NCBI GenBank assembly: GCA_001724025.1 | Contig: MEDJ01000023.1 | Span: forward strand, 62,001 to 126,000 | Length of the DNA: 64,000 bases | Direction: 5' to 3' | Source of the DNA: Acidobacteria bacterium SCN 69-37 | GTDB lineage: Bacteria > Acidobacteriota > Vicinamibacteria > Vicinamibacterales > SCN-69-37 | Part shown: positions 1-64,000 of the stretch, piece after piece | Layout of the letters: each line of letters opens with the position of its first letter | Position numbering within the stretch: position 1 is the first letter of the stretch | The notes under the pieces: model-generated | Seen by the model: the letters and a program-made list of their open reading frames with translations, nothing else | What the model was told of the DNA's origin: nothing | Database searches by the model: none | Translations under genes and position numbers: made by a program

Positions 1-118
1 CCGCGGACCGTGGCGTCGTTGTGTGGGATTCCCACTTACATCCGCGGGCGACCGCCGGGCGGGCGTCGGTTGTCGGCGCGGAGTATACCATGCGAAAATG
101 GGCGGGTTCGGAGCCTGC

Positions 119-617
119 ATGACCCACCATTCCGCTGTTCCCGCGTCCGATCGGCCTGCCGGCGCGACATCGGTGTCGGGCCCGTGTCGCGTGTCCGCCG
201 ACGTGCTGACGATCGAGACCGGGACGCGGTTCGCGCTCGTCGACATCACCGATCGCGTCAGGGCCGCCGTTCAGGCGACCGGCATCACCGAGGGTCTGGC
301 CTCGCTGCCATGCGCTGCACATGACCTGCTCGGTGCTGATCAACGAGTCGCAGTCGGCCCTGATGGCCGACATCAAGCGGTTCCTGGAGCAGGTCGTCGA
401 TCGCGACGCCGACTGGCTGCACAACGACCCCGCGCACTCGGACTGCGATCGGTTCAATGCCGACGCGCACCTGCGCGCCCTGCTGCTGGGACCGGCGATC
501 ACGCTGCAGATTGCGGGCGGGGATCTCGTGCTGGGGCAGTGGCAGCGGGTGCTGCTGGCCGAACTCGACGGTCCCCGGGCGCGATCGCTGCGCCTCCAGG
601 TGATGGGGCTCGGCTAG
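119..617 (+). pseudogene. YjbQ/UPF0047 family protein, frameshifted
   Basis: The downstream part (about 321-617) encodes the conserved C-terminal half of the YjbQ family, with TCSVLINES, DADWLHNDP, SDCDRFNADAHLRALLLGP and a final VLLAELDGPR segment. The matching N-terminal half (VLTIETGTRFALVDIT, ATGITEGLASLPC) is in a different frame that ends near 313. Removing one G at about 314 joins the halves as ASLPC-LHMTCSVL, which is what the family looks like. The gene therefore carries a +1 frameshift, either a true mutation or a sequencing error. The start could be ATG 119 or GTG 191; the latter gives the usual length of about 140 residues. YjbQ proteins are small trimeric proteins with weak thiamine-phosphate synthase activity. 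The end lies 4 bases before mqnE. Confidence 0.75.
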
Positions 618-621
618 CGGC

Positions 622-1761
622 ATGACGATGGCGCGCCTCCGTCTGCTCGGCCTCGACACGATCGCGCAGAAGCTCGACGCCGGTGAACGGCTGTCGTTCG
701 ACGACGGCGTGGCCCTGTTCACGTGCCCGGATCTGCACGCGGTCGGCTGGCTGGCCAACCGCGAGCGCGAGCGTCGTCACGGCGCCCGTACCTACTACAA
801 CGTCAACCTGCGCCTCGAGGCGACGAACGTCTGCCAGGCGAACTGCCTGTTCTGCTCGTTCGCGCGACTCAAGGCCGGCGATCCACAGGCATACACGCTG
901 TCGGTCGAGCAGGTTCTCGACAAGCTGCGCGCGCGCGCCGATCAACCGCTCACCGAAGTCCACGTCGTCAACGGGCTGCACCCGGGATTGCCGTTCAGCT
1001 ATTACACGGAGCTGCTGCGCGGGATGAAGGCCGTCAGGCCGGGCATCCACCTGAAATGCTTCACGGCCGTGGAAATCGCGTTCTTCGCCGATCACTACGG
1101 CATGACCGACGAGGCCGTGCTCCGCGAACTGATGGCGGCCGGGCTCGACTCGCTGCCCGGCGGTGGGGCCGAAATTTTCGCCGAGCGCGTGCGGACGCGG
1201 ATTGCCCACGACAAGGCCGACGCGGCGCGGTATCTCGGCGTGCACCGCCTGGCGCACGGGCTCGGGCTGCGCACGAACGTGACGATGCTCTACGGGCACA
1301 TCGAGACGTTCGCCGAGCGCGTCGATCATCTGCTGCGCATCCGCGCGCTGCAGGACGAAACGGGCGGGTTCCAGGCGTTCATTCCGCTGGCCTTCCACCC
1401 CGATCACAACCAGATGCGCAAGCTGCCGGCGCCCACGGCCACCGACACGCTGCGGGTCCACGCGGTGGCGCGGCTGCTGCTCGACAACGTCGCGCACATC
1501 AAGGCCTTCTGGATCGCCACGGGCGTGGATGTCGCCCAGATCGCGCAGTGGTACGGCGCCGACGATCTGGACGGCACGGTGCAGGAAGAGCGGATTTATC
1601 ACATGGCCGGGTCGCGGACGCCCGAGACGCTCTCGATTGCCGACATCCGGCGGCTGATCCGGATTGCGGGCCGCGAGCCCGTCGAGCGCGACACGCTCTA
1701 CCGCGTGCTGGAGCCGGCGGGCGACGCGGTCGAGGACCGGCCCGCGGGCCTGTTACACTGA
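622..1761 (+). CDS. mqnE: Aminodeoxyfutalosine synthase MqnE (radical SAM)
   Basis: A 379-residue radical SAM enzyme. The Fe-S ligands are in CQANCLFC (C71, C75, C78), in the CxxxCxxC spacing. The MqnE-like stretches EVHVVNGLHPGLPFSYY, HLKCFTAVEIAFF and SLPGGGAEIF follow, and FHPDHNQM lies towards the C-terminus. The enzyme joins a SAM-derived adenosyl radical to the MqnA product, giving aminofutalosine in the futalosine route to menaquinone. No other mqn gene is in the window, so the pathway must be spread over the chromosome. The start at ATG 622 follows directly on the yjbQ-like gene; a second ATG two codons on (628) is possible. MqnC is the main alternative, but the GLHP and AVEI segments favour MqnE. 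Confidence 0.9.
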   Translation: MTMARLRLLGLDTIAQKLDAGERLSFDDGVALFTCPDLHAVGWLANRERERRHGARTYYNVNLRLEATNVCQANCLFCSFARLKAGDPQAYTLSVEQVLDKLRARADQPLTEVHVVNGLHPGLPFSYYTELLRGMKAVRPGIHLKCFTAVEIAFFADHYGMTDEAVLRELMAAGLDSLPGGGAEIFAERVRTRIAHDKADAARYLGVHRLAHGLGLRTNVTMLYGHIETFAERVDHLLRIRALQDETGGFQAFIPLAFHPDHNQMRKLPAPTATDTLRVHAVARLLLDNVAHIKAFWIATGVDVAQIAQWYGADDLDGTVQEERIYHMAGSRTPETLSIADIRRLIRIAGREPVERDTLYRVLEPAGDAVEDRPAGLLH

Positions 1762-1800
1762 AGCGTCGGGACTGCCGCAGCAAGAGCTGCCGGGGCCTGG

Positions 1801-2195
1801 CCTTTCTCGTTTCCGGTGCCGGGGATTGCCCGGGGCGTGCCGGACGTGGAGTTCCCGCCGATGGACGTGCAGGTGCTGACCTGGTACGAGAAGACCGCAC
1901 TGCACGAGCGGCAGCCGCTGCTTGTGAAGGCGAGTCCGCCTGGATCGATGCGGGCCGTCGGCACGGAAATCCACCTGGTGAATCGTCTGGCGCGGGAGTC
2001 GCACCGGAACGCACCGTGATGACGCTCGATTCGATGGGGTGCCTGTGTTCGACGACGTTCCGGGTCTCCCCCAACCACCTGCCGTGGGTCCTCGAGGGAC
2101 TCGTGGCCGGGCAGGTCCACAACGAGATCGTCGTGCCCGAGCCCACCAGGACGTGGGCCCGCGTTGCGCTCGACAGGATGCTCGAACTGGCCTGA
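1801..2195 (+). pseudogene. nadA: Decayed nadA (quinolinate synthase) 3' remnant
   Basis: Between mqnE and sodB there are two pieces of quinolinate synthase in different frames. Frame 1 carries VQVLTW..ALHER, then LLVKASPPGS and AVGTEIHLVNRLARE. Frame 3 carries PERTVMTLDSMGCLCSTTFR, HLPWVLEGLVAGQ and WARVALDRMLELA. These are the typical NadA C-terminal sequences, including a cluster-ligand cysteine in the GCLCST segment. Adding one C near 2003 restores RESHPERTVMT, so there is a -1 frameshift. The stretch that normally lies between the VLTW..HER region and SPPGS, including the HPEC segment, appears to be deleted, as is the whole N-terminal two thirds. No start codon is evident. The remnant is non-functional; a complete nadA would have to be elsewhere. 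Confidence 0.7.
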
Positions 2196-2258
2196 TGCAC
2201 GTATACACACGCTGAAGTCCGAGGACGGAAGTCCGCAGGACGCACGAGGAGTCGATTC

Positions 2259-2861
<603 letters not shown>

Positions 2862-2877
2862 GTCCGGGATCGCAGGA

Positions 2878-2943
2878 GCCGACCCCCGTGTCGGCCCGCT
2901 CATGGGCAGGATGCACCATGTGGGCGGGCACGGGGGCCCGCCC
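2878..2943. terminator. Two hairpins between convergent sodB and moeA
   Basis: The first hairpin is GCCGAC (2878-2883) pairing with GTCGGC (2890-2895) across a 6-base loop. The second is GGGCGGGC (2922-2929) pairing with GCCCGCCC (2936-2943) around ACGGGG. Neither has a clear U-tract. They fill the short gap between convergent stop codons, so a bidirectional terminator is the likely role. Confidence 0.55.
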
Positions 2944-2944
2944 C

Positions 2945-4156
2945 CTACAACACCACGACTGTCACCTCATCGCCGGCCTCGAATCCCCTCACCCCGGCTG
3001 GAACTTCGATATAGCCATCGGCCGACGCCAGGCTCGTGATGTCGCCCGACGACTTGAACGCCGGCCACACCTCCGCCTCGACCACGCGCACCGCATGGAA
3101 CTGGTGGCGATCGGGTAGGGCCGCGATCGGGCGCGCCAGCGTGCGCTGGATACGCGTCGGCTGCCACGCGGGCAGACGCGCCATCTGCCGCAGGAACGGC
3201 ACGAACAGGATGTACGCATTCGACAGACACGACGTCGGGTTGCCCGGCATGCCGAAGATCGGCGTCCGTCCGACGCGTCCGAACAGCGTGGGCTTGCCGG
3301 GCTTGATCGCGATGCCGTGGAAGTCGATGGTGCCGCACCGGCGTATCGCATCGATCAGCAAGTCGCGCCGGCCCACCGAACTGCCGCCTGACGTCAGGAT
3401 GACGTCCGATGACGCCGTGCGCTCCAGGGCGTCGACGAGGGCATCCACGTCGTCGGCCACGGCCGAGTGCACGTGCGGGATGCCGCCGTGCTGCGTGGTC
3501 AACGCGCGGAGCGTGAGGCTGTTGACGTCATGGACGCGTCCGGGCGGCAGCGGCTGGCCCGGAGGGACGAGTTCGGTGCCGGTGGAGAGGATGGCCACCG
3601 TTGGCCGGGCGAAGACGTCCACGCGCAGGCAGCCGATGGCCGCGAGCGCGCCCAGCCGCGCAGGAGTCAGGCGATCGCCAGAACGGGCCGCGTGCTGGCC
3701 GATGGCGATGTCGCCGCCGCGACGTCCCACATTGCGGCCCTGCGTCACCGCGTCGCGGACGTGAACGATGTCGCCCTCGCGCGACGTGCGTTCCACCATC
3801 ACGACCGCGTCCGCTCCCTCGGGCAGCGGCGCCCCCGTGGCAATCTCCGCGCACTCTCCGGCGCCGACGGCCCGCGACGGCATGCGGCCCGTGAAGAGCC
3901 GATCGACGCAGGTCAGCGGCACTGGCGCCTCGGCGGTGGCCGTGGCCACGTCGGCGGCGCGGACCGCGTAACCGTCCATGGCCGCACGATCGAACGGCGG
4001 CACGTCGACGGCCGAGGTCACAGCCGCGGCGACGACGCGTTCCCGCGCATCGAGCACGTCGACGGTCTCGGTCCGGGTGATGGGCGTGACGGCGTCGAGC
4101 ACGCGGCGACGGGCGTCCTCGAAGGCGATCGGGTGCGGAAACAGGTCCGGTCGCAT
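2945..4156 (-). CDS. moeA: Molybdopterin molybdotransferase MoeA
   Basis: A 403-residue protein that inserts molybdate into adenylylated molybdopterin. Family signatures in order are PPFDRAAMDGYAVR near residue 60, EIATGAPLPEGADAVVMVE, STGTELVPPG, TSGGSSVGRRD, IKPGKPTLFG and GMPGNPTSCLSNAY, followed by the small C-terminal barrel domain. The length is normal for the family. It lies 6 bases downstream of moaB on the same strand, so the two form a small molybdenum-cofactor operon. No molybdoenzyme is recognisable in the window. Confidence 0.93.
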   Translation of the reverse strand: MRPDLFPHPIAFEDARRRVLDAVTPITRTETVDVLDARERVVAAAVTSAVDVPPFDRAAMDGYAVRAADVATATAEAPVPLTCVDRLFTGRMPSRAVGAGECAEIATGAPLPEGADAVVMVERTSREGDIVHVRDAVTQGRNVGRRGGDIAIGQHAARSGDRLTPARLGALAAIGCLRVDVFARPTVAILSTGTELVPPGQPLPPGRVHDVNSLTLRALTTQHGGIPHVHSAVADDVDALVDALERTASSDVILTSGGSSVGRRDLLIDAIRRCGTIDFHGIAIKPGKPTLFGRVGRTPIFGMPGNPTSCLSNAYILFVPFLRQMARLPAWQPTRIQRTLARPIAALPDRHQFHAVRVVEAEVWPAFKSSGDITSLASADGYIEVPAGVRGFEAGDEVTVVVL

Positions 4157-4162
4157 GAGGCG

Positions 4163-4684
4163 CTATCTGTCGAGCTCGCTGATCACGTGAGTCAGTTGCG
4201 GGAGGACGAGTTCGGTCATCGCCAGGCGGACCGCTGGTTCTGAGCCGGGCAGGACGAACACGACACTCCGGTGGATGACGCCGGCCGTCGCGCGCGAGAG
4301 CATGGCCGCCGGGCCGATTGCGTCGTAGCTGAGCCGGCGGAAGATCTCGCCGAACCCGGGTAGCGGGACCGAGAAGAGCGGCTCGAGCGCCTCGACCGTC
4401 ACATCACGCCGCGCGATGCCCGTGCCGCCGGTGGTGATGATGGCCCGGCACGTGCCCTGCGCGGCCCACGCGGCCACGGGCGCCGTGATGTCCGCGGGAT
4501 CGTCCGTCACCAGGCGCCGCTCGACCACGACGTGGCCGCCGGCCTCGAGTAGGGCCTGGATGGCCTGGCCCGAACTGTCGGCGGCCGGCGTGCGGGTGTC
4601 GCTGATGGTCAGGACGGCGCAGGCGACGGTTCGCCGGGGCGGATGCTGCAGGTCGGCCACGGACATCCAGGTGATTATGCCCAA
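4163..4684 (-). CDS. moaB: Molybdenum cofactor biosynthesis protein MoaB/MogA family
   Basis: A 173-residue molybdopterin-binding protein of the MoaB/MogA family, which adenylylates molybdopterin before MoeA adds the metal. TISDTRTPAADSSG, the ITTGGTGIARRDVT loop and FVLPGSEPAVRLAM mark the molybdopterin-binding fold. The first ATG (4684) gives an extra MGIITW leader; ATG 4666 (MSVADLQH) is an equally good start. The sequence is closer to MoaB than to MogA, but the two are hard to tell apart without alignment. It is the first gene of the moaB-moeA pair, and its start lies next to the divergent tRNA promoter. Confidence 0.88.
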   Translation of the reverse strand: MGIITWMSVADLQHPPRRTVACAVLTISDTRTPAADSSGQAIQALLEAGGHVVVERRLVTDDPADITAPVAAWAAQGTCRAIITTGGTGIARRDVTVEALEPLFSVPLPGFGEIFRRLSYDAIGPAAMLSRATAGVIHRSVVFVLPGSEPAVRLAMTELVLPQLTHVISELDR

Positions 4685-4700
4685 GGCGCCGGGATCCGTG

Positions 4701-4706
4701 TATAAT
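4701..4706 (+). promoter_or_regulatory. Probable -10 box of the tRNA-Arg promoter
   Basis: A perfect TATAAT stands in very GC-rich surroundings, 14 bases before the tRNA 5' end. The hexamer 17 bases upstream (TGCCCA) is only a weak match to the -35 consensus. Confidence 0.6.
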
Positions 4707-4720
4707 CTCCCTTCTTGTGC

Positions 4721-4797
4721 GCGCCCTTAGCTCAGCTGGATAGAGCGTCTGGCTACGAACCAGGAGGTCGCACGTTCGAATCGTGCAGGGCGCACCA
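4721..4797 (+). tRNA. tRNA-Arg (ACG)
   Basis: A full cloverleaf can be drawn by eye. The acceptor stem is GCGCCCT / AGGGCGC, the D stem GCTC / GAGC, the anticodon stem TCTGG / CCAGG with loop CTACGAA, and the T stem GCACG / CGTGC with loop TTCGAAT. The anticodon ACG is at 4755-4757 and reads CGU (CGN after deamination to inosine). The discriminator base is A (4794), and CCA is encoded at 4795-4797. Confidence 0.96.
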
Positions 4798-4860
4798 CCC
4801 TTCTTCGTCTCTCTTCCGAGCCATCAACCGCCTGGCCTGAACGCGCCTGGCGGATCGTCA

Positions 4861-7800
4861 TCACTCCCGTCGGCCTGATCGGAGCGCTTGGCGTCGCGCT
4901 GCGGCCGTCTCCATCTGCTGCCGCCTGGCGTCGACGCGTGCGCGGGCGCGATCGACCGACTGCGTGACGGTCGTGTCCGTTGTCGTGCCGTCGAGCCGTT
5001 CGGCGAGCCGGTGTACGGTCGGGAAGCGGAAGAGGTCCGTCAGCGAGACGGGCTGCGGGACGCGCTGGCGCAACTGGTTCAGGACCTGCGCCGCCAGCAG
5101 CGAATCACCGCCGATATCGAAGAAGTTGTCGTGCGTGCCGACACGATCGACGCGCAGGACGTCCCGCCAGATCTCGACGACCAGCCGCTCCGTGTCCGAG
5201 CCGGGTTCGGCAGGCACGTGCGCCGTCCTCGGCGTGTCGTCGACGGCCGGCAACGCCCGTCGATCGATCTTGTTGTTGGGTGTCAGCGGGAAGGCGTCGA
5301 GGGACACGACGTGCGACGGCACGAGGAAATCGGGCATGCGCGCTGCCAGGGCCGCGCGGATCGCGGTGGGATCGCCCGGTGTGCCCGAGGTCGTGACGAC
5401 ATAGGCCACGAGCCGCTTGTCTCCCTCGCGATCCTCGCGGGCGACCACGACCGCCTCGCGCACGTCGGGCAGCGCGGTCAGCGCCGCTTCGATTTCGCCG
5501 AGCTCGATCCGGTGACCCCTGATCTTGACCTGCTGATCGCGGCGGCCGAGAAATTCGATCGTCCCGTCGTCGCGATAGCGCGCCACGTCGCCCGTGGCGT
5601 AGATGCGGGCGTGGCCGTCCGCGACGAACGGGTTCGGCAGGAAACGCTCGGCAGTGAGTTCCGGTCGCTGCCAGTAGCCGCGCGCCACACCGTCCCCCCC
5701 GATGTAGAGATCGCCGGACATGCCCATGGGGACCGGCTGCTGCGCTTCGTCGAGGATGTAGATCTGCGTGTTCGCGATGGGCCGGCCCACCGTGATCGTC
5801 TCGACGGGCGGCATCACGCGGGCGACGGTCGACCAGACAGTGGTTTCCGTCGGGCCGTACATGTTCCACAACTCGCCGTCGGGAATCGCCGCGCAGAGGT
5901 CGGTGGCCAGCGTCGCGGGCAGCGCCTCGCCGCCGACGAACCACGCGCGCAGCCGGCGCAGGGCCGCCCGGGCGTCGGTATCGAGCAGCAGCATGCGCGC
6001 CATCGAAGGCGTGCACTGGAGGTGCGTCACCGCGTGGCGCGTCAGCAGATCGGCAATCGATTCGTCGGCCGGGGCCGTGGTGTTGGCCCTGTGGCGCAGC
6101 GCTGCCAGGTACGGCAGGTTTGCGAGCACGACGTCTGTCTCGACACCGAAGTCGATCAGGCACGCGACCTCGTCGACGCCAATCGTCTTGAGCCGATCGA
6201 TCGTCGCCAGGCAGGTCTCCGGCCGTCCGAAGAGCCCGCTCGTCTCGTAGTAGCGCTCGAAGGAGTGCTCGACGAGCGCGTCGTAATCCTCCTCGGAGAG
6301 TGACGCGAAGATCTCGCTCGGGTTCTGCCCGCTGGCGCGGGCGGCAAAGGTCGGGAACGACTCGGCAAACGGCTTGACCAGATCGATCGACGTGCGCAGG
6401 TAGTCCATCAGCGGCTGTCGCACCGTCCGCCGCACGAACGCGTCATCGTCGGAGACGAGCGCGTGGAGCATCAGGACGACGTGGCCGGCGCCCTCGCGAC
6501 CGGTGGCGCGCCAGGCCGCCCGGTACGCCGCGATCTTCGTGGCCAGCTCCTCGACGCTCTGCCCGAGGAGGTGCGTCAGCACGCCCGCGCCCGCGCGGGC
6601 CGCCGCTTCGAAAGTCTCGGGATTCCCGGCCGCCGTGATCCACACAGGGAGCTCCGGCTGGATCGGTCGCGGCAGGGTCTGGATCGCCTGCTCGATGCCG
6701 CGCGGGGTCGTGAACGTCACCGCCTCGCCGCGCCACAGCGCACGCACGGTCTCGAGGCTCTCGAACAGCACGCGCTTGCGCTCGGCGTAATTCTCCGGTC
6801 GCAGCACGAAGTCGTTCGGCTGCCAGCCTGACGCGAATGCGATGCCGACGCGCCCGCCGGAAATGTTGTCGACGACGCTCCATTCCTCGGCGACGCGCAG
6901 CGGATGGTGCAACGGCAGGACGCAGCTGCCGGCCCGGATGCCGACGCGCGTGGTGAGCGCCGCCACGGCGGCACCGGTCACGGCTGGATTCGGATAGAGG
7001 CCGCCGAATGCGTGAAAGTGACGCTCGGGGGTCCACACGGCGGAGAAGCCGTTCGCGTCCGCGAACGTGGCGCCCTCCAGCAGCAGCCGGTACTTGCGCC
7101 CGGAATCCTGCCCCTCGTCGGCGGAGAAGTAGAAGAGGCTGAAGTCGATCGGCTCGGGCCGTGTCGATGTCGAGGCAACGCGATGCGCGGCCGCCGCCGC
7201 GCCCGCGTACATGACGATGGTGAACCCGCGCGCGAGCGTCCAGAACAGTTCGAGCACCGAGATGTCGAACGAGATGCTCGTCACCGCCAGCCAGACGCCC
7301 GGGACGTCGTGCGGCACGCACGCATCCATGCCCGCGAAGAAGTTCGCCACCTGGCGGTGCTCGAGCATGACGCCCTTGGGCGTCCCGGTCGACCCGGAGG
7401 TGTAGATGAGATACGCGAGATCATCGGGCGCGGCGGTGCGGCCGATGGGCGCGGATGAAAGCGTCGCGATCGTCGCGGCCTCGCGCGAGAGCGAGACGAC
7501 CCGCATGCCGTCGCCGAATCGCGAGGCCAGCGCGTCGTCCGCGATGACAGCGGTGATGGCGGCGTCGTGCGCGACGAACTGCAGGCGATCGGACGGGTAG
7601 TCCGGATCGAGCGGCACGTACGCGGCGCCGCTCTTGAGGATCGCGATCAGGCTGACGACGAGATCGGCGGAACGCGACAGGCAGACGCCGATGCGCGCGC
7701 CCGGTGCCGCACCTGTTGTCTTCAGGTGCCGGGCGAGGCGGTTCGCGCGTGCATCGAGCTCGGCATACGTCAGCGTCACGTCCGAGGCCACGAGGGCCAC

Positions 7801-9513
7801 GGCGTCCGGCGTCGCCAGCGCCTGACGTTCGATCTGTTCGTGGATCGGCCCGGCGTCGTATGCCGCCGCCGTCTGGTTCCACGTTTCGAGCAGCGTGGTC
7901 CGCGTCTCATCGTCGAGCAGCGACACGCCGGCGACGGGCGCGTCGGTGGCAACGAGTCGCGAGGCGAACGACATCCACAGGCGATGGAGCCGCGTGAGCG
8001 CGTCGGTCGTGTAGAGCCCGCTCGATGCGTCCCACTCCATGTGTCCGTTCGCGGTGTCCGGCCTGACGACGAGGCTGGCGTCGGGGCGTGTCGTCGTATG
8101 ACCATCGGGATCGAGCACGACGTGCGATCGCCACGCGGCGAACCCGCGCAGACCCGGCCGATCCGGGTAGCGGAGACAGACGTCGGTGAAGAACGTGCCG
8201 GACGCGCTCGCGCGTCGCGCGGCGGTCACGGCGTCGCGGACAGCGGACCAGGGCTGCGCGATGTCGATGGCGACGGGGATGCGGTCCGCAAGCAGCGGCA
8301 ATCCTGCCTGTGGCGGTGGCGCCACGGCCAGCGGCAGCACCGCCGATGGACGGCCGCCGATGCGGATCAGGAATGCGGCCACCGACGCGACGATGGCGTC
8401 GTGGTCGAGGCCGGCCAGGTTGGCTGGGATAGCTGCACGTACGTGCGTGCGATCGTCAGGCGCCGCAGCCTGACCCGTGTCGCTGGCGAAGGGCAGGGCC
8501 AGTCTGTCGAGTGACGCGAGCGTGTCGAGCCAGTCCCGTTCGGCGCGGACGGCGTGACGCCGCGCGGCCACGTCGGGCACGAGGACGTGCGGCAACGTCA
8601 GGCGGCTCCCCGGGATCACCGAGGCCTCGGCGGCAAACACGGAGATGGGCAGCGGTTCGCCCGTGGGGCGTCCCAGGCCGGTGATCCGGAGGCGTCCGGC
8701 GCCCGTGCCGATGATCAGGCTGCCTGCGTCCGCCAGGTCGACCTGGCCCGGCACACCAGGCGCGGGATCGACCTCGGCGCTCGTCACGATGGCCGTCCCG
8801 GCCGCGGTCACCAGACGGCACACGCCGAACGGATTCGGATATGGGCCGAAGTCCGACGCGCGCACGAGCCGATCGATCTCCACCGCCGGTGCCGTCCAGT
8901 CGATCACCCCCACGGTCTCCGGGCGCTGGTGGCGTCCGAACACGGTGCGCTGTCCGGCATCCTGGGCAATTGGCGTCAGCCGGTCGTGGACGAGGTCGTC
9001 GACGAGGGTGGTGAACGCGGTCAGCCCGGCCTCGTAGCACCGGGCGTTGAGTCCGAAGGTCGTTTCGTGCGGCGGAATCTCGAAGGTCTGCTGGGTCAGC
9101 AGGCGGCCGGCATCGACGGCGGCCGTCATCTCGTGCCAGGTCACCCCGTACGAGGTCTCGCCCTGCAGCAGCGCCCAGACGGGCGCGTTCAGCCCGGCGT
9201 AGCGGGGCAGCGGACCGTCATGGAAGTTGATCGCCAGTTCGCGCGGGGCCGACAGGATCTCCGGGCCGAGCTTCTCGAGATTGACGATGCTGAACAGGTA
9301 GTCGAACGGCTGCGCGGCCAGGTGCGCCGCGAGACCGGGGCCGGCTGGCACGACCGGAATGGCGTGGGATCCGGCCCAGCGGACCACGGCCGGATCGGAC
9401 GAGGCCACGCCGAGGATGGCGTGACCAGCGGTCAGGTACACGTCGGCGCAACGCGCCAGCAGGGAACCTTCGCCGATGAACCAGGCGCTCCGGGGGCGCG
9501 GCGCGTCAGTCAC
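4861..9513 (-). CDS. One-module NRPS: formyltransferase, adenylation split by luciferase-like monooxygenase, carrier protein
   Basis: A 1550-residue synthetase. Residues 1-310 form a Fmt-like formyltransferase with [13 protein letters not shown] and the Asp of AAVDAG. Residues 355-540 resemble a condensation-domain C-terminal part but contain no HHxxxDG motif. The adenylation domain starts near 555, with LTYAEL, the [11 protein letters not shown] loop at 704-714 and SFDIS at 748-752. It is then interrupted at about 785-1140 by an FMN-dependent luciferase-like monooxygenase ([26 protein letters not shown]). It resumes with [26 protein letters not shown] and NNKID. A carrier protein follows, with the phosphopantetheine Ser1471 in DIGGDSL. 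This resembles the MupA/Atu3671 monooxygenase architecture. The expected chemistry is activation, oxygenation and possibly N-formylation of one amino acid. No release domain is present. It is divergent from rmlB across 222 bases. Confidence 0.9.
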
Positions 9514-9735
9514 GTCTGTCTCCGTGGGGATGAGGGTCGGAATGTGCCGGGTGTCGTCGTGTGGTCGTGTCGCTCATGGCTGACGGCCGACGTGGCGGCA
9601 CTGCTGCTCAATTGCTCAATCGGCACGCCAGTCGTGTCCGTGACGTCCGGGGAGCCGGGGGCGGGCGCCGCGAGTCTCGAGCCGGGGCGGCCGCACTTCC
9701 TGATAAGATGCCGCCCGTCACGTCGCAGCGCCACC

Positions 9736-10782
9736 ATGAAGATCATCGTGACCGGCGGGGCCGGGTTTATCGGGGCCAACTTCCTGAATGGCCTGGTGCC
9801 CCGTTGCACCGACCACGTCTTCGTCAACGTCGACGCCCTGACGTACGCGGCCAATCCCGCCAGTCTCGAGGCGATCGCGACCCGGCCCAATTATAGCTTC
9901 GCGCGTGTGGACATCCGCGATCGCGCGGCCGTCGATCGGCTGTTCGCCCGCATCGAGCCGGATCTCGTCGTGCACTTCGCGGCCGAGAGTCACGTCGATC
10001 GCAGCATCCACAGTCCGCAGGCGTTCGTCGAGACGAACGTCATGGGGACCTTCAACCTGCTCGAGGCCTTCCGCGCCCTGCCGGATGTCGACCGCCGCCG
10101 GTTCCATCACGTGAGTACCGACGAGGTGTACGGCACGCTCGGCGCCGACGGCGCGTTCGTGGAGACGACGCCGTACGATCCGTCGAGTCCGTACTCCGCG
10201 TCGAAGGCGGCGTCCGATCACCTCGTGCGCGCGTACCATCGGACGTACGGCCTGCCCGTCACGATCTCGAACTGCTCGAACAACTACGGGCCGTACCAGT
10301 TTCCGGAGAAGCTGATCCCGTTGATGATCCTCAACGCCCTCGAGCGGAAGCCGCTGCCGGTCTACGGCCGCGGAGACAACGTGCGGGACTGGCTGTACGT
10401 CACCGATCACTGCGACGCCATCTGGCGGGTCATCAGGCACGGCCGCATCGGCGAGACCTACAACATCGGCGGTCGCAGCGAGCGCCGCAACCTCGATGTC
10501 GTCCATGCCGTCTGCGACGTCGTGGCCGAGTGCACGGGCGTATCCGCATCGACGCTGCGCGACCTGGTGACGTTCGTCCCCGACAGGCCGGGACACGATC
10601 ACCGGTACGCGATCGATCCCGCGAAGATCGAACGCGAGTGCGGATTTTCGCCCGCCGAGACGTTCGAGACCGGACTGCGCAAGACCGTGCGGTTCTACCT
10701 CGACCACGAGGCCTGGGTGCGGGCGGTGCGGACCGGCGCCTATCGCGCCTGGATCGACAGCCACTACGCGGGGCGCGTGTGA
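9736..10782 (+). CDS. rmlB: dTDP-glucose 4,6-dehydratase RmlB
   Basis: A 348-residue short-chain dehydrogenase/reductase-type dehydratase. It has the NAD-binding GGAGFIG near the N-terminus, [21 protein letters not shown] and the catalytic YSASKAASD, then [18 protein letters not shown] and the RDWLYVTDH segment specific to RmlB. It converts dTDP-glucose to dTDP-4-keto-6-deoxyglucose, the second step towards dTDP-L-rhamnose and related sugars. The open frame extends far upstream, but ATG 9736 gives the canonical N-terminus. The 222 bases before it (9514-9735) are shared with the divergent NRPS gene and must hold both promoters. Its stop overlaps the rmlA start. Confidence 0.94.
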
Positions 10783-11663
10783 TCAGGAAAGGCATCATCC
10801 TGGCCGGGGGATCGGGCACCCGGCTCTATCCGCTCACACGCGCGGTCAGCAAGCAGTTGATGGCCGTGTACGACAAGCCGATGATCTACTACCCGCTGAC
10901 CACGCTCATGCTCGCGGGGATTCGCGACGTGCTCGTGATCAGCACGCCGCAGGACCGGCCGCTGTTCGAGGCGCTGCTCGGCGATGGGACGGCGTGGGGC
11001 ATGCGGCTGTCGTACGCCGTGCAGCCGAGCCCGGACGGTCTGGCCCAGGCGTTCCTGATCGGCGAGGCGTTCCTCGACGGGGAGGGCGCCGCGCTGGTGC
11101 TCGGCGACAATATCTTCTACGGGCAGGGCCTGCCGGACCTGTTCCAGCGCGCGGTCGCGTGCGAGCGGGGCGCGACGGTGTTCGCCTACGCGGTCCGTCA
11201 CCCCGAAGCGTTCGGCGTGGTCGAGTTCGACGACGAGTGGCGGGCGATCAGCATCGAGGAAAAGCCCGCTCGTCCGCGATCGCCGTGGGCGTTGACGGGG
11301 CTGTACTTCTACGATCGCGACGTCGTGACCCGCGCGAAGCGGCTCGAGCCGTCGGCCCGCGGCGAACTCGAAATCGCCGACCTGAACCGTGCGTACCTCG
11401 AGGCGGGCACGCTGCGCGTCGAACGCTTCGGCCGCGGTACGGCCTGGCTCGATACCGGCACACCCGACGCGCTGCTGCAGGCCGCCAACTTCGTGCAGAC
11501 GCTGCAGTCGCGCCAGGGGCTGCAGATCGCGAGTCCGGAAGAGGTCGCCTATCGCCAGGGCTGGATCTCGAAGGACGCACTGGTGGCGCAGGCCGAGGCG
11601 CTCGGGAAGGCCGGGTATGGCCAGTACCTCCTCGACGTGGCCCACGAGCGGGATCGACGATGA
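10779..11663 (+). CDS. rmlA: Glucose-1-phosphate thymidylyltransferase RmlA
   Basis: A 294-residue nucleotidyltransferase that makes dTDP-glucose from glucose-1-phosphate and dTTP. Signatures are [14 protein letters not shown] at the N-terminus, [46 protein letters not shown] and [11 protein letters not shown]. The GTG start at 10779 overlaps the rmlB stop (GTGTGA), which implies coupled translation and sets the start, because it places LAGGSGTR at the expected distance from the N-terminus. The length matches the short RmlA family. It supplies the substrate for rmlB just upstream. Confidence 0.94.
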
Positions 11664-12220
11664 CCGTGACCATCGAGGCCACGACGATTCCGGGCGTGCA
11701 GCTGATCGTCCCGGTGGTCCACGGCGATGCGCGCGGCTACCTGTTCGAATCGTGGCAGGTCGACCGCTATGCGGCGATCGGGCTGCCGACCCGCTTCGTG
11801 CAGGACAACGTCTCGCGATCGAGCGGCAGCGTGCTGCGCGGGCTGCACGTGCAGCACCCGTATCCGCAGGGCAAGCTGGTGCAGGTGCTCGATGGCGAGG
11901 TCTTCGACGTGGCCGTCGACGTGCGGAGGGGGTCGCCGACGTTCGGGCAGTGGGTCGGCTACCACCTGTCGTCGACCAATCACTTCCAGATTTACATCCC
12001 ACCGGGTGTGGCGCACGGCTTCTGCGTGACCAGCGAGTCGGCCCTGCTCTCCTACAAGTGCACCGAGTTCTATCGACCCGACGCCGAGATCGCCATCGCG
12101 TGGAACGATCCCGCGATCGGCGTGGCGTGGCCGGTCGACGTGCCGATCCTGTCCCCCAGGGACGCCGCCGCGGGCCGGCTGGCTGATCTGGACGAGCAGT
12201 TGCCCCGGTGGTCGCGATGA
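11660..12220 (+). CDS. rmlC: dTDP-4-dehydrorhamnose 3,5-epimerase RmlC
   Basis: A 186-residue cupin epimerase. VLRGLHVQ carries the catalytic His, the Lys of [18 protein letters not shown] follows, IPPGVAHGF is the core cupin strand, and the Tyr of [10 protein letters not shown] and the [11 protein letters not shown] loop complete the site. It epimerises C3 and C5 of dTDP-4-keto-6-deoxyglucose. It overlaps the rmlA stop by ATGA. The reductase gene rmlD, which would complete dTDP-L-rhamnose, is not in the window; either it is elsewhere or the keto sugar is diverted, for example to an aminotransferase such as the one at 59 kb. Confidence 0.92.
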
Positions 12221-13527
12221 CCGAGACGACCGTGCGCGACGTCCTCAGCCGGTTCGAGGGCCGACGTGTCCTCGTCGTCGGCGATCCGATCCTCGACGAG
12301 TACGTCACGGGCGACTGCACCCGTCTGTCACCCGAAGCCCCGATTCCCGTCCTCAAAGTACACGGGGCGCGGCTGGTGCTCGGCGGCGCGGCGAACACGG
12401 CGGCCAACGTGGTGGCACTCGGCGGGCACGCAACGCTCGTCGGCGCGATTGGCGCGGACGAGGCCGGGCAGCGGCTGACGGCCCTCGCGCGGACGCACGG
12501 GATCGACACCGCGCTCGTCGAGGACGAGCGCGCCTCGCCGCGGAAGGTCCGCGCGCTCGGTGGGCATCAGCAGCTGCTGCGGCTCGACTACGAGGACGAC
12601 AGGCCCGTCTCGCCCGGCACCGCCGGGGCCGTGCTCGCAGGCGTCCGCGAGCACCTCGCGACCGCGTCCGTTGTCGTCGTGTCCGACTACGCGAAGGGGC
12701 TCGTCGACGTGTCGTTCTGCCAGCAGGTGCTGGCCCTGGCGCGCGAGGCCCGCGTGCCGGTCGTGATCGATCCGCGGCCGCAGCACGCCGAGGCCTACGT
12801 CGGCTGCGAGTACCTGACGCCGAACTGGAAAGAGGCGCAGGCCCTGCTCGGAGATGTCGAGGCCGCGCCCTCGCCGGCAGCCATTGCCGACGTCGGCCGG
12901 CGGCTGGCCGGGCGGTTCGGCGCGCACGTCGTGCTGACGCTCGGATCGCTCGGCCTGCGCTTCTTCGGCCGCGATGGCCGCGCGCTGTTCGACGAGCCCG
13001 CGCAGGCGCGCGAGGTGTTCGACGTGAGCGGCGCGGGCGACACCGTGGTGGCGGCCTTCGCGCTCGCGCTGGCCGCGGGGGCCGATGTGCAGGTCGCCCT
13101 GCGGCTCGCCAACCTTGCGGCCGGCGTCGTGGTCGCCAAACTCGGCACGGCCACGGTCTCGCGCGCGGAGGTCCTGCAGGCCTCGGGCGCCGACGCGCTG
13201 GTCGATGGCGAGGTGCTGGCCGGCCGCATCCGCGAGGTGCGCGCGGCGGGGCGGCGCATCGGCGTGGTCACCGGCGTGTTCGAGACGCTGCACGCCGTCA
13301 ATCTCGATCAACTGCGCGCCGTGCGCCGGACCGTCGACCTGCTCGTGATCGGCCTGCACGCCGGTGGCGGCAGCGATCCACGTCCCCGTGCACGTGTGCT
13401 CTCGAGCCTGCGCGACGTCGATCTGGTACACGTCACGGACGATCCCGACGGGTTCGTCGCGACGATTGCGCCCGACGTCCATCTGGCCGAGGAATCCGCA
13501 CCCGTCCCCCGGAGTGTCCGACCATGA
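12217..13527 (+). CDS. HldE-like heptose kinase with degenerate nucleotidyltransferase domain
   Basis: A 436-residue protein with the bifunctional HldE layout. Residues 1 to about 320 are a ribokinase-fold D-glycero-D-manno-heptose-7-phosphate kinase (VVGDPILDEYVTGDCTRLSPEAP, GGAANTAANV, VVVSDYAKGL, and the catalytic VSGAGDTVVAAF). Residues from about 345 to the end correspond to the cytidylyltransferase-fold domain, but NGCFDxLHxGH is replaced by TGVFETLHAVN. The nucleotide-binding HxGH is therefore lost, and the domain is short (E. coli HldE is 477 residues). The kinase looks active; heptose-1-phosphate nucleotide transfer probably is not. The start at ATG 12217 overlaps rmlC by ATGA and is favoured over GTG 12208. 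It is followed by gmhA with another ATGA overlap. Confidence 0.85.
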   Translation: MTETTVRDVLSRFEGRRVLVVGDPILDEYVTGDCTRLSPEAPIPVLKVHGARLVLGGAANTAANVVALGGHATLVGAIGADEAGQRLTALARTHGIDTALVEDERASPRKVRALGGHQQLLRLDYEDDRPVSPGTAGAVLAGVREHLATASVVVVSDYAKGLVDVSFCQQVLALAREARVPVVIDPRPQHAEAYVGCEYLTPNWKEAQALLGDVEAAPSPAAIADVGRRLAGRFGAHVVLTLGSLGLRFFGRDGRALFDEPAQAREVFDVSGAGDTVVAAFALALAAGADVQVALRLANLAAGVVVAKLGTATVSRAEVLQASGADALVDGEVLAGRIREVRAAGRRIGVVTGVFETLHAVNLDQLRAVRRTVDLLVIGLHAGGGSDPRPRARVLSSLRDVDLVHVTDDPDGFVATIAPDVHLAEESAPVPRSVRP

Positions 13528-14108
13528 TCGACGTCGGTCGCGAGATGCGACAGTCCATCGACGTGAAGACCGCGAGCCTGGCGCTGGCGCCGGTCATCGC
13601 CTCGGCCGGTACGCGGATCGTCGAGGCGCTGCAGCGTGGCGGCAAGATCCTCGTCTGCGGAAACGGCGGGTCGGCGGCCGACGCACAGCATTTCGCCACG
13701 GAACTCGTGGGCCGCTTCGAGCGCGAGCGCCGGGGCGTGCCCTGCCTGGCGTTGACGGCCGACTCGCTGCTGCTCACGGCCCTGGCCAACGATCACGGCT
13801 ATCAGGCGGTGTTCGAGCGCCAGGTCCGGACGCTCGGAACGGCCGGTGACGTGCTGGTGGCCATCTCGACCTCGGGAGAGTCCGAGAGCGTGGTCAGGGC
13901 CGTGGCGGCGGCGCAGGCGATCGGGATGACGTGCATCGGCCTCGTTGGCCGCGGTGGCGGGCGGATCGCGCGGATGGCCGGCGTCGACGTCGTCTGCGTG
14001 CCGTCTGATCGGACCTGCAGGATTCAGGAGGTCCATACCTTGATCATCCACGTCTGGGCGCAGATGGTGGACGAGGCGCTGACCGCCGGAGACCCTGACA
14101 GGGACTGA
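13524..14108 (+). CDS. gmhA: Sedoheptulose-7-phosphate isomerase GmhA
   Basis: A 194-residue sugar isomerase (SIS) domain protein. Family marks are ILVCGNGGSAADAQHFATEL, LTALANDHGYQAVFERQ, ISTSGESESVVRA and the conserved EVHTLIIHVWAQMVDE near the C-terminus. It converts sedoheptulose-7-phosphate to D-glycero-D-manno-heptose-7-phosphate, the substrate of the kinase encoded just upstream, with which it overlaps by 4 bases. The phosphatase gmhB was not found in the window. It ends the rml-hep operon and meets the minus-strand gene at 14123 across 14 bases. Confidence 0.92.
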   Translation: MIDVGREMRQSIDVKTASLALAPVIASAGTRIVEALQRGGKILVCGNGGSAADAQHFATELVGRFERERRGVPCLALTADSLLLTALANDHGYQAVFERQVRTLGTAGDVLVAISTSGESESVVRAVAAAQAIGMTCIGLVGRGGGRIARMAGVDVVCVPSDRTCRIQEVHTLIIHVWAQMVDEALTAGDPDRD

Positions 14109-14122
14109 GTGGACGGGCCGGG

Positions 14123-15463
14123 TCAGCGGGGCACGGCGCGGCCGACGGCTGGGCTGTTGCCGCGACGCGACGATCCCGGCGAGGTGGGTGGATCCTGTGT
14201 CGGATCGACGGGCGGCGCATCCGTGACGCGCAGGACGTGGATCAGCGGCCACTCGTCGTCCTGGGCCAGCACGCTGACGAACACGCGCTGCGTGGCCGCA
14301 TCGTAGGCCACGCCCCCGACGAGTTTCTGCCCGCGCTCGAACGGCAGCGAGAACGTCCCTGCCGTCAGGGGCCGTGGATCCCATGGTGCCTGCTGTCCCG
14401 CGCCGACCGCAGCCAGATCGCTGGCGTCGTACACCCAGGCGTGCAGGGCGTACGGATAGCCGTGGACTCCCTGCCACGGCGCGTCGGGGTCGTAGCAGTA
14501 GATCGTGGAGCCGTCGGGAAGCGGCCGGCCGTGCAGCGCGCGCACGGACGTACCCGTGCCGTAGCAGAACGACCCGAGGCCGATGCGGCCGAAGAAGATC
14601 ACGCGTCCGAGGCCGGCCGGGAACACGAGGCCGCCGACCTGGGTGGCGCCATTGAAGAGCGGACTGTTGCTCGACCATTCGCCGAGCGTTGCGTGTGCCT
14701 CGGGATACGCGAGCAGCGGCCTGATCGGGACGGGCGAGCGGCTGCCGACGTCCCGTGGATCGAACGCCGAGACCGCGGGGCCGTGGCTCGAGCGGGAGAT
14801 CACGCTGACGCAGCAGAGGCCCGTCAGTGCGGGGCCGCCCAGGCGATTGCGCCACTCGGCGGGTACGGACGTCATGTAGCCGGCCACGAAGCCGGCCTGG
14901 CCCGTCTCGGTACCGAGCTGGAACGGACCGGACACCTGGCCGGTCCGGCCGACGCGGAAGTGGGACAGCGTCTGGACGCCGCCGCCGTCGTAGTAGAGCC
15001 ACGCGGTCACGATCCAGTCGGAGCCGTCGCGCAGCAGGCCGCCGATCTTCGAGGTGTTCTCCCCCACCAGTCGTCGGCGTCCCTGGAGGATGTCCCGGAA
15101 CGGCGTCAGTAGTTCGGCGGTGGCGAGATCCTCGATCGTCTGGCCGGTGCGGATGTCGGGAATCGAGATCTCGGCGACGAGCTGGTGGTGATCGTGGCCG
15201 ACCAGCCAGAGCGACTGCCTGGTCTGATCGAACGTCAGTGCCGTCCCGCCGTACGCGAACGTCTCGATGTCACTCTCGGTGCGCGGGACGCGGAAGGCGC
15301 CTTCGTAGGCCAGCTGTACGCCGCCGAGCGGATCGGGTGAACGCTGCGCGGCCATCGGGCCGTGGATGCCAAGCAGCACGACGAGACTGACGACGGCCAC
15401 GACGACGGACCGGCGCCACGAGTGCCGGTGCCGGGACCACGCGGGATGCGTCAGGCAGGCCAT
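14123..15463 (-). CDS. Secreted propeller-like protein, paralogue of the N-terminal half of the 36.5-39.0 kb gene
   Basis: A 446-residue protein that I cannot assign to a named family. A signal peptide is likely (SVVVAVVSLVVLLGIHGPMAAQ, residues about 19-40). The mature part has repeated beta-strand-like stretches typical of a propeller (LTFDQTRQSLWLVGHD, GGVAYDAATQRVFVSV). It shares with residues 25-380 of the large protein at 36505-38988 the landmarks LCCVSVISR (QCCLSIITR there), PLFNG, FFGRIGLGSFCYG (FFGRHGMGKYCYG) and PWD. A paired CC and the FCYG cysteine are conserved, so a disulfide-stabilised extracytoplasmic protein is likely. It lacks the Ig-like and NGGWLPP repeats of its paralogue. 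It lies 21 bases downstream of the activator gene on the same strand and is probably co-transcribed with it. Confidence 0.75.
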   Translation of the reverse strand: MACLTHPAWSRHRHSWRRSVVVAVVSLVVLLGIHGPMAAQRSPDPLGGVQLAYEGAFRVPRTESDIETFAYGGTALTFDQTRQSLWLVGHDHHQLVAEISIPDIRTGQTIEDLATAELLTPFRDILQGRRRLVGENTSKIGGLLRDGSDWIVTAWLYYDGGGVQTLSHFRVGRTGQVSGPFQLGTETGQAGFVAGYMTSVPAEWRNRLGGPALTGLCCVSVISRSSHGPAVSAFDPRDVGSRSPVPIRPLLAYPEAHATLGEWSSNSPLFNGATQVGGLVFPAGLGRVIFFGRIGLGSFCYGTGTSVRALHGRPLPDGSTIYCYDPDAPWQGVHGYPYALHAWVYDASDLAAVGAGQQAPWDPRPLTAGTFSLPFERGQKLVGGVAYDAATQRVFVSVLAQDDEWPLIHVLRVTDAPPVDPTQDPPTSPGSSRRGNSPAVGRAVPR

Positions 15464-15484
15464 GGCTGGATAGAGGCGGCGCGG

Positions 15485-16630
15485 TCAGCCGTTGCCGCCG
15501 ACCACCGCGCGCAGCGGTGGCCGCGAGTCGAATGATGACGAGCGGAAGCGCTGGAACGGCAGGTGGCAGTCGTGCTTGCGGAGGAAGGCCAGGAACCGCT
15601 TGTAGTCGCTGGCCGGCATGTTGAACCGCTCGACGAGCAAGCGGTAATTTCCGCGCGTCTCCTCGAGGCCCAGTTCGACGATGCGCCGGAGATCGGCGCG
15701 CGTGAGGTCACGCGACATGAACACCGGGTACACGGCCGTCCAGAAGGACTGGCCCTGGCGTCGCATCAGCGCGACGAATTCCTCGGCCGGCGACGGGCGC
15801 GCAGCGGACTCGGCCGCCGGGCTGCCCGGAAGTCGCGCGCCTGTCGCGTGTCCCAGCAGTTCGGTCGGCAGATCGGCCTGCGTGATGGCGCGCCCTGCGG
15901 TCTTCAGGACGACGCGTTCGATCACGTTCCGGAGTTCGCGGACGTTCCCCGGCCAGCGATGAGCGAGCAGCGTCTCGGTGGCCTCGGCGGTAATCTCGGC
16001 CGGCGGGAGGCGGTGCTGCTGTGCGTACCACGTCATGTAGTACTGCACGAGTGGCCGGATGTCGTCGACGCGTTCGCGCAGTGGCGGCACGTGCAGACGG
16101 ATGACGTTCAGACGGAAGTAGAGATCCTCGCGGAAGCCCCCTGACGCGATTTCCTGTTCGAGGTTCCTGTTGGTCGCCGTGATCAGGCGGACGTTCACGC
16201 GCGTGTGCGCCCTGTCGGCCCCGATGCGCTGAATCTCGCCGGTCTCGAGGAACCGGAGCAGGACCACCTGCATCCGCATGCTCATCTCGCCGACTTCGTC
16301 GAGGAAGACCGTCCCGTTCGGTGCGGTCTCGAGCAGCCCCGGCTTGTCGCGGTACGCGCCCGTGAAGCTGCCTTTCATGTGGCCGAACAGTTCGGACTCG
16401 AGCAGCGAATCGGGGAGGCCGGCACAGTTGAGCGTCACCATCGGTGCCGAGGCCCGCGGACTGCGCGTGTGGATCAGCCGGGCGATGACTTCCTTGCCCA
16501 CACCGGTCTCGCCGGTGATCAGGACCTTGGCATCAGACCGCGCCGCGCTGTCGACATCGGCTTCCAGCGCCCGCATCGCATCGCTCCTGGCGATGAAACG
16601 TGGTTCCTGAGGGCGGGACGGGAGGGACAC
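15485..16630 (-). CDS. Sigma-54-dependent transcriptional activator without receiver domain (paralogue 1)
   Basis: About 381 residues from the GTG at 16630. The AAA+ domain has the Walker A loop GETGVGKE (40-47), GSFTGA (87-92) in place of the usual GAFTGA sigma-54 contact loop, Walker B VFLDE, and the RWPGNVREL sensor region. The C-terminus (SFWTAVYPVFMSRDLTRAD to RKHDCHLPF) is a divergent Fis-like helix-turn-helix shared with the 17075 gene. There is no receiver, GAF or PAS domain. The ATG at 16729 would add a basic, low-complexity leader. GTG 16630 has a TCCTTT-strand (AAAGGA) ribosome site 9 bases upstream and gives an N-terminus like that of its paralogue. It is divergent from the 17075 gene and lies upstream of the propeller gene. 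Confidence 0.88.
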   Translation of the reverse strand: MSLPSRPQEPRFIARSDAMRALEADVDSAARSDAKVLITGETGVGKEVIARLIHTRSPRASAPMVTLNCAGLPDSLLESELFGHMKGSFTGAYRDKPGLLETAPNGTVFLDEVGEMSMRMQVVLLRFLETGEIQRIGADRAHTRVNVRLITATNRNLEQEIASGGFREDLYFRLNVIRLHVPPLRERVDDIRPLVQYYMTWYAQQHRLPPAEITAEATETLLAHRWPGNVRELRNVIERVVLKTAGRAITQADLPTELLGHATGARLPGSPAAESAARPSPAEEFVALMRRQGQSFWTAVYPVFMSRDLTRADLRRIVELGLEETRGNYRLLVERFNMPASDYKRFLAFLRKHDCHLPFQRFRSSSFDSRPPLRAVVGGNG

Positions 16631-17074
16631 GGGCTGGCGTCCTTTCTGGGGGAGCTGATGGGTTTGTCTGATCCTGTGTGACTTTTGTCCAGGATTCCGG
16701 ATCCTAATGGGAATGCCGGCCATCGTCAACGGTTTCGCGAGCCGTGTGATGTCGCCAACGTCATATTTTTGTGTGACTTACATAATTGTTGTGAGTCACG
16801 AGCCCCGTGTCGGTCGGCCGACACCAGCCGATCCGTCCTGTGGCATAATCTCTGATTCGGGAGACTTTGTTCTCTCGTTCGCTCGTCGGTTCGGGCATTC
16901 GCTCCGACCAGCAATCGGCGGTGGACGCCTCCCCTTGAGGTCTTAAGCAGTTGTGGACGAAGGTGATAGGGCCTGAGGCGGCCGCGGGCATGGGGGCCGG
17001 CCGTGTCCTTGCAGTTCCGATTCAAGGCGGAGATAGGTCCGCCGATTGGCTGACTCGGATTCTCGTGAACTGCG
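16631..17074. promoter_or_regulatory. Divergent regulatory region between two sigma-54 activators, with an inverted repeat
   Basis: 444 bases without a convincing gene, less GC-rich than the surroundings and AT-rich around 16760-16795. It contains an inverted repeat, GTGACT (16773-16778) and AGTCAC (16794-16799), separated by 15 AT-rich bases, which is a plausible activator-binding site. TGGCATAATCTCTGA near 16850 recalls a -24/-12 element, but the -12 GC is missing. The two activator genes read away from this region, so it must carry both promoters. Confidence 0.5.
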
Positions 17075-18214
17075 ATGCGCCACTACGGTCCCATTGACAT
17101 CATCGGCAAGAGCCGTGCGATTACCGAGTTGAAAGCGGAGATCGATCGCGTCGCGCGATCGGACGCCAAGGTGCTCATCACCGGCGAAAGCGGCACGGGT
17201 AAGGAAGTGGTCGCCCGGGCCATCAACGCTGCCAGTCCCCGGGCCCAGCAGCCGTTCGTGCCCGTCAACTGTGCCGGCATTCCGGAGACCCTGCTCGAGT
17301 CGGAGTTGTTCGGCCACGTGAAGGGCAGCTTCACGGGCGCGTACCGCGACAAGCCGGGCAAGCTCGAGATGTCCGACAACGGCACGATCTTCCTCGACGA
17401 GATCGGCGAGATGACCCTGCGGATGCAGGGCCTGCTGCTCCGGTTCCTCGAAACCGGCGAGATCCAGAAGGTCGGGGCGGAGCGGCCGACCAACGTCACC
17501 AACGTGCGCGTCGTCACCGCGACGAACCGGAACCTGAGGGACCTGATCGGGCAGGGCCTGTTCCGCGAGGATCTCTACTACCGCATCAACGTCATCCACA
17601 TTGTCGTGCCGCCGCTGCGCGAGCGCCGCGAGGATGTGCCGCTGCTCGTCGAGCACTTCCTGCGGCGATTCACGTCGCTGCCGCTGCACGGGCACGGAAA
17701 CGGCAGCGGGGTCGGCCTCACCAATGGAGGGCAGGCCCTGGCGATGGCGGCAGACTTCAGCCCGGTCAAGGCCATTGCCCCGGATGCCCTGGCGGCGCTG
17801 TGCGACTATCACTGGCCCGGCAACGTCCGCCAGGTCGAGAACGTCGTGGAGCGGCTGGTGGTCACCGGTCGCCGGGAGGTGATTCAGCTCGACGACCTGT
17901 CGCCGGAGATTCGCGTGCCCGGCCAGCTGCACATGCGGCCGCGGCGGGAACGACGCCGGACGATTGCCGACGAGCTGTTCAAGAAGCTCCGCGAAGACGG
18001 CGAGTCGTTCTGGACCGCCGTGTATCCGCTCTACATGAATCGCGAGATCACGCGCGGCAACGTGCGCGATCTCGTGCACAAGGGGCTCGAGGAAGCGCGG
18101 GGCAACTACAAGATCGTCCTGCGGCTGTTCAACATGGAGCCGACCGACTACAAGCGTTTTCTCAACTTCCTGAGGAAGCACGACTGTCAATTGCCGTTCA
18201 AGGAATACCGCTGA
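17075..18214 (+). CDS. Sigma-54-dependent transcriptional activator heading the EPS operon (paralogue 2)
   Basis: A 379-residue enhancer-binding protein. The AAA+ domain begins almost at the N-terminus: GESGTGKE at 37-44, GSFTGA at 84-89, Walker B IFLDE at 105-109, YHWPGNVRQVENVVERL in the sensor region. The C-terminal 75 residues (SFWTAVYPLYMNREITRGN to RKHDCQLPFKEYR) are nearly the same as in the divergent paralogue and look like an elaborated Fis-type DNA-binding domain (GLEEARGNYKIVLRLF). There is a Gly/His-rich insert at about 205-225. No input domain is present, so activity must be set by a partner protein or by abundance. Its stop overlaps the start of the polysaccharide export gene, so it is co-transcribed with the EPS core and could autoregulate it. 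Confidence 0.9.
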   Translation: MRHYGPIDIIGKSRAITELKAEIDRVARSDAKVLITGESGTGKEVVARAINAASPRAQQPFVPVNCAGIPETLLESELFGHVKGSFTGAYRDKPGKLEMSDNGTIFLDEIGEMTLRMQGLLLRFLETGEIQKVGAERPTNVTNVRVVTATNRNLRDLIGQGLFREDLYYRINVIHIVVPPLRERREDVPLLVEHFLRRFTSLPLHGHGNGSGVGLTNGGQALAMAADFSPVKAIAPDALAALCDYHWPGNVRQVENVVERLVVTGRREVIQLDDLSPEIRVPGQLHMRPRRERRRTIADELFKKLREDGESFWTAVYPLYMNREITRGNVRDLVHKGLEEARGNYKIVLRLFNMEPTDYKRFLNFLRKHDCQLPFKEYR

Positions 18215-18867
18215 TGCGAGACAGGGTGATGCAGAACAGAGGAACCGTGGTTCGGGGCGTGATCGTGGGCGGGCTCGTCGTCGCGTTGACGGGAGTAGCG
18301 CCCGTCCTGGCGGCACAGGCGCCAGCGCCGGCACCGCCGCCGGCGGCCGTCGCCCCGTCCGAGACCGATGGCCCGAAGCTGCCGGCCGACTACGTCATTG
18401 GCGTGGCTGACGCGCTCGACGTGCGGTTCTGGGGACACGACAACATGACGTCGACGGTCGTCGTGCGGCCCGACGGCCGCATCTCGCTCCCGCTGCTCAA
18501 CGACGTGGAGGTGGCCGGCCTGACGCCCGACCAGCTGCGGGATCGCCTGACCACGGCGGGTGCCAAGTTCTTCACCGACGCCCCGGCCTTCGTGACCGTC
18601 CGCGAGATCAACAGCCGGCAGGTGTTCGTCACCGGCATGGTCGCCAATCCGGGATCGTTCCCCCTGGGCGGCGGGATGCGCGTGCTGCAGCTGATTGCGC
18701 TGGCGGGCGGACTCAACGAGTACGCCAACCGCAGCAAAATCAGCGTCATCCGTGACGAGGGCTCGAAGCAGGTGCGGCTCCCGTTCAATTACGACCAGAT
18801 CCGGAACGGGCGGAACCTCGAGCAGAACATCGAACTGCGCCCGGGCGATACGGTGCTCGTCCCGTGA
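18214..18867 (+). CDS. Polysaccharide export (OPX/Wza-type) periplasmic protein
   Basis: 217 residues. A signal peptide (VIVGGLVVALTGVAPVLAAQ) is followed by an Ala/Pro-rich linker and a polysaccharide export domain (LPADYVIGVADALDVRFWG, VVVRPDGRISLPLLNDVEVAGLT), then one SLBB domain (VFVTGMVANPGSFPLGG, LIALAGGLNEYA) ending in LRPGDTVLVP. No lipobox cysteine is present, so it is probably a soluble short OPX protein that lacks a membrane-spanning end and needs the neighbouring barrel as the pore. It resembles the export protein of exosortase-associated EPS loci. ATG 18214 overlaps the activator stop; ATG 18229 is an alternative. Confidence 0.87.
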   Translation: MRDRVMQNRGTVVRGVIVGGLVVALTGVAPVLAAQAPAPAPPPAAVAPSETDGPKLPADYVIGVADALDVRFWGHDNMTSTVVVRPDGRISLPLLNDVEVAGLTPDQLRDRLTTAGAKFFTDAPAFVTVREINSRQVFVTGMVANPGSFPLGGGMRVLQLIALAGGLNEYANRSKISVIRDEGSKQVRLPFNYDQIRNGRNLEQNIELRPGDTVLVP

Positions 18868-20234
18868 GGCACCGACGGACCGAACCCGTCGTGCGCGTGG
18901 CCGTGCTGGCATTCGCCGCCTGGGCCGTGTGCGTCGTGGGCGCACGGCCGGTTGCCGCTCAGGGGCCCCAGCGTCCCGATCCCCGATCGGAGCGCCCGAA
19001 TCGTGCCCTGTTCGGCGGTGGCCTCGGCGACGTCGAACAGGTGCTGACGATCAGCGGATCGGCTGGCGCCAGCGCCGACTGGTTCTCGACCGGTGCGGCG
19101 ATCGATCCCGAGACACCCGTCGGCCTGCCGGATGGACGTCTGCCGTCGGCCGAGTGGACGGGCGGTGTGGGCTACTCGACCACCGGCCGTCGCCTGGCGT
19201 TCCAGGCGTCGGGTGGCCTTGGCGGCCGGAAGATCCTGCGCCAGAGTCGGCCGGTCCTTGTCGGCAACAACGCGACAGCCGCTGTGCAGTATCAACTCGG
19301 CCGGACGACGACGCTCTCGGCCAGGGGCGCGCATCTCGATGAGCCGGTGTCGATCTCCAGTCTGTTGCCGGGGGCGTTCGGCGGCATCGGCACGGTCCTG
19401 CCCATCGACTACGCGCCGGGCTCCGAGGTCTCGAGCACGCTCACGCAGGACGCGAGCGTCCAGATCGCGCAGCAGGTGGCGCGCGGGACGTCCGTGATGG
19501 GCACGTTTTTCTACAGGCGCGCCCGCCTGGCCGGCACGACCTTCGAGCGGTCGAGCCGCACGATCACCGTCGGCGTCTCGCAGCGCGTGAGCCGGTACCT
19601 GGCGCTGCGCGCCGCGTACGGGCGCGGCCTGTCGAGTGGCGGGGAAGAGACGGCCGACGAGACCTACACCTACGATTTCTCCAGTCACATCATCGACGTC
19701 GGGATCGACTTCCTGCGGCCGTGGTCGCTGACGCGGCGGACGCAGCTCGACGTACGGACCGGCACCACGGCGCTCTCCGACGGCGGGCGCACGCAGTATG
19801 CCCTGACGGGTTCGGCGACGCTGAGCCACGAGGTCGGACGCACGGGGCTGCTGGCCGCCACCTACGCGCGCCAGGCGGATTTCCTGGAAACGCTTCGCGC
19901 GCCGGCGATTTCCGACACGGCGACACTGCAGTGGTCGAGTCTGCTCGGTCGCCGCGTCGAACTGCGGGCATCGACCGCGCTCTCGTTCGGCACGATCGGA
20001 CTCGGTTCGAACGGCAGCGACTATCGCGCGTCTGCCAGCCGGGCCGGCATGACGGTCGGCCTGAACCGATATCTCGGCCTCACCGTCGATTACGCGTACG
20101 ACCGCTATCGCCTCGATGACGTCCGTGCGATCCCCGTCGCGTTCAACGGACACTTCAACCGTTCGGGGATCCGGGCCGTCGTCGATGTCTGGGCGCCGGT
20201 GTTCTATCGAAGGGGACGAAATGCTACCCGGTAA
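18864..20234 (+). CDS. Outer-membrane beta-barrel protein of the EPS locus
   Basis: 456 residues starting at GTG (4-base overlap with the export gene). It has a signal peptide (LAFAAWAVCVVGARPVAAQ). The mature part alternates polar and hydrophobic residues in many 8-12-residue strands (TGGVGYSTTGRRLAFQAS, TSVMGTFFYRRARLAGTTF, SYGRGL-like turns) and ends in a strand-like FNRSGIRAVVDVWAPVF. This pattern fits an outer-membrane barrel of roughly 20 strands and the uncharacterised barrel that follows the export protein in exosortase-type EPS operons. The likely role is the outer-membrane pore for the polymer, working with the short OPX protein; this is inference from context. Confidence 0.75.
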   Translation: MRHRRTEPVVRVAVLAFAAWAVCVVGARPVAAQGPQRPDPRSERPNRALFGGGLGDVEQVLTISGSAGASADWFSTGAAIDPETPVGLPDGRLPSAEWTGGVGYSTTGRRLAFQASGGLGGRKILRQSRPVLVGNNATAAVQYQLGRTTTLSARGAHLDEPVSISSLLPGAFGGIGTVLPIDYAPGSEVSSTLTQDASVQIAQQVARGTSVMGTFFYRRARLAGTTFERSSRTITVGVSQRVSRYLALRAAYGRGLSSGGEETADETYTYDFSSHIIDVGIDFLRPWSLTRRTQLDVRTGTTALSDGGRTQYALTGSATLSHEVGRTGLLAATYARQADFLETLRAPAISDTATLQWSSLLGRRVELRASTALSFGTIGLGSNGSDYRASASRAGMTVGLNRYLGLTVDYAYDRYRLDDVRAIPVAFNGHFNRSGIRAVVDVWAPVFYRRGRNATR

Positions 20235-21777
20235 GACCTACACTCCCGAGGACGTCCTGGCGATCGTCCGTAAGCGCATCTGGCTCCTGCTCGTGCCGAT
20301 GGCGGTCGTGACAGCCATCGTCGCGCTGCTGGCCCAGCGGCTGCCGAACGTCTACCGCGCCGAGACGCAGGTGCTCGTGGTCGCCCAGCGCGTGCCCGAC
20401 ACCATCGTCCGTAACACGGTGACGACGCGGATCGAAGACCGGCTGCAGACGATCAATCCGATCATCCAGAGCCGGACGCGCCTCGAGCGGATCATTCTCG
20501 ACTTCGACCTGTACCCGAACGAGCGTCGCATCTGGGTCATGGAAGATGTCGTCGCGCTGATGCGCCGGAACATCGACGTACAGGTGTCGCGCGGCGACGC
20601 CTTCCGGATCACGTACACGGGCAGCGAACCGCAGAAGGTGCGCGACGTCACGAACCGGCTCGCCGGCCTCTACATCGACGAGAGCCTGCGCGATCGCGAG
20701 GCGCTGGCCGACAGCACCGATCAGTTCCTGGAATCGCAGTTGAAGGACGTCGAACGCCGGCTGCTCGAGAAGGAGCGTCTGCTCGCCGAGTACCGGTCGC
20801 GCCACGCGGGCGAGCTCCCGTCGCAGTTCGAAGCCAACCTGCAGCAGTTGCGCAACGCGCAGGCCCAGGTGCAGACGGCCGCCGACACGGCCAACAGGCA
20901 GCAGGAGCGTCGGATCCTCGTCGAGCGGCAGATTGCCGAGCTCGAGGCCGCGCCATCGACAGAGGTGCCGTCGATGACGACCGATGCCGGCGGTACGCAG
21001 GTCGAGGTCGGCAACACGGCCCAGCAGTTGGCGACCGCGCAGGCGCTGTTCGCGGATCAGGAGACCCGCTTCCGGCCCGGCCATCCCGATCTCGAGGCGA
21101 CGCGTCGGCGTGTGGCCGAACTGCAGGCGCGCCTGCAGTCGGAGATGTCGGCGGGCGGGAGCGCCGAGGTACTGCCATCGCCGGCCGAGGTCGCGCGTCA
21201 GCGGCGCCTCACACAGCTCCGCAACGACCTGGCGGAGATCGATCGCCAGATCGCGCGGTCTCGCGACGACCAGGGACGGTTTACGGCCGCGGCTCAGGAG
21301 GCCGAACGCCGGCTCGAGGCGGTGCCGATGCGCGAGTCCGAACTCGTCGAACTGTCGCGCGACTACAGCACGCTCGACGCGTTGTACAAGAGCCTCGCGG
21401 CGCGGAAGGAAGATGCGCGGATTTCGGCCAACCTGGAGCGTCGCCAGATCGGCGAGCAGTTCCAGATCCTCGATCCGGCCCAGTTGCCCGAACGGCCGAT
21501 CAGCCCGAACCGGCAGCAGATCATCCTCGTGGCCCTGATGGCAACGCTCGTCATCGGCGTGGCCATCGCCGGCGTGCTCGAGTACCGCGATCGCGGCCTG
21601 CACACGGAGGACGATGTGGCCTCGGTGCTGGAACTCCCCGTGCTCGCCGTCGTCCCGCGGATGCAGACGGAGGCGGAAAGGACCCGCCAGCGCCTGCGAC
21701 GCCTGCTGCTCAACGTCACGTGTACGCTGGTCGTGATCGGCGGGCTGGCGACCGTGGTGTACACGCTGGTGGCGTGA
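20221..21777 (+). CDS. Chain-length determinant protein (Wzz/GumC type)
   Basis: 518 residues from ATG 20221, which has GGGGA upstream. An N-terminal membrane segment (IWLLLVPMAVVTAIVALLA, about 20-38) and a C-terminal one (IILVALMATLVIGVAIAGVLEY) enclose a long periplasmic domain. The middle of that domain is coiled coil (LKDVERRLLEKERLLAEYR and further heptads at 160-400). PERPISPNRQQ before the second membrane segment is the Pro-rich motif of this family. An extra hydrophobic helix ends the protein (LVVIGGLATVVYTLVA). It sets polymer length and partners the tyrosine kinase at 22791. It overlaps the end of the barrel gene by 14 bases. Confidence 0.9.
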   Translation: MLPGKTYTPEDVLAIVRKRIWLLLVPMAVVTAIVALLAQRLPNVYRAETQVLVVAQRVPDTIVRNTVTTRIEDRLQTINPIIQSRTRLERIILDFDLYPNERRIWVMEDVVALMRRNIDVQVSRGDAFRITYTGSEPQKVRDVTNRLAGLYIDESLRDREALADSTDQFLESQLKDVERRLLEKERLLAEYRSRHAGELPSQFEANLQQLRNAQAQVQTAADTANRQQERRILVERQIAELEAAPSTEVPSMTTDAGGTQVEVGNTAQQLATAQALFADQETRFRPGHPDLEATRRRVAELQARLQSEMSAGGSAEVLPSPAEVARQRRLTQLRNDLAEIDRQIARSRDDQGRFTAAAQEAERRLEAVPMRESELVELSRDYSTLDALYKSLAARKEDARISANLERRQIGEQFQILDPAQLPERPISPNRQQIILVALMATLVIGVAIAGVLEYRDRGLHTEDDVASVLELPVLAVVPRMQTEAERTRQRLRRLLLNVTCTLVVIGGLATVVYTLVA

Positions 21778-21784
21778 GGCGCAG

Positions 21785-22777
21785 ATGTACGAGGCCTTCT
21801 TCGAACTGTCGGCGCGGCCTTTCGATCTCACGCCGAGCCCGAAGTTCCTGGTGCTGACCGATTCGCATCGCGAGGCCCTCAGGAACCTCGAGTACGCCAT
21901 CGCGAGCCGGAAGGGTGTCACGCTGCTCGTGGGCGATGCCGGGGCCGGCAAGACCACGGTGATTCGTGCCGCCCTCGAGGCTCAGCCGTCGACCGTGCAC
22001 TGCGTGCACCTGAACAATCCGGCGCTGACGCGTGACGAGTTCGTCGAGCTGCTGGCCGCGCGCTTCGGATTGTCGGCCCGTGCCTCGGGATCGAAGAGCC
22101 AGCTGCTCCTGGAACTCGAGACGCTTCTCCGGGACCGGCACGCGGCGGGGGAGACGACGGTCCTGGTGGTCGACGAAGCGCAGAGCCTCTCCCTGGAACT
22201 GCTCGAGGAGATCCGGCTGCTGGCCAACATCGAGACGGACACCGAGAAGCTCGTGTCGGTGATTCTGGCGGGACAGCCCGAGCTGGCCGATCGACTGAAC
22301 GATCCGAGCCTGCGGCAGTTGAAGCAGCGTGTGGCCCTGCGGTGCACGATCCGGTTGCTGACCGCGGCCGAGACCGAGGTCTACATCGCGTGCCGGATCC
22401 ACGCGGCCGGCGGCAAGGCGTCGCTCGCGTTCACGCGGGAGGCGGTGCGCCGCATCCACGAGGCGTCGCGCGGCCTGCCGCGCGTCATCAACGTGCTCGG
22501 CGACAATGCGCTGCTCGGCGGGTTCGCCGCGGGCGTGCGGCCGGTGACGGCCGAGATCGTCGAGGACGTGTGTCGCGATTTCGATTTCGGGCTGGTGACG
22601 GAGCGCCACGGTCCGGCCGTGGCGCCGCCGGTGCCCGGCAGCGACCGGTCCGCCGCGTCCGATGGGCCTGGGGGGCCGTCCTCCGAGGTCCCGTCGGCCA
22701 CGCCGCGCGAGGGCCAGGGCGACCTGTTTGGATCGTTCGCCCGGCGGCGACGGAAGTTCTCGTTCTTCTGGGGTTGA
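21785..22777 (+). CDS. ExeA-like AAA ATPase of the EPS locus
   Basis: 330 residues. It begins with MYEAFFELSARPFDLTPSP, the hallmark of ExeA/GspA-type ATPases. Walker A is GDAGAGKTT (50-58), Walker B is VLVVDEAQSLS, and sensor-like segments are VILAGQPEL and RGLPRVINVLGDNALL. The C-terminal 70 residues are low-complexity Pro/Ser/Gly followed by a basic RRRRKFSF-like end. Homologues occur in exosortase-associated EPS operons between the chain-length protein and the kinase, where their exact role is not established; a cytoplasmic energising or assembly role is likely. It lies 7 bases after the chain-length gene. Confidence 0.87.
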   Translation: MYEAFFELSARPFDLTPSPKFLVLTDSHREALRNLEYAIASRKGVTLLVGDAGAGKTTVIRAALEAQPSTVHCVHLNNPALTRDEFVELLAARFGLSARASGSKSQLLLELETLLRDRHAAGETTVLVVDEAQSLSLELLEEIRLLANIETDTEKLVSVILAGQPELADRLNDPSLRQLKQRVALRCTIRLLTAAETEVYIACRIHAAGGKASLAFTREAVRRIHEASRGLPRVINVLGDNALLGGFAAGVRPVTAEIVEDVCRDFDFGLVTERHGPAVAPPVPGSDRSAASDGPGGPSSEVPSATPREGQGDLFGSFARRRRKFSFFWG

Positions 22778-22790
22778 AGGGAGCGTTTGG

Positions 22791-23732
22791 ATGGGCCGCG
22801 TTGATGAAGCCATGCGTCGTGCCGCGGAGGCACGACAGCCGATCAGTCCGGACGCGGGGGATGCCGCCGGGGGCCCGACCGTCGGCTGGCCAGCAGCGCC
22901 CGCGCCGGTCGAGGCGTTCTCGTCCGAGGGCGCCGAGCGGCCCCGGCCGCGACCGGTGACCACGGTGCCGGAGATTCTGCCGTCACGTCCGCCGGCGTCC
23001 GGGGCGCCATCGTCGCCTGTCGGCGAGCGGATTGCCGCGGATCTCGCGAACAAGATCGTGGTCGACAGCGGGATGGATGCGGGATCGCGCGAGCAGTATC
23101 GCCGGATGGCGGCCACGCTCCACGCTCTGCAGGCCGAGTCGGGCCTGCGGGTCATCACGGTGGCCAGTGCGATGCCGGGCGAGGGAAAGACGCTCACGGC
23201 GGCCAATCTGGCGCTGACGTTGAGCGAGTCCTACCAGCGGAAGGTGCTGCTCATCGATGGCGACCTGCGCAAGCCGTCGCAGCACGCGGTCTTCGGCCTG
23301 CCGGTGTCGCCGGGCCTGACCGAGGGTGTGGTGGGGACGGACGCGGCGCTCTCGCTCCACCGGGTGTCGCCGACGCTGACGGTCATCACCGCGGGCGAGC
23401 CGACAGACGATCCGATGGTGACGCTCGCTGCCGAACGGATGCAGGCGTTGATCACCGAGGCCCGCGAGCAGTTCGACTGGATCGTCATCGATACGCCACC
23501 TGTGGGACTGCTGCCCGATGCCGGCCTCATCAGTGGTCTGGCCGACGGCACCGTGGTCGTCGTCCGTGCCGATGCCACCCAGTACGATTTCGTGCAGCGG
23601 TCCATTGCGGAGCTCGGCCGGGAACGCATCCTGGGTGTGGTGCTGAATCTGGCGACGCCGCCGACCGACGTGCGGTACGGCGCGAACTACGGCCGGTACG
23701 CGGAGCGGACATCGCCCCCCGGGCGGCGCTGA
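22791..23732 (+). CDS. EPS-type tyrosine autokinase (CpsD/BY-kinase)
   Basis: 313 residues from ATG 22791 (AAGGGAG upstream). A disordered Pro-rich N-terminal part runs to about residue 75. A P-loop kinase of the bacterial tyrosine kinase family follows: Walker A ASAMPGEGKTLTAANL, Walker A' LLIDGDLRKPS, Walker B WIVIDTPPVGLLPD. The C-terminus has a short tyrosine cluster (RYGANYGRYAE), a candidate autophosphorylation site, though smaller than in Wzc. It lacks its own membrane part and would be activated by the chain-length protein two genes upstream. Phosphorylation cycling normally controls polymer length and export. Confidence 0.88.
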   Translation: MGRVDEAMRRAAEARQPISPDAGDAAGGPTVGWPAAPAPVEAFSSEGAERPRPRPVTTVPEILPSRPPASGAPSSPVGERIAADLANKIVVDSGMDAGSREQYRRMAATLHALQAESGLRVITVASAMPGEGKTLTAANLALTLSESYQRKVLLIDGDLRKPSQHAVFGLPVSPGLTEGVVGTDAALSLHRVSPTLTVITAGEPTDDPMVTLAAERMQALITEAREQFDWIVIDTPPVGLLPDAGLISGLADGTVVVVRADATQYDFVQRSIAELGRERILGVVLNLATPPTDVRYGANYGRYAERTSPPGRR

Positions 23733-23744
23733 CGGTCGAGGTCC

Positions 23745-25124
23745 ATGCAACGCATCACGCTCAGAAGTGCCACGTTCGTCGTCCTCGAGGGGCTCCTGAT
23801 CGTCGGGGCCGCCATCGTGGCGCTGTACGTGCGGATGGGCGAGGATGCCGGGCCCCTGATGGCCGACGGCGGCGTGTGGAAGCTGGTGCTGATTGCCGCG
23901 GTCACGCAGGCGTGCCTCTACTACGCCGACCTCTACAACCAGCGGCTCGTGACCGATCGCCGCGAGTTCTTCATTCGCGTACTGCAGGCCGTCGGCGGTG
24001 CGGCCGTCGTGCTGGCCGGGCTGTACTTCTGGTTCCCGTCACTCATCATCGGCCGTGGCGTGTTCCTCGTGGCGGCCGTGCTGATCGTGCTGATCGTGCC
24101 GGGATGGCGGATCGCCTTTCAGTGGCTGAGCGGATACGTGGGGCCGCGCGAGCGGTTACTGCTGGTCGGCGCGAGTCCGGCGGCCATCGTCCTGGCGCGG
24201 GAACTCGACGAACGCCGCCACGATCTTGGCGTCGAGATCGTCGGGTTCGTCGATGTCGGCGGCGACACGGCGGCGATTGCCGAAGCCGGCCAGGCCGTCC
24301 TCGGGACGATCGAGGATATTCCGTCGATCGTCAGGGCCCGCGGCGTCGATCGCGTCGTCGTCAGCCTGGCCGATGCCCGCGGCAAGCTGCCGATGGAAAA
24401 GCTGCTCGAGATGAAGCTCGACGGCGTCACCTTCGATCACCTGCCATCGGTCTACGAGGAGTACACCGGGAAGATCGCCGTCGAGAACCTGCGGCCGAGC
24501 TGGCTGATCTTCTCCGCCGGGTTCCGGCGCAGCCGGACGATTGCCGCACTGAAGCGGACGATGGACGTCTGGATCGCCGCGAGCGGCCTCGTCATCGGCG
24601 CTCCGCTGCTGCTGCTGGTGGCCGTGCTCGTGCGCCTGACGTCGCCGGGGCCGATCCTCTATCACCAGCGCCGGGTCGGATTGCGCGGCCATATCTTCTT
24701 CGTGCACAAGTTCCGGAGCATGCGACAGGACGCCGAGGCAACCACCGGGGCGGTGTGGGCCTCGCCGACAGGAGACAGCCGCGTGACGCCGATCGGGCGG
24801 TTCATGCGCAAGACGCGCATCGACGAACTGCCGCAGTTGTGGAACATCCTCAAGGGCGAGATGAGCTTCGTCGGTCCCCGCCCGGAACGGCCGGAGTTCG
24901 TCACCGACCTGACGCGCGTCATCCCGTACTACGGCCAGCGCCACATCGTCCGGCCCGGACTGACCGGCTGGGCGCAGGTGTGTTACACCTACGGGGCCAG
25001 CACCGAGGACGCGCTGCAGAAGTTGCAGTACGACCTCTACTACATCAAGAACCTGTCGGTCTGGCTCGACTTCTACATCATGTTCGAGACCATCAAGACC
25101 GTCGTGCTCAGGAAGGGAGCGTGA
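23745..25124 (+). CDS. Polyprenyl-phosphate sugar-1-phosphate transferase (EPS priming enzyme)
   Basis: 459 residues. The N-terminal half has about four membrane helices (LEGLLIVGAAIVALYVRM, GGAAVVLAGLYFW, VFLVAAVLIVLIV) and a Rossmann-like CoA-binding-type domain (LLLVGASPAAIVLARELDE). The C-terminal half is the bacterial sugar transferase catalytic domain, with KRTMDVWIAASG, a membrane-dipping helix, KFRSMRQDAE, RKTRIDELPQLWNIL, SFVGPRPERPEF and VRPGLTGWAQV. It transfers a sugar-1-phosphate to undecaprenyl phosphate, starting each repeat unit. The architecture matches the sugar transferases of exosortase-type loci (EpsB/WbaP-like). The sugar cannot be read from sequence. Confidence 0.92.
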   Translation: MQRITLRSATFVVLEGLLIVGAAIVALYVRMGEDAGPLMADGGVWKLVLIAAVTQACLYYADLYNQRLVTDRREFFIRVLQAVGGAAVVLAGLYFWFPSLIIGRGVFLVAAVLIVLIVPGWRIAFQWLSGYVGPRERLLLVGASPAAIVLARELDERRHDLGVEIVGFVDVGGDTAAIAEAGQAVLGTIEDIPSIVRARGVDRVVVSLADARGKLPMEKLLEMKLDGVTFDHLPSVYEEYTGKIAVENLRPSWLIFSAGFRRSRTIAALKRTMDVWIAASGLVIGAPLLLLVAVLVRLTSPGPILYHQRRVGLRGHIFFVHKFRSMRQDAEATTGAVWASPTGDSRVTPIGRFMRKTRIDELPQLWNILKGEMSFVGPRPERPEFVTDLTRVIPYYGQRHIVRPGLTGWAQVCYTYGASTEDALQKLQYDLYYIKNLSVWLDFYIMFETIKTVVLRKGA

Positions 25125-25125
25125 G

Positions 25126-26046
25126 GTGATTGCCGCCGACCATGACCGTGCGTCAGACGAGCCCATCGTCAACGCGATGAGCATCGACGTGGAGGACTAC
25201 TTTCACGTCAGCGTCTTCGACGGGCTGGTGCCCCGTTCGCAGTGGGACTCGATGGAGAGCCGGGTGAAGGCCAACACCCTCCGGCTGCTCGAGATCTTCG
25301 ACGAGTTCAAGGTGCGATCGACGTTCTTCGTCCTGGGCTGGGTCGGGCGGCGGCATCCGGATCTCGTGTCGACGATTGCGCGTGCGGGGCACGAGGTGGC
25401 CTCGCACGGCTACGCGCACCGGCTCATCTACGACCAGACGCCGGCCGCCTTCCGCGAGGACGTCCGCCGAGCGAAAGGCCTCCTGGAGGAGGCGGCGGGG
25501 CGTGTGGTCTGCGGCTACAGGGCCCCCAGCTATTCGATCACGCCGCGATCGCTGTGGGCGCTCGATATCCTGGCCGAGGAAGGCTACACGTACGACTCGA
25601 GCATCTTCCCGATCAGACACGATCGCTACGGCATTCCCGTCTCGGGCCGGCGACCCTACCGGATCGTCCGCGGCACGCGTTCACTCATCGAGGTGCCCGG
25701 ATCGACGACGAAGGTCGGGCCGGTGAACCTGCCGGTGGCCGGCGGCGGATACTTCCGCCTGCTGCCGTACTGGTGGACGCGCTGGGGGATCTCGCGCGTC
25801 AACAGGCTGGAGCATCGGCCGGCGGTGTTCTACCTGCACCCGTGGGAAATCGATCCCGGACAACCGCGGCTGCCGGCCGGCCGGCTCGGCCGCTTCCGCC
25901 ACTATCGCAACATCGAGCACACGGAAGCGCGGCTGCGGCAACTGCTGACCGACTTCCGGTTCGATGCCGTCGACACCATCGTCTCGCGTGCCTGCGAGGC
26001 CGGCTACGGTGCGGCGACGACCCCGGCGCTGCCGTACTCCTGGTGA
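25126..26046 (+). CDS. Polysaccharide deacetylase, EPS-locus type
   Basis: 306 residues from GTG 25126. A NodB-type deacetylase domain begins with MSIDVEDYFHVSVFD; the Asp pair and the HGYAHRLIYDQTP segment provide the expected metal ligands. GYRAPSYSITPRSLWALDIL is the next conserved motif, and a C-terminal extension follows (FYLHPWEIDPGQPRLP). This extended form is the one found in exosortase-associated loci. It probably removes N- or O-acetyl groups from the growing polymer. No signal peptide is seen, so a cytoplasmic or carrier-linked substrate is likely. The next start overlaps its stop. Confidence 0.9.
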   Translation: MIAADHDRASDEPIVNAMSIDVEDYFHVSVFDGLVPRSQWDSMESRVKANTLRLLEIFDEFKVRSTFFVLGWVGRRHPDLVSTIARAGHEVASHGYAHRLIYDQTPAAFREDVRRAKGLLEEAAGRVVCGYRAPSYSITPRSLWALDILAEEGYTYDSSIFPIRHDRYGIPVSGRRPYRIVRGTRSLIEVPGSTTKVGPVNLPVAGGGYFRLLPYWWTRWGISRVNRLEHRPAVFYLHPWEIDPGQPRLPAGRLGRFRHYRNIEHTEARLRQLLTDFRFDAVDTIVSRACEAGYGAATTPALPYSW

Positions 26047-27140
26047 CGCCGCCCGTGTCTTTTTCTGTGGACGCGGGGCCGGAGGCCGACCTGCGCGAGG
26101 TGGCCCCGGGCGTGACGGTGCAGGCGGCCACCGACGGCGTGGCCTGGAATGCCTTCGTTGCGGCGCATCCGGCCGGCACCGTCGATCACCTGTGGCAATG
26201 GCGTCACGTGATCGCCGACGCGCTCGGTCACGAGAGTCTCTACCTCGAGGCCCGTCGTGCCACGACCGTCGTCGGTGTGCTGCCCCTCGTTCTCGTCCGA
26301 TCGCGGATCTTCGGTCGCAGCGTGATCTCGCTGCCGTTCCTCAACTACGGCGGCATCCTGGCGGACGGCAACGATCCCGACGTCGTGCAGGCGCTGATCG
26401 ACGCGGCGCGCGACGCGGCGTCGCGATTCGGCGGCAGTCACGTGGAACTGCGCCACACGAGGCGGCAGAGCGCGACGCTGCCGTGCCGCCAGCACAAGCT
26501 GGCGATGCTGCGCGATCTGCCCGCGTCGTCCGAGACGCTCTGGACGGCCCTCGATCGGAAGGTCCGCAACCAGGTCCGGAAGGCACAGAAGGCGGAATTG
26601 ACCGTGGCGTCTGGCGGCGTCGAACTGGTCGACGAGTTCTACGACGTATTCAGCCGCAACATGCGCGATCTGGGAACGCCCGTCTATCCGAAGGCGCTCT
26701 TCACGCTGACGCTCCAGACGTTCGCCCGCGAAGCGCGTGTGGTCGTGGTGCGTCACGGCCGGCAGACGGCCGCGGCCGGCATCAGTCTCACGTTCGGCCG
26801 CACGGTCCTCAACCCGTGGGCCTCGTCGCTCCGCGAGCTCCGGCCGCTCTGTCCGAACATGCTGCTGTACTGGACGCTGCTCGAGCAGGCCGTCGCGGAT
26901 GGCGCCGAGGTCTTCGACTTCGGCCGGTCGTCCCCGGGCGCCGGCACGCACCAGTTCAAGCTCCAGTGGGGGGCCGTCGAACACCCCCTGTGCTGGGAAT
27001 ACGTGCTGTTGTCGCGGCCCGAGCCGCCGGATCAGGGCCCGTCGAATGCGAAGTTCGATCGCGCGATCGCGATCTGGCAGCGCCTGCCGCTCGGGATCGC
27101 CAACCGTCTCGGTCCGATCGTCGCGAAGCACCTGCCCTGA
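26043..27140 (+). CDS. FemAB-like (GNAT-fold) protein of the EPS locus
   Basis: 365 residues from GTG 26043, which overlaps the deacetylase stop as GTGA; GTG 26055 is an alternative. It shows the double GNAT organisation of FemAB/peptidoglycan-interpeptide-type transferases, with HLWQWRHVIADALGHES, LPFLNYGGIL, WTALDRKVRNQVRKAQKA, FGRTVLNPWASSLRE and VFDFGRSSPGAGTHQFK. The last segment, with DFGRS and FK, matches the version found in exosortase-type EPS operons. The family transfers aminoacyl groups in cell-wall synthesis, but the substrate in EPS loci is unknown. It is the last gene of the plus-strand EPS core and meets the minus-strand acyltransferase 24 bases on. Confidence 0.88.
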   Translation: MTPPVSFSVDAGPEADLREVAPGVTVQAATDGVAWNAFVAAHPAGTVDHLWQWRHVIADALGHESLYLEARRATTVVGVLPLVLVRSRIFGRSVISLPFLNYGGILADGNDPDVVQALIDAARDAASRFGGSHVELRHTRRQSATLPCRQHKLAMLRDLPASSETLWTALDRKVRNQVRKAQKAELTVASGGVELVDEFYDVFSRNMRDLGTPVYPKALFTLTLQTFAREARVVVVRHGRQTAAAGISLTFGRTVLNPWASSLRELRPLCPNMLLYWTLLEQAVADGAEVFDFGRSSPGAGTHQFKLQWGAVEHPLCWEYVLLSRPEPPDQGPSNAKFDRAIAIWQRLPLGIANRLGPIVAKHLP

Positions 27141-27164
27141 CAGCGCGTCACCCGCGCCGGCGGA

Positions 27165-27764
27165 TCACGCAGACGTCGTCGTGTCCCGGCGATCGCGCAG
27201 CACACGCGCCGGCACGCCGGCCGCGATGCTGTAGTCGGGAACGGGCCGCGTGACGACGCTGCCCGCGGCGATGACGCAGTGGCGACCGACGTCGGCCAGG
27301 ACGATGGCGCCGCTGCCGACCCACGTCCCTTCGCCAATCCGCACCATCACGCGTTGCCCCGGCTGCTCGCGAATTGGCACGTCGAGGCGCGCGGTGCCGT
27401 GCGTGTCGGGGCCGCTCGGGATCTGGACCCCGGAGGCGATGAGCACGTCGCGTTCGAGGTGGACGAGGCCGAGATGGCACCCGGGGCCCACGTAGACGTG
27501 CGCGTCGATGCGCGTCTCGGCCTGGCTCAGGATGGTGCCGAAGTGCACACTGGCCGTCGGGTGGAACGACGCGAGGACGCGTGCGAGGAACGCGCCCCGC
27601 AGGTACGAGCCGGACAGGCCCGGCAGCCACGCGAGCGCCTGGGTCGATCCTTCCAGTGCCCGATCGGCCCCCAGGACGCGGCGTCGCAGCGCGTACGACA
27701 GCAGGCTCGGCGCAACGACGACCGTGGCCAGGGCGCGTGCGGTGAGCTTGAGCGCGTCACGCAT
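27165..27764 (-). CDS. Left-handed beta-helix acyltransferase
   Basis: 199 residues from ATG 27764 (ATG 27779 is an alternative and lies within the upstream gene). The N-terminal 60 residues are helical and hydrophobic. Hexapeptide repeats then begin with HPTASVHFGTILSQAETRID and continue to the classic active-site and loop end (GRHCVIAAGSVVTRPVPDYSIAAGVPARVL). It is probably an O-acetyltransferase acting on a sugar or on the polymer. Its start overlaps the end of the glycosyltransferase at 27757-28896, so the three minus-strand genes 27165-30089 form one operon. Confidence 0.82.
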   Translation of the reverse strand: MRDALKLTARALATVVVAPSLLSYALRRRVLGADRALEGSTQALAWLPGLSGSYLRGAFLARVLASFHPTASVHFGTILSQAETRIDAHVYVGPGCHLGLVHLERDVLIASGVQIPSGPDTHGTARLDVPIREQPGQRVMVRIGEGTWVGSGAIVLADVGRHCVIAAGSVVTRPVPDYSIAAGVPARVLRDRRDTTTSA

Positions 27765-28896
27765 GGGCGAGTTCCGCATAGATGGCCTCGAGACGACGGG
27801 TCCGGGCCTCGAACGAGAGCACCGTTTCGATGCGCTGCCTGGCGGCGGCCGCCATCTCGCGTGCGCGATCGGGGTGCGACAGCGCGTCGATCATGGCAGC
27901 GGCCAGCGCCGCGGCGTCGTGTCTCGGCACCAGCAGCCCCTCTCGACCATCTGTGAAGAGTTCGGCCGTGCCGCCGGCGTCGGTCGCCACGAGCGGTGTG
28001 CCCAGCGCCATGGCTTCGAGGACCGCGTTCGGCGTGCCCTCGTACTCGGATGCCTGGACGAACAGATCGAACGCACTGTGCAGATCGACGATGTCCGTGC
28101 GATGACCGGTGAAGATGACGCGGTCTGTCAGGTCGAGCGCCCGGGCCTGCTCGCGCAACGCCGGCAGCAGGCTGCCGTCACCGACAATGGCGAGGCGGAG
28201 ACGCGGGACGGACGAGGCGACACGCGCCGTGGCCTCGAGCAGCAGGTCGAAGCGCTTCTGGCGCTCGACGCGACCGACGGCGCCCACGAGGATCTCGTCC
28301 GGAGCGACGCCGAGCGCGGCACGAACGCCGGCCGCGCGATCGGGCTGCCGGCGGAATGCCGCCGGATCGATGCCATTCAGGATGACTGTCACCCGATCGG
28401 ATTTTGCGCCGGCGGCGAGCAGCGTGGTGCGGATCTCGCTCGAGACGGCAATCACGCGCGGGAATCGTGCGAGCAGCCAGCGATCGACGGGATAGTAGAG
28501 CCGGCGTTCCCGCGGGCTCTGGCCCGTCCACCCGTGCGCGGTCGCCAGCGGGATCACACCGGTTCGTCGCCGGAGGTAGAGCGCGATCGCGTCCGTTTTG
28601 TAGTCGTGCGCGTGCACGATGTCGAAGCCGCCGTCCCTGACGATGGCCGCGAGCGGCGCGAGGACGGCGAGATCGAGCGAATGCCGCTCGCGCACTTCGA
28701 CGTAGTCGACGCCGAGCGCGCGGGCGCGCGTGTCGAGATCGAACTGCTGATCGCGCGCGTCCCTGATGTAGCAGACCCGTACGTCGTACCGGTCGCGATC
28801 GGTCTGTGCGGCACCGAGCAGGATCGTCTTTTCCGGACCGCCGCCCGGACCGGTCACGCTGCGGAGTTCGAGGACGCGGATGCGTCGGCGTGTCAC
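27757..28896 (-). CDS. Glycosyltransferase, GT4-like (GT-B)
   Basis: 379 residues. The N-terminal nucleotide-fold domain carries the GGPEKTILLGA loop. The C-terminal donor-binding domain carries VGAVGRVERQKRFDLLLEA, LAIVGDGSLLPAL, VIFTGHRTDI and the ExxE-type FVQASEYEGTPNAVLEAMALGTPLVATDAGG. A retaining GT4 enzyme is expected; donor and acceptor cannot be assigned. It overlaps both neighbours by a few bases on the same strand. Confidence 0.9.
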   Translation of the reverse strand: MTRRRIRVLELRSVTGPGGGPEKTILLGAAQTDRDRYDVRVCYIRDARDQQFDLDTRARALGVDYVEVRERHSLDLAVLAPLAAIVRDGGFDIVHAHDYKTDAIALYLRRRTGVIPLATAHGWTGQSPRERRLYYPVDRWLLARFPRVIAVSSEIRTTLLAAGAKSDRVTVILNGIDPAAFRRQPDRAAGVRAALGVAPDEILVGAVGRVERQKRFDLLLEATARVASSVPRLRLAIVGDGSLLPALREQARALDLTDRVIFTGHRTDIVDLHSAFDLFVQASEYEGTPNAVLEAMALGTPLVATDAGGTAELFTDGREGLLVPRHDAAALAAAMIDALSHPDRAREMAAAARQRIETVLSFEARTRRLEAIYAELAHA

Positions 28897-30089
28897 GGTC
28901 GTCGTCCTTCGGCCGCCCGACGCAGGATGTCGGCCAGCGGTCCCAGCTGGCGCGACCAGGTGAGTCCGGTGACGTCCGCGCGGCCGGCGAATGCGCGTCG
29001 TGCGTCCGGCGACAGCGCCAGCAGGTCGACCATGGCCGCGGCCAGCGTCTCCGGCGTCTCGGCCGCCACGCAGGCCGGGCGCAGCGCGTCGGGCAGGCTC
29101 GCCATGATGTTCGGTGTGACGACGGTCGGCAGGCCGGCGGCGACGGCTTCGAGCACCTTGTTCTGGATGCCACGCGCCGTGACGATGGGCGCCGCGGCCA
29201 CGGCCGCAGACCAGAGATACGGCCGGACGTCGGGTACGGCGCCCGTCACTTCGATCCCGAGGGCCGGATCCGCCAGCGCCTGCACCCGCGGCGTGGGTGC
29301 GGCCCCGACGATCGCGAGCGTCGCATCAGGTCTGACGCGCCGTACGTGCGGCCAGATCTCGCGCGCGAGCCAGGACGCGGCTTCCTCGTTCGGCGCATAG
29401 TTCATCACGCCGCAGATGACGACGCGGGCATCGGCCGCCGGCGGATTCGGTGGGGCGAGGGCGTCGACGTCTACGCCGTTGGGCACCACGGTGATCGGTG
29501 CGCCTGGAGCGAGGGCCGCCAGTTCCGCGCGTTCCCGCTCCGTGACGACGAGCGTTTCGCGTGCGGCACGCGTGGCCATCGACTCGAACGCGGCCAGCCG
29601 CGAGGCTTCGCGCTTGTAGATCCACGACATCGGTGGTGATGCCACCCGTGACAGGGCACGCCACTTCGCGGAATCGACGTCGACCATGTCGAGGACGAAC
29701 GGCAGGCCCGCCAGCGGTGGCTCCAGGGCCAGCCGCGCCATGCCCGAGCAGTAGGCCAGCACGACGTCGGGCGGGCGCCGGGCCACGGCCGTGGCGAGCG
29801 CCGTCCGCAGGCCGGGGCCATCGAGCATCACGTGTGTGAGCGGGCGGGGCGTGGGCAGGGCGGTGACCGCGCGCAGGCGATTCCGCCACGTTGGTACGCG
29901 CACCAGCTCGCAGGAGGCCGCCAGCCCGTCCAGATCCGGTCCGCGTGCTGCTTCGTCCTCGTCGTGCACCAGCGAGACGACGTCGACGACGGCCTGTCCG
30001 GCCAGCGTGCGGAGCATATGGAACGCGCGCACCCGATCCCCGCGGTTGGGGGCGTAGGGGAGCCGGTGCGTGAGGAAGAGGACGTTCAA
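28893..30089 (-). CDS. Glycosyltransferase of the exosortase/EPS-associated group
   Basis: 398 residues. The N-terminal MNVLFLTHRLPYAPNRGDRVRAFH, with PLTHVML and SAKWRALSR further on, is characteristic of the sugar transferase subfamily that accompanies exosortase-type EPS operons. The C-terminal half has VPNGVDVDALAP, VVICGVMNYAPNEEAASWLAREIWP and PIVTARGIQNKVLEAVAAGLPTV. It is the first gene of the minus-strand trio, divergent from the 30242 gene across 152 bases that contain a possible -10 (TACTAT near 30144). The substrate is unknown. Confidence 0.88.
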   Translation of the reverse strand: MNVLFLTHRLPYAPNRGDRVRAFHMLRTLAGQAVVDVVSLVHDEDEAARGPDLDGLAASCELVRVPTWRNRLRAVTALPTPRPLTHVMLDGPGLRTALATAVARRPPDVVLAYCSGMARLALEPPLAGLPFVLDMVDVDSAKWRALSRVASPPMSWIYKREASRLAAFESMATRAARETLVVTERERAELAALAPGAPITVVPNGVDVDALAPPNPPAADARVVICGVMNYAPNEEAASWLAREIWPHVRRVRPDATLAIVGAAPTPRVQALADPALGIEVTGAVPDVRPYLWSAAVAAAPIVTARGIQNKVLEAVAAGLPTVVTPNIMASLPDALRPACVAAETPETLAAAMVDLLALSPDARRAFAGRADVTGLTWSRQLGPLADILRRAAEGRRP

Positions 30090-30241
30090 GATGGCGAGAT
30101 CCGCGCGCAGGCAGGTGGCACATCGCCCGCGCCGGCCGATGTTACTATGAGCCTGCTGAAAAGCGCAGGTATCCCGCGCGTGTCTGCGACTGCCACGATC
30201 GGTCGGCCGTCCGACGAGCTTCCTGGACGGATCTGGCAGTA

Positions 30242-31468
30242 ATGACGACCCACGACATGCCGCCCGCGTCGATCCTCGCCGTCACGAGTGAAGTGCCCTG
30301 GCCGTTGACGAGCGGCGGCCGGTTGCGGACCTATCATCTGCTGCGACAACTGGCGCAGGTCCATCGCGTGACGCTCGTCGTGCCGATCGCCGGCGCCGCG
30401 GCGACCGCCGGTGACGCCCTGCGTGCCGCGGGCATCGACCTGCGTGTCGTCGCGTGCGGCATGGGCGGTCCCGTGCGCCAGGGCACGGCGGCGTTGTCGG
30501 CGCTGCTCAGGTCCGAGCCGTACGTGATGTACCGACGCCATCGCCATCAGGCAGTGGCCCGGGCGCTGCCGCGTGTGGCCAGCGACGTGGCGGCCGACGT
30601 GTTGTATTTCGATCATCTCGATGGCTTTGCGTATCCCGACGTCCCGGGTACGGCCGTGGTCGGTGATCTGCACAACGTGTATTCGATGCTGCTGGCCCGG
30701 ACCGCCGCCGAAGAACGCCGGCCGATCTGGCGGCCGTATCTCGCGCGCGAGGCGCGCCTGCTCGCGCGTGCGGAAGCCGCCGCGGCAAATCGCGCGCGGT
30801 TGCTGTTCAGCGTCTCGGCACAGGAGCAGCGGCACTTTGCCGCGCTGGGATCGGCCCGCGTCGAGATCGTCCCGAACGGCGTCGACTGCGCGGCGTATGC
30901 CAACCTGCCGGTCGGGCGTCGGGGCGCGCCGGTGGTGATGTTCCTCGGCGCCCTGTCGTGGGCGCCCAACGCGACGGCAGCCGAGTTCCTGGCACACGAC
31001 GTCCTGCCGCAACTGCGCACGCACGTCCCCGGCGTCGTGCTCCGTATCGTCGGTCGGGATCCGGGGCCGAGAATCCTGCGACTGGCCGACGATCCAGCCA
31101 TCGATATCGCGGGGTCGGTCCCCGACGTGATGCCGTACCTGCGGGAGTCGACGGTGCTTGCCGTTCCGCTCGGCGCCGGGGGTGGCACGCGGCTGAAGAT
31201 CCTCGAAGCGTTCGCCGCGGGCATCCCTGTCGTCAGCACGCCCATCGGGTGCGAAGGGATTGACGCGGTCGACGGCGAGCACCTGGTCGTGGCCGAATTG
31301 CCGGAGTTCACCGAGGCGATTGCGCGTGTCCTGCGCGAGCCCGAACGCGCGGCCCGCATGGCGGCCGCCGCGCGACGACTCGTGGAACAGCACTACGACT
31401 GGACCGCGATCGGTCGCCGCGCGGCCCGGGCGATTGCCGAAATCGTCCCTGCACCGCGCGTCAGCTGA
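30242..31468 (+). CDS. Glycosyltransferase, GT4-like
   Basis: 408 residues. The opening SEVPWPLTSGGRLRTYHLLRQL and the C-terminal NGVDCAAYANLP, VVMFLGALSWAPNATAAEFL, RIVGRDPGPRI and AVPLGAGGGTRLKILEAFAAG give a GT-B enzyme of the same broad subfamily as its divergent neighbour at 28893, whose order of motifs it shares. It probably adds one sugar to the repeat unit. Its 3' end overlaps the convergent lyase-like gene by 8 bases. Confidence 0.9.
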   Translation: MTTHDMPPASILAVTSEVPWPLTSGGRLRTYHLLRQLAQVHRVTLVVPIAGAAATAGDALRAAGIDLRVVACGMGGPVRQGTAALSALLRSEPYVMYRRHRHQAVARALPRVASDVAADVLYFDHLDGFAYPDVPGTAVVGDLHNVYSMLLARTAAEERRPIWRPYLAREARLLARAEAAAANRARLLFSVSAQEQRHFAALGSARVEIVPNGVDCAAYANLPVGRRGAPVVMFLGALSWAPNATAAEFLAHDVLPQLRTHVPGVVLRIVGRDPGPRILRLADDPAIDIAGSVPDVMPYLRESTVLAVPLGAGGGTRLKILEAFAAGIPVVSTPIGCEGIDAVDGEHLVVAELPEFTEAIARVLREPERAARMAAAARRLVEQHYDWTAIGRRAARAIAEIVPAPRVS

Positions 31469-34046
31469 GCAGCCACCAGATCACGACTGCGAGCACGACG
31501 AGGACACCCGTCGCGGCGAGCATCGCCAGCCGCCGGACGGCGTGCGTTCGCTGCGGCACGAACGCGGACCGTCGGGCCGTCGCCGGTGGCGGCGCCAGCG
31601 TCACGGGCGGCGGCAGCGCCTGCAGGCGCCCGACGAGCCAGCCGCATCGAATCCCCTGTGTCAGGACCAGCACGATCGGCCGCGTGAACGTGTAGCCGTC
31701 CATCTGCGGCAGCGCCGTCGTGGCGTGATCGAAGAAGAACGTGGCCCGTTCCGCGAAACGATCGCGATCGGCGCCGTCCGTGTGCCGTGCGGCCCACTGG
31801 AACACATCGGCCTTGCGGAGATCCTGCGCGGTCCACGTCTGCGTCGGGAACTCCAGCCGATCGGGACGTTCCAGGTACGGACGCTCGTGATCCGTCATGA
31901 AACGTGCGAACGTCAGGAGCACCGACCGCGCCCATCCCGCCATCGCGTCGCACTCGCCCAGGCTGATCTTGTGATCGAGGTACACGCCGAGTGCCTGCAG
32001 GAACGCGGTGTAGGACCAGTACCCTTCGATGTCGTCGACGTACGCCGATGAGACCGGATCGCCCGGCGCCGCGGTCCGCCGGATGAGCGCCTCCGCCTTG
32101 TCGAGGAACCGCCGCTCGCCGGACAAACGGTGCGCGACGATGCACGCGAGGATCGAATGGCCGACGCCGCGGCCGGGCCCGTGGTGGCCCGCCGTGTAGT
32201 CGGCCAGGCCCGTCGGCTGCCGACTGAGCCGGCGCAGCGGCGTCAGCCCGCCATCGTCCATGTCGATGACCCATTGTCCGAGGGCGATGGCCGTCTCGCG
32301 CGACAGCGGGTCGCCAGTGAGGAAGTAGTGCAGCATCAGGCCGAGGTTGTAGTTGTGCTCGGCCGATGGCCCGCCGCCGGCCGACCCGACGCGGGGATAC
32401 GTGCGGTGCGTCGACGTGCCGGCGTCGACGTAGTGGTTCGTGTGCCAGAACAGACCGTGGTTGTACGCGGCCTTGTCGTCGCTCGTGTGATAGACGTCGA
32501 TGTCGTACACGTGCCTGGCGAGGTCGTCCATCAGGCGCCACCAACGCTGATCGCCCGTCAACAGGAACTGGCACGCGAAGCCGGCCACGGCGTCGTACTG
32601 ATTGTTGTAGTGCGAGACGAACGGCCGATCCGGGGGCTGGAAAGCCGACTCGTGATCGGCGGGCAGATCGCCGAAATGCCGCCACCCGTATTCGTCGGCC
32701 CGTTCACGCTTGGCGACGAACCCGCGATCGGGATCGAGCGAGAGATCGGCCAGCGACGTGTAGGCGGGATCCGGCTCGCCGAGCGGCTGGTCCAGGCCGG
32801 GGATGGCGGCGGCCCGTGCCACCTGGTCGATCGGGATCCGGAATCGCTGCGGGACGAGGCACCAGGCGAGCGGTTGGGGAGAGACCGGGTCGTCGCCGCA
32901 GGCCACCACGAACGTGTGTGTCTTCTGTTCGCCGCCCTGGAGTTCGTGGACGTCGCCCGCGTCGTCGGGGAACAGGCCGATCGTCACGGCTGCCTCGTCG
33001 AGCGCCAGCGCGCGCGGGAAATTCTGCCAGAAGTCCGGGACGGCGACGTGCAATGGGCCGGCGGCGGCCTGGACGCTGAGCACCGGCGTGGCGCGATCGC
33101 CGGTCCACGTGCCCTCCGCCGTGTGGCAGCGGTAGCCGCGGAACGGCAGGCGGATCCGGGCGTCCCTGGTGACGTGTGTGCGGGACTGCCACTGATCGCC
33201 GCCGCTCGACGCCTGAAGCAGCGTGACGGGCGGCGTGACGGCGGCGGCCGGCGTCGAGGGATCGATCGCGAGGCCCGCCGAGGTGATGCCCCCGGCCGGG
33301 CGGATGCGCACACGCGCCGCGTCCAGGAAGATCGACCCGGGATCGCCGAGGGGCCACTGGCCTCCCGGGTGCTCGGCGCGTCGGCGATTGCGGATCGTCA
33401 GGTGGACGCGCGCGGCCGGCGTGCTGCTGAAAATCTCGACACGCGCGAACACGACCAGCGACGTCGACCCGAGGCCGGCCGGCGGCGTGGCCGTGACGTG
33501 GATCTCGGCCCTGACCGGTCCGCGGGCGACTACGGTGATGGCATCCACGGTCCAGGCGCCGGTCTGGCCCCCTGTGGCGATCTCCAGGCCCGCCCCGTCG
33601 GCGGCGACGACGTCGCCGGCTGCCGTGGTCATGGATGAGATCGGAAACGACCCACCGCGCTCGATCCGGAACGTCGTCGGTCCCGTCGTGAGTTGTACGT
33701 GATTGAGGCCGTGATCGAGGATCAGGCCGTCGTCAGCAGGTGCGGTGGTGTCGTCGGCGGCGAGGGCGAGATCGTAGGCCGTCCCCGCGCGACCGCTGCG
33801 CGTGGCCGCGAAGTCCAGCAGCGCCCACCGGATGGTGCCGTCCGGCCATCGTTCCAGTTCGCGGAACTGGGTGGCGGCGGGTGCGGCGTCATCGCGGGCG
33901 AGCCGGAGTGTCGAAAGATCCCGGACCATGCCGGCCGGGAACGGGACACCGGTGGTGACGGGCTCCCGGAAGCGGGGGCCCGTTTCGTCCGGACTGTCGA
34001 CAACGGTGAGGCGAAGAACAGGGAAAGGACAGGGAGGCCACGACAT
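31461..34046 (-). CDS. RIFT-barrel (YetA/exo-rhamnogalacturonan lyase-like) protein with C-terminal membrane anchor
   Basis: 861 residues. The N-terminal region (PVTTGVPFPAGMVRDL, FRELERWPDGTIRWALLDF) matches the RIFT barrel that opens YetA/PcRGLX-type proteins, whose characterised members act on rhamnogalacturonan. The centre has beta-rich lyase-like segments (GYRCHTAEGTWTGD, FWQNFPRAL). From about 470 an alpha/alpha-toroid-like part follows, with FVSHYNNQYDAVAGF, HTNHYVDAGTSTHRTYP and TAGHHGPGRGVGHS. The last 22 residues are a membrane helix (LAMLAATGVLVVLAVVIWWLLS) preceded by Arg residues. There is no N-terminal signal, so the topology (tail-anchored, bulk inside or exported) is open. A role in trimming or degrading the EPS is inferred. 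Confidence 0.75.
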   Translation of the reverse strand: MSWPPCPFPVLRLTVVDSPDETGPRFREPVTTGVPFPAGMVRDLSTLRLARDDAAPAATQFRELERWPDGTIRWALLDFAATRSGRAGTAYDLALAADDTTAPADDGLILDHGLNHVQLTTGPTTFRIERGGSFPISSMTTAAGDVVAADGAGLEIATGGQTGAWTVDAITVVARGPVRAEIHVTATPPAGLGSTSLVVFARVEIFSSTPAARVHLTIRNRRRAEHPGGQWPLGDPGSIFLDAARVRIRPAGGITSAGLAIDPSTPAAAVTPPVTLLQASSGGDQWQSRTHVTRDARIRLPFRGYRCHTAEGTWTGDRATPVLSVQAAAGPLHVAVPDFWQNFPRALALDEAAVTIGLFPDDAGDVHELQGGEQKTHTFVVACGDDPVSPQPLAWCLVPQRFRIPIDQVARAAAIPGLDQPLGEPDPAYTSLADLSLDPDRGFVAKRERADEYGWRHFGDLPADHESAFQPPDRPFVSHYNNQYDAVAGFACQFLLTGDQRWWRLMDDLARHVYDIDVYHTSDDKAAYNHGLFWHTNHYVDAGTSTHRTYPRVGSAGGGPSAEHNYNLGLMLHYFLTGDPLSRETAIALGQWVIDMDDGGLTPLRRLSRQPTGLADYTAGHHGPGRGVGHSILACIVAHRLSGERRFLDKAEALIRRTAAPGDPVSSAYVDDIEGYWSYTAFLQALGVYLDHKISLGECDAMAGWARSVLLTFARFMTDHERPYLERPDRLEFPTQTWTAQDLRKADVFQWAARHTDGADRDRFAERATFFFDHATTALPQMDGYTFTRPIVLVLTQGIRCGWLVGRLQALPPPVTLAPPPATARRSAFVPQRTHAVRRLAMLAATGVLVVLAVVIWWLLS

Positions 34047-34117
34047 GCCGATATCGCCGATGATACTGCGGGCGCCCGGCGGTCATCGGCAGCGGTCGAT
34101 GTCGTGGTCCCTCGTCG

Positions 34118-36505
34118 TCAGGCGCCCGGATAGCCTGGCGGCAGCCAGCCCCCATTCCGACAGGTCCATCCCGATCCGGGTGCCGGCGTCGTGCAGCTGC
34201 CTGGCGTCGATGGCACCGGCGTCACGGCGGGGGGGACGACGGGCGCCGGAACCACGCCGGGCGGCAGCCATCCGCCGCCAGCGCAGACCCAGTCCGCGCC
34301 GGGGCGCGGGCTGGTGCAGACAGACACGACAGGCGGTGTCGAGGGCGTCTGGGGCACCGTCGGCACGACGGGCGGCGTGATCGGGGCCGATGTCGTCGGT
34401 GGCGTCATGCCCGGCGGCAGCCAGCCGCCGTTGTAGCAGGTGCCGCCTCCCATCGATGCGAAGGGATCGGGCGTCGAGCAGCCGGCCGAGGACGCGGGGG
34501 GCGCGGGCGGCGACGTCACGGGCGGTGGCATGACCGGGGCCGATGTGGCCGGTGGTGTCATGCCCGGCGGCAGCCAGCCACCGTTGTAGCAGGTCCCGCC
34601 ACCCATGGCCGCGAACGGATCGGGCGTCGGACAGCCGCTCGACGATGTTGGCGGCGTTGGTGGCGGGGCTGGCGGCGGTGGCGCGGTCGTGACGTTGCCG
34701 ACCGTCACCACCCGCACGGCAGACATCGTCACGTTGCCGGCTGCGTCCCGCGCGGCCGCGCGCAGGGCGTGGCTGCCGTTGACGGCATTCGTCGTGTTCC
34801 AGCTGACGGCGTAGGGGGCCGTCGTATCCGGCGATCCGAGGTTCACGCCGTTCAGTGTGAACTGCACGGACACTACGCCCACGTTGTCCGACGCGGCTGC
34901 CGAGACCGTCACCACGCCTCGGATCGTGGCGCCGGCGGCTGGCGCCGTCAGGCTCACTGTCGGCGCCGTCGTGTCGGCCACGACGTTGCGGACCGTCACC
35001 GTGACGGGGGCGGAGGTGGCCGTGTTACCGGCTGTATCGCGGGCCACGGCGCGGATCTGGCGCGTGCCATTGGCCGCGGACGTCGTGTTCCACGTCTGCT
35101 GATAGGGAGCCGTCGTGTCTTCGGCGCCGATCGTCACGCCGTCGACCGTGAACCACACGCTGCTGACACCCACGTTGTCCGAGGCGGCAGCTGTCAGCGC
35201 GATCGTCCCCGAGACCGTCGTCCCTGTCGCCGGCGTCGTCACGGATACGACAGGCGCGGTCGTGTCGACGGCGCTCGCACTGCCCGCGTATTCGTCGGCG
35301 CCGACATCGACGCTGCCGCCGATCGGGCGCGCCTGACCGTCCCAGTCGACGGGGACGTCAGTCGTGAGCGTGCCGCGATCGATGGCCGGCGTCGCGCTGG
35401 CCGTCAGGTGGAGATCGCCGCCGTTCGCGTTCGCGAACCAGCTCGATGCGGCCGTCCAGACGTTGCCCGACGCCGACGAAACGGCTCCATCGCGGTTCTG
35501 CAGGCCCTTGTCGGCGAGGTTGTTGATGACGGTGACGCCGGTCGTGTGCGGAAAGCGCGTCTCGATGGCGTTCGGATACTGGCCGTTCGTCCAGATCGTG
35601 TTGTGCGCGACGATGGTCGACGGGCTGTCGTAGACCGCGATCGGGACATCGCCGCCGCTGCCGGGACTGCGCACGATCATGTTGTTGCGGATGATGCCGC
35701 CCGTGTGATCGTTCGGCGTGCGCTCGACGAGGCCGAGGCTGATGTCGCGGTGGTTGTCGACGAAGGTGTTGCCCTCGACAATCGTGCCGCTCGATCCGTT
35801 CCACATCAGCACGGCCGGTCCGCCGAGCTGACCCTGCGGACCGCGGATGCGGCGGAAGAGGTTGTGCCGGATCACCCAGTTGCGGCCCGTGTGGATATCG
35901 AGGCCGTTCGTGTAATAGCTCGGTGCCGTGGTCGTGTACTCGAAGACGCAGTATTCGACGACGCCGTTGTCGACGCCGCCGCCGGTACCGTCCGGATTCG
36001 CCTTCACCAGCTGCTGGCCGCCGTCGACCAGGCGGACGTTGTAGAGGCGCGGGGACTGCGTCCCGGGATTCAGCATGACCGGGTGCTGATAGATATCTCT
36101 GATCGTCAGGTTGGCGATCGTGAGGTTGGTGACGCCGTTCCCGGCCCAGATGCCGAACGGCACTGCAGAGCTGGCGACGCCCATGCCCTGACCGACGAGG
36201 ACAACGTCGTTGCGGTTGTTGGTCGCACCGCGGAGCGTGACATTCGTCTTGTTGCCGTTGACCCAGAGCGTGCTGGTCAGGGCGTACGTGCCCGGCGCGA
36301 TGACGATGGTCTGATTCGAGGCGACGGCGTTGACGGCCGCCTGGAGGGCTGCGACGGTCGAGACCTGGATGACCGTCCCGCCCGGCGCCGGCAGAGCCGG
36401 CACCGAGTCAGGCGAGAGGGCGAGCGTGGGGCGTGGCGACCAGAAGCCGGGGAGGGTGGCGGCGACCAGCGTCAGCGTGGTAAGGCCGATGAACCGCCGG
36501 ATCAT
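34118..36505 (-). CDS. Secreted beta-helix protein with Ig-like and NGGWLPP repeats
   Basis: 795 residues from ATG 36505, which overlaps the stop of the 36505-38988 gene; the upstream open frame is not needed. A signal peptide (MIRRFIGLTTLTLVAATLP) is followed by a pectate-lyase-like right-handed beta-helix at about 45-400 (IVIAPGTYALTSTLWV, NLTIANLTIRDIYQHP, VEGNTFVDNHRDI) ending in PIGGSVDVGADEY. Two bacterial Ig-like repeats come next (about 413-510 and 511-607; ASDNVGVSSVWFTVDG, ASDNVGVVSVQFTLNG), then Pro/Thr linkers with four copies of C-x2-P...C-x-x-GGWLPP at about 625, 676, 730 and 771. The protein ends GGWLPPGYPGA. It is probably an extracellular glycan-binding or glycan-modifying protein; a catalytic function is not proven. 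Confidence 0.8.
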   Translation of the reverse strand: MIRRFIGLTTLTLVAATLPGFWSPRPTLALSPDSVPALPAPGGTVIQVSTVAALQAAVNAVASNQTIVIAPGTYALTSTLWVNGNKTNVTLRGATNNRNDVVLVGQGMGVASSAVPFGIWAGNGVTNLTIANLTIRDIYQHPVMLNPGTQSPRLYNVRLVDGGQQLVKANPDGTGGGVDNGVVEYCVFEYTTTAPSYYTNGLDIHTGRNWVIRHNLFRRIRGPQGQLGGPAVLMWNGSSGTIVEGNTFVDNHRDISLGLVERTPNDHTGGIIRNNMIVRSPGSGGDVPIAVYDSPSTIVAHNTIWTNGQYPNAIETRFPHTTGVTVINNLADKGLQNRDGAVSSASGNVWTAASSWFANANGGDLHLTASATPAIDRGTLTTDVPVDWDGQARPIGGSVDVGADEYAGSASAVDTTAPVVSVTTPATGTTVSGTIALTAAASDNVGVSSVWFTVDGVTIGAEDTTAPYQQTWNTTSAANGTRQIRAVARDTAGNTATSAPVTVTVRNVVADTTAPTVSLTAPAAGATIRGVVTVSAAASDNVGVVSVQFTLNGVNLGSPDTTAPYAVSWNTTNAVNGSHALRAAARDAAGNVTMSAVRVVTVGNVTTAPPPPAPPPTPPTSSSGCPTPDPFAAMGGGTCYNGGWLPPGMTPPATSAPVMPPPVTSPPAPPASSAGCSTPDPFASMGGGTCYNGGWLPPGMTPPTTSAPITPPVVPTVPQTPSTPPVVSVCTSPRPGADWVCAGGGWLPPGVVPAPVVPPAVTPVPSTPGSCTTPAPGSGWTCRNGGWLPPGYPGA
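34121..34633 (-). repeat. Four C-x2-P...C-x-x-GGWLPP repeats (protein level)
   Basis: The first two copies are near-identical (CxTPDPFAxMGGGTCYNGGW). The third is CTSPRPGADWVCAGGGW and the fourth CTTPAPGSGWTCRNGGW. Each has two Cys 12-15 residues apart and is followed by LPPG and a Pro/Thr/Ser linker. The DNA words, such as GGCAGCCAGCCGCCGTTGTA, recur at about 34417, 34568, 36535, 36672 and 36814. Confidence 0.85.
34685..35269 (-). repeat. Two tandem bacterial Ig-like domains in the beta-helix protein
   Basis: Two domains of about 97 residues, each running from DTTAPxVS through ASDNVGV and NTTxAxNGxxxxRAxARDxAGN. The first carries WFTVDG and the second VQFTLNG. They match, copy by copy, the Ig-like domains of the upstream gene. 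Confidence 0.85.
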
Positions 36506-38988
36506 CACAGCCCCGGGAAGTCGGGCGGCAGCCAGCCGCCGTTGATGCAGACCCAGCCCGTACCTGGCAGTGGTGTCACGCACGCGCCGGGGGTGGTCTG
36601 GAGCGTCGGTGTCTGCGGGACAACGACCGACGGAACGACGTTCGAGATCGCCGGCGGGGCCATGTTGGGCGGTAGCCAGCCGCCGTTGTAGCAGTTCCAC
36701 CCGGCCCCGGGCTGCGGCGTGGTACAGGCGGCCGGCGTCGACGGGATGGTCGGTGTCGACGGCGTGGTGATCGTCGGCGGCACAATCGTTGTCGGTGGGA
36801 CCATGCCTGGCGGCAGCCAGCCGCCGTTGTAGCAGGTGCCGCCGCCCATGGCCGTGAACGGGTCGGGCGTCGCGCAGGAGGTGTTGAGCGTCGGCGTCGG
36901 TGTCGGTGTCGTCGGTGTCGAGACGACGGGCGAGGACACCGCTGGCGGCGCGCTGACGACGTTGGAGACGATGACCGTGCGAGCGGCCGACGTGGTGACG
37001 TTGCCGGCCGCGTCACGCGCGACCGCGCGCAGCACGTGCGTGCCATTGGCCGCACCCGCGGTGTTCCAGCTGAGGCTGTAGGGCGCGGTGGTGTCGGCCG
37101 ATCCGAGGCTCACGCCGTTGAGCGTGAACTGCACGGAGGCGACGGCGACGTTGTCGGTCGCGGTGGCGGACACGGTGACCGTGCCCCGGACCGTCGCGCC
37201 GGACGCGGGTGCCGTCAGGCTCACCGTCGGTGCCGTGCGGTCGCTGCTGGTGCTGGCGTTGTTGACCGTCACGGTGCGGGCGGCCGACGTGGTGACGTTG
37301 CCGGCCGCGTCACGCGCAACCGCGCGCAGCACGTGGCTGCCGTTGGCCGCACCTGACGTGTTCCAGTTGAGGCTGTAGGGCGCCGTGGTGTCGGCCGATC
37401 CGAGATTCACGCCGTTGAGCGTGAACTGTACGGAGGCGACGCCGACGTTGTCGGACGCCGACGCGGACACGGTGACCCTGCCGCTGACGGTGGCGCCTGC
37501 GGCCGGGGCCGTCAGGCTGACGCTCGGCGCCGTTGTATCCGATGCGGCGTTGTTGACGGTGACGGTCACCGCCGGCGACGTGGACGTGTTGCCTGCCGCG
37601 TCGCGGGCCACGGCGCGAATCGCGTGCGAGCCGTTGGCGGCCGTCGTCGTGTTCCACGAGGCCTGATAGGGCGCGGTCGTGTCCTCCGCACCGACGGCCG
37701 ACCCGTCGACGGTGAACCACACGCTCGTCACGCCGACGTTGTCCGACGCGTTGGCCGCCAGCGCCACCGTGCCGCTGACCGTCCCGCCCGTCGGTGCGGT
37801 CATGTTCACGGCGGGCGCCGTGGTATCGCCGGTGCCGCTGCTGCCGCCGATCGCGAGCACGTGCACGCGCAGCTTCACGCCGTCGCCGCCCTGCTCGGTG
37901 ACGAAGATGCGGCCGGTGGCCGGATCCACGGCCACGCCGCCGATACCTGCGCCCTTGATCTGCGAGGGCAGGCGCCAGGTGGCGTATGGTTTCACGTCCC
38001 ACGGCTTGCGGCTGCCGGCCTTCACGGCCGCCAGGTCGTTCGCGTTGTAGGCCCAGACGTGCGGTTCGTAGGGATACGCGTGCGTGCCCTTGCCGCCATC
38101 TTCGGGGTCGTTGCACGCGGCCGCTTCGCCGTAGCAGTACTTGCCCATCCCGTGCCGGCCGAAGAACAGCACCGTGGCCGTGTTTTCGGGCAGCAGCACG
38201 CCGCGCATAATGGTCGTGCCGTTGAACAGCGGGCCGGTCGACTCCCATCCGGCCAGCGGCGTCGTGCCTTCTGGATACCCGACCAGCATCGTGGCCGACG
38301 ACGGATTCTTCGCGGCTACGAGTTCCGACGGGCTGACGACCGAGGCGGACGGACCGAACGACGTGCGCGTGATGATGCTGAGGCAGCACTGGCCGTTGAG
38401 CAGCGTGCCGCCGAGGGCCGCCTGCCAGGCCGCGGGAATCGGTGCGAAGTAACCGGCCATCAGGCCCGGGTTCGTCGTCCCGACGCGGAAGGGGCCCTGC
38501 ACGCCGCCCGACGACAGGTTCGTCGACCGCACGAAGTGCGACGACGAGGCCGATCCGTTGCCGTCGTAATAGCTGTAGGCCGTCAGTACGAGTCGATCGC
38601 CGATGACGGTCATGCCGCCGATCTTCTTGCTGTTCGGGTCTGACGGATTGATCTGGTTGATCCGCCCTTCGAGTGGATCGCGGAAGCCCTGGATGACCGT
38701 GGCCCGCTGTCCGAGCGCCGGAATCGTGACTTCGGCCACCTGTTGACCGTAGTCATGGCCGACGATGAACAGCGACTGGTTGGCGGGATTGAACGCGATG
38801 ACGCCCTGCGCGTATTCGAAGCCGTTGCGGCCCGCGGTGTCCTGGACATCCGGCAGCGTGAAACTGCCGAGATACGAAAGGTCGCCTTGTTGCACCAGCT
38901 TGGTGGGCAGTGCAGATTGGGATCTCAGGGGCATGATCCCGGCCACAGCGAGCAGGGTGAACGAGACGAACCAGACGAGTCGACGCAT
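36505..38988 (-). CDS. Secreted propeller-like protein with three Ig-like and three NGGWLPP repeats
   Basis: 827 residues with a signal peptide (FVSFTLLAVAGIMPLRSQS). Residues about 25-380 are a propeller-like domain homologous to the 14123-15463 protein (VIAFNPANQSLFIVGHD, QCCLSIITRTS, FFGRHGMGKYCYG, GGVAVDPATGRIFVTEQGGD). Three Ig-like domains follow at about 389-483, 484-582 and 583-680. Three Cys-containing NGGWLPP repeats are at 705-729, 755-776 and 803-827, the last ending the protein as GGWLPPDFPGL. It is translationally coupled to the beta-helix gene, which shares the repeats. ATG 38988 has GAGGAG 5 bases upstream. It is probably extracellular and tied to the EPS matrix; the function is unknown. 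Confidence 0.8.
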   Translation of the reverse strand: MRRLVWFVSFTLLAVAGIMPLRSQSALPTKLVQQGDLSYLGSFTLPDVQDTAGRNGFEYAQGVIAFNPANQSLFIVGHDYGQQVAEVTIPALGQRATVIQGFRDPLEGRINQINPSDPNSKKIGGMTVIGDRLVLTAYSYYDGNGSASSSHFVRSTNLSSGGVQGPFRVGTTNPGLMAGYFAPIPAAWQAALGGTLLNGQCCLSIITRTSFGPSASVVSPSELVAAKNPSSATMLVGYPEGTTPLAGWESTGPLFNGTTIMRGVLLPENTATVLFFGRHGMGKYCYGEAAACNDPEDGGKGTHAYPYEPHVWAYNANDLAAVKAGSRKPWDVKPYATWRLPSQIKGAGIGGVAVDPATGRIFVTEQGGDGVKLRVHVLAIGGSSGTGDTTAPAVNMTAPTGGTVSGTVALAANASDNVGVTSVWFTVDGSAVGAEDTTAPYQASWNTTTAANGSHAIRAVARDAAGNTSTSPAVTVTVNNAASDTTAPSVSLTAPAAGATVSGRVTVSASASDNVGVASVQFTLNGVNLGSADTTAPYSLNWNTSGAANGSHVLRAVARDAAGNVTTSAARTVTVNNASTSSDRTAPTVSLTAPASGATVRGTVTVSATATDNVAVASVQFTLNGVSLGSADTTAPYSLSWNTAGAANGTHVLRAVARDAAGNVTTSAARTVIVSNVVSAPPAVSSPVVSTPTTPTPTPTLNTSCATPDPFTAMGGGTCYNGGWLPPGMVPPTTIVPPTITTPSTPTIPSTPAACTTPQPGAGWNCYNGGWLPPNMAPPAISNVVPSVVVPQTPTLQTTPGACVTPLPGTGWVCINGGWLPPDFPGL
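36508..36876 (-). repeat. Three C...C-x-NGGWLPP repeats (protein level)
   Basis: The copies are CATPDPFTAMGGGTCYNGGW, CTTPQPGAGWNCYNGGW and CVTPLPGTGWVCINGGW, each followed by LPP and separated by Thr/Pro/Val-rich linkers of about 25 residues. They are the same family as the repeats at 34121-34633. Confidence 0.85.
36949..37824 (-). repeat. Three tandem Ig-like domains; two copies are near-identical 297-bp DNA repeats
   Basis: The second and third domains are 99 codons apart and almost identical at DNA level; for example CGTGGTGACGTTGCCGGCCG occurs at 36991 and again 297 bases later at 37288. The first domain is more diverged and resembles the first Ig domain of the downstream gene. Confidence 0.85.
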
Positions 38989-39759
38989 CAGTGCTCCTCA
39001 ACTCGACGCCACTTTTACAGGCGCCGTGTAACTCCTGCCCTCGATGGGCATCCATAGAACGAGAAAACGGGTCCAGGGAGGGGAACGGACGTCTCGCGCG
39101 GCTGTAACCAAGCAACTTTCATGCCCGTCACGGGCGTGGCGTTCCGTGTCCGGGGAGCCCGTTCGGCTTTCAGAAACGACAGGCGACGCGCAATCGTGTC
39201 GATGATCGTCGGCGGGCCGATGCCGGTGGCGGCGTGCCGACACGACCAGCGCGTGACCGTCAGCAGCAGGAGCCCCTCCGGGGTATCGCCATGCCATCCG
39301 GGTGCGTTTGTGACAGAAGTGTGTCGGCGGCCCGTTGCTTGCTGCGAGTTCGTGACCGTGCGGGTGGGGCGTATGCGAGGGCTTGCAAGCGGCCTGGACG
39401 GCAGGCCGACCGGACGCTATTGGCAGCGCCCGGATCGGACCGGATCAACCAAGAATCGTGCCGGTCTGATGATGTGTGCCGCGACTGGTGTACGACCCGC
39501 GGCTGCTCTGTCGGAGCGGACCGGCGCCGCCGAGGGCGTGCGTGCGGTCTCTCCGGGCACTGGAGTCCCGGGTCTGTCGGCCGATTCATGAGAGTATTGA
39601 CGGATGCACGGGTGCCTGCGCCCCCGACACAGGCGTATGCCGGAGGTCCCTGGGGCCTCCCGGGCGATCGGCTGGCGTCATCGCCGCGTATCGACAGCGG
39701 ATCGCGACGCTGGCAGGCGTCGTGCGCGCCGGACATCGTCGATTCTGTGACCTGAATCG
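38989..39759. other. 771-bp gap between divergent genes, no gene recognised
   Basis: Short open frames here have no codon-usage or similarity support. The left end is the upstream region of the minus-strand 36505-38988 gene. A tight GCCCGTCACGGGC palindrome is at 39123-39135. A -24/-12-like element lies near the right end, just before the ligase gene. I see no riboswitch or RNA gene. Confidence 0.5.
39711..39725 (+). promoter_or_regulatory. Candidate sigma-54 (-24/-12) promoter of the ligase gene
   Basis: TGGCAGGCGTCGTGC has GG (39712-39713) and GC (39724-39725) with the required 10-base spacing and matches most of TGGCACG-N4-TTGC. Transcription would start about 39737, 23 bases before the ATG. 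Two sigma-54 activators are encoded in the locus. GC-rich DNA gives chance matches, hence the low confidence. Confidence 0.3.
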
Positions 39760-41121
39760 ATGCTTCGCAGTCTTCTCGTCTTTGGCGCCATCATCGTCGG
39801 GCTTCGGTATTCACTGAAGGACCCGTTCTACGCCCTGCTGTTCTACCTGTGGTTTGCCTACTTCCGCCCGCAGGAATGGCTGTGGTCGGATTTCCTCTCG
39901 TCGCTCGCGCCCTCGATGCTCGTCGGCATTCTGGCGCTTGTCGGCACCGTGCTGCGCGGTCGATTCTCGGTCAGCGGCGCCGGCTGGTTCCTGCTGCTGT
40001 TCCTGCTGCACGGATTCGTGTCGGTCCTCGCCTCGACCGTCCCCGGCTCGGCGTGGCCCTACTGGGTCGACTTCGCGAAGGTCTGTGTCATGGGCCTGCT
40101 CATGCTGTCGCTCATCACCACCGAGTGGCACCTGCGCACGACGATGCTGACGATTGCGGCGTCGCTGGGATTCGAGGGAGCGAAGCAGGGGCTCGTGGAG
40201 TTCGTGCGGCACCCGGGCGCGTCGAACATGAACCCCTGGCCGATGCTGGGCGACAACAACGGCGTGGCCGTCGGCATGCTGATGCTGACGGCGATCACGA
40301 TTGCCCTGTCGCGCACGGCCACGAACGTGTGGGAGCGACGCACAGCCGGCGTCATGGCGTTCGGTGTGCTCTACCGTGGCCTGAGCACCTATTCGCGCGG
40401 CGGGTTCCTGGCCAGCGCGGTGCTCCTGATGCACTTCCTGATGCGGGCCCGACGGCGCGTGGTGGCCATGCTGGCCGCGGCCGTGGCGGCCGTGATCATC
40501 GTGAACGTGCTGCCGGATGCGTTCTGGGAGCGCATGGACACGATCCCGTCCGTCGGGGCGACACGCGAGACGGACGATCAGTCGATTCTCGGACGCCTCC
40601 ATTTCTGGAGCGTGGCCGCCGACATGGCCGCCGACAGGCCGCTCACGGGCGTCGGGCTCAACGCGTACAACTTCGTGTACGACAACTACGACACGTCGCA
40701 CGGGGCGTTCGGCCGCGGGCGGTCGGTGCACAGCTCCTGGTTCGGGATCCTCGCGGAACTCGGCTACCCCGGGATTCTGCTGTTCATCGGGCTGTGTGTC
40801 GGGGCGCTCCTGACGACCCTCGGCGTCCGTCGTCGCGCGCGGCGCGATCCGCGCCTGACGACACTGGCGGACCTGGCGGCCGGACTCGAGGGGGCGCTGC
40901 TCGTGTTCCTGGTCGGCGGCGCCTTCGTGCCGATGCAGTACAACGAGATGGCCTGGCACGTGATCGTGCTGTGTTTCGTGACCGGCCGCGTGGCCGCCCG
41001 CATTTCGGCACGGCCGCCTGCCGATCCGCCGGTCCCGGTGCCGGCCGCGGCAGCCCCGGCCCGTGCGGTACCGCCGCGCGTCGCGGCGCGTGTGCCCCTC
41101 GCTCGACGGAGTGGACGATGA
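39760..41121 (+). CDS. O-antigen ligase/polymerase-like membrane protein (Wzy/WaaL type, exosortase-associated)
   Basis: 453 residues with about ten membrane helices. The N-terminus (LVFGAIIVGLRYSLKDPFYALLFYLWFAYFRPQEW) and NPWPMLGDNNGVAVGMLMLTA are typical of the putative O-glycosylation ligase that travels with exosortase A. The large periplasmic loop near 270-320 holds the Wzy_C region (DDQSILGRLHFWSVAADMAADRPLTGVGLNAY and HSSWFGILAELGYPG). It would polymerise or ligate repeat units at the periplasmic face. The C-terminal 45 residues are Pro/Ala-rich and cytoplasmic. The next gene overlaps its stop. Confidence 0.85.
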   Translation: MLRSLLVFGAIIVGLRYSLKDPFYALLFYLWFAYFRPQEWLWSDFLSSLAPSMLVGILALVGTVLRGRFSVSGAGWFLLLFLLHGFVSVLASTVPGSAWPYWVDFAKVCVMGLLMLSLITTEWHLRTTMLTIAASLGFEGAKQGLVEFVRHPGASNMNPWPMLGDNNGVAVGMLMLTAITIALSRTATNVWERRTAGVMAFGVLYRGLSTYSRGGFLASAVLLMHFLMRARRRVVAMLAAAVAAVIIVNVLPDAFWERMDTIPSVGATRETDDQSILGRLHFWSVAADMAADRPLTGVGLNAYNFVYDNYDTSHGAFGRGRSVHSSWFGILAELGYPGILLFIGLCVGALLTTLGVRRRARRDPRLTTLADLAAGLEGALLVFLVGGAFVPMQYNEMAWHVIVLCFVTGRVAARISARPPADPPVPVPAAAAPARAVPPRVAARVPLARRSGR

Positions 41122-42275
41122 CGGCAGTGGTGTTGTCGGAGATCTATCCGCCTGCGATTGGCGGGAGCGGCGAATTCCTGCACAACGTGTACGCGCGTCT
41201 GCAGGGTATCGACGTCGTCGTGTCGACGGAGCCGGCCGAAGAGGAGCCGGCGGACGTACCGCCGCATCTGCGCATCGTGCGGGAAAACATCCACGCCGAC
41301 GCCTGGGGACTCGCGTCCCCGTCAGCGCTGATCCACCACGTCCGCCGCGCTGCGCAGATCCGCCGCACGTCGCGCGGCCCGTCCACGGTCGTGCACTGTG
41401 CGCGCGCGCTGCCGGAAGGCGTCGACGCGTGGATGGCCCGCATGTCTGGCGGTGCCCCCTATGTGTGCTGGGCGCACGGCGAGGACATCGCGTCGGCGCG
41501 GACGTCGCGCGAATTCGACTGGCTCAACAGGCGTGTGCTGCAGGGCGCGTCGGCGGTCGTGGCGAACAGCCGGAACACGGCGGCCATGGCGCGGGCGTGC
41601 GGCGTCAGGGCGTCGAAGGTCGTCGTCGTCTATCCAGGTGTCGATGTCGAGCGGTTCAGGCCCGGCGTGCCGGGTGCCGACCATGTCCGTGCGCGGCTGG
41701 CCGGGGCTGACGTCCCGCTGCTGCTGACCGTTGGACGGCTCCAGCGGCGCAAGGGCCACGATCTGACGCTCGAGGCCGTGGCCGTGCTGCGCGATCTGGG
41801 ATATCGACTCCGATACGTCATCGTCGGGGACGGCGCCGATCGCGATCGTCTCGTCCAGATGGTGAAGACGCTCGAACTGGACGAGACCGTCGTGTTCACG
41901 GGAGCGGTGCCGGCCGAGGATCTGCCGCTGTACTACGCGGCGGCCGACGTCTTCTGTCACCCGAACCGCGTCGACGGCGCGGACATCGAGGGGTTCGGCA
42001 TCGTGTTCCTGGAAGCCGCGGCGTCCGGATTGCCTGTGATTGGCGGGAACTCCGGCGGCGTGCCCGAGGCGATTGCCGCGGGCGAGACCGGCGTGCTGGT
42101 CGACGGGGCCAGCGTCGAGGACCTCGCCGCCGCGATCCGACGGCTCATCAGCGATGGACGGGGTATGGGACTGGCCGGACGCGCACGCGTCGTCCGCGAC
42201 TTCTCGTGGGAGCGGGCGGCGGCCACTGTGGCGGATGTGCATCGCCGCATCGTCCGGGATCACGGTGTGGAGTAG
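41118..42275 (+). CDS. Glycosyltransferase, GT4
   Basis: 385 residues from ATG 41118, which overlaps the ligase stop by ATGA. GT-B landmarks are LSEIYPPAIGGSGEFLHNVY at the acceptor loop, YPGVDVERFRPG, LLTVGRLQRRKGHDLTLEA, YVIVGDGADRDRL, VVFTGAVPAEDLPLYYAAADVF and the ExxxxxxE-type DIEGFGIVFLEAAASGLPVIGG. It is a retaining enzyme of unknown donor and acceptor. Confidence 0.92.
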   Translation: MTAVVLSEIYPPAIGGSGEFLHNVYARLQGIDVVVSTEPAEEEPADVPPHLRIVRENIHADAWGLASPSALIHHVRRAAQIRRTSRGPSTVVHCARALPEGVDAWMARMSGGAPYVCWAHGEDIASARTSREFDWLNRRVLQGASAVVANSRNTAAMARACGVRASKVVVVYPGVDVERFRPGVPGADHVRARLAGADVPLLLTVGRLQRRKGHDLTLEAVAVLRDLGYRLRYVIVGDGADRDRLVQMVKTLELDETVVFTGAVPAEDLPLYYAAADVFCHPNRVDGADIEGFGIVFLEAAASGLPVIGGNSGGVPEAIAAGETGVLVDGASVEDLAAAIRRLISDGRGMGLAGRARVVRDFSWERAAATVADVHRRIVRDHGVE

Positions 42276-42324
42276 GTGAAGCAATGAGGCGAGTGAAGGG
42301 GCCGATGGGCCGGGAGAGCCACGC

Positions 42325-43101
42325 ATGGTAGAGCGTCGAGACGACCACCAGTCCGTCATCATGGGGCAGACCGACCTCCGCCGGGCGTATCAGGACGGGC
42401 AGGTGGCGCGGGAATATGTCGGACGACGCTTCGAGTCGCCGCTCGGCTCCCTGCTCCATCGCCGGCAGGTCGACGTCGTCGCGTCGGTGATCGCGAAACA
42501 GGGCGTCAGACGCGCGGTCGAGATCGCGCCCGGGCCGGCCCGCGTCAGCGTCGACGTGCTGTCCGGCCTCGAATCGGCGGTCCTGATCGACGCCAGCGCC
42601 CAGATGCTCAGCGAGGCCGCACGTCGGCTGCGCGAGCGTGGCGTCCGCACGCCGGTCCACCTGGTCCAGGCCGACGCGTTCCAGTTGCCGCTGGTCGACA
42701 GGCACGATCTCGTGTATTCCTTCCGGCTCATCCGGCACTTCGAACGATCGGATCGGCTGCGGCTGTACGCGCAGATCCGTTCGCTGCTCAAGCCGGGGGG
42801 CTGGCTCGTGTTCGACGCGGTGAACACGGTCGTGTCGGCGCCCCTCCGCGCGAAGGCCGCGCCGGGTGAGTACGCGCACTACGACGCGCTGCTCACGCCC
42901 GGGGAGATCCGGGATGAGCTTCGCGAGGCCGGATTCGACACGGTCGGGCTCGAGGGCGTGCAGTACCGCTTCGGCCTGCTCCAGCAGATCCAGTACCTGG
43001 TGGCGCCGCGCAGCGACGGGCTGGCCCGTGGGCTGATGGCGATCGTCGACAAGACCGGGGGACCGCCGCTGGAATGGGTCGTCACGTGCCGCCGCGCGTG
43101 A
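42325..43101 (+). CDS. Class I SAM-dependent methyltransferase
   Basis: 258 residues. The Rossmann methyltransferase motifs are in order: VEIAPGPARVSVDVL (motif I, an unusual EIAPGPAR glycine loop), LIDASAQMLSEA (acidic end of strand 2), VQADAFQLPL, YSFRLIRHF and LLKPGGWLVFDAVN. It probably O-methylates a sugar of the EPS or an intermediate. It lies 49 bases after the glycosyltransferase and overlaps the next gene by GTGA. Confidence 0.85.
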   Translation: MVERRDDHQSVIMGQTDLRRAYQDGQVAREYVGRRFESPLGSLLHRRQVDVVASVIAKQGVRRAVEIAPGPARVSVDVLSGLESAVLIDASAQMLSEAARRLRERGVRTPVHLVQADAFQLPLVDRHDLVYSFRLIRHFERSDRLRLYAQIRSLLKPGGWLVFDAVNTVVSAPLRAKAAPGEYAHYDALLTPGEIRDELREAGFDTVGLEGVQYRFGLLQQIQYLVAPRSDGLARGLMAIVDKTGGPPLEWVVTCRRA

Positions 43102-44141
43102 CGTATTGGACCGGCACATGGGATCCGGCCCGCGAGGCGATTTCCAAGGAAATCGAGTCCCTCCGGTCCGGAGCCCGTCGCCGGTCGCCCGTCGTCGCCT
43201 TTTCGGTCGGGAACCGGACGCGCCTCGATCGGCGCGCGGCCACGCTGATGCTCTCGCACAGGCGATGGCTGCTGCTGCGCGCGGTCGCCGCTCTCGTCGA
43301 GCCCACGGCAGACGTCAGCCATGTCTTCGGCGGCGGCGGATCCTGGCATCTCCTGCGCGCCCTGGGCCGGCGGCCGATCGTGCTCACCGCCGTTGTCCCA
43401 ACCGACGACGCCGCGACTCTGCCGCTCGAGGCCTGCGTGCGCGTGGTCGTCGAGACCGAGGCAGCGATGGCCGTATGGCGCGCGGCCCACGTTCCTGAAG
43501 ATCGCCTGTCGATTGTCAGGCCCGGGATCGATCTGGCCCGGTTCCGGCCGCAGCCGCCGGCCGATGGTCCTTTTACGCTGCTGTTCGCGAGCACGCCGTC
43601 GGACGCGGCGGAGATCGCCCCGCGGGGGATTCCGCTCCTCGTCGAACTCGCGCGCGCGCGGCCCGAGATCGCGATCGTCGTGCCCTGGCGCCAATGGGGC
43701 GATGTCGCGGCGGCGAAGCAGGCCCTGGCGGCGCTGCGCCCGCCCGGCAACTTCCGCGTCCTGCACGAACCGATCGCGGACATGGCGGCGCTCGTCGCCC
43801 GCGTCCACGCCACCGTCGTGGCGTTCGCGCCGGGCGTCGGCAAGTCCTGCCCGAACTTCGTTGTCGAGGGGCTGGCCGCCGGGCGTCCCGCGATCGTGGC
43901 CGAGAGGCTCGATCTGGCGGACCTGGTCGAGCGTCACTGCGCCGGCGTGGCCGTCGACCGATCGGTGGCGGGCTTGTCGCGCGGCGTCGATGTCCTCATC
44001 CGCGAGTGGCAGGCCCGCGGCGAACGGGCGCGCGCGCTGGCAGAGCGCGAGTTCGACGAGACGACGTTCCGGGATCGCTATGCGCGAATCTACGAGGACG
44101 TCGTGGACGAACACCGGCGTCGCCGTCAGGCGACGCACTGA
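43098..44141 (+). CDS. Glycosyltransferase, GT4-like (short N-terminal domain)
   Basis: 347 residues from GTG 43098 (GTGA overlap with the methyltransferase); ATG 43074 and GTG 43086 are alternatives that lie inside the upstream gene. It opens VTYWTGTWDPAREAISKEI. SIVRPGIDLARFRPQ, FTLLFASTPSDAAEI, FRVLHEPIADMAALVARVHATV and SCPNFVVEGLAAGRPAIVAE show a GT-B donor domain. The usual GDG and EGFG motifs are diverged. Its function in the locus is inferred from context. Confidence 0.8.
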   Translation: MTYWTGTWDPAREAISKEIESLRSGARRRSPVVAFSVGNRTRLDRRAATLMLSHRRWLLLRAVAALVEPTADVSHVFGGGGSWHLLRALGRRPIVLTAVVPTDDAATLPLEACVRVVVETEAAMAVWRAAHVPEDRLSIVRPGIDLARFRPQPPADGPFTLLFASTPSDAAEIAPRGIPLLVELARARPEIAIVVPWRQWGDVAAAKQALAALRPPGNFRVLHEPIADMAALVARVHATVVAFAPGVGKSCPNFVVEGLAAGRPAIVAERLDLADLVERHCAGVAVDRSVAGLSRGVDVLIREWQARGERARALAEREFDETTFRDRYARIYEDVVDEHRRRRQATH

Positions 44142-44198
44142 TCGCTGCCGGCAACGCGCCACAACGTCTGCGCCGCCGTGCGCCGCCAGGCGATGAGA

Positions 44199-45404
44199 TC
44201 AGGCGGGGGCGGACGTCGGCTGGTCCGGGTCGCGGCCGGCGGCGCGGTCCCAGTTCGCGCGCCCCAGCGCGGTCCCGTACACCGATCGAATCTGTTCGAG
44301 ATAGTGATCCCAGCTGTAGTGGCTGCGCACGATGTCCAGCGCCGCACGGCGGATACGTTCGGACCGATCCGGCGACGCCAGCAGGGCGGCGATGGCCTCG
44401 GCGTACGCCTCCGGCGCGTCGGGGGGAATCAGCAGGCCGGTCACGTCGTCTTCGATCACTTCCGCGATGCCCGGAATGGGCGCGCCGATCACGAGCGTCC
44501 CCGACGCCTGGGCTTCCAGCACCGACAGGGGCAGCCCCTCGTGGGTGGAGGGCAGCAGGAAGATATCGGCCGCGCGCAGCAGGTCCGGACCGTCATCACG
44601 GAATCCGAGCCAGCGGACGCAATCGGTCAGGCCGAGTTCGCTCGTGGCCTGGTGCAGGGTGGCAGCGAACGCGCCCGCGCCCCCGCGATCTTCGCCGGCA
44701 AACCAGGCATCGACGTCCACGCCGCGATCGCGCAGGTGACGCAGCGCCCGCAGGACGGTGAGCTGGCCCTTGTGCGGCGCGAGGTTCGCGAGCATCACGA
44801 GCAGCGGCCGATCGGGGGCTGCGCCCACCAGCTGCCTGGCCGCCGCGCGATCGCCGGGATGAAAGCGTCGCAGGTCGACGGCGTTCTGGACCGCAACGAC
44901 AGGCACGTCGCTGGCCGCCGGCGGCCGGGAGGCCTCCACGAGCGACCGGATGTGGCGCGAGCACGTGATCACCGCTGCCGGGCGATGGCGCAGCGCCCAC
45001 CGGACCTCGTCGGCCGTCGGGTCGATCTGGAAGTGCACGATCATCGGCGCGCCGGCGAACCGGAGGGCCGGGCTCAGCAGCCCGTAGATCGTCGGGTTGT
45101 GCACGTGGACCAGGTGGGGACGCGAGAGTCGGACGTGCGCACCGGCGGCACCCGCGGCCAGGGCCTGGCTGACGCCGCCGGATTTCAGCGCGTCGAGCCG
45201 GTACCGGTACCACGAGATCGCTTCGCGATCCAGCTGTGCGGTGGCCGGACCGGGACCGGGAACCCAGACGTGTGACTGGTGACCGAGGTCGCGAACGTGT
45301 GCAGCCAGGTTCAGACCGACCAATCCCGCCCCACCGATGAGGTGCGAGGCGAGAACCTGATGGATCCGGAGCGGAGGATCGGGTGCGGGGATGGACGGGG
45401 GCAT
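44199..45404 (-). CDS. Glycosyltransferase, GT4
   Basis: 401 residues from ATG 45404 (MPPSIPAPDPPLRIHQVLAS). The open frame continues upstream into the divergent MFS gene but is not supported there. Motifs are HLIGGAGLVGLNLAAH (acceptor loop), VHVHNPTIYGLL, VQNAVDLRRFHPGD, LVMLANLAPHKGQLTVLRA, VRWLGFRDDGPDLLRAADIFLLPS and HEGLPLSVLEAQASGTLVIG. It is an isolated minus-strand gene between two plus-strand runs. Donor and acceptor are unknown. Confidence 0.9.
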   Translation of the reverse strand: MPPSIPAPDPPLRIHQVLASHLIGGAGLVGLNLAAHVRDLGHQSHVWVPGPGPATAQLDREAISWYRYRLDALKSGGVSQALAAGAAGAHVRLSRPHLVHVHNPTIYGLLSPALRFAGAPMIVHFQIDPTADEVRWALRHRPAAVITCSRHIRSLVEASRPPAASDVPVVAVQNAVDLRRFHPGDRAAARQLVGAAPDRPLLVMLANLAPHKGQLTVLRALRHLRDRGVDVDAWFAGEDRGGAGAFAATLHQATSELGLTDCVRWLGFRDDGPDLLRAADIFLLPSTHEGLPLSVLEAQASGTLVIGAPIPGIAEVIEDDVTGLLIPPDAPEAYAEAIAALLASPDRSERIRRAALDIVRSHYSWDHYLEQIRSVYGTALGRANWDRAAGRDPDQPTSAPA

Positions 45405-45438
45405 CGTGCGGGTGCTTTGTCGGTATGATGGCACAAGC

Positions 45439-46680
45439 GTGTATCCCTCGGTACGCGATTCTCCCGTCGCGCCTCGACCGGGACGATGGTCGGGCGTGGC
45501 CCGCAACGTCATCCTCCTCGGTCTCACGAGCCTCTTCACGGACATCTCCGCCGAGATGCTCACGGCGGTTCTGCCGCTCTATCTCGCCCTCGAATTGCAC
45601 ATGACGCCGCTGCAGATCGGGCTGATCGACGGCCTGTACCAGGCAGCCAGCGCCGTGGTGCGCGTGGCGGCCGGCATGGTGGCCGACGCGCGGCGACGCT
45701 ACAAGACCGTGGCCGTGGTCGGCTACGCGCTGTCGGCCGTGTGCCGGGCGGGCCTGATCGTGGCCGGCGGATCGCTGGCGGGCATCACCTCGCTGCTGAT
45801 GATCGATCGTGTCGGCAAGGGGATCAGGACCGCGCCGCGTGATGCGCTGATCACGCTCAGCAGCCCGCCGGCCCAGCTCGGCGCGGCATTCGGGGCGCAT
45901 CGCGCCCTCGACACGATCGGCGCGGTGCTCGGCCCCGTCTTCGCGTTCGGCCTGCTCGCGATGGCCTCGTCGGCGTACGACGCCGTGTTCGTGGTCAGCC
46001 TGGCGTTTGCGATCGTCGGCCTGGCGATTGTGACGCTGTTCGTGCGGAACCAGGTGCCGCTGACACCGCCGGACGCCACGGCACGCCGCGCCGGCCTGCG
46101 CGAGATCGGGCGCCATCGCGGCTTCGTGGCCGTGCTGGGGGCGGGCGTCGGCCTGAGTGTGATGACGTCGACCGACGCGCTGATCTACCTGATGCTGCAG
46201 CGATCGGGCGCTGTCGAACCGTCGATCTTCCCGCTGTTCTTCGTCGGCACTGCGCTCGTCTATCTCGTCCTCGCCCTGCCGCTCGGCCGGCTCGCGGATC
46301 GGGTGGGCCGTCACGTGACGTTCGTGGCCGGACATCTCGCTGTCATGGCCATCTATCTCACCCTTGTCGTCAGCCCGGTGCTGCCGCGCGCGGGCGTCGT
46401 GGCGTGCGTGGCGCTGCTCGGCGTCTACTACGCGGCCACCGACGGCGTGCTGGCCGCGCTGGCCGCGGCGGCCCTGCCCGAGGCGCAGGTCACGACAGGA
46501 CTGGCCATCGTCAGCACGGCGGTGGCGCTGTCGCGGCTGGCGGCCGCGGCGCTGTTCGGCGCGCTGTGGAACGCCGCGGGCATTCGCACGGCGCTCGCGA
46601 TCGGCGCCGTCGGTCTCGGGATCGCGGTGAGCGGGGCGATCTGGTGGCTGCGGCCCGGACGACGATCGGCGGCATCATGA
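45439..46680 (+). CDS. MFS transporter
   Basis: About 413 residues from GTG 45439; the ATG at 45391 would overlap the divergent gene start, and GTG 45496 is also possible. Twelve membrane helices can be traced, with the MFS loop 2-3 signature degenerate as GMVADARRRYKTVAVVG and the loop 8-9 equivalent GRLADRVGRHVTFVAG. IDRVGKGIRTAPRDALI, a segment of a bacterial MFS subgroup of unknown substrate, is clear. TATGAT at 45424-45429 just upstream of GTG 45439 could be a -10 box, which would make the message nearly leaderless. It is not a Wzx flippase by sequence. It overlaps the next gene by ATGA. Confidence 0.82.
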   Translation: MYPSVRDSPVAPRPGRWSGVARNVILLGLTSLFTDISAEMLTAVLPLYLALELHMTPLQIGLIDGLYQAASAVVRVAAGMVADARRRYKTVAVVGYALSAVCRAGLIVAGGSLAGITSLLMIDRVGKGIRTAPRDALITLSSPPAQLGAAFGAHRALDTIGAVLGPVFAFGLLAMASSAYDAVFVVSLAFAIVGLAIVTLFVRNQVPLTPPDATARRAGLREIGRHRGFVAVLGAGVGLSVMTSTDALIYLMLQRSGAVEPSIFPLFFVGTALVYLVLALPLGRLADRVGRHVTFVAGHLAVMAIYLTLVVSPVLPRAGVVACVALLGVYYAATDGVLAALAAAALPEAQVTTGLAIVSTAVALSRLAAAALFGALWNAAGIRTALAIGAVGLGIAVSGAIWWLRPGRRSAAS

Positions 46681-48785
46681 GTCGAGTCGTGCGCACCGGC
46701 GTGATGCTGGCCGCCGGCCTGATCGGCGGGCTCGCGGCAGCCGTGCTGGTGCCGTCGCCCATCCGCTGGCGCGCGCAGGTCGTCGCGCTCACGCTGGCCG
46801 GCCGGATTCCCGATCTGCCCTTGAGCGAACTACCCGCGATCGTGACGCCGGGCGCGCCCGTGTGGGCTGAGGCGCTCGCCACCTCCCGCAATCCGAACCG
46901 GACGCTCGTGGCGCCCGATGGCCCGACCGATCTGGCGGCCGGACGCGGGATATTCGAGGCGCACTGCGCCTCGTGTCACGGGGCCGATGGTCGCGCGCCT
47001 GCCGGTGGCGACCTGACGTCCGGGCAGTTCCGCAATGGCGCCGGCGACTGGGCCGTGTACCGGACGGTCCGCGCGGGCATCGCGGGCACGCCGATGGGGC
47101 CGAGCGGGCTCGATCCCGCATCGGCCTGGCGCGTGACGGGGTACGTGCGTCACCTCGCGGCCGAGGCCAACCCGTACCGGGCGGATGCCGATCCGACGGC
47201 CGCGCGTCCGTCGGTCGACGTCCACGACGTGACGTTCACGGATCTGCGCCAGGCCCGGGCGTCAGGCGAGTGGCTCACGTTCAGCGGCACGTACGACGGC
47301 CAGCGCCACAGTGCGCTCACCACGATCGATCGGACGACGGCCGAACGCCTGCGCCTGGCGTGGATGGTGCAGCTGCCGGGTGGCGACGAGCCCCTGGCCG
47401 TCACGCCGCTGGTCGTGGGCGGCACGATGTTCGTGAACCTGCCACTCGGCGACGTCTACGCGATTGACGTCCTGTCGGGCGACGTCCTGTGGCGGACGAT
47501 GCGCACCGACGCGCCGGCGCTGACTGCGACGGCTGTCGAGGGCCGCATCAACCAGGGCATGGCGGTTCTGGGCGACACGCTGTTCGTCACCACCCTGGAC
47601 GCGCACCTGATCGCGCTCGACATCCGGACGGGCGCGCGGCGGTGGACGGTGTCTGTCGCAGAGGCCCAGGGCGGTTCGGGCTATGCGATCGTCGGAGCCC
47701 CGCTGGCCGTCGACGGCCGCATCGTGGTGGGGGTCGCTGGCGGCGATCGCGGCATCCGCGGTTTCCTGGCGGCGTATGCGCCCGACGACGGCCGGCGGCT
47801 GTGGCGGTTCGAGACGATTCCGGCCGACGGCGAGGACGGGCACGACACGTGGGGGACCACCGACGGCTGGCGGCGTGGCGGCGGGCTCACCCCGATCACG
47901 GGTAGCTACGATCCCGAGACGGGCCTGATCTACTGGGGCGTGGGCAATCCCTCGCCGGCGTTCAACGGCGACGCCCGGCCCGGTGACAACCTCTATACGT
48001 CATCGCTCGTGGCGATTGACGCGGCAAGCGGTCAGTTGCGGTGGCACTATCAGTTCGTCCCGCACGACGAGTGGGAGTATGGCGTCACCCACGTGCCGGT
48101 CCTGTCGACAGACGTATCGCCGGGTGGCCAGTCGTCGCGGCTGGTGCAGTTGGCGAGTCGCAACGGCTTCTTCTATACGTTGAACCGCGATACGGGTGCG
48201 TTCCTGCGCGCGACGCCATTCGCGCGGCAGACGTGGAACGACGGGTTCGATGCCGTGGGACGTCCCCGCATCAGGCCGCGCGCGCGCCCGGTGTCCGGTG
48301 GCACGTTCACCACGCCCGGCCATGCCGGCGCGACGTCCTGGTGGCCGCCGTCGTACGACGCGTCGACAGGAACGTTCTTCGTCCTGACGCGCGACGGCTA
48401 TGCGAACACCTTCTACAAGGATCGCCGACTGACGTGGCCCGACGGAGCATTCTGGGGCGGTCGCGCGGCCGGCGTTCCGGGCGTGGCGATTGTCACGGAG
48501 GTCCGCGCGATCGACGCGGCGACGGGGGATCTCCGCTGGCGCTATCGCTTTCCCGGGACCGTGGTCGGAAGTGCTGGCGGCCTGTTGTCGACGGCGGGCG
48601 GCATCGTCTTCGCCGGTGAGAAGGCACGGTTCGTGGCGCTGGACGCGCGGTCAGGCCACGAACTGTGGAACTTCCATACAGGAGGGATCGTCGTGGCCGC
48701 ACCCGTGACCTATGCGCGGGAGGCGCGGCAGTTCGTCACGATCGTGGCGGGACGCGCGGTACTCACTTTTTCACTGACGCCCTGA
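46677..48785 (+). CDS. Membrane-anchored cytochrome c / PQQ-dependent dehydrogenase-like protein
   Basis: 702 residues. An N-terminal signal anchor (VMLAAGLIGGLAAAVLVPSP) is followed by a cytochrome c domain with haem motif CASCH (C97, C100, H101) and axial Met in AGTPMGPSG. From about 200 an eight-bladed quinoprotein dehydrogenase propeller follows, with TPLVVGGTMFVNLP, VYAIDVLSGDVLWR, the PQQ-domain core YWGVGNPSPAFNGDARPGDNLYTSSLVAID and YQFVPHDEWEYG. The haem domain is N-terminal, whereas many quinohaem alcohol dehydrogenases have it C-terminal. It should oxidise an alcohol or sugar in the periplasm. Its place in an EPS locus and next to an MFS carrier is unexplained. Confidence 0.87.
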   Translation: MSRVVRTGVMLAAGLIGGLAAAVLVPSPIRWRAQVVALTLAGRIPDLPLSELPAIVTPGAPVWAEALATSRNPNRTLVAPDGPTDLAAGRGIFEAHCASCHGADGRAPAGGDLTSGQFRNGAGDWAVYRTVRAGIAGTPMGPSGLDPASAWRVTGYVRHLAAEANPYRADADPTAARPSVDVHDVTFTDLRQARASGEWLTFSGTYDGQRHSALTTIDRTTAERLRLAWMVQLPGGDEPLAVTPLVVGGTMFVNLPLGDVYAIDVLSGDVLWRTMRTDAPALTATAVEGRINQGMAVLGDTLFVTTLDAHLIALDIRTGARRWTVSVAEAQGGSGYAIVGAPLAVDGRIVVGVAGGDRGIRGFLAAYAPDDGRRLWRFETIPADGEDGHDTWGTTDGWRRGGGLTPITGSYDPETGLIYWGVGNPSPAFNGDARPGDNLYTSSLVAIDAASGQLRWHYQFVPHDEWEYGVTHVPVLSTDVSPGGQSSRLVQLASRNGFFYTLNRDTGAFLRATPFARQTWNDGFDAVGRPRIRPRARPVSGGTFTTPGHAGATSWWPPSYDASTGTFFVLTRDGYANTFYKDRRLTWPDGAFWGGRAAGVPGVAIVTEVRAIDAATGDLRWRYRFPGTVVGSAGGLLSTAGGIVFAGEKARFVALDARSGHELWNFHTGGIVVAAPVTYAREARQFVTIVAGRAVLTFSLTP

Positions 48786-48831
48786 CGGGCAGGATGTGCG
48801 GGTATCATGTGTCGAGGCGAACCTCGACACG

Positions 48832-50430
48832 ATGACTGCGGACGATCCACGCGACTCCCGGGCGTCATGGCGGACATTTCACGGTGTCCTGGCGATTGCC
48901 GCGGAACTCGCGGCCGACCGCCACGTCGACAGTGCCGCCATCGCGCTGCAGATTGCCGCGGAATTCGCTTCGCACAATCATCCGGGCACGCTCGCCAGTC
49001 CGCAGGCCGAGCGGCTCGTCGCCGAACTCGGCCGTCAACTGCCCGGCACGGGCCTGCGCCAGCGCGCGCGCGTGCGTCCACCCGAGTCGATCCTGCACGT
49101 CATGACACGCGCCAGTGCGATCGGCGGCACGACGCGGACGGTCGCCAACTGGATCCGCCAGGATCGGCACCGTCGGCATACAGTCGCGCTGACATCGCAG
49201 CGGACGCAGCCCGTTCCGGACTGGTTCTCGGACGCCGTCCGGGCCAGTGGCGGGACGATCCACATCCTCGATGCCGAGTCGACACGGTTGACGGCCAGGG
49301 CCACGCGCCTGCGCGCGGCGATCGCGGCGAGCGACTTCGTCGATCTGATTCCGATCCCGTTCGACATCGTGCCGTTGCTGGCCGTGGCCGGGCTCGCCGA
49401 TCGTCCACCCGTCGTCCTCGTCGATCACTGCGATCACATGTTCTGGCTCGGCGGCGGTCTTGTCGATGCCGTGGCACACATGCGGCAGGCGGGGACCGAA
49501 CTGGGGCGACGTCGCCGGGGGATCCCCGCAGAACGGCAGGTCATGCTGCCGGTGCCCATCGAGCCGCGGCAGCGGACGCTCGACAGGGTCGCGGCCAAGG
49601 CGGCCCTGGGCATTCCCGCCGACGCGATCCTCATGCTGACGGTTGCCAGGGGCGGCAAGTACCGGCCGATCCAGGAGCCGGGGTTCTTCGACCTGATCGA
49701 TCGGATCCTGCACCGGCATCCGCAGGCGCGGCTGCTCGCGGTCGGACCGCAGGCGAGCGATCCGTGGATCCACCTCGGACCGGAGACGCGGGCGCGCGTG
49801 GCAACCCTCGGCGAGGTCCCCGCCACGCCGACGATGTTCGAGGCAGCCGACATCTACCTGGATTCCTTTCCCTTCGCCTCGAATACGTCGCTGATGGAAG
49901 CAGGCCTCGCCGGTGTGCCGCTGGTCTGTTGCTGCCGGTTCCCGGCCGAGGCCGACGTGATGCACCCCGGCGCACCGGGACTCGATGGCACGGTCGTGCG
50001 GACGACCGGGGCGGACGCGTATGTCGACGAGGTGTCGGCATTGATCGTCGACGACACGCATCGCCGGGCCGTCGCGGCCCGGATCGAGACGTCCCTGACG
50101 GCCGCGCATTGCGGCGAGGGGTGGCAGGGATATCTCGAGGCGATGTACGCTGCTGTGCGGCCGGGGGCGTCGGCCATCACCTGCGCCGTACCCGACGCCG
50201 ACCATGATTCGCCGCTGACGGTGGCCCTGCGGGAACTCGGTCTGGGATTCAGCCTGGCCGGTATCGTCGAGCGGCACCTGGCCGAACAACCGGCCGCGAT
50301 TCGGGTCCCGGTGCTGCGGCGCCTGCGGCGGCTCGACGCGTCCTGTTCGAGGAGCCTGTTCCTGCCGTCGTCGATGCGGTCGCTGGTGCGGCAGCGGACG
50401 CCGGTCGAGGTGAGAGCGAGACGAGGATGA
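48832..50430 (+). CDS. Glycosyltransferase-like protein with GT-B donor domain
   Basis: 532 residues from ATG 48832; GTG 48796 would add 12 residues. The N-terminal 90 residues are helical. Then SILHVMTRASAIGGTTRTVANWI, a GT-B acceptor-side loop, and LVDHCDHMFWLGGGL appear. The C-terminal donor domain has ILMLTVARGGKYRPI, ARLLAVGPQ, VATLGEVPATPTMFEAADIYLDSFPF and NTSLMEAGLAGVPLV, which recalls SPINDLY/O-GlcNAc-type and GT4 enzymes. About 100 further residues have no assigned role. The sugar is unknown. The gene lies between the quinoprotein and the ABC ATPase. Confidence 0.75.
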   Translation: MTADDPRDSRASWRTFHGVLAIAAELAADRHVDSAAIALQIAAEFASHNHPGTLASPQAERLVAELGRQLPGTGLRQRARVRPPESILHVMTRASAIGGTTRTVANWIRQDRHRRHTVALTSQRTQPVPDWFSDAVRASGGTIHILDAESTRLTARATRLRAAIAASDFVDLIPIPFDIVPLLAVAGLADRPPVVLVDHCDHMFWLGGGLVDAVAHMRQAGTELGRRRRGIPAERQVMLPVPIEPRQRTLDRVAAKAALGIPADAILMLTVARGGKYRPIQEPGFFDLIDRILHRHPQARLLAVGPQASDPWIHLGPETRARVATLGEVPATPTMFEAADIYLDSFPFASNTSLMEAGLAGVPLVCCCRFPAEADVMHPGAPGLDGTVVRTTGADAYVDEVSALIVDDTHRRAVAARIETSLTAAHCGEGWQGYLEAMYAAVRPGASAITCAVPDADHDSPLTVALRELGLGFSLAGIVERHLAEQPAAIRVPVLRRLRRLDASCSRSLFLPSSMRSLVRQRTPVEVRARRG

Positions 50431-50437
50431 ACGCACT

Positions 50438-51652
50438 ATGAGTGAGCGGCAAGTTCCGCCGATCCGGTTCGAGGACGTCTGGAAGAAGTTCCGGCTCGGC
50501 GAACGTCACGACAGCCTGCGGGATCTCATTCCCGGCACCTTGAAGCGGTTGACGGGACGACAGGACGCCGACAATCCCGAGGTGTTGACGGCCCGGGAGT
50601 TCTGGGCCGTCAAGGGCGTGTCCTTCTCCGTCGATCGTGGCGAGGCCCTGGGAATCATCGGGCCGAACGGGGCCGGCAAGTCCACGACGCTGAAGCTGCT
50701 CACGCGGATCCTGCGGCCCACCCGCGGTCGGGCCGAGGTGCGCGGCCGTGTCGGCGCGCTCATCGAGGTGGCCTCGGGGTTCCATCCGGATCTCACGGGG
50801 CGCGAAAACGTCTTCCTCCAGGGCGCGATCATGGGCATGCGCCGGCGTGAGATTCAGGCGAAATTCGATCAGATCGTCGAGTTTGCCGGCGTCGGGGAGT
50901 TTATCGAGACGCAGGTGAAGCGTTATTCGTCGGGGATGAACGCCCGGCTCGGGTTCGCGATTGCCGCACACCTCGACCCGGACGCGATGATCATCGACGA
51001 GGTCCTGAGCGTCGGTGACGCGGCCTTCCAGGACAAGTGCGTGAAGCACATGCGCGGCATGATCGACCGCGGGACACCCGTCGTCTTCGTGTCGCACAAC
51101 CTGCCGGCGGTCCTCGAGCTCTGCACGCGCGTCATCGTGATCAACCGCGGAACGGTCGCGTTCGACGGCAAGCCGGCCGCGGCCATCCAGTACTACAGGA
51201 ACGCCTCGCTCGGCTCCCAGGGCACGTCCGGTGCGGTTGGCGGCGTCCGGATCGCGAGCGTGAAGATCCTCGAGAACGGCGAGCCCTTCGACGGCGTCGT
51301 GTCGTCGTACGGCAGTGTGGCCATCCGGATCGCCTACGTGGCCGACGAGCCCGTGGCCAGGCCCCGCATTGCCGTCGACATCCATCGCGGCGACGGCCTG
51401 TACTGCTACGGCACCACGACCTACGACGACGACGTCGAGGAGACAGTGGCGGGGGAGCAGGTGATTGAACTGCGTCTCCCGAAGCTGGCCCTGCTGCCCG
51501 GCGCGTACGTGATGTCTGTCGGTCTGCACCGCCCCAAGGGTGGGGCGCCCTACGACGTGCACCAGTCGACCTACCCGCTCTCTGTCGAGTCCGACTGCCG
51601 CGATCGCGGCGTCGTCGCGATGGAAGCCGAATGGGCACGCGTCAGTCTCTGA
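50438..51652 (+). CDS. wzt: Polysaccharide ABC transporter ATP-binding protein (Wzt type)
   Basis: 404 residues. The nucleotide-binding domain has Walker A GPNGAGKST, signature YSSGMNARLGFA and Walker B MIIDEVLSVGDAAF, which is the subfamily that exports O-antigens, teichoic acids and capsules. Residues about 265-404 form an extra beta-sandwich (VRIASVKILENGEPFD, VMSVGLHRPKGGAPYDVH) like the Wzt carbohydrate-binding C-terminal domain, which reads the chain end. Its probable permease partner is encoded 10 kb away at 61840 on the other strand. It overlaps the next gene by 22 bases. Confidence 0.9.
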   Translation: MSERQVPPIRFEDVWKKFRLGERHDSLRDLIPGTLKRLTGRQDADNPEVLTAREFWAVKGVSFSVDRGEALGIIGPNGAGKSTTLKLLTRILRPTRGRAEVRGRVGALIEVASGFHPDLTGRENVFLQGAIMGMRRREIQAKFDQIVEFAGVGEFIETQVKRYSSGMNARLGFAIAAHLDPDAMIIDEVLSVGDAAFQDKCVKHMRGMIDRGTPVVFVSHNLPAVLELCTRVIVINRGTVAFDGKPAAAIQYYRNASLGSQGTSGAVGGVRIASVKILENGEPFDGVVSSYGSVAIRIAYVADEPVARPRIAVDIHRGDGLYCYGTTTYDDDVEETVAGEQVIELRLPKLALLPGAYVMSVGLHRPKGGAPYDVHQSTYPLSVESDCRDRGVVAMEAEWARVSL

Positions 51653-52698
51653 ACCCGGAGTCCGAGCCGGATCCGCCAGGACGCTGGCGGACGGTCCTCT
51701 TCGCGATCGTGGCACTGGCGTGTGCTGTCGTCATTGCCTGGTCTGTTTCCCGTGTCGTGCGGCAGGGCGCGACGCCGGCGTCGGCCGACCCGGCGGAGGC
51801 CCTCGACGGGAGCGGGCCGCCCGCCGGCGATGGTTCGGCCCGTCTCCTCTTTCTCCAGCAGGCCGGTGAGGCCGGGGACGGCCGCCTGGTCTGGGCCCCG
51901 CTCGATGCGCCGGCTGCGTCCGGCATTTCGACGCCCCTCACCTGCGAACGGGTGGACATGGCGGAAGGTGTCGGTGTCTGCCTCGCGCGCCGGCGGCGCT
52001 TCCCGGTCTCGTACGCGGCCGTGATCTTCGACGGTCGCTTCCAGGTTCGCGCGGAGCTGCCGCTGCCGGGCGTTCCGAGCCGGACGCAGGTCTCGCCGTC
52101 GGGCCGCTACGCCGGTGTGACGGTGTTCGTGTCCGGCCATTCCTACGCGGCCGGCAATTTTTCGACGCGGACGTCGATCATCGATCTCCAGGCCGGACGA
52201 TGGCTGGTCGAGGATCTCGAGACCCTGACGGTCCGGCAGGGTGCAGAATCCGTTCAGTCTGTCGATTTCAACTTCTGGGGTGTGACGTTTGCAGCCGACG
52301 ACCAGCGGTTCTTCGCGACGCTCGGGACCGGCGGGCGCACCTACCTGGTGCGCGGCGTGCCCGGCGGCCCCGTGCTCGAGATCGTGGCGGCCGACGTGGA
52401 GTGTCCGTCGCTGTCGCCGGACGGGCGGCGGGTGGCGTACAAGCATCGCACCGCCCAGTCGATGGGAGCGGCCTTCTGGCAGATATGGGTGTTGGATCTC
52501 GAGACGGGCGACAGGCATGCGCTGGCCGAACCGGGGAACGTCGACGATCAGGTCCAGTGGATCGACGACGCCACGGTCATGTACGCCATGCCGGGGGATC
52601 GGTCGGGTGTCATGGACACCTGGGCCGTGCCTGCCGATGGCAGCGGACAACCGACGCTGCTGCGCGCCGGCGCATACTCGGCCTTCGTGATGCGCTGA
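51631..52698 (+). CDS. Membrane-anchored TolB-like propeller protein
   Basis: 355 residues. One N-terminal membrane helix (TVLFAIVALACAVVIAWSV, about 20-38) is followed by an extracytoplasmic domain with propeller-type strands (TQVSPSGRYAGVTVFVS, CPSLSPDGRRVAYKHR, WQIWVLDLETGDRHAL, VQWIDDATVMYAMPG). The SPDGRRVAY blade motif is that of TolB/WD40-like sensors. The start overlaps the wzt gene in another frame, so translation is probably coupled. The function is unknown. Confidence 0.75.
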   Translation: MGTRQSLNPESEPDPPGRWRTVLFAIVALACAVVIAWSVSRVVRQGATPASADPAEALDGSGPPAGDGSARLLFLQQAGEAGDGRLVWAPLDAPAASGISTPLTCERVDMAEGVGVCLARRRRFPVSYAAVIFDGRFQVRAELPLPGVPSRTQVSPSGRYAGVTVFVSGHSYAAGNFSTRTSIIDLQAGRWLVEDLETLTVRQGAESVQSVDFNFWGVTFAADDQRFFATLGTGGRTYLVRGVPGGPVLEIVAADVECPSLSPDGRRVAYKHRTAQSMGAAFWQIWVLDLETGDRHALAEPGNVDDQVQWIDDATVMYAMPGDRSGVMDTWAVPADGSGQPTLLRAGAYSAFVMR

Positions 52699-54695
52699 TG
52701 CGGCGATCTGTCTGGCTTGCCGTGGCGGTGATGGCCGCGTGTCTGATGCCGGCCGGAGCGGCGTACGCCCAGGCCGCCTGCCCCGCGTCGGGCGCCGAGC
52801 GCATCGTCTGCGAGAATCGCCGGCCCGGCGTGCCGCAGGAGACCTGGGACGTCAGCGGCGCCGGCGATCCGTCCATCCAGGGATTTTCAACGGCCATCAG
52901 TGTGACGACGGGCGAGCGCGTCGACTTCAAGGTCGACACCGACGCGGCGGCCTACCACCTCGAGATTCATCGTGTCGGGTACTACGGCGGGCTCGGCGCC
53001 AGACGCGTCGATACCGTGCGTCCGAGTGTCGCCCTGCCAGTCGAGCAGCCCGAGTGCCTGTCGGATCCGTCGACGGGCCTGATCGATTGCGGCAACTGGC
53101 GGGTGACCGCCTCCTGGCGCGTTCCTGACGACGCGGTGTCCGGTGTGTACTTTGCCAGGCTCGTGCGTGAGGACACGGGCGGGGCGAGTCTCATCCTGTT
53201 CATCGTGCGCGAAGACCGGCGCCGATCCGACCTGGGGATTCAGGTGTCCGACACGACCTGGCAGGCCTACAACGACTACGGCGGGAACTCGCTGTACTCC
53301 GGCCGTCCCGTGGGGCGGGCCTACAAGGTCAGCTACAACAGGCCGCTCGTCACCCGCGCGAATCAGTACGGGCGGACCAACTTCTGGGCCACCTCGTATC
53401 CGATGGTCCGGTGGCTCGAGGCCAATGGCTACGACGTCACCTATTCCACGGGTGTCGATACCCATCGGGACGGCGAGGCGCTGCTCAGGCACAAGGTGTT
53501 CCTGTCCATGGGGCACGACGAGTACTGGTCCGCGGCGCAGCGGGCGCACGTGGAGGCGGCGCGCGATGCCGGCGTCCACCTGGCGTTCTTCAGCGGCAAC
53601 ACGATGTTCTGGCGCACCCGCTGGGAAGATGCGGTGGCCGGCGAGCCCGAGCCGCTCCGGACGCTGGTGTCGTACAAGGAGACGCACGCCAACGCGAAGA
53701 TCGATCCGCTGCCGGTGGCCACGGGCACCTGGCGCGATCCGCGCTTTGGACTCGGCGACCAGGGCGCCCGGCCCGAGAACGCCGTGACCGGCACGCTCTT
53801 CGTCACCAACTGCTGCCGGTTCGATACCATCACGGTGTCTGCCGAGCAGGCGCGCGCGCGGTTCTGGCGTCAGACGACCGTGGCCACGCTGGGTCCCGGG
53901 GAGTCGGCCTCGGTCGGGACCAGCATCGTCGGCTTCGAGTGGGACGGGGACGTCGACAACGAGGCGCGTCCGCGCGGATTGATCAGGCTGTCTGCCACGC
54001 CTGTTGCCGGCGCCGAGTTCCTGGCCGATTTCGGATCGTTCTACCGGGGCTGGCCTGAAACGGCGTCGCACAACCTCACACTCTATAGACATGAGAGTGG
54101 CGCGCTCGTGTTTTCGGCCGGTCTGACGCACTGGGGATGGGCGCTCGACGGGGTCCATGACGATCCCGACCTGGTGAAGGCGCCGACAGATCCGGCCATT
54201 CAGCAGGCGACGGTGAACCTGTTCGCGGACATGGGCGTGCAGCCCGGGTCGCTGCAGGCCGGACTGAGGGCCGGTGAGGCGAGCACGGACGTCACTCCGC
54301 CGATCGCCGCGATTGATTCGCCGGCCAGCGGGGAGCACCCGTTCTATGCGCGCGTCGACGTCACTGGTTCGGTCACCGATGTGGACGGTGTGCCCGCAGG
54401 CGTCGAGGTATCGATCGACGGCGGCCAGCGGTGGCATCCGGCCGAGGGCGTCTCGCCCTGGCGCTACAGTTTTCGCCCGACCGAGCGCGGCCTTGTGTAC
54501 GTGCTCGCGCGCGCCGTCGATGACAGCGGTAACGTGCAGCCGTTGCCGGCCTGGATTGCGATCGACGTGATCGGCCTGAGCGGGTACCGGGGCACGATCG
54601 TCATCGGCGTTGCGACGGTTGGCGTGATTGGCCTGGCGGCCGCAGGGATACTGGTCGTGTGGATGCGGCGGCGGAAGGCCGGCCGGGATCGATGA
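52698..54695 (+). CDS. Membrane-anchored N,N-dimethylformamidase-like (large subunit C-terminal) protein
   Basis: 665 residues from ATG 52698, sharing one base with the upstream stop. A signal peptide (LAVAVMAACLMPAGAAYAQ) is followed by a beta domain (FSTAISVTTGERVDFKVD, YHLEIHRVGYYGG). The main domain (WQAYNDYGGNSLY, TSYPMVRWLEANGYDV, VFLSMGHDEYWSAAQR, FFSGNTMFWRTRW) matches the C-terminal region of the dimethylformamidase beta subunit. An Ig-like region near 535-630 precedes a C-terminal membrane helix (IVIGVATVGVIGLAAAGILVVW) with a basic tail, so the protein is anchored with its bulk in the periplasm. Whether it is an amidohydrolase acting on the glycan is unknown. Confidence 0.8.
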   Translation: MRRSVWLAVAVMAACLMPAGAAYAQAACPASGAERIVCENRRPGVPQETWDVSGAGDPSIQGFSTAISVTTGERVDFKVDTDAAAYHLEIHRVGYYGGLGARRVDTVRPSVALPVEQPECLSDPSTGLIDCGNWRVTASWRVPDDAVSGVYFARLVREDTGGASLILFIVREDRRRSDLGIQVSDTTWQAYNDYGGNSLYSGRPVGRAYKVSYNRPLVTRANQYGRTNFWATSYPMVRWLEANGYDVTYSTGVDTHRDGEALLRHKVFLSMGHDEYWSAAQRAHVEAARDAGVHLAFFSGNTMFWRTRWEDAVAGEPEPLRTLVSYKETHANAKIDPLPVATGTWRDPRFGLGDQGARPENAVTGTLFVTNCCRFDTITVSAEQARARFWRQTTVATLGPGESASVGTSIVGFEWDGDVDNEARPRGLIRLSATPVAGAEFLADFGSFYRGWPETASHNLTLYRHESGALVFSAGLTHWGWALDGVHDDPDLVKAPTDPAIQQATVNLFADMGVQPGSLQAGLRAGEASTDVTPPIAAIDSPASGEHPFYARVDVTGSVTDVDGVPAGVEVSIDGGQRWHPAEGVSPWRYSFRPTERGLVYVLARAVDDSGNVQPLPAWIAIDVIGLSGYRGTIVIGVATVGVIGLAAAGILVVWMRRRKAGRDR

Positions 54696-54833
54696 TCGCG
54701 GGCCGCCACCGCGCGGGCCGTGGGACATCGGGGTTTCCCGTGCATGGGTGTGCAGCAACGAGGCGAGGGGACTGTTACGCTGGCGCGTGACTCTCACGAA
54801 CGAAGGCCGGCGGTCGACCGGCGGAAAGACGTC

Positions 54834-55340
54834 ATGATCAAGGACGATGTGAAACTGGGCGCGGGCGTGCGGGTGTTCCAACCCGATCTCGTGAACCTCT
54901 ACGGGTGTGTGATCGGCGACGATTCGAAGATTGGCGCCTTCGTCGAGATCCAGAAGGGCGCGGCGGTCGGCCGTCTCTGCAAGATCTCCAGCCATACCTT
55001 CATCTGCGAAGGCGTGCACATCGAGGACGGCGTCTTCATCGGTCACGGGGTGATGTTCACCAACGACATCTATCCCCGGGCCGTGAATGCCGACATGACG
55101 CTCCAGACGGAGGCCGACTGGGCCGTGGTCGAGACGCGCGTCAGGTCGCGCGCATCAATCGGATCGAACGCGACGATCCTTGCCGGCATCACGATCGGCG
55201 AGGGTGCGCTCGTGGGCGCCGGGGCCGTGGTGACGCGTGACGTGCCCGACTACGCCATCGTGGCCGGCGTGCCGGCCCGCGTCGTCGGGGATACGCGGCG
55301 GGCACCGGCCGGCGCCGCAGAGGCGGGGAGGACAGAGTGA
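54834..55340 (+). CDS. wbpD: WbpD/WlbB-like UDP-sugar N-acetyltransferase (hexapeptide)
   Basis: 168 residues from ATG 54834; the open frame extends upstream without support. It is a left-handed beta-helix throughout (LGAGVRVFQPDLVNLYG, GDDSKIGAFVEIQ), with FICEGVHIEDGVFIGHGVMF and FTNDIYPRA, the signature of WbpD/WlbB 3-N-acetyltransferases, and VPDYAIVAGVPARVVG at the end. In the WbpB-WbpE-WbpD route it acetylates the 3-amino group of the UDP-2-acetamido-3-amino sugar. The next gene (WbpB-like) overlaps its stop by GTGA. Confidence 0.82.
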   Translation: MIKDDVKLGAGVRVFQPDLVNLYGCVIGDDSKIGAFVEIQKGAAVGRLCKISSHTFICEGVHIEDGVFIGHGVMFTNDIYPRAVNADMTLQTEADWAVVETRVRSRASIGSNATILAGITIGEGALVGAGAVVTRDVPDYAIVAGVPARVVGDTRRAPAGAAEAGRTE

Positions 55341-56353
55341 TTCGCGTCGGTGTCATCGGGTACGGGTACTGGGGACCGAACCTCGTTCGGAACTTCTCCG
55401 AATCGGCCGAGTGCGAGGTGGCCGTGGTCGCCGATCTGCGGGAGGAGCGGCTCGCGCAGGTGCGCCGGCGTTATCCGGCGATCCGCACCACCACGTCGAT
55501 CGACGACGTGTATGCGGCTACGGACGTGGATGCCGTGGTGATCGCCACGCCGGTCTCGACGCACTACGCGCTCGCGTCCCGTGCGTTCAAGGCCGGCAAG
55601 CACGTGTGGGTCGAGAAGCCGATGACCGCGACCGCCGACGAGGGGCGTCGTCTCGTCGACGAGGCCGCGGCCGCCGGGCGGGTGCTGCACGTCGATCACA
55701 CCTTCGTCTACACGGGCGCGGTCAGGAAGATCCACGATCTCATCCACGGCGACGGGATTGGCGACATCTACTATTACGACTCGACGCGCGTGAACCTCGG
55801 ACTCTTCCAGCACGACGTCAACGTGATCTGGGATCTCGCGGTCCACGACCTGTCGATCATGGATTACCTCCTGCCGTCCTACGCGCGTGCGGTCTCGGCG
55901 ACGGGGATGGCGCACGTCGGCGGCGGCCACGAGGACATCGCGTATCTGACGTTCTTCTTCGACGGCAGCCTCATCGGGCATGTGAACGTCAACTGGCTCG
56001 CACCGGTGAAGATCCGGCGCACGCTCATCGGCGGCAGCCGGAAGATGATCGTGTACGACGACCTCGAGCCGAGCGAGAAGATCAAGATCTACGACAAGGG
56101 CATCACCGTGAACGCCGACGCGGCCAGCGTCTATCAGCTGAAGATCGGCTACCGGTCGGGCGACATGTGGGCGCCGCAGGTCGAGATTGGCGAGGCGCTC
56201 CAGGTGGAAGTGAGCCACTTTGCCGCGTGCATCACCCGCGGCGAGCCGTCGGTGACCGACGGCCGGGCGGGCCTTCGCATGGTCCAGGCGCTCGAAGCGG
56301 CATCGATGTCGATGCGCGACCGCGGGCGTGTCATCGAATTGGGGAGTGTCTAG
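55337..56353 (+). CDS. wbpB: Gfo/Idh/MocA oxidoreductase, WbpB/WlbA-like
   Basis: 338 residues from GTG 55337. The N-terminal Rossmann fold has VGVIGYGYWGPNLVRNF, DAVVIATPVSTHY and the catalytic EKPMTATADEG. The C-terminal domain has HTFVYTGAVRKI and DVNVIWDLAVHDLSIMDYLL. Flanked by a WbpD-like acetyltransferase and a WbpE-like aminotransferase, it is likely the 3-dehydrogenase of a UDP-N-acetyl sugar (in the best-known case UDP-GlcNAcA). A UDP-GlcNAc 6-dehydrogenase (WbpA) is not in the window. Its TAG stop overlaps the next GTG. Confidence 0.85.
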   Translation: MIRVGVIGYGYWGPNLVRNFSESAECEVAVVADLREERLAQVRRRYPAIRTTTSIDDVYAATDVDAVVIATPVSTHYALASRAFKAGKHVWVEKPMTATADEGRRLVDEAAAAGRVLHVDHTFVYTGAVRKIHDLIHGDGIGDIYYYDSTRVNLGLFQHDVNVIWDLAVHDLSIMDYLLPSYARAVSATGMAHVGGGHEDIAYLTFFFDGSLIGHVNVNWLAPVKIRRTLIGGSRKMIVYDDLEPSEKIKIYDKGITVNADAASVYQLKIGYRSGDMWAPQVEIGEALQVEVSHFAACITRGEPSVTDGRAGLRMVQALEAASMSMRDRGRVIELGSV

Positions 56354-57471
56354 TGGCTGACGCCGTGCCGTACCTCGATCTCGCCGCCCAGTACCGGGAC
56401 ATCAAGCCGGAGATCCAGGCTGCCATCGACAGGATTCTCGAGACGAACCAGTACATCCTCGGGAGCGAGGTGAAGGCGTTCGAGGGCGCATTCGCGTCCG
56501 CGCACGGGGCGACGCACGCCGTGGCGCTCAACTCGGGCACCAGTGCGCTGCACCTGGCGCTGCTCGCGCTGGGCGTGGGGCCGGGCGATGAGGTCATCAC
56601 GACGCCGTTTACGTTCGTGGCGACCGTGGCCGCCATCGGCTACACGGGCGCCACGCCGGTCTTCGTCGACATCGATCCCGCGTCGTTCACGATCGATCCC
56701 GCCCGCATCGAGGCGGCCATCACCGCGCGCACGAAGGTCATCCTGCCCGTGCACCTCTACGGTCAGGCCGCCGACATGGATCCGATCATGGCCATTGCCG
56801 AACGGCACGGCCTGCCTGTCGTCGAAGACGCCGCGCAGGCGCACCTCGCAGAATACCGGGGCCACCGCGTCGGCTCGATCGGGGCCATCGGGTGTTTCAG
56901 TTTCTACCCGGGCAAGAACCTCGGCGCGTACGGGGAAGGCGGCGCCGCGGTCACGAACGACGATCGGTACGCGGACGCGATGCGCGTCCTGCGCGACTGG
57001 GGCCAGACGACGCGCTATCACCACGTGGTGAAGGGCTACAACTACCGGATGGACGGGCTGCAGGGCGCGATCCTCGGCGTCAAGCTTCCGCACCTCGCGG
57101 CGTGGACCGACGGGCGGCGTCGCGTGGCCGAGGCGTATCGTGCGGCGCTCGCGCCACACGACGTCCGCGTGCCCGCGGAGATGTCGTACGCCAGGCACGT
57201 CTATCACGTGTACGCCATCCGCGTGGCGGATCGACCCGCGTGTCAGCAGGCGCTGCAGGCCGCCGGCATTCACACGGGGATCCACTATCCGATTCCCGTT
57301 CACTTGCAGGAGGCCTGGGCCGAACTCGGGCATGCACGTGGCGACTTCCCGCACGCCGAGCGCGCGGCGGACGAGGTCCTGTCGCTGCCGATGTACGCGG
57401 AACTGACCGACGACCAGATCGCGCGCGTGTCGGACGCCGTCCTGGCCCTGGGGACGACGGCCCGTGGCTGA
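56353..57471 (+). CDS. wbpE: DegT/DnrJ-family sugar aminotransferase, WbpE-like
   Basis: 372 residues from GTG 56353. PLP-dependent fold type I: VPYLDLAAQYRDIKPEI at the start, ALNSGTSALHLALLALGVG, DEVITTPFTFVATV, VEDAAQAHLAEYRG, and the PLP lysine in CFSFYPGKNLGAYGEGG, then NYRMDGLQGAILGVKL. It probably aminates the 3-keto sugar made by the upstream oxidoreductase, with glutamate as amino donor. The order wbpD-wbpB-wbpE is consistent with synthesis of a 2,3-diacetamido sugar. Confidence 0.88.
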   Translation: MADAVPYLDLAAQYRDIKPEIQAAIDRILETNQYILGSEVKAFEGAFASAHGATHAVALNSGTSALHLALLALGVGPGDEVITTPFTFVATVAAIGYTGATPVFVDIDPASFTIDPARIEAAITARTKVILPVHLYGQAADMDPIMAIAERHGLPVVEDAAQAHLAEYRGHRVGSIGAIGCFSFYPGKNLGAYGEGGAAVTNDDRYADAMRVLRDWGQTTRYHHVVKGYNYRMDGLQGAILGVKLPHLAAWTDGRRRVAEAYRAALAPHDVRVPAEMSYARHVYHVYAIRVADRPACQQALQAAGIHTGIHYPIPVHLQEAWAELGHARGDFPHAERAADEVLSLPMYAELTDDQIARVSDAVLALGTTARG

Positions 57472-58171
57472 CGGCGATCGCGTGATCCGGGCGGTGCACA
57501 GCCGCCAGGCGACAACGCCCGATCCAGCCCACGAGGTGGGACTCGCCGAGGCGCTGCGGGCGCAGTACGATTCGCGCGGGCTCGCCGATCTGTACGGCCG
57601 CTTCGTGGCCGGCGAGGGCGCCTTCGACGTGATGATGCGGCGCGTGCTGTGGCGCGCCGCGGCCCGGCGCGTGGGCGACGGGCTGCAGGTGGGCACGGGC
57701 GTCGGCTTCAGGCACTGGGAGACGTTCGAGATCGGTCAGCAGGTGTTCATCGGCGCGCAGGCCTACATCCAGGGACGATTCGACGGCACGTGCCGGATCG
57801 GCGATCACGTCTGGATCGGGCCCCAGGCCTACTTCGATGCACGCGATCTCGTCCTCGAGGACTACGTGGGCTGGGGACCTGGCGCGAAGGTCCTCGGATC
57901 GGCGCACACGGGCGTGCCCGTCGATCTGCCCATCGTCCAGACCGACCTCGTCATCAAGCCGGTCCGCGTGCGGGCCTGGGCGGACATCGGCACGAATGCC
58001 GTGCTGCTGCCCGGCGTGACCGTGGGGCGCGGCGCCATCGTCGGCGCCGGGGCCGTGGTCACGAAGGACGTGCCCGACTTTGCCATCGTCGCCGGCGTGC
58101 CGGCGACCTTCCTGCGCTGGCGCGACGGATACGATCCGGACCAGCCGTTCCCCGGGAGTTCGACATCATGA
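57464..58171 (+). CDS. Hexapeptide-repeat acyltransferase
   Basis: 235 residues starting at GTG 57464, 8 bases inside the aminotransferase gene. The N-terminal 70 residues are helical (LAEALRAQYDSRGLADLYG). Hexapeptide coils follow (VGTGVGFRHWETFEIGQQVFIG, IQGRFDGTCRIGDHVWIG), ending in VGRGAIVGAGAVVTKDVPDF and IVAGVPATFLRW. It resembles O-acetyltransferases of colanic-acid type. It may acetylate the sugar made by the flanking genes or the polymer. It overlaps the epimerase start by 4 bases. Confidence 0.85.
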   Translation: MADGDRVIRAVHSRQATTPDPAHEVGLAEALRAQYDSRGLADLYGRFVAGEGAFDVMMRRVLWRAAARRVGDGLQVGTGVGFRHWETFEIGQQVFIGAQAYIQGRFDGTCRIGDHVWIGPQAYFDARDLVLEDYVGWGPGAKVLGSAHTGVPVDLPIVQTDLVIKPVRVRAWADIGTNAVLLPGVTVGRGAIVGAGAVVTKDVPDFAIVAGVPATFLRWRDGYDPDQPFPGSSTS

Positions 58172-59142
58172 AGAATGCGCGCGTACTGATCACCGGCGGG
58201 GCCGGTCTCATCGGATCGCACATCGCCGACCTGCTCGTGCAGGAGGACGTGGCGGAGATCCGGATCCTCGACAACTTCGTGAGGGGCCGGATGGAGAACC
58301 TCGCGACGGCCCTGCCGAGCGGCAAGGTCCGCGTGATCGAGGGCGACATCCGCGACACGGCGCTGCTGAAGGACGCGATGGACGGCGTCGACGTGCTGTT
58401 CCATCAGGCCGCGATCCGCATCACGCAGTGCGCTGAGGAACCGAGGCTGGCGCTCGAGGTGCTCGTCGACGGCACGTTCAACGTGCTCGAGGCTGCGGTA
58501 AACGCGAAGGTCCGGAAAGTGGTCGCGGCGTCGTCGGCGTCCGTGTACGGGCTGGCCGACGAATTTCCGACCGACGAGACGCACCACCCGTATCACAACC
58601 GCACGCTCTACGGCGCGGCCAAGGTCTTCAACGAAGGGCTGCTGCGCAGTTTCAACGACATGTACGGTCTCGACTACGTGGCGCTGCGGTACTTCAACGT
58701 CTACGGCCCTCGCATGGACGTGTACGGCGCGTACACGGAGGTGCTCATCCGCTGGATGGAGCGGCTCGCCAACGGACAGCCGCCGCTGATCTTCGGGGAC
58801 GGTCTGCAGACGATGGATTTCGTCTACGTCGAGGACATCGCCCGGGCGAACGTGCTGGCGGCGAAGTCGTCGGCGACCGATGCCGTCTTCAACGTCGCCA
58901 GCGGTCGTGAGACGAGTCTGCGGGAACTGGCGGATGCGCTGATCGAGACGATGGGCGTGTCGGCTTCGCTGGAGTTCGGGCCGGCGCGCAAGGTGAACCC
59001 GGTGTCACGCCGCCTGGCCGAGACGGGCAACGCGAAGGCGCAGATCGGATTCGAGGCCACCATCTCGCTCGAAGAGGGACTGCGCCGGCTGGTGGCGTGG
59101 TGGCGCGCCGAACGCGGGCTGACAGCGGGAGCCCAGGCGTGA
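58168..59142 (+). CDS. NAD-dependent sugar-nucleotide epimerase/dehydratase (SDR)
   Basis: 324 residues from ATG 58168. It has the NAD-binding GGAGLIGSHIADLL, GDIRDTALL, FHQAAIRI, VAASSASVYGLADEFPTDE and the catalytic YGAAKVFNEGLL (YxxxK), then LRYFNVYGPRMDVYGAYTEVL and DGLQTMDFVYVEDIA. It is an extended SDR of the WbpP/GalE/UDP-glucuronate epimerase group; the substrate cannot be fixed. It overlaps both neighbours, so it belongs to the 54.8-60.3 kb sugar operon. Confidence 0.87.
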   Translation: MKNARVLITGGAGLIGSHIADLLVQEDVAEIRILDNFVRGRMENLATALPSGKVRVIEGDIRDTALLKDAMDGVDVLFHQAAIRITQCAEEPRLALEVLVDGTFNVLEAAVNAKVRKVVAASSASVYGLADEFPTDETHHPYHNRTLYGAAKVFNEGLLRSFNDMYGLDYVALRYFNVYGPRMDVYGAYTEVLIRWMERLANGQPPLIFGDGLQTMDFVYVEDIARANVLAAKSSATDAVFNVASGRETSLRELADALIETMGVSASLEFGPARKVNPVSRRLAETGNAKAQIGFEATISLEEGLRRLVAWWRAERGLTAGAQA

Positions 59143-60296
59143 TCCCGATTGCCAAGCCGCTCGTCGGGGAAGCCGAAGCCGAGGCCGCGCGGCGGCCCAT
59201 CACCTCGGGCTGGCTCACGCAGGGCCCGGAAGTCGCGGCGTTCGAGCAGGAGTTCGCCGCGAGCGTCGGCGCTGCGCATGCGTGTGCCGTCTCGAACTGC
59301 ACGACCGCCCTGCACCTGGCCCTTCTGGCCGCGGGCGTGGGCCCGGGCGACGAGGTCGTCACCGTCAGCCACTCGTTCATCGCCACCGCCAACGCAATCA
59401 GGTACGGCGGCGGTATTCCCGTGTTCGTCGACATCGACGCCGTGACGGGCAACATGGATCCCGCACAGGTGGACGCGGCCGTCACGTCGAAGACGCGCGC
59501 GATTCTCTGCGTCCACCAGATCGGCATGCCGTGCGATATGCCGGCCCTGCTGGCGGTGTCGGCACGGCGCGGTCTGCCGCTCATCGAGGATGCGGCCTGC
59601 GCGATCGGGTCGTCGATCCGGATCGGCGATCGATGGGAGGCGATCGGGAAGCCGCACGGCGATATCGCGTGCTTCTCGTTCCACCCGCGCAAGGTCATCA
59701 CCACCGGTGACGGCGGCATGATCACGACGAACAACGGCGAGTTCGATCGGAAGTTCCGGCTGTGGCGGCAGCACGGCATGAGCGTGCCCGACTCGGTCAG
59801 ACACGGATCGCCGACCGTGATCTTCGAGTCGTACCCGGTGCTCGGCTTCAACTATCGGATGACCGACGTGCAGGCGGCGATCGGGCGCGAGCAGTTGAAG
59901 CGGCTGCCGGGCATCATCGAGAGCCGGCGGCGGCTGGCCGCGCGCTATCACGAGGCGCTGGCGGCCGTTCCGGGCGTGACGCCGCCGCACGAGCCCGCGT
60001 GGGCGCGATCGAACTGGCAGAGCTACGGCGTGCGGCTCGCCGACGGGATCGATCAGCGCCGGTTCATGCAGGCGATGCTCGATCGTGGCGTGTCCACCAG
60101 GCGCGGCATCATGAATGCGCACCTCGAGGGCGCGTATGCGCACGAGCCGTGGCGCGCGGGCGGTGGGCTCACCGCCAGCGAGGCGGCGCAGGACGAGGTC
60201 GTACTGCTGCCGTTGTACGCGCAGATGACGACGGACGAGCAGGATACGGTCGTCGAAGTGCTGAAGACGGTCGTGGCCGAACTCGGCGGCGCGTAA
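59139..60296 (+). CDS. DegT/DnrJ/EryC1 sugar aminotransferase (perosamine synthase-like)
   Basis: 385 residues from GTG 59139 (overlap with the epimerase stop). IPIAKPLVGEAEAEAARR, SGWLTQGPEVAAFEQEFA, VSNCTTALHLALLAAGV, the PLP lysine in FSFHPRKVITTGDGGM, and NYRMTDVQAAIGREQL identify a C4-aminotransferase-like enzyme distinct from the 56353 gene. The likely substrate is a 4-keto-6-deoxy sugar nucleotide, so it could draw on a keto sugar such as the RmlB product. It ends the sugar operon and meets a convergent gene after 21 bases. Confidence 0.87.
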   Translation: MIPIAKPLVGEAEAEAARRPITSGWLTQGPEVAAFEQEFAASVGAAHACAVSNCTTALHLALLAAGVGPGDEVVTVSHSFIATANAIRYGGGIPVFVDIDAVTGNMDPAQVDAAVTSKTRAILCVHQIGMPCDMPALLAVSARRGLPLIEDAACAIGSSIRIGDRWEAIGKPHGDIACFSFHPRKVITTGDGGMITTNNGEFDRKFRLWRQHGMSVPDSVRHGSPTVIFESYPVLGFNYRMTDVQAAIGREQLKRLPGIIESRRRLAARYHEALAAVPGVTPPHEPAWARSNWQSYGVRLADGIDQRRFMQAMLDRGVSTRRGIMNAHLEGAYAHEPWRAGGGLTASEAAQDEVVLLPLYAQMTTDEQDTVVEVLKTVVAELGGA

Positions 60297-60317
60297 CGTC
60301 AGGCGACGATCCGCTGG

Positions 60318-61856
60318 TCAGTGGGAGATCGGGACGACGGCCGGCGCCGGCGGCGCGCGCAGATCGAAGACCGAGACCAGCGACCCGGCCAGCGTGCGCG
60401 CGCGTTCGACAACGGGCACGCCGCAGAAGGGGCAGGCGTGCAGTGCCACTTCTTCCGGCTTCCGCGTATAGAGCGCTACATGCGTGGCGCCCAACTCCTT
60501 CAGGCGGGCGACCACGGCCGGGCTCAGCCAGGTCGTGTGCAGCGCCCAGCCGAACCTGTCTGATTCCGACAGCGTGCAGGGTGCCGAGTACAGGGTGACG
60601 CCCGAATCGACGGCAATGACCAGCCCATCGGCGGGCGTGGCCTCGCTGATGAGGTGCGCTGCGGCCACCTGATCGGTGCGCGGGAAGAAGAAGCTCGTCC
60701 GGCTGACGACCACGCAGGCGATCAACGCCACGATGCCGACGGCGAGGCCGACGAGACGGTGACGCGTGGCGATCGCATCGACGGCCGTGGCGGCCCACCA
60801 GGCCCACACGCCCATCATCGGGATCTGGTAGTAGTCCATCTCCAGGTGGAGATTGAAGAAGATCAGGACGTAGGCCGCGAGTCCGGCGGCCCAGGCCGCG
60901 ACCATCACCCGCGACGCGATCGTGTGCCGGCGGCGGAACAGGAAGATGAGCGCGCCGGCGGCCACCACGATCGCGGCCACCCAGCCGAGGCTGCTGTCGA
61001 CCGTCCTGTAGTAGAGCAGCTCCCGCCAGTTGGCGTAGCTCGTGCGCTGATCGAGCGTGCCGAAATACCACCAGGCCATGTCCCCCTGGGAATACCAGTG
61101 GGGAATCACGCTGAGGTCCGGAATCGTCGCGGCGTTCCTGGCGGCGAGGACCCGCCAGCCGGCGAAAGGCACCACCATCAGCCCGAGGACCGTCGCCATG
61201 GTCACGGCCCGTCGGCGGTCGAAGCGCAGGACGAGCGGCGTGAGGATTGCCGGGATCGCGGGCAGCGCGTAGGGCGCCTTGATCAGGAAGGCGAAGATGC
61301 CCATCACGAGCGTGGCGATCCACTGCACGGGGGCGCCGGCCGTGGCCGCGCGGAGCCCGTGATACAGCAGGCCGTGCGCGAAGAACATGGCTGCGAAGTC
61401 GATGTGGACCGCGCGCGAGTAGAAGATCCCGAGCGGGATGAAGGCGTAGGCGACAGTGGAGATCCGGGCGAACGTCCGGTCCTCGAAGAGCCGGACGGTG
61501 CGATGGAAGTAGAAGGCGGATCCGATGAAGAACGCGAGGTAGACAAGCCGATCGACGATCAGGCTTTCCGTGACGAGGTGATAGAGCAGGGCGACGATGG
61601 CCTCGGACAGCGGGAATTCGAGCAGCAGCGTGCGATGGTTCCCGAGCCAGTGGACCTGCGGCGCCAGGAGATGGATGCCGCCCGTGTAGAAGTTGTGCGT
61701 GAACGAGGCGGTATCGCACTGGCGCCACGCGTGCGGCGCGTCGATCTCCGGGATCAGCGTCGTCACGCGCAGGGCGAGCGCGATGGCGCAGGCCGCGAGA
61801 AACCAGCGGCTCGAGCGTCTGAGGCGGTCTGCTGACGCGTCAGATGTTCTCGGCAA
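60318..61856 (-). CDS. PMT/ArnT-type integral-membrane glycosyltransferase
   Basis: 512 residues with about eleven membrane helices. The first periplasmic loop has IPEIDAPHAWRQCDTASFTHNFY, equivalent to the acidic catalytic loop of ArnT/PMT GT-C enzymes, and LLEFPLSEAIVALLYH follows. The soluble C-terminus includes LHACPFCG, a CxxC pair that could bind metal or form a disulfide. It would use polyprenyl-phosphate sugar on the periplasmic side. It overlaps the end of the permease gene by 17 bases, so the two are co-transcribed. Confidence 0.8.
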   Translation of the reverse strand: MPRTSDASADRLRRSSRWFLAACAIALALRVTTLIPEIDAPHAWRQCDTASFTHNFYTGGIHLLAPQVHWLGNHRTLLLEFPLSEAIVALLYHLVTESLIVDRLVYLAFFIGSAFYFHRTVRLFEDRTFARISTVAYAFIPLGIFYSRAVHIDFAAMFFAHGLLYHGLRAATAGAPVQWIATLVMGIFAFLIKAPYALPAIPAILTPLVLRFDRRRAVTMATVLGLMVVPFAGWRVLAARNAATIPDLSVIPHWYSQGDMAWWYFGTLDQRTSYANWRELLYYRTVDSSLGWVAAIVVAAGALIFLFRRRHTIASRVMVAAWAAGLAAYVLIFFNLHLEMDYYQIPMMGVWAWWAATAVDAIATRHRLVGLAVGIVALIACVVVSRTSFFFPRTDQVAAAHLISEATPADGLVIAVDSGVTLYSAPCTLSESDRFGWALHTTWLSPAVVARLKELGATHVALYTRKPEEVALHACPFCGVPVVERARTLAGSLVSVFDLRAPPAPAVVPISH

Positions 61857-62634
61857 ACTGGAACTCCATCCGGTGGAAGACCAGCCACCCGATGACCAGC
61901 AGGACAGCCGACAGGGCCGCCGTGACCGCGAAGGCCGGCGAAGGCGGCGCGTTCAGCAGGATGACGGATCGATAGGCATCGACGATCGGCGTCATCGGAT
62001 TCAGCTGTATGAGCAGGCCGAGCTTGCCGGTGATCCCATCGGCCGAATAGACGACAGGGGTGGCGAACATCCAGGCGGTGATCGCAATCTCGAACAGGTA
62101 TTTGACGTCCCTGTAGAAGAGGTTCGCCATGGCGAGCAGCAGCGACACCGCCATCGTGAGGACCAGGTGCACGATCACGACGAGCGGCAGCCACGCGAGA
62201 TGAGCGCCGACGCCGACCCCGAAGTAGAGCATGAAGGCGATGAGGACGAGGCTGCCGATCAGGAAGTCGACGAAACAGACAGCCACGGCGGAAAACGGGA
62301 AGATCTCCCGGGGAAAATAGATCTTCGACACGAGGCTCGAGTTGCTCGTCAGCGAGTTCACCGCGAACCGGAGCGAGGAGGCGAAGAAGTTCCAGACCCA
62401 GAGGCCGCAGTACGCGAACAACGGATAGGCCACCGGCGTCTCGAGCGGGGCGACCCGCATGAAGATGACCGAGAAGACCACGGTGTTCACGAGCGGCATG
62501 AACACCGCCCAGGCAAACCCCATGGCCGTCTGCTTGTAGCGCAACAGCAGATCGCGCCAGGTCATCTGGAACAGCAGTTCCCGATATTCGATCTGCTCCG
62601 CGATTACTTCCCGACAGTCGTCAATCACTCGCAT
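61840..62634 (-). CDS. wzm: Polysaccharide ABC transporter permease (Wzm type)
   Basis: 264 residues with six membrane helices. It opens REVIAEQIEYRELLFQMTWRDLLLRYKQT, the amphipathic leader of ABC-2 permeases of the Wzm/TagG group. PLVNTVVFSVIFMRVAPLETP, SLVSKIYFPREIFPFSAV and FYRDVKYLFEIAITAWMFATPVVY are the usual later landmarks. With the Wzt ATPase at 50438 it would export a polyprenyl-linked polymer. It lies 36 bases downstream of the megasynthase gene on the same strand and may be co-transcribed with it, which is unusual. Confidence 0.92.
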   Translation of the reverse strand: MRVIDDCREVIAEQIEYRELLFQMTWRDLLLRYKQTAMGFAWAVFMPLVNTVVFSVIFMRVAPLETPVAYPLFAYCGLWVWNFFASSLRFAVNSLTSNSSLVSKIYFPREIFPFSAVAVCFVDFLIGSLVLIAFMLYFGVGVGAHLAWLPLVVIVHLVLTMAVSLLLAMANLFYRDVKYLFEIAITAWMFATPVVYSADGITGKLGLLIQLNPMTPIVDAYRSVILLNAPPSPAFAVTAALSAVLLVIGWLVFHRMEFQFAENI

Positions 62635-62670
62635 GGTTCTCCATTCGTCGTGCGTCGTGCAGTGGTGTCG

Positions 62671-64000
62671 TCAGTCGATCACTGACAGTACTCGCCGGGC
62701 CAGATCCGGGACGATGGGCGGATCCAGCATCTCGAGGTGGTCGCCGGGCAGATCGAAGACCTCCAGCGGGCCGGCGGCAATGCCGCGCCAGCCCATCATC
62801 TCGACCTGATCGGAGGATATCGTGGTGTTCGTATCGTAGGTGGCCGACCGGAACAGGGCCACCCGCCCATGGTACGGCCTCGGGTGATAGGACGTCATGA
62901 CCCGGACGCTCGCCTCGATGAACTGCTGTTCGAGGACCTCCTGGGGCAGCGGTTCGCCCGACCGGTGCACGGACGTCGTGATCGCCGAGTTGCGGGCCGC
63001 GCGGAATCGTCGCTTGAGACGATGCTGGAACTGGAGCGCGCCGTGCACGACGGTGGCGATCAGCCCGTTGGCCAGGTAGCGGACGCTCTCGATCGGCGAG
63101 GTCGTAACCAGCCGCCTGGCGTGACGTCGGAGACGGGCGCCAAAGTCCGGTCCCGTGTTCGACAGCCAGCTGTCGAACACGAGGAGCGCTTCGACGGTTT
63201 CCCCTGCCGCCGTCAAGCGCTGCGCCATCTCGAGCGCAATCGGCCCGCCCGCGCACGAGCCAATCAGCACGTACGGGCCGGATGGCCGGACCTGGCGCAT
63301 TTCTTCGAGGTACGCCCCGGCCAGATCCTCGGCCGTGCGTGGCCCGCCGTACGGGAGTTCGCGACCGTCGAGCCCGGCCGGTGCCTGCAGTCCGTAGAAC
63401 GGGCGGTCCTCGCCGAGCAGCGGCACCAGGTGCCTGTAGAACAGCACCTGGCCGGCGCCGGCGTGGACGGCGAAGATCGGCGTGCGGTGGCCCGCCGGTC
63501 GGATCGGCACGAGGCTGCGGACGCCGGTCAGGGGCGACGCTGCTGCCGGGGGCGCCGGATCGCCAGCCTCGTCATCCGTGGCCGTCGGCGCGGCCGGACG
63601 CCGCTCGTCGATATAGGCCGCCAGTTGCCTGACGGTTCCCGAGGAGAAGAAGAGCGTCAGCGGCAGGCGGACGCCTAGGCGTCGCTCCATCTGGGTCGCC
63701 AGGCGGACAGCGAGCAGCGAGTGTCCCCCCAGCGCGAAGAAGTCGTCGTCGATCCCGACGTTGTCAGCGCCGAGCATGTCGGTGAGTGCCTCGACCAGGG
63801 CGCGTTCCGAGGCTGTACGTGGCGCCGTCGAGGGCCCACTGCCGGTGCGGTCGTGCGCGCGCGCGGCCGGTGCAGAGAGGCGCGCGGCTGCCGCCGTCAG
63901 GTCCGCGAGGGTCTTCGGTCCGACAGCCACCTGGGCGATCGGCAGGGACCGGAGCACGGCCAGGAACGCCTCGGCACCTTCCTCCGGGCGGATGGCTTCG
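62671..64000 (-). CDS. PKS/NRPS megasynthase C-terminal part (carrier protein and thioesterase), 5' end outside the window
   Basis: About 442 residues are visible; the frame stays open to the window edge, so the gene starts beyond it. The first visible residues (IRPEEGAEAFL...IAQVAVGPKTL) resemble the end of a PKS ketoreductase-type region. A carrier protein follows with the phosphopantetheine Ser in DDFFALGGHSLLAVRL (codon 63718-63720). A type I thioesterase is at about 63500-62671: FAVHAGAGQVLFYRHLV, then LIGSCAGGPIALEMA with Cys (codon 63253-63255) at the nucleophile position of GxSxG, an Asp in VFDSWL, and the catalytic His in LPGDHLEML. It releases the product by hydrolysis or cyclisation. 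The product is unknown. Confidence 0.85.
   Translation of the reverse strand, partial: EAIRPEEGAEAFLAVLRSLPIAQVAVGPKTLADLTAAAARLSAPAARAHDRTGSGPSTAPRTASERALVEALTDMLGADNVGIDDDFFALGGHSLLAVRLATQMERRLGVRLPLTLFFSSGTVRQLAAYIDERRPAAPTATDDEAGDPAPPAAASPLTGVRSLVPIRPAGHRTPIFAVHAGAGQVLFYRHLVPLLGEDRPFYGLQAPAGLDGRELPYGGPRTAEDLAGAYLEEMRQVRPSGPYVLIGSCAGGPIALEMAQRLTAAGETVEALLVFDSWLSNTGPDFGARLRRHARRLVTTSPIESVRYLANGLIATVVHGALQFQHRLKRRFRAARNSAITTSVHRSGEPLPQEVLEQQFIEASVRVMTSYHPRPYHGRVALFRSATYDTNTTISSDQVEMMGWRGIAAGPLEVFDLPGDHLEMLDPPIVPDLARRVLSVID

Follow-up and report, generated by a model that had tools for sequence, protein, structure and literature searches.

A monooxygenase-interrupted NRPS initiation module and its partner PKS at an exopolysaccharide locus of Acidobacteria bacterium SCN 69-37

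The initiation module of LgrA, from the linear gramicidin synthetase, has the domain order F-A-PCP, and its formyltransferase (F) domain formylates valine on the peptidyl carrier protein (PCP). In the myxothiazol and melithiazol synthetases, a flavin-dependent monooxygenase (MOX) sits between motifs A4 and A5 of the adenylation (A) domain and hydroxylates glycine, which is followed by cleavage to an amide (PMC10204066). Solanimycin retains its hydroxyglycine uncleaved (PMC10204066). Four known glycine A domains with a MOX have the specificity code DILQLGMIWK in common, and the MOX cleaves glycine in those modules (PMC12283262). What is known of glycine modules interrupted by a MOX comes chiefly from a small number of terminal modules, including MtaG (myxothiazol) and MelG (melithiazol). 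In vitro, MupA hydroxylates the alpha carbon of a beta-ketoacyl thioester bound to an ACP, for which it requires an external FMN reductase (PMC10953402). PuwE's MOX has been assigned to hydroxylate position 2 of a beta-amino acyl chain (PMC4219810).

Type I polyketide synthases (PKSs) such as RkpA and WcbR are found in the capsule loci of rhizobia and Burkholderia (PMC3908369). Also, an NRPS-like/T1PKS hybrid gene cluster has been reported from Roseibaca, with an NRPS of 4,527 nt and a T1PKS of 6,333 nt, one gene or about 1 kb apart (PMC10584327). Among the 37 species in that study, 18 had a hybrid of this type. The cluster was presented only as novel, in a paper that uses neither the word "polysaccharide" nor the word "glycosyltransferase" (PMC10584327).

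We analysed 64,000 nucleotides from Acidobacteria bacterium SCN 69-37 (the window), in which an NRPS and a PKS bracket an exopolysaccharide (EPS) locus (Table 1). The domains and the insertion are known. In open-licence papers, we found no description of an initiation version that joins an F domain to half a condensation (C) domain, has a fixed PKS partner, and is repeatedly linked to EPS loci, and no report that connects this type of NRPS-PKS pair with EPS. With modest confidence, we propose that the two proteins form an assembly line whose C4 formamido product decorates or accompanies the EPS.

Table 1. Features of the NRPS-PKS pair and the EPS locus, in window positions.
Feature	Positions	Strand	Details and basis
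NRPS initiation module, F - half-C - A(MOX) - PCP	4861..9513	-	1550 aa; ORF, Pfam and TIGR04020
PCP, residues 1440-1510	4984..5196	-	GGDS serine; Pfam
A domain part 2, A5-A10	5239..6078	-	A5 NMYGPTET at 5842-5865; code DILQFGMVWK; alignment, model
MupA/Atu3671-type luciferase-like monooxygenase, residues 791-1143	6085..7143	-	A4/A5 insert; TIGR04020
A domain part 1, A1-A4	7144..7851	-	A4 SFDIS at 7258-7272; motifs, Pfam
C-terminal half of C domain, residues ~320-545	7879..8556	-	hhalign
F domain, residues 7-300	8614..9495	-	N96, H98 and D134 retained; Pfam, AlphaFold model, relatives' alignment
dTDP-glucose 4,6-dehydratase-like gene	9736..10782	+	first EPS-side gene; family by sequence recognition
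XrtA/PEP-CTERM EPS locus core	17075..51652		includes sigma54 regulator
Chain-length protein	20224-21777		EPS core
XrtA ATPase	21785-22777		EPS core
Sugar transferase	23745-25124		EPS core
Deacetylase	25126-26046		EPS core
O-ligase/Wzy	39760-41121		EPS core
Wzt	50438-51652		EPS core
ABC-2 permease (Wzm-like)	61840..62634	-	adjoins PKS
Partner PKS, C-terminal part	62671..63999	-	whole protein KS-AT-KR-DH-ACP-TE, 2096 aa; gene continues to window-equivalent 68961

Architecture of the NRPS and its partner PKS

The NRPS gene is a stop-free ORF with a GTG start and a third-position GC of 0.88. Pfam finds Formyl_trans_N (residues 82-167), Formyl_trans_C (202-295), AMP-binding in two pieces, Bac_luciferase (800-1115), AMP-binding_C (1340-1415), and PP-binding (1444-1507). 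The MOX lies between A4 (SFDIS, 748-752) and A5 (NMYGPTET, 1217-1224). A preliminary description of this DNA, made from its letters, had reported an NRPS with a formyltransferase and a luciferase-like monooxygenase between A4 and A5, and Pfam, TIGR04020, and the motif positions agree. The same one-ORF architecture is found in 80 relatives (those listed, of 381 related loci), so the fused ORF is neither a chance reading nor a misassembled chimera.

The F domain resembles that of LgrA, which is the best full-length relative in the PDB. The F-A-PCP order is shared, and the F domain is intact and in cis. Among the aligned relatives, N96 is kept in 81 of 81 and H98 in 76 of 81 (the histidine is absent from the other five), and D134 is nearly invariant. 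An AlphaFold model of the F and half-C part (pLDDT 88.9) matches Met-tRNA formyltransferase and ArnA with a Z of about 31, a match that is driven by the F domain and is uninformative about the half-C fold. But in LgrA the F domain directly precedes the A domain, the substrate is valine instead of glycine, there is no MOX or half-C, and the module leads into an NRPS, not a PKS.

The stretch between the F and A domains had been described as a condensation remnant that lacks HHxxxDG. Indeed, when profiles of 79 NRPS relatives and of four true C domains were compared with hhalign, residues ~320-542 matched the C-terminal half of the C domains (probability 98.9%, E 3e-17), covering only template columns 191-450 of 452. 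HHxxxD, which a functional C domain would need, was found in this stretch in 0 of 81 relatives, and few of the stretch's columns are invariant. The half-C is probably a relic or a structural linker. We infer an ancestral elongation module, C-A(MOX)-PCP, in which an F domain took the place of the N-terminal half-C; the present half-C would be what is left of the supplanted C domain.

In the split A domain, neither the core motifs nor the A10 lysine vary among 33 aligned members. In an AlphaFold model of A(MOX)A (pLDDT 86.8, pTM 0.56), the two parts come together as a single complete A domain, the insert forming a loop outside it (rmsd 1.7 Å over 407 residues against Txo1), although the low pTM makes the placement of the MOX relative to the A domain unreliable. 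As in MtaG-type A domains, the MOX has the A4-A5 position and the A domain around it is complete. The preliminary description had named a loss of key residues on modelling as evidence against its reading; the catalytic residues are intact.

It had also called for a prediction of the A-domain substrate. The specificity code, with positions read from an alignment, is DILQFGMVWK, which is identical at 8 of 10 positions to the code of the known glycine A-MOX domains. The codes of the 81 relatives follow the pattern DILQ[MLFCY]GM[IV]WK, and the commonest version, DILQMGMIWK (57 of 81), is identical to the known code at 9 of 10 positions. Because of these near matches, glycine is the best prediction for the substrate.

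The MOX itself matches TIGR04020 over residues 791-1140 with 502.1 bits (the cut-off is 244.45), across model positions 1-341 of 341, and its nearest solved structure is PuwE (6KET, E 2.5e-107). PuwE MOX and MupA belong to the same TIGR04020 family. However, MupA acts in trans and the PuwE MOX is placed at a junction of PKS and NRPS modules, so neither interrupts an A domain, unlike the MOX described here. MtaG and MelG have the same flavin monooxygenase insert in a glycine-activating A domain and a nearly identical code. But MtaG and MelG are terminal modules with a full upstream C domain and amide release, while the NRPS described here is an initiation module with F and half-C that is followed by a separate PKS.

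The whole PKS gene (G000:C23:124671-130961, minus strand) runs across the right edge of the window and lies between Wzm and PrsT. All of the catalytic motifs in its Pfam domains are intact. An adjacent PKS of about 2100-2200 amino acids is found in 68 of the 80 listed loci, nearly always with the same orientation as the NRPS. The remaining 12 loci are mostly at contig ends, and three of the genomes without an adjacent PKS (L027, L044, and L049, from Planctomycetota and Gemmatimonadota) have a close PKS on another contig. In two cyanobacterial genomes with the NRPS, we found no partner PKS. NRPS and PKS distances are correlated across 59 loci (Mantel r 0.90, 0 of 2000 permutations), which host kinship may inflate. 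We have high confidence in the assignments of the architecture, the glycine code, and the PKS partner.

Recurrent linkage to EPS loci

The NRPS had been placed at the edge of an EPS locus, which holds: the locus is of the XrtA/PEP-CTERM type. The NRPS is outside the EPS operon and is transcribed divergently from the EPS genes, with a 222-bp gap before the dTDP-glucose 4,6-dehydratase-like gene. At the other end, PrsT and an exosortase-like gene lie just past the PKS.

The preliminary description had suggested looking for this architecture beside other EPS loci. In all 25 Rhodobacteraceae loci with a full-length gene and enough flanking sequence, the pair is surrounded by Wzx, Wzy, Wzz, kinase, WecG, or sugar-transferase genes. 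These loci share one ancestor, so they represent few independent events rather than 25. A GT2 glycosyltransferase gene lies between the PKS and the NRPS in 28 of 28 Rhodobacteraceae loci, many with 4-nt overlaps, and a phosphopantetheinyl transferase (PPTase) is found at the pair in 26 of 28. The Rhodobacteraceae with the pair are abundant marine bacteria and include Ruegeria pomeroyi, Sulfitobacter, Shimia, and Roseovarius, with several cultured isolates.

In the tree, the NRPS from the window groups (support 90) with those of Burkholderiales, sphingomonads, and one planctomycete. Nearly all of the loci in this clade lie among polysaccharide genes: Wzx in L017, L069, and L091; Wzy-like genes in L021, L069, L072, and L091; and glycosyltransferases, a deacetylase, and DegT. 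Outside of Rhodobacteraceae, narrow HMMs gave a modest excess, with core EPS markers at 11 of 47 loci as compared to 2 of 20 matched control regions (each of these two controls is close to an NRPS locus, at about 20 and 26 kb, and may be in the same region) and glycosyltransferases at 19 of 47 as compared to 4 of 20. Because the pair recurs in EPS loci, the link to EPS is stronger than the preliminary description supposed.

The pair is not part of the EPS machine itself. A congener (G014) and another member of the family (G175) lack both the NRPS and the PKS despite a syntenic EPS locus, which makes the pair an accessory that this EPS can do without. In G175, a Gfo/Idh gene and the Wzm/Wzt region come after PrsT, with no PKS there. 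Either the pair was gained in the lineage of the window or it was lost in those of G014 and G175. The absence of the NRPS from otherwise matching EPS loci had been named as the sign of chance adjacency. That absence is real in these two relatives, but the pair recurs in EPS loci elsewhere, so the argument for chance is only half sustained. We also asked whether the phylum's other TIGR04020 members might be orthologues, and rejected this, as their MOX domains are attached to modular PKSs. Pieces of F and A(MOX) occur in just one of these genomes, G188, in which we found no match to the PKS.

The patchy presence of the pair across phyla in the tree suggests that it has moved between phyla; the MOX-interrupted initiation module with its fixed PKS partner is found in at least seven. 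We also considered that the same chemistry might yield a free, diffusible small molecule, acting as a signal or toxin and playing no part in EPS, and that EPS loci are simply hotspots for horizontally acquired genes. This would fit with the patchy distribution, with the two relatives that keep the EPS locus without the pair, with release by a thioesterase (TE), which suggests a free product, and with pairs such as those of Sneathiella, Rhizobium, and Anaerolineae, near which the narrow HMMs found no EPS markers. However, the linkage to EPS is repeated in separate clades, and the GT2 is in the operon not only in 28 of 28 Rhodobacteraceae but also in Caldimonas and another alphaproteobacterium. 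We view a free molecule as a real possibility, though not a probable one.

In our preferred proposal, the product would serve the EPS encoded by the intervening genes, as a sugar substituent or else as a companion metabolite. This last step is speculative. That the function is tied to EPS at all could go either way, and covalent attachment to the EPS is rather unlikely. Similarly doubtful is a fuller version in which a horizontally spread assembly line makes an acyl or butenolide cap, derived from N-formyl-hydroxyglycine, that a dedicated GT2 or an acyl transfer puts on the EPS. If this capping did occur, then modular assembly-line enzymes would be modifying polysaccharides. More broadly, if the product is part of the EPS or acts with it, then cells would be using assembly-line chemistry to decorate glycans.

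The locus setting resembles that of RkpA and WcbR, in that a type I PKS lies inside a capsular polysaccharide locus; the comparison is one of setting. Unlike here, no formyltransferase-NRPS-MOX partner is described for those loci (PMC3908369). The Roseibaca hybrid cluster is very probably the same system as the NRPS-PKS pair, as its gene sizes and order (PMC10584327) match those of the Natronohydrobacter loci L047 and L050. If the role in EPS is correct, then a common roseobacter gene cluster gains a testable function.

Proposed assembly line

We propose that the NRPS is the loading and oxidizing module of a two-protein assembly line. The split A domain would activate glycine and load it onto the PCP. 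The F domain would then transfer a formyl group from formyl-THF to the glycine nitrogen, as LgrA does for valine, and the FMNH2-dependent MOX would hydroxylate the alpha carbon, as in MtaG and MelG. The formyl group would be the N-acyl, a role that is filled by the upstream peptide in MtaG and MelG. MupA's need for a beta-keto substrate (PMC10953402) counts against a MOX that acts on formyl-glycine, which is not beta-keto. Still, formylation and alpha-hydroxylation are probable, and by analogy the unit bound to the NRPS would be N-formyl-alpha-hydroxyglycyl-S-PCP.

This unit would pass to the KS of the PKS for one malonyl-type extension, followed by reduction by the KR and, probably, dehydration by the DH. 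We consider a single extension with reduction to be likely, if slightly less so than the preceding steps. The TE would then release a C4 formamido product, such as 4-formamido-4-hydroxycrotonic acid (C5H7NO4, 145.038) or the butenolide of that acid (C5H5NO3, 127.027). Our confidence in the exact product is low. In Rhizobium (L063), the PKS has an extra C-A-PCP ahead of the TE, so the assembly line can gain one amino acid. The preliminary description had predicted an oxygenated and perhaps N-formylated aminoacyl product. Such a unit is well supported by the glycine code, by the conserved catalytic residues of the formyltransferase, and by the MOX family, in which the members studied so far hydroxylate the alpha carbon of acyl groups on carriers. 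But it would not be the final product, since the dedicated PKS module would lengthen it further.

Alternatively, the carbinolamide might collapse, as in MtaG. Formamide would leave, and the remaining glyoxylyl-S-PCP would prime the PKS, in which case the nitrogen would be lost and the product would be an oxo- or hydroxy-acid. The insertion site is the same as in MtaG and MelG, whose hydroxyglycine is cleaved, and the code is nearly the same. But solanimycin shows that hydroxyglycine can persist (PMC10204066). Also, cleavage would waste both the nitrogen and the formyl group, while the F-domain residues are strongly conserved. We consider cleavage to be improbable.

It is very improbable that the copy in the window is a relic, its NRPS and PKS moved by rearrangement to either side of the EPS locus and no longer working together: this normally adjacent pair is about 53 kb apart, no PPTase is linked to it (the genome has just one, elsewhere), and the TE nucleophile is cysteine instead of the serine of most relatives, but both ORFs are full length with complete catalytic motifs and coding-like GC3, and cysteine works as a TE nucleophile in other synthetases.

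Downstream of the NRPS are a moaB-like gene (4163..4684, minus strand) and then moeA (2945-4156). We considered that moaB-moeA and the NRPS might be a functional unit, and rejected this: in the congener G014, moaB adjoins nrdB/nrdA and the EPS locus is on a separate contig.

Acyltransferase and thioesterase of the partner PKS

The acyltransferase of the partner PKS carries the substrate motifs GHSMGE and AAHS (residues 628–635 and 726–734), which are unusual across the whole family and match neither the usual malonyl form (HAFH) nor the methylmalonyl form (YASH). Its thioesterase nucleophile is cysteine (GSCAGG), while most relatives have serine instead (GFSGGG). In the two Rhizobium loci (L063 and L064), the PKS has an additional C-A-PCP module ahead of the thioesterase; no EPS markers were found near either of these NRPS-PKS loci.

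Conserved neighbors of the NRPS-PKS pair

In the EPS loci of most Rhodobacteraceae, proteins of about 315 and 845 amino acids, either as a pair or as a fusion, are kept next to the NRPS-PKS genes (cluster 13). Neither protein has any match in Pfam or NCBIfam. In Burkholderiales and Myxococcota, molybdopterin cofactor-binding (xanthine oxidase-type) ORFs are found repeatedly close to the NRPS and PKS genes (four loci; Pfam was applied to L017 and L021 only) and might tailor the product.

Coordinates of the features discussed
Feature	Location	Remark
Partner PKS (with thioesterase)	window 62671-63999, on to G000:C23:130961	
Rhizobium PKS	L063:14485-23721; L064	
~315/~845 aa pair (cluster 13)	L085:17432-20913	counterparts in most Rhodobacteraceae loci
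Xanthine oxidase-type ORFs	L017:4423-6825, L021:5840-8068, L037:6827-9118, L039:6755-9430	
F and A(MOX)A-PCP ORFs	L165:11290-16364	G188
Separate PKS/NRPS cluster	G000:C21:171000-241000	same genome as window

Related monooxygenases and other assembly lines

In other genomes of the window's phylum (L158–L164), the monooxygenase family of the window's NRPS is joined to modular PKS modules and is not inside an A domain. In another genome, G188, two overlapping ORFs carry the F domain and A(MOX)A-PCP, which is a split gene or a frameshift; we did not find the partner PKS in this genome. Elsewhere, the genome that contains the window has a further modular PKS/NRPS cluster, a large one that includes three full C domains.

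What the first reader, a model, noticed from the sequence alone, without database searches (positions are those of the whole stretch)
34118..38988. Cys-containing NGGWLPP tandem repeat shared by two secreted EPS-locus proteins
Seven copies of a 20-25-residue unit (C-x2-P, then C-x-x-GGWLPP) end two translationally coupled secreted proteins whose N-terminal domains are unrelated (propeller versus beta-helix). The last copy sits at the very C-terminus in both (GGWLPPGYPGA and GGWLPPDFPGL). I do not recognise this as a named domain. The position and the shared linkers suggest a matrix-attachment or glycan-binding module, possibly taking the place of PEP-CTERM sorting, since no exosortase is seen here.
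Basis: partly seen in the sequence, partly recalled or inferred. Interest (0 to 1): 0.8.

Follow-up and report, generated by a model that had tools for sequence, protein, structure and literature searches.

The report
Disulfide mini-repeat tail on secreted proteins
Some Acidobacteria carry a small, apparently unnamed cysteine-and-tryptophan repeat, mostly in tandem at the end of quite different secreted proteins, several of them encoded in polysaccharide gene clusters, where it may help hold those proteins in the cell's slime layer.

Summary
Seven copies of a 22-25-residue unit (C-x2-P ... C-x-x-GGWLPP) end two adjacent secreted proteins (window 34118-38988, minus strand). They match no Pfam or NCBIfam family and no PDB sequence. 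Profiles find the unit in a third protein of this genome, in 10 of 193 genomes of the class, and in 2 of 396 sampled across the phylum. It is joined to unrelated domains (beta-helix, GH16, sugar dehydrogenase, PLD, unnamed ones), usually 2-8 copies at the C-terminus; one carrier has a single copy behind its signal peptide. Copies differ silently but keep their protein sequence (pN/pS 0.04-0.40), and cysteines mostly change in pairs, so each unit is probably a disulfide-closed hairpin. On one N-domain tree the tail changes state at least three times. 'Replaces PEP-CTERM sorting' is not supported: the locus is itself an XrtA/PEP-CTERM EPS locus with exosortase A 9.6 kb past the window edge, and exosortases occur in 4 of 8 repeat genomes and 18 of 52 others. 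EPS linkage is real but partial. Best reading: an accessory, lineage-restricted matrix-retention module; glycan binding is inferred, and a glycan-acceptor role is a rival.

The parts
36505..38988 (-). Protein B (827 aa): signal-peptide-like start, unnamed N-terminal domain, 3 Big_7, 3-unit tail
34118..36505 (-). Protein A (795 aa): signal-peptide-like start, right-handed beta-helix, choice-of-anchor Q, 2 Big_7, 4-unit tail; its ATG overlaps B's TGA by one base
36802..36876 (-). B unit 1 (long subtype)
36661..36726 (-). B unit 2 (short subtype)
36517..36582 (-). B unit 3 (short subtype, C-terminal)
34559..34633 (-). A unit 1 (long subtype)
34406..34480 (-). A unit 2 (long subtype)
34253..34318 (-). 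A unit 3 (short subtype)
34130..34195 (-). A unit 4 (short subtype, C-terminal)
37024..37815 (-). Three Big_7 Ig-like domains of B, before the tail
34757..35254 (-). Two Big_7 Ig-like domains of A, before the tail
35288..35425 (-). choice-of-anchor Q domain of A (NF041518, 27.1 bits, cut-off 25)
39760..41121 (+). Exosortase-A-associated putative O-glycosylation ligase (TIGR03097, over cut-off), divergent from B
31461..34046 (-). PcRGLX-like (rhamnogalacturonan lyase-like) protein with a hydrophobic C-terminus, downstream of A; an 870-aa frame, not compared with it, holds the same place in G001
   Evidence: (N-terminal domain over cut-off, the other two below)
23745..25124 (+). XrtA-system glycosyltransferase EpsB_2 (TIGR03013)
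25126..26046 (+). XrtA-system polysaccharide deacetylase (TIGR03006)
28893..30089 (-). PEP-CTERM/XrtA-system glycosyltransferase stp1 (TIGR03087)
14123..15463 (-). Homologue of B's N-domain without any tail

Best explanation
An accessory retention module of extracellular proteins. Secreted proteins (N-termini look like Sec signals) carry one to eight mini-units, usually strung at the C-terminus on flexible P/S/T- or G/S-rich linkers. Each unit is closed by a Cys pair (inferred from paired Cys changes) into a small beta-hairpin that presents the conserved G-W-x-P (AlphaFold, moderate confidence). Side by side, the units would give weak multivalent binding to the organism's own surface polysaccharide or matrix, and so keep matrix proteins and EPS-acting enzymes near the cell. 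The binding step, the ligand and the enzymes' action on EPS are inferred. It is not a cleaved C-terminal sorting signal.
For: The unit is joined to unrelated domains. 8 of 8 proteins with a visible start that were tested have a signal-peptide-like N-terminus; a ninth, G096, does by eye. Copies differ more at synonymous than non-synonymous sites in 8 of 8 sets (pN/pS 0.04-0.40). Cys changes mostly come in pairs: 5 of 5 long units with an extra Cys also have one 11 residues on; 2 of 2 units that lost the second Cys have a new one near the C-terminus. AlphaFold gives hairpins at both units of two models, unit blocks mostly pLDDT 76-88, linker blocks 48-55. XrtA/EPS loci in G000, G001 and G005; polysaccharide-type neighbours in G012, read by eye. 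In the same place a beta-helix homologue (G016) carries repeated domains that I read by eye as F5/8-type, and a homologue of B a collagen-like tail. Units of different proteins in one genome resemble each other more than units between genomes (0.71 against 0.54, label shuffles 0 of 5000), as one common partner would predict, though gene conversion would also do it.
Against: No resemblance to a known carbohydrate-binding module. EPS linkage is partial: the GSDH protein of G001 lies near fliD, C9 lies by gmd and a DNA polymerase III gene. G096 has one unit only, behind the signal peptide, which does not suit a need for multivalency. In G000 units of A and B (0.66) are no more alike than those of orthologues in G001 (0.68-0.69). 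Tailless homologues of the same N-domain exist in the same genome, so the module is dispensable. One short G054 unit gains a single Cys. Foldseek found nothing significant.
Confidence: 0.42

Rival explanations
1. Glycan acceptor. The P/S/T-rich linkers are O-glycosylated, by an XrtA-locus O-ligase in G000/G001 or by a protein O-mannosyltransferase (PMT) in genus g2, and the disulfide units space or present the sites; the proteins are thus covalently linked to sugar rather than binding it.
For: Linkers are 56-95% P/S/T in 12 of the 17 tails with linkers (38-55% in the other 5); (TP)n runs in G011, G012 and G013. In G013 a PMT gene follows the repeat gene directly. Of the 7 g2 genomes among the 60 relatives, exactly the 3 with the repeat have PMT_4TMC. 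The putative O-glycosylation ligase gene diverges from B in G000, and a weaker relative of it lies beside the B-like gene in G001.
Against: PMT was not found in G000, G001 or G005, and is present in 8 genomes of another family without the repeat and in G049, where no unit was seen. In G011, G012 and on G013 C25 it sits by an apparent MBOAT gene, not directly by the repeat gene. TIGR03097-like proteins occur in many genomes without the repeat, and the family's ligase function is itself putative. C9 and G094 C99 linkers are mainly G/S. G096 has a unit without a linker array.
Confidence: 0.2
2. Passive stalk or spacer: a stiffened, protease-resistant extension that only displays the N-domain, with no ligand.
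For: P-rich linkers, variable unit number, internal position before BACON in G054, position between signal peptide and a domain in G096.
Against: Units are conserved where linkers vary in length and sequence, and their copies show pN/pS below 1. In 13 of the 18 tails only 2-14 residues follow the last unit, where a spacer has nothing to display.
Confidence: 0.22
3. C-terminal sorting or secretion signal replacing PEP-CTERM.
For: Usual C-terminal position; choice-of-anchor Q domain in A; only 2 PEP-CTERM hits in G000 against 3 repeat-tailed proteins.
Against: No TM or basic end (sequence). Exosortase over cut-off in 4 of 8 repeat genomes and 18 of 52 others. G031 has 32 PEP-CTERM hits plus the repeat. 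Multiple copies, internal placement in G054, a single N-terminal unit in G096, 44 residues after the last unit in C9, and tailless homologues.
Confidence: 0.05

Closest known systems
PEP-CTERM / XrtA (exosortase A) system
   Same: C-terminal module on diverse signal-peptide proteins of diderm EPS producers; the same gene cluster
   Different: No PEP motif, TM helix or basic end; tandem, Cys-containing, can be internal or N-terminal; coexists with PEP-CTERM proteins in the same genome
Choline/glucan-binding repeats (Pfam PF01473)
   Same: Short tandem repeats with G-W-x3-N-G-x-W spacing in many short units; hairpins that attach proteins to surface glycans (structure, function and spacing of that family are recalled)
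   Different: No significant match (1 of 48 units, E 0.072); has a Cys pair and PP; the first W is missing in long units
Choice-of-anchor domains (NCBIfam NF041518, NF038131)
   Same: A carries choice-of-anchor Q; the PEP-CTERM protein by the exosortase carries choice-of-anchor K
   Different: By their name (recalled) those domains precede an anchor; the repeat would be a new kind of tail after them
Accessory carbohydrate-binding domains (CBM/BACON/F5-8C) on secreted enzymes
   Same: Optional modules on enzymes and beta-helix proteins; beside BACON in G054
   Different: 22-25 residues, apparently disulfide-closed, no homology detected

Membership tests
PEP-CTERM (TIGR02595) | PEP motif, TM helix and basic residues at the C-terminus | tested here: not met
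   The only two TIGR02595 hits in G000 at E 0.01 are C23:131618 and C4:26914, not A, B or C9; the C-terminal sequences of A and B show no TM
PEP-CTERM (TIGR02595) | Cognate exosortase in the genome | tested here: met
   XrtA 220.9 bits against cut-off 208 at L106:9612-10544; a second at C4. Does not make the repeat a substrate
Choline_bind_1 / cell-wall-binding repeat (PF01473) | Significant score | tested here: not met
   1 of 48 units, E 0.072; 1 of 7 window units
Any Pfam, NCBIfam or PDB family for the unit | Significant profile or structure match | tested here: not met
Carbohydrate-binding module (functional class) | Binds a glycan | not testable with these tools
   No binding data; Trp in 48 of 48 units, but my pattern for choosing them asked for W or F there
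choice-of-anchor Q protein (NF041518) | Score over curated cut-off | tested here: met
   A, 27.1 against 25 bits
XrtA/PEP-CTERM EPS locus | XrtA-associated EPS genes around exosortase A | tested here: met
   TIGR03013, TIGR03006, TIGR03087, TIGR03097 over cut-off in the window (chain-length protein TIGR03007 and kinase TIGR03018 below theirs); TIGR02917 and TIGR03109 over cut-off in the next 15 kb
PMT substrates (Pro-rich O-mannoproteins) | Mannosylated Thr/Ser; PMT in the genome | tested here: inconclusive
   PMT in the 3 g2 repeat genomes, not found in G000/G001/G005; modification not testable

The most novel reading that the evidence does not exclude
A lineage-specific protein-to-EPS linking device: tandem disulfide mini-domains on P/S/T linkers form a common tail that the cell's O-glycosylation machinery (an XrtA-locus ligase, or PMT in a sister genus) recognises and joins to sugar, fixing unrelated enzymes covalently into the matrix. 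It would be an alternative to transpeptidase anchoring inside exosortase loci.
Probability: 0.12. Interest if true: 0.8.

Novelty: new variant of a known kind. Interest (0 to 1): 0.45.

Why it matters
It defines an apparently unnamed module that can be turned into a family model, and marks a set of secreted proteins in a poorly cultured class of Acidobacteria. It shows that an exosortase locus can encode proteins with a tail that is not PEP-CTERM, so matrix proteins of such loci cannot be listed from PEP-CTERM alone. If the tail binds or is linked to the organism's own EPS, it would be a small ready-made tag for placing enzymes in bacterial matrices.

Tried and rejected
Sigma-54 (-24/-12) promoter shared with PEP-CTERM genes: matches in the window equal chance (3 against 3.2 expected) and none lies upstream of B; 0 in the exosortase stretch; 1 (0.96 expected) in G001's locus. 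RNA element upstream of B: at gathering scores Rfam finds only a tRNA at 4721-4794. PDB relatives of B's N-domain and of the unit: none significant. Foldseek on the two-short-unit model: 2 matches, E 7.4 and 9.9, not meaningful; the long-unit model was not searched. Mobile-element origin: no match to B's tail in plasmids or phages, no exact core pattern in viral contigs. The Micromonospora match is one copy, lacks the first Cys and lies in a 152-aa frame: taken as chance. Weak profile hits in G024, G025 and G049 are not counted as carriers: no unit was seen by my patterns in the fetched G024 and G049 stretches or the G025 locus. Papers: full-text searches for GGWLPP, NGGWLP and NGGWVPP found 0 papers each; choice-of-anchor with PEP-CTERM 0, Vicinamibacter with exosortase 0; three further listings were not read beyond passages of PMC1569441. 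That library misses most subscription journals.

G096 has a single unit behind its signal peptide, so I withdrew 'always two or more copies', lowered the best explanation from 0.45 to 0.42 and the sorting rival from 0.07 to 0.05, and raised the spacer rival from 0.20 to 0.22.

Full report
WHAT IS THERE. Two genes on the minus strand, B (36505-38988) then A (34118-36505), overlap by one base at TGATG. B is 827 aa, A 795 aa. Both begin with a signal-peptide-like stretch. A has a Pfam beta-helix, a choice-of-anchor Q domain and two Big_7 domains; B has an N-domain without a Pfam or NCBIfam name and three Big_7 domains. Both end in a tail of the reported unit: three copies in B, four in A, with ten invariant residues in 7 of 7. 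Eight of A's nine cysteines and six of B's ten lie in units. Five of the six Big_7 matches in the genome are in A and B.

SPREAD. A profile of the seven copies finds a third protein in the same genome (contig C9, 8 units). With a 48-unit profile, 10 of 193 genomes of the class match at E 1e-5, in three families; in a sample of 396 genomes across the phylum only the own genome and its sister do (at most 22 candidates per genome were scored, so this is a lower bound). An exact core pattern in the 84,980 species genomes of the collection gives nine stretches: eight from Acidobacteria MAGs, one of them titled Vicinamibacteraceae, and one apparent chance match in Micromonospora. That pattern needs W-x-C, so it misses long units, and the window's own record may be left out. 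The class is presumably Vicinamibacteria; this rests on that one title. None in viral contigs, plasmids or phages at the settings used.

CARRIERS. Besides A and B: an unnamed secreted protein (C9) with a 33%-identical relative in G013; a GH16 protein, a beta-helix orthologue and a B-like fragment in G001; GSDH proteins in G001 and G054; a PLD protein in G094; beta-helix and B-like proteins in G005; and fragments in G011, G012, G031, G054 and G094. All 8 proteins tested with a visible start have a hydrophobic N-terminus (a hydropathy script and the eye, not SignalP). Of the 18 tails tabulated, 13 end 2-14 residues after the last unit and five have 29-125 residues more. In G054 a BACON domain follows the units. 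Two further carriers were seen only: G012 C153, two variant units (NGTW, NGNW) in a frame whose upstream part looks non-coding, and G096, a 225-aa frame with a single unit directly behind a signal-peptide-like start and a separate domain after it. So C-terminal tandem is the habit, not the rule.

THE UNIT LOOKS LIKE A SELECTED, DISULFIDE-CLOSED ELEMENT. Within eight sets of copies synonymous differences exceed non-synonymous ones (pS 0.28-0.59, pN 0.02-0.23, pN/pS 0.04-0.40). The copies were chosen by a pattern that fixes the Cys, Gly and Trp places, which lowers pN somewhat; the window's seven were found by GGWLPP alone. Even Cys counts (17 of 18 tails) are mostly automatic with two per unit, and some tails are cut at contig ends; the one odd count is a fault of my pattern. 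The informative cases are changes. Five of five long units with an added Cys (G054) also have one 11 residues later, while none of the nine other long units has either. Both G005 units that lost the second Cys have a new one near the C-terminus. Against this, the short fourth unit of G054's GSDH protein gains a single Cys, whose partner could only be a lone Cys in the BACON part. AlphaFold on two-unit stretches gives a two-stranded hairpin around the second Cys and the Trp in both units (unit blocks mostly pLDDT 76-88), with linker blocks 48-55. Mean pLDDT was 72 and pTM about 0.3, so the arrangement of units is not predicted, and disulfide geometry could not be read.

AN OPTIONAL MODULE. B's N-domain has homologues that end without the tail: 67% identical on C20 of the same genome, another in this window (14123-15463), and others in G001, G037 and G046 (one of G037's two has other domains instead). 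On a tree of nine such domains the tail changes state at least three times on well-supported branches. One of the three rows called tailed, G001 C122, shows Big_7 up to its contig end and a matching tail only on another contig, so that row is inferred. Homologues of A end without the unit in G046, G045, and in G028 and G000 C4 (both with an in-frame stop), and in repeated domains that look like F5/8 type in G016 (the naming is by eye). By eye, none of these had a PEP-CTERM end in its place.

THE LOCUS. The cluster is an XrtA/PEP-CTERM EPS locus: EpsB_2, XrtA deacetylase, stp1 and PEP_O_lig_1 are over cut-off in the window; PrsT, a choice-of-anchor K protein with the PEP-CTERM hit, and exosortase A follow within 11 kb of its end. 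In G001 stp1 and EpsB_2 lie on the contig of the repeat genes, and a PEP_O_lig-like gene below cut-off beside the B-like gene. In G005 the B-like gene lies by FemAB, deacetylase and EpsB_2 of the same system, over cut-off, and a tyrosine kinase and ATPase below the XrtA cut-offs. But the G001 GSDH gene lies near fliD, and C9 near gmd and a DNA polymerase III subunit gene, two other neighbours matching nothing. Across the 60 relatives, exosortase over cut-off occurs in 4 of 8 repeat genomes and 18 of 52 others, and G011-G013 have the repeat without exosortase or PEP-CTERM hits. The repeat is therefore neither a substitute for nor dependent on that system. For the PEP-CTERM definition I read passages of PMC1569441.

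MECHANISM. Shown: secretion-type N-termini, conserved repeated units, mostly paired Cys changes, optional attachment to unrelated domains, partial EPS linkage. Inferred: a disulfide hairpin presenting W-x-P, weak binding to the cell's own matrix, retention of EPS-acting enzymes. Units in different proteins of one genome are more alike (mean 0.71, 13 pairs) than units across genomes (0.54, 92 pairs; 0 of 5000 shuffles; 15 of the 18 tails used), but this leans on G001 and G005; in G000, A and B are no closer to each other than to their G001 orthologues. Shared ligand, gene conversion and plain relatedness of paralogous tails all fit.

THE ACCEPTOR LEAD. Linkers are P/S/T-rich in most tails, and in G011-G013 they hold (TP)n runs. 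In G013 a protein O-mannosyltransferase frame starts just after the repeat gene. Of seven g2 genomes among the relatives, the three with PMT are the three with the repeat; they share a genus, so this is not three independent events. PMT was not found in the window's genome, occurs without the repeat in eight genomes of another family, and in G011 and G012 neighbours a different gene. I keep it as the boldest open reading, not the best one.

VERDICT. Ordinary in kind (an accessory module of extracellular proteins), unusual in its unit.

Noticed in passing
G000 C23:135612-136544 (L106:9612-10544), 9.6 kb past the window's right end: Exosortase A with PrsT and one PEP-CTERM protein bearing choice-of-anchor K; a second exosortase/PEP-CTERM pair lies on C4 (L102).
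   Followed up: yes
L109:5790-6464 (-), G096: 225-aa frame with a single unit directly behind a signal-peptide-like start: the only N-terminal case seen.
   Followed up: partly
L051:2080-3429 (+), G013: Protein O-mannosyltransferase gene directly after a repeat-tailed gene with (TP)n linkers; among 7 g2 genomes PMT occurs in exactly the 3 with the repeat.
   Followed up: partly
L098/L099, G000 C14:63180-64272: A homologue of B's N-domain split over two frames with a run of undetermined residues; its C-terminus is collagen-like, another alternative tail.
   Followed up: no
L103, G000 C4:41684-42688: Beta-helix homologue of A with an in-frame TGA, about 15 kb from the second exosortase: possibly a pseudogene.
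   Followed up: no
L054 and L058, G054: Long units with an extra Cys pair (an added Cys and another 11 residues on), 5 of 5 units.
   Followed up: yes
window 38989-39759: 770-bp gap between B and the divergent O-ligase gene; no sigma-54-like site near B and no Rfam match.
   Followed up: partly
window 4721-4794 (+): tRNA gene, the only Rfam match in the window at gathering scores.
   Followed up: no
L022, C9 protein, inner units: Six near-identical units with NGGWVPG between two canonical ones; 5 distinct DNA versions of 6.
   Followed up: partly
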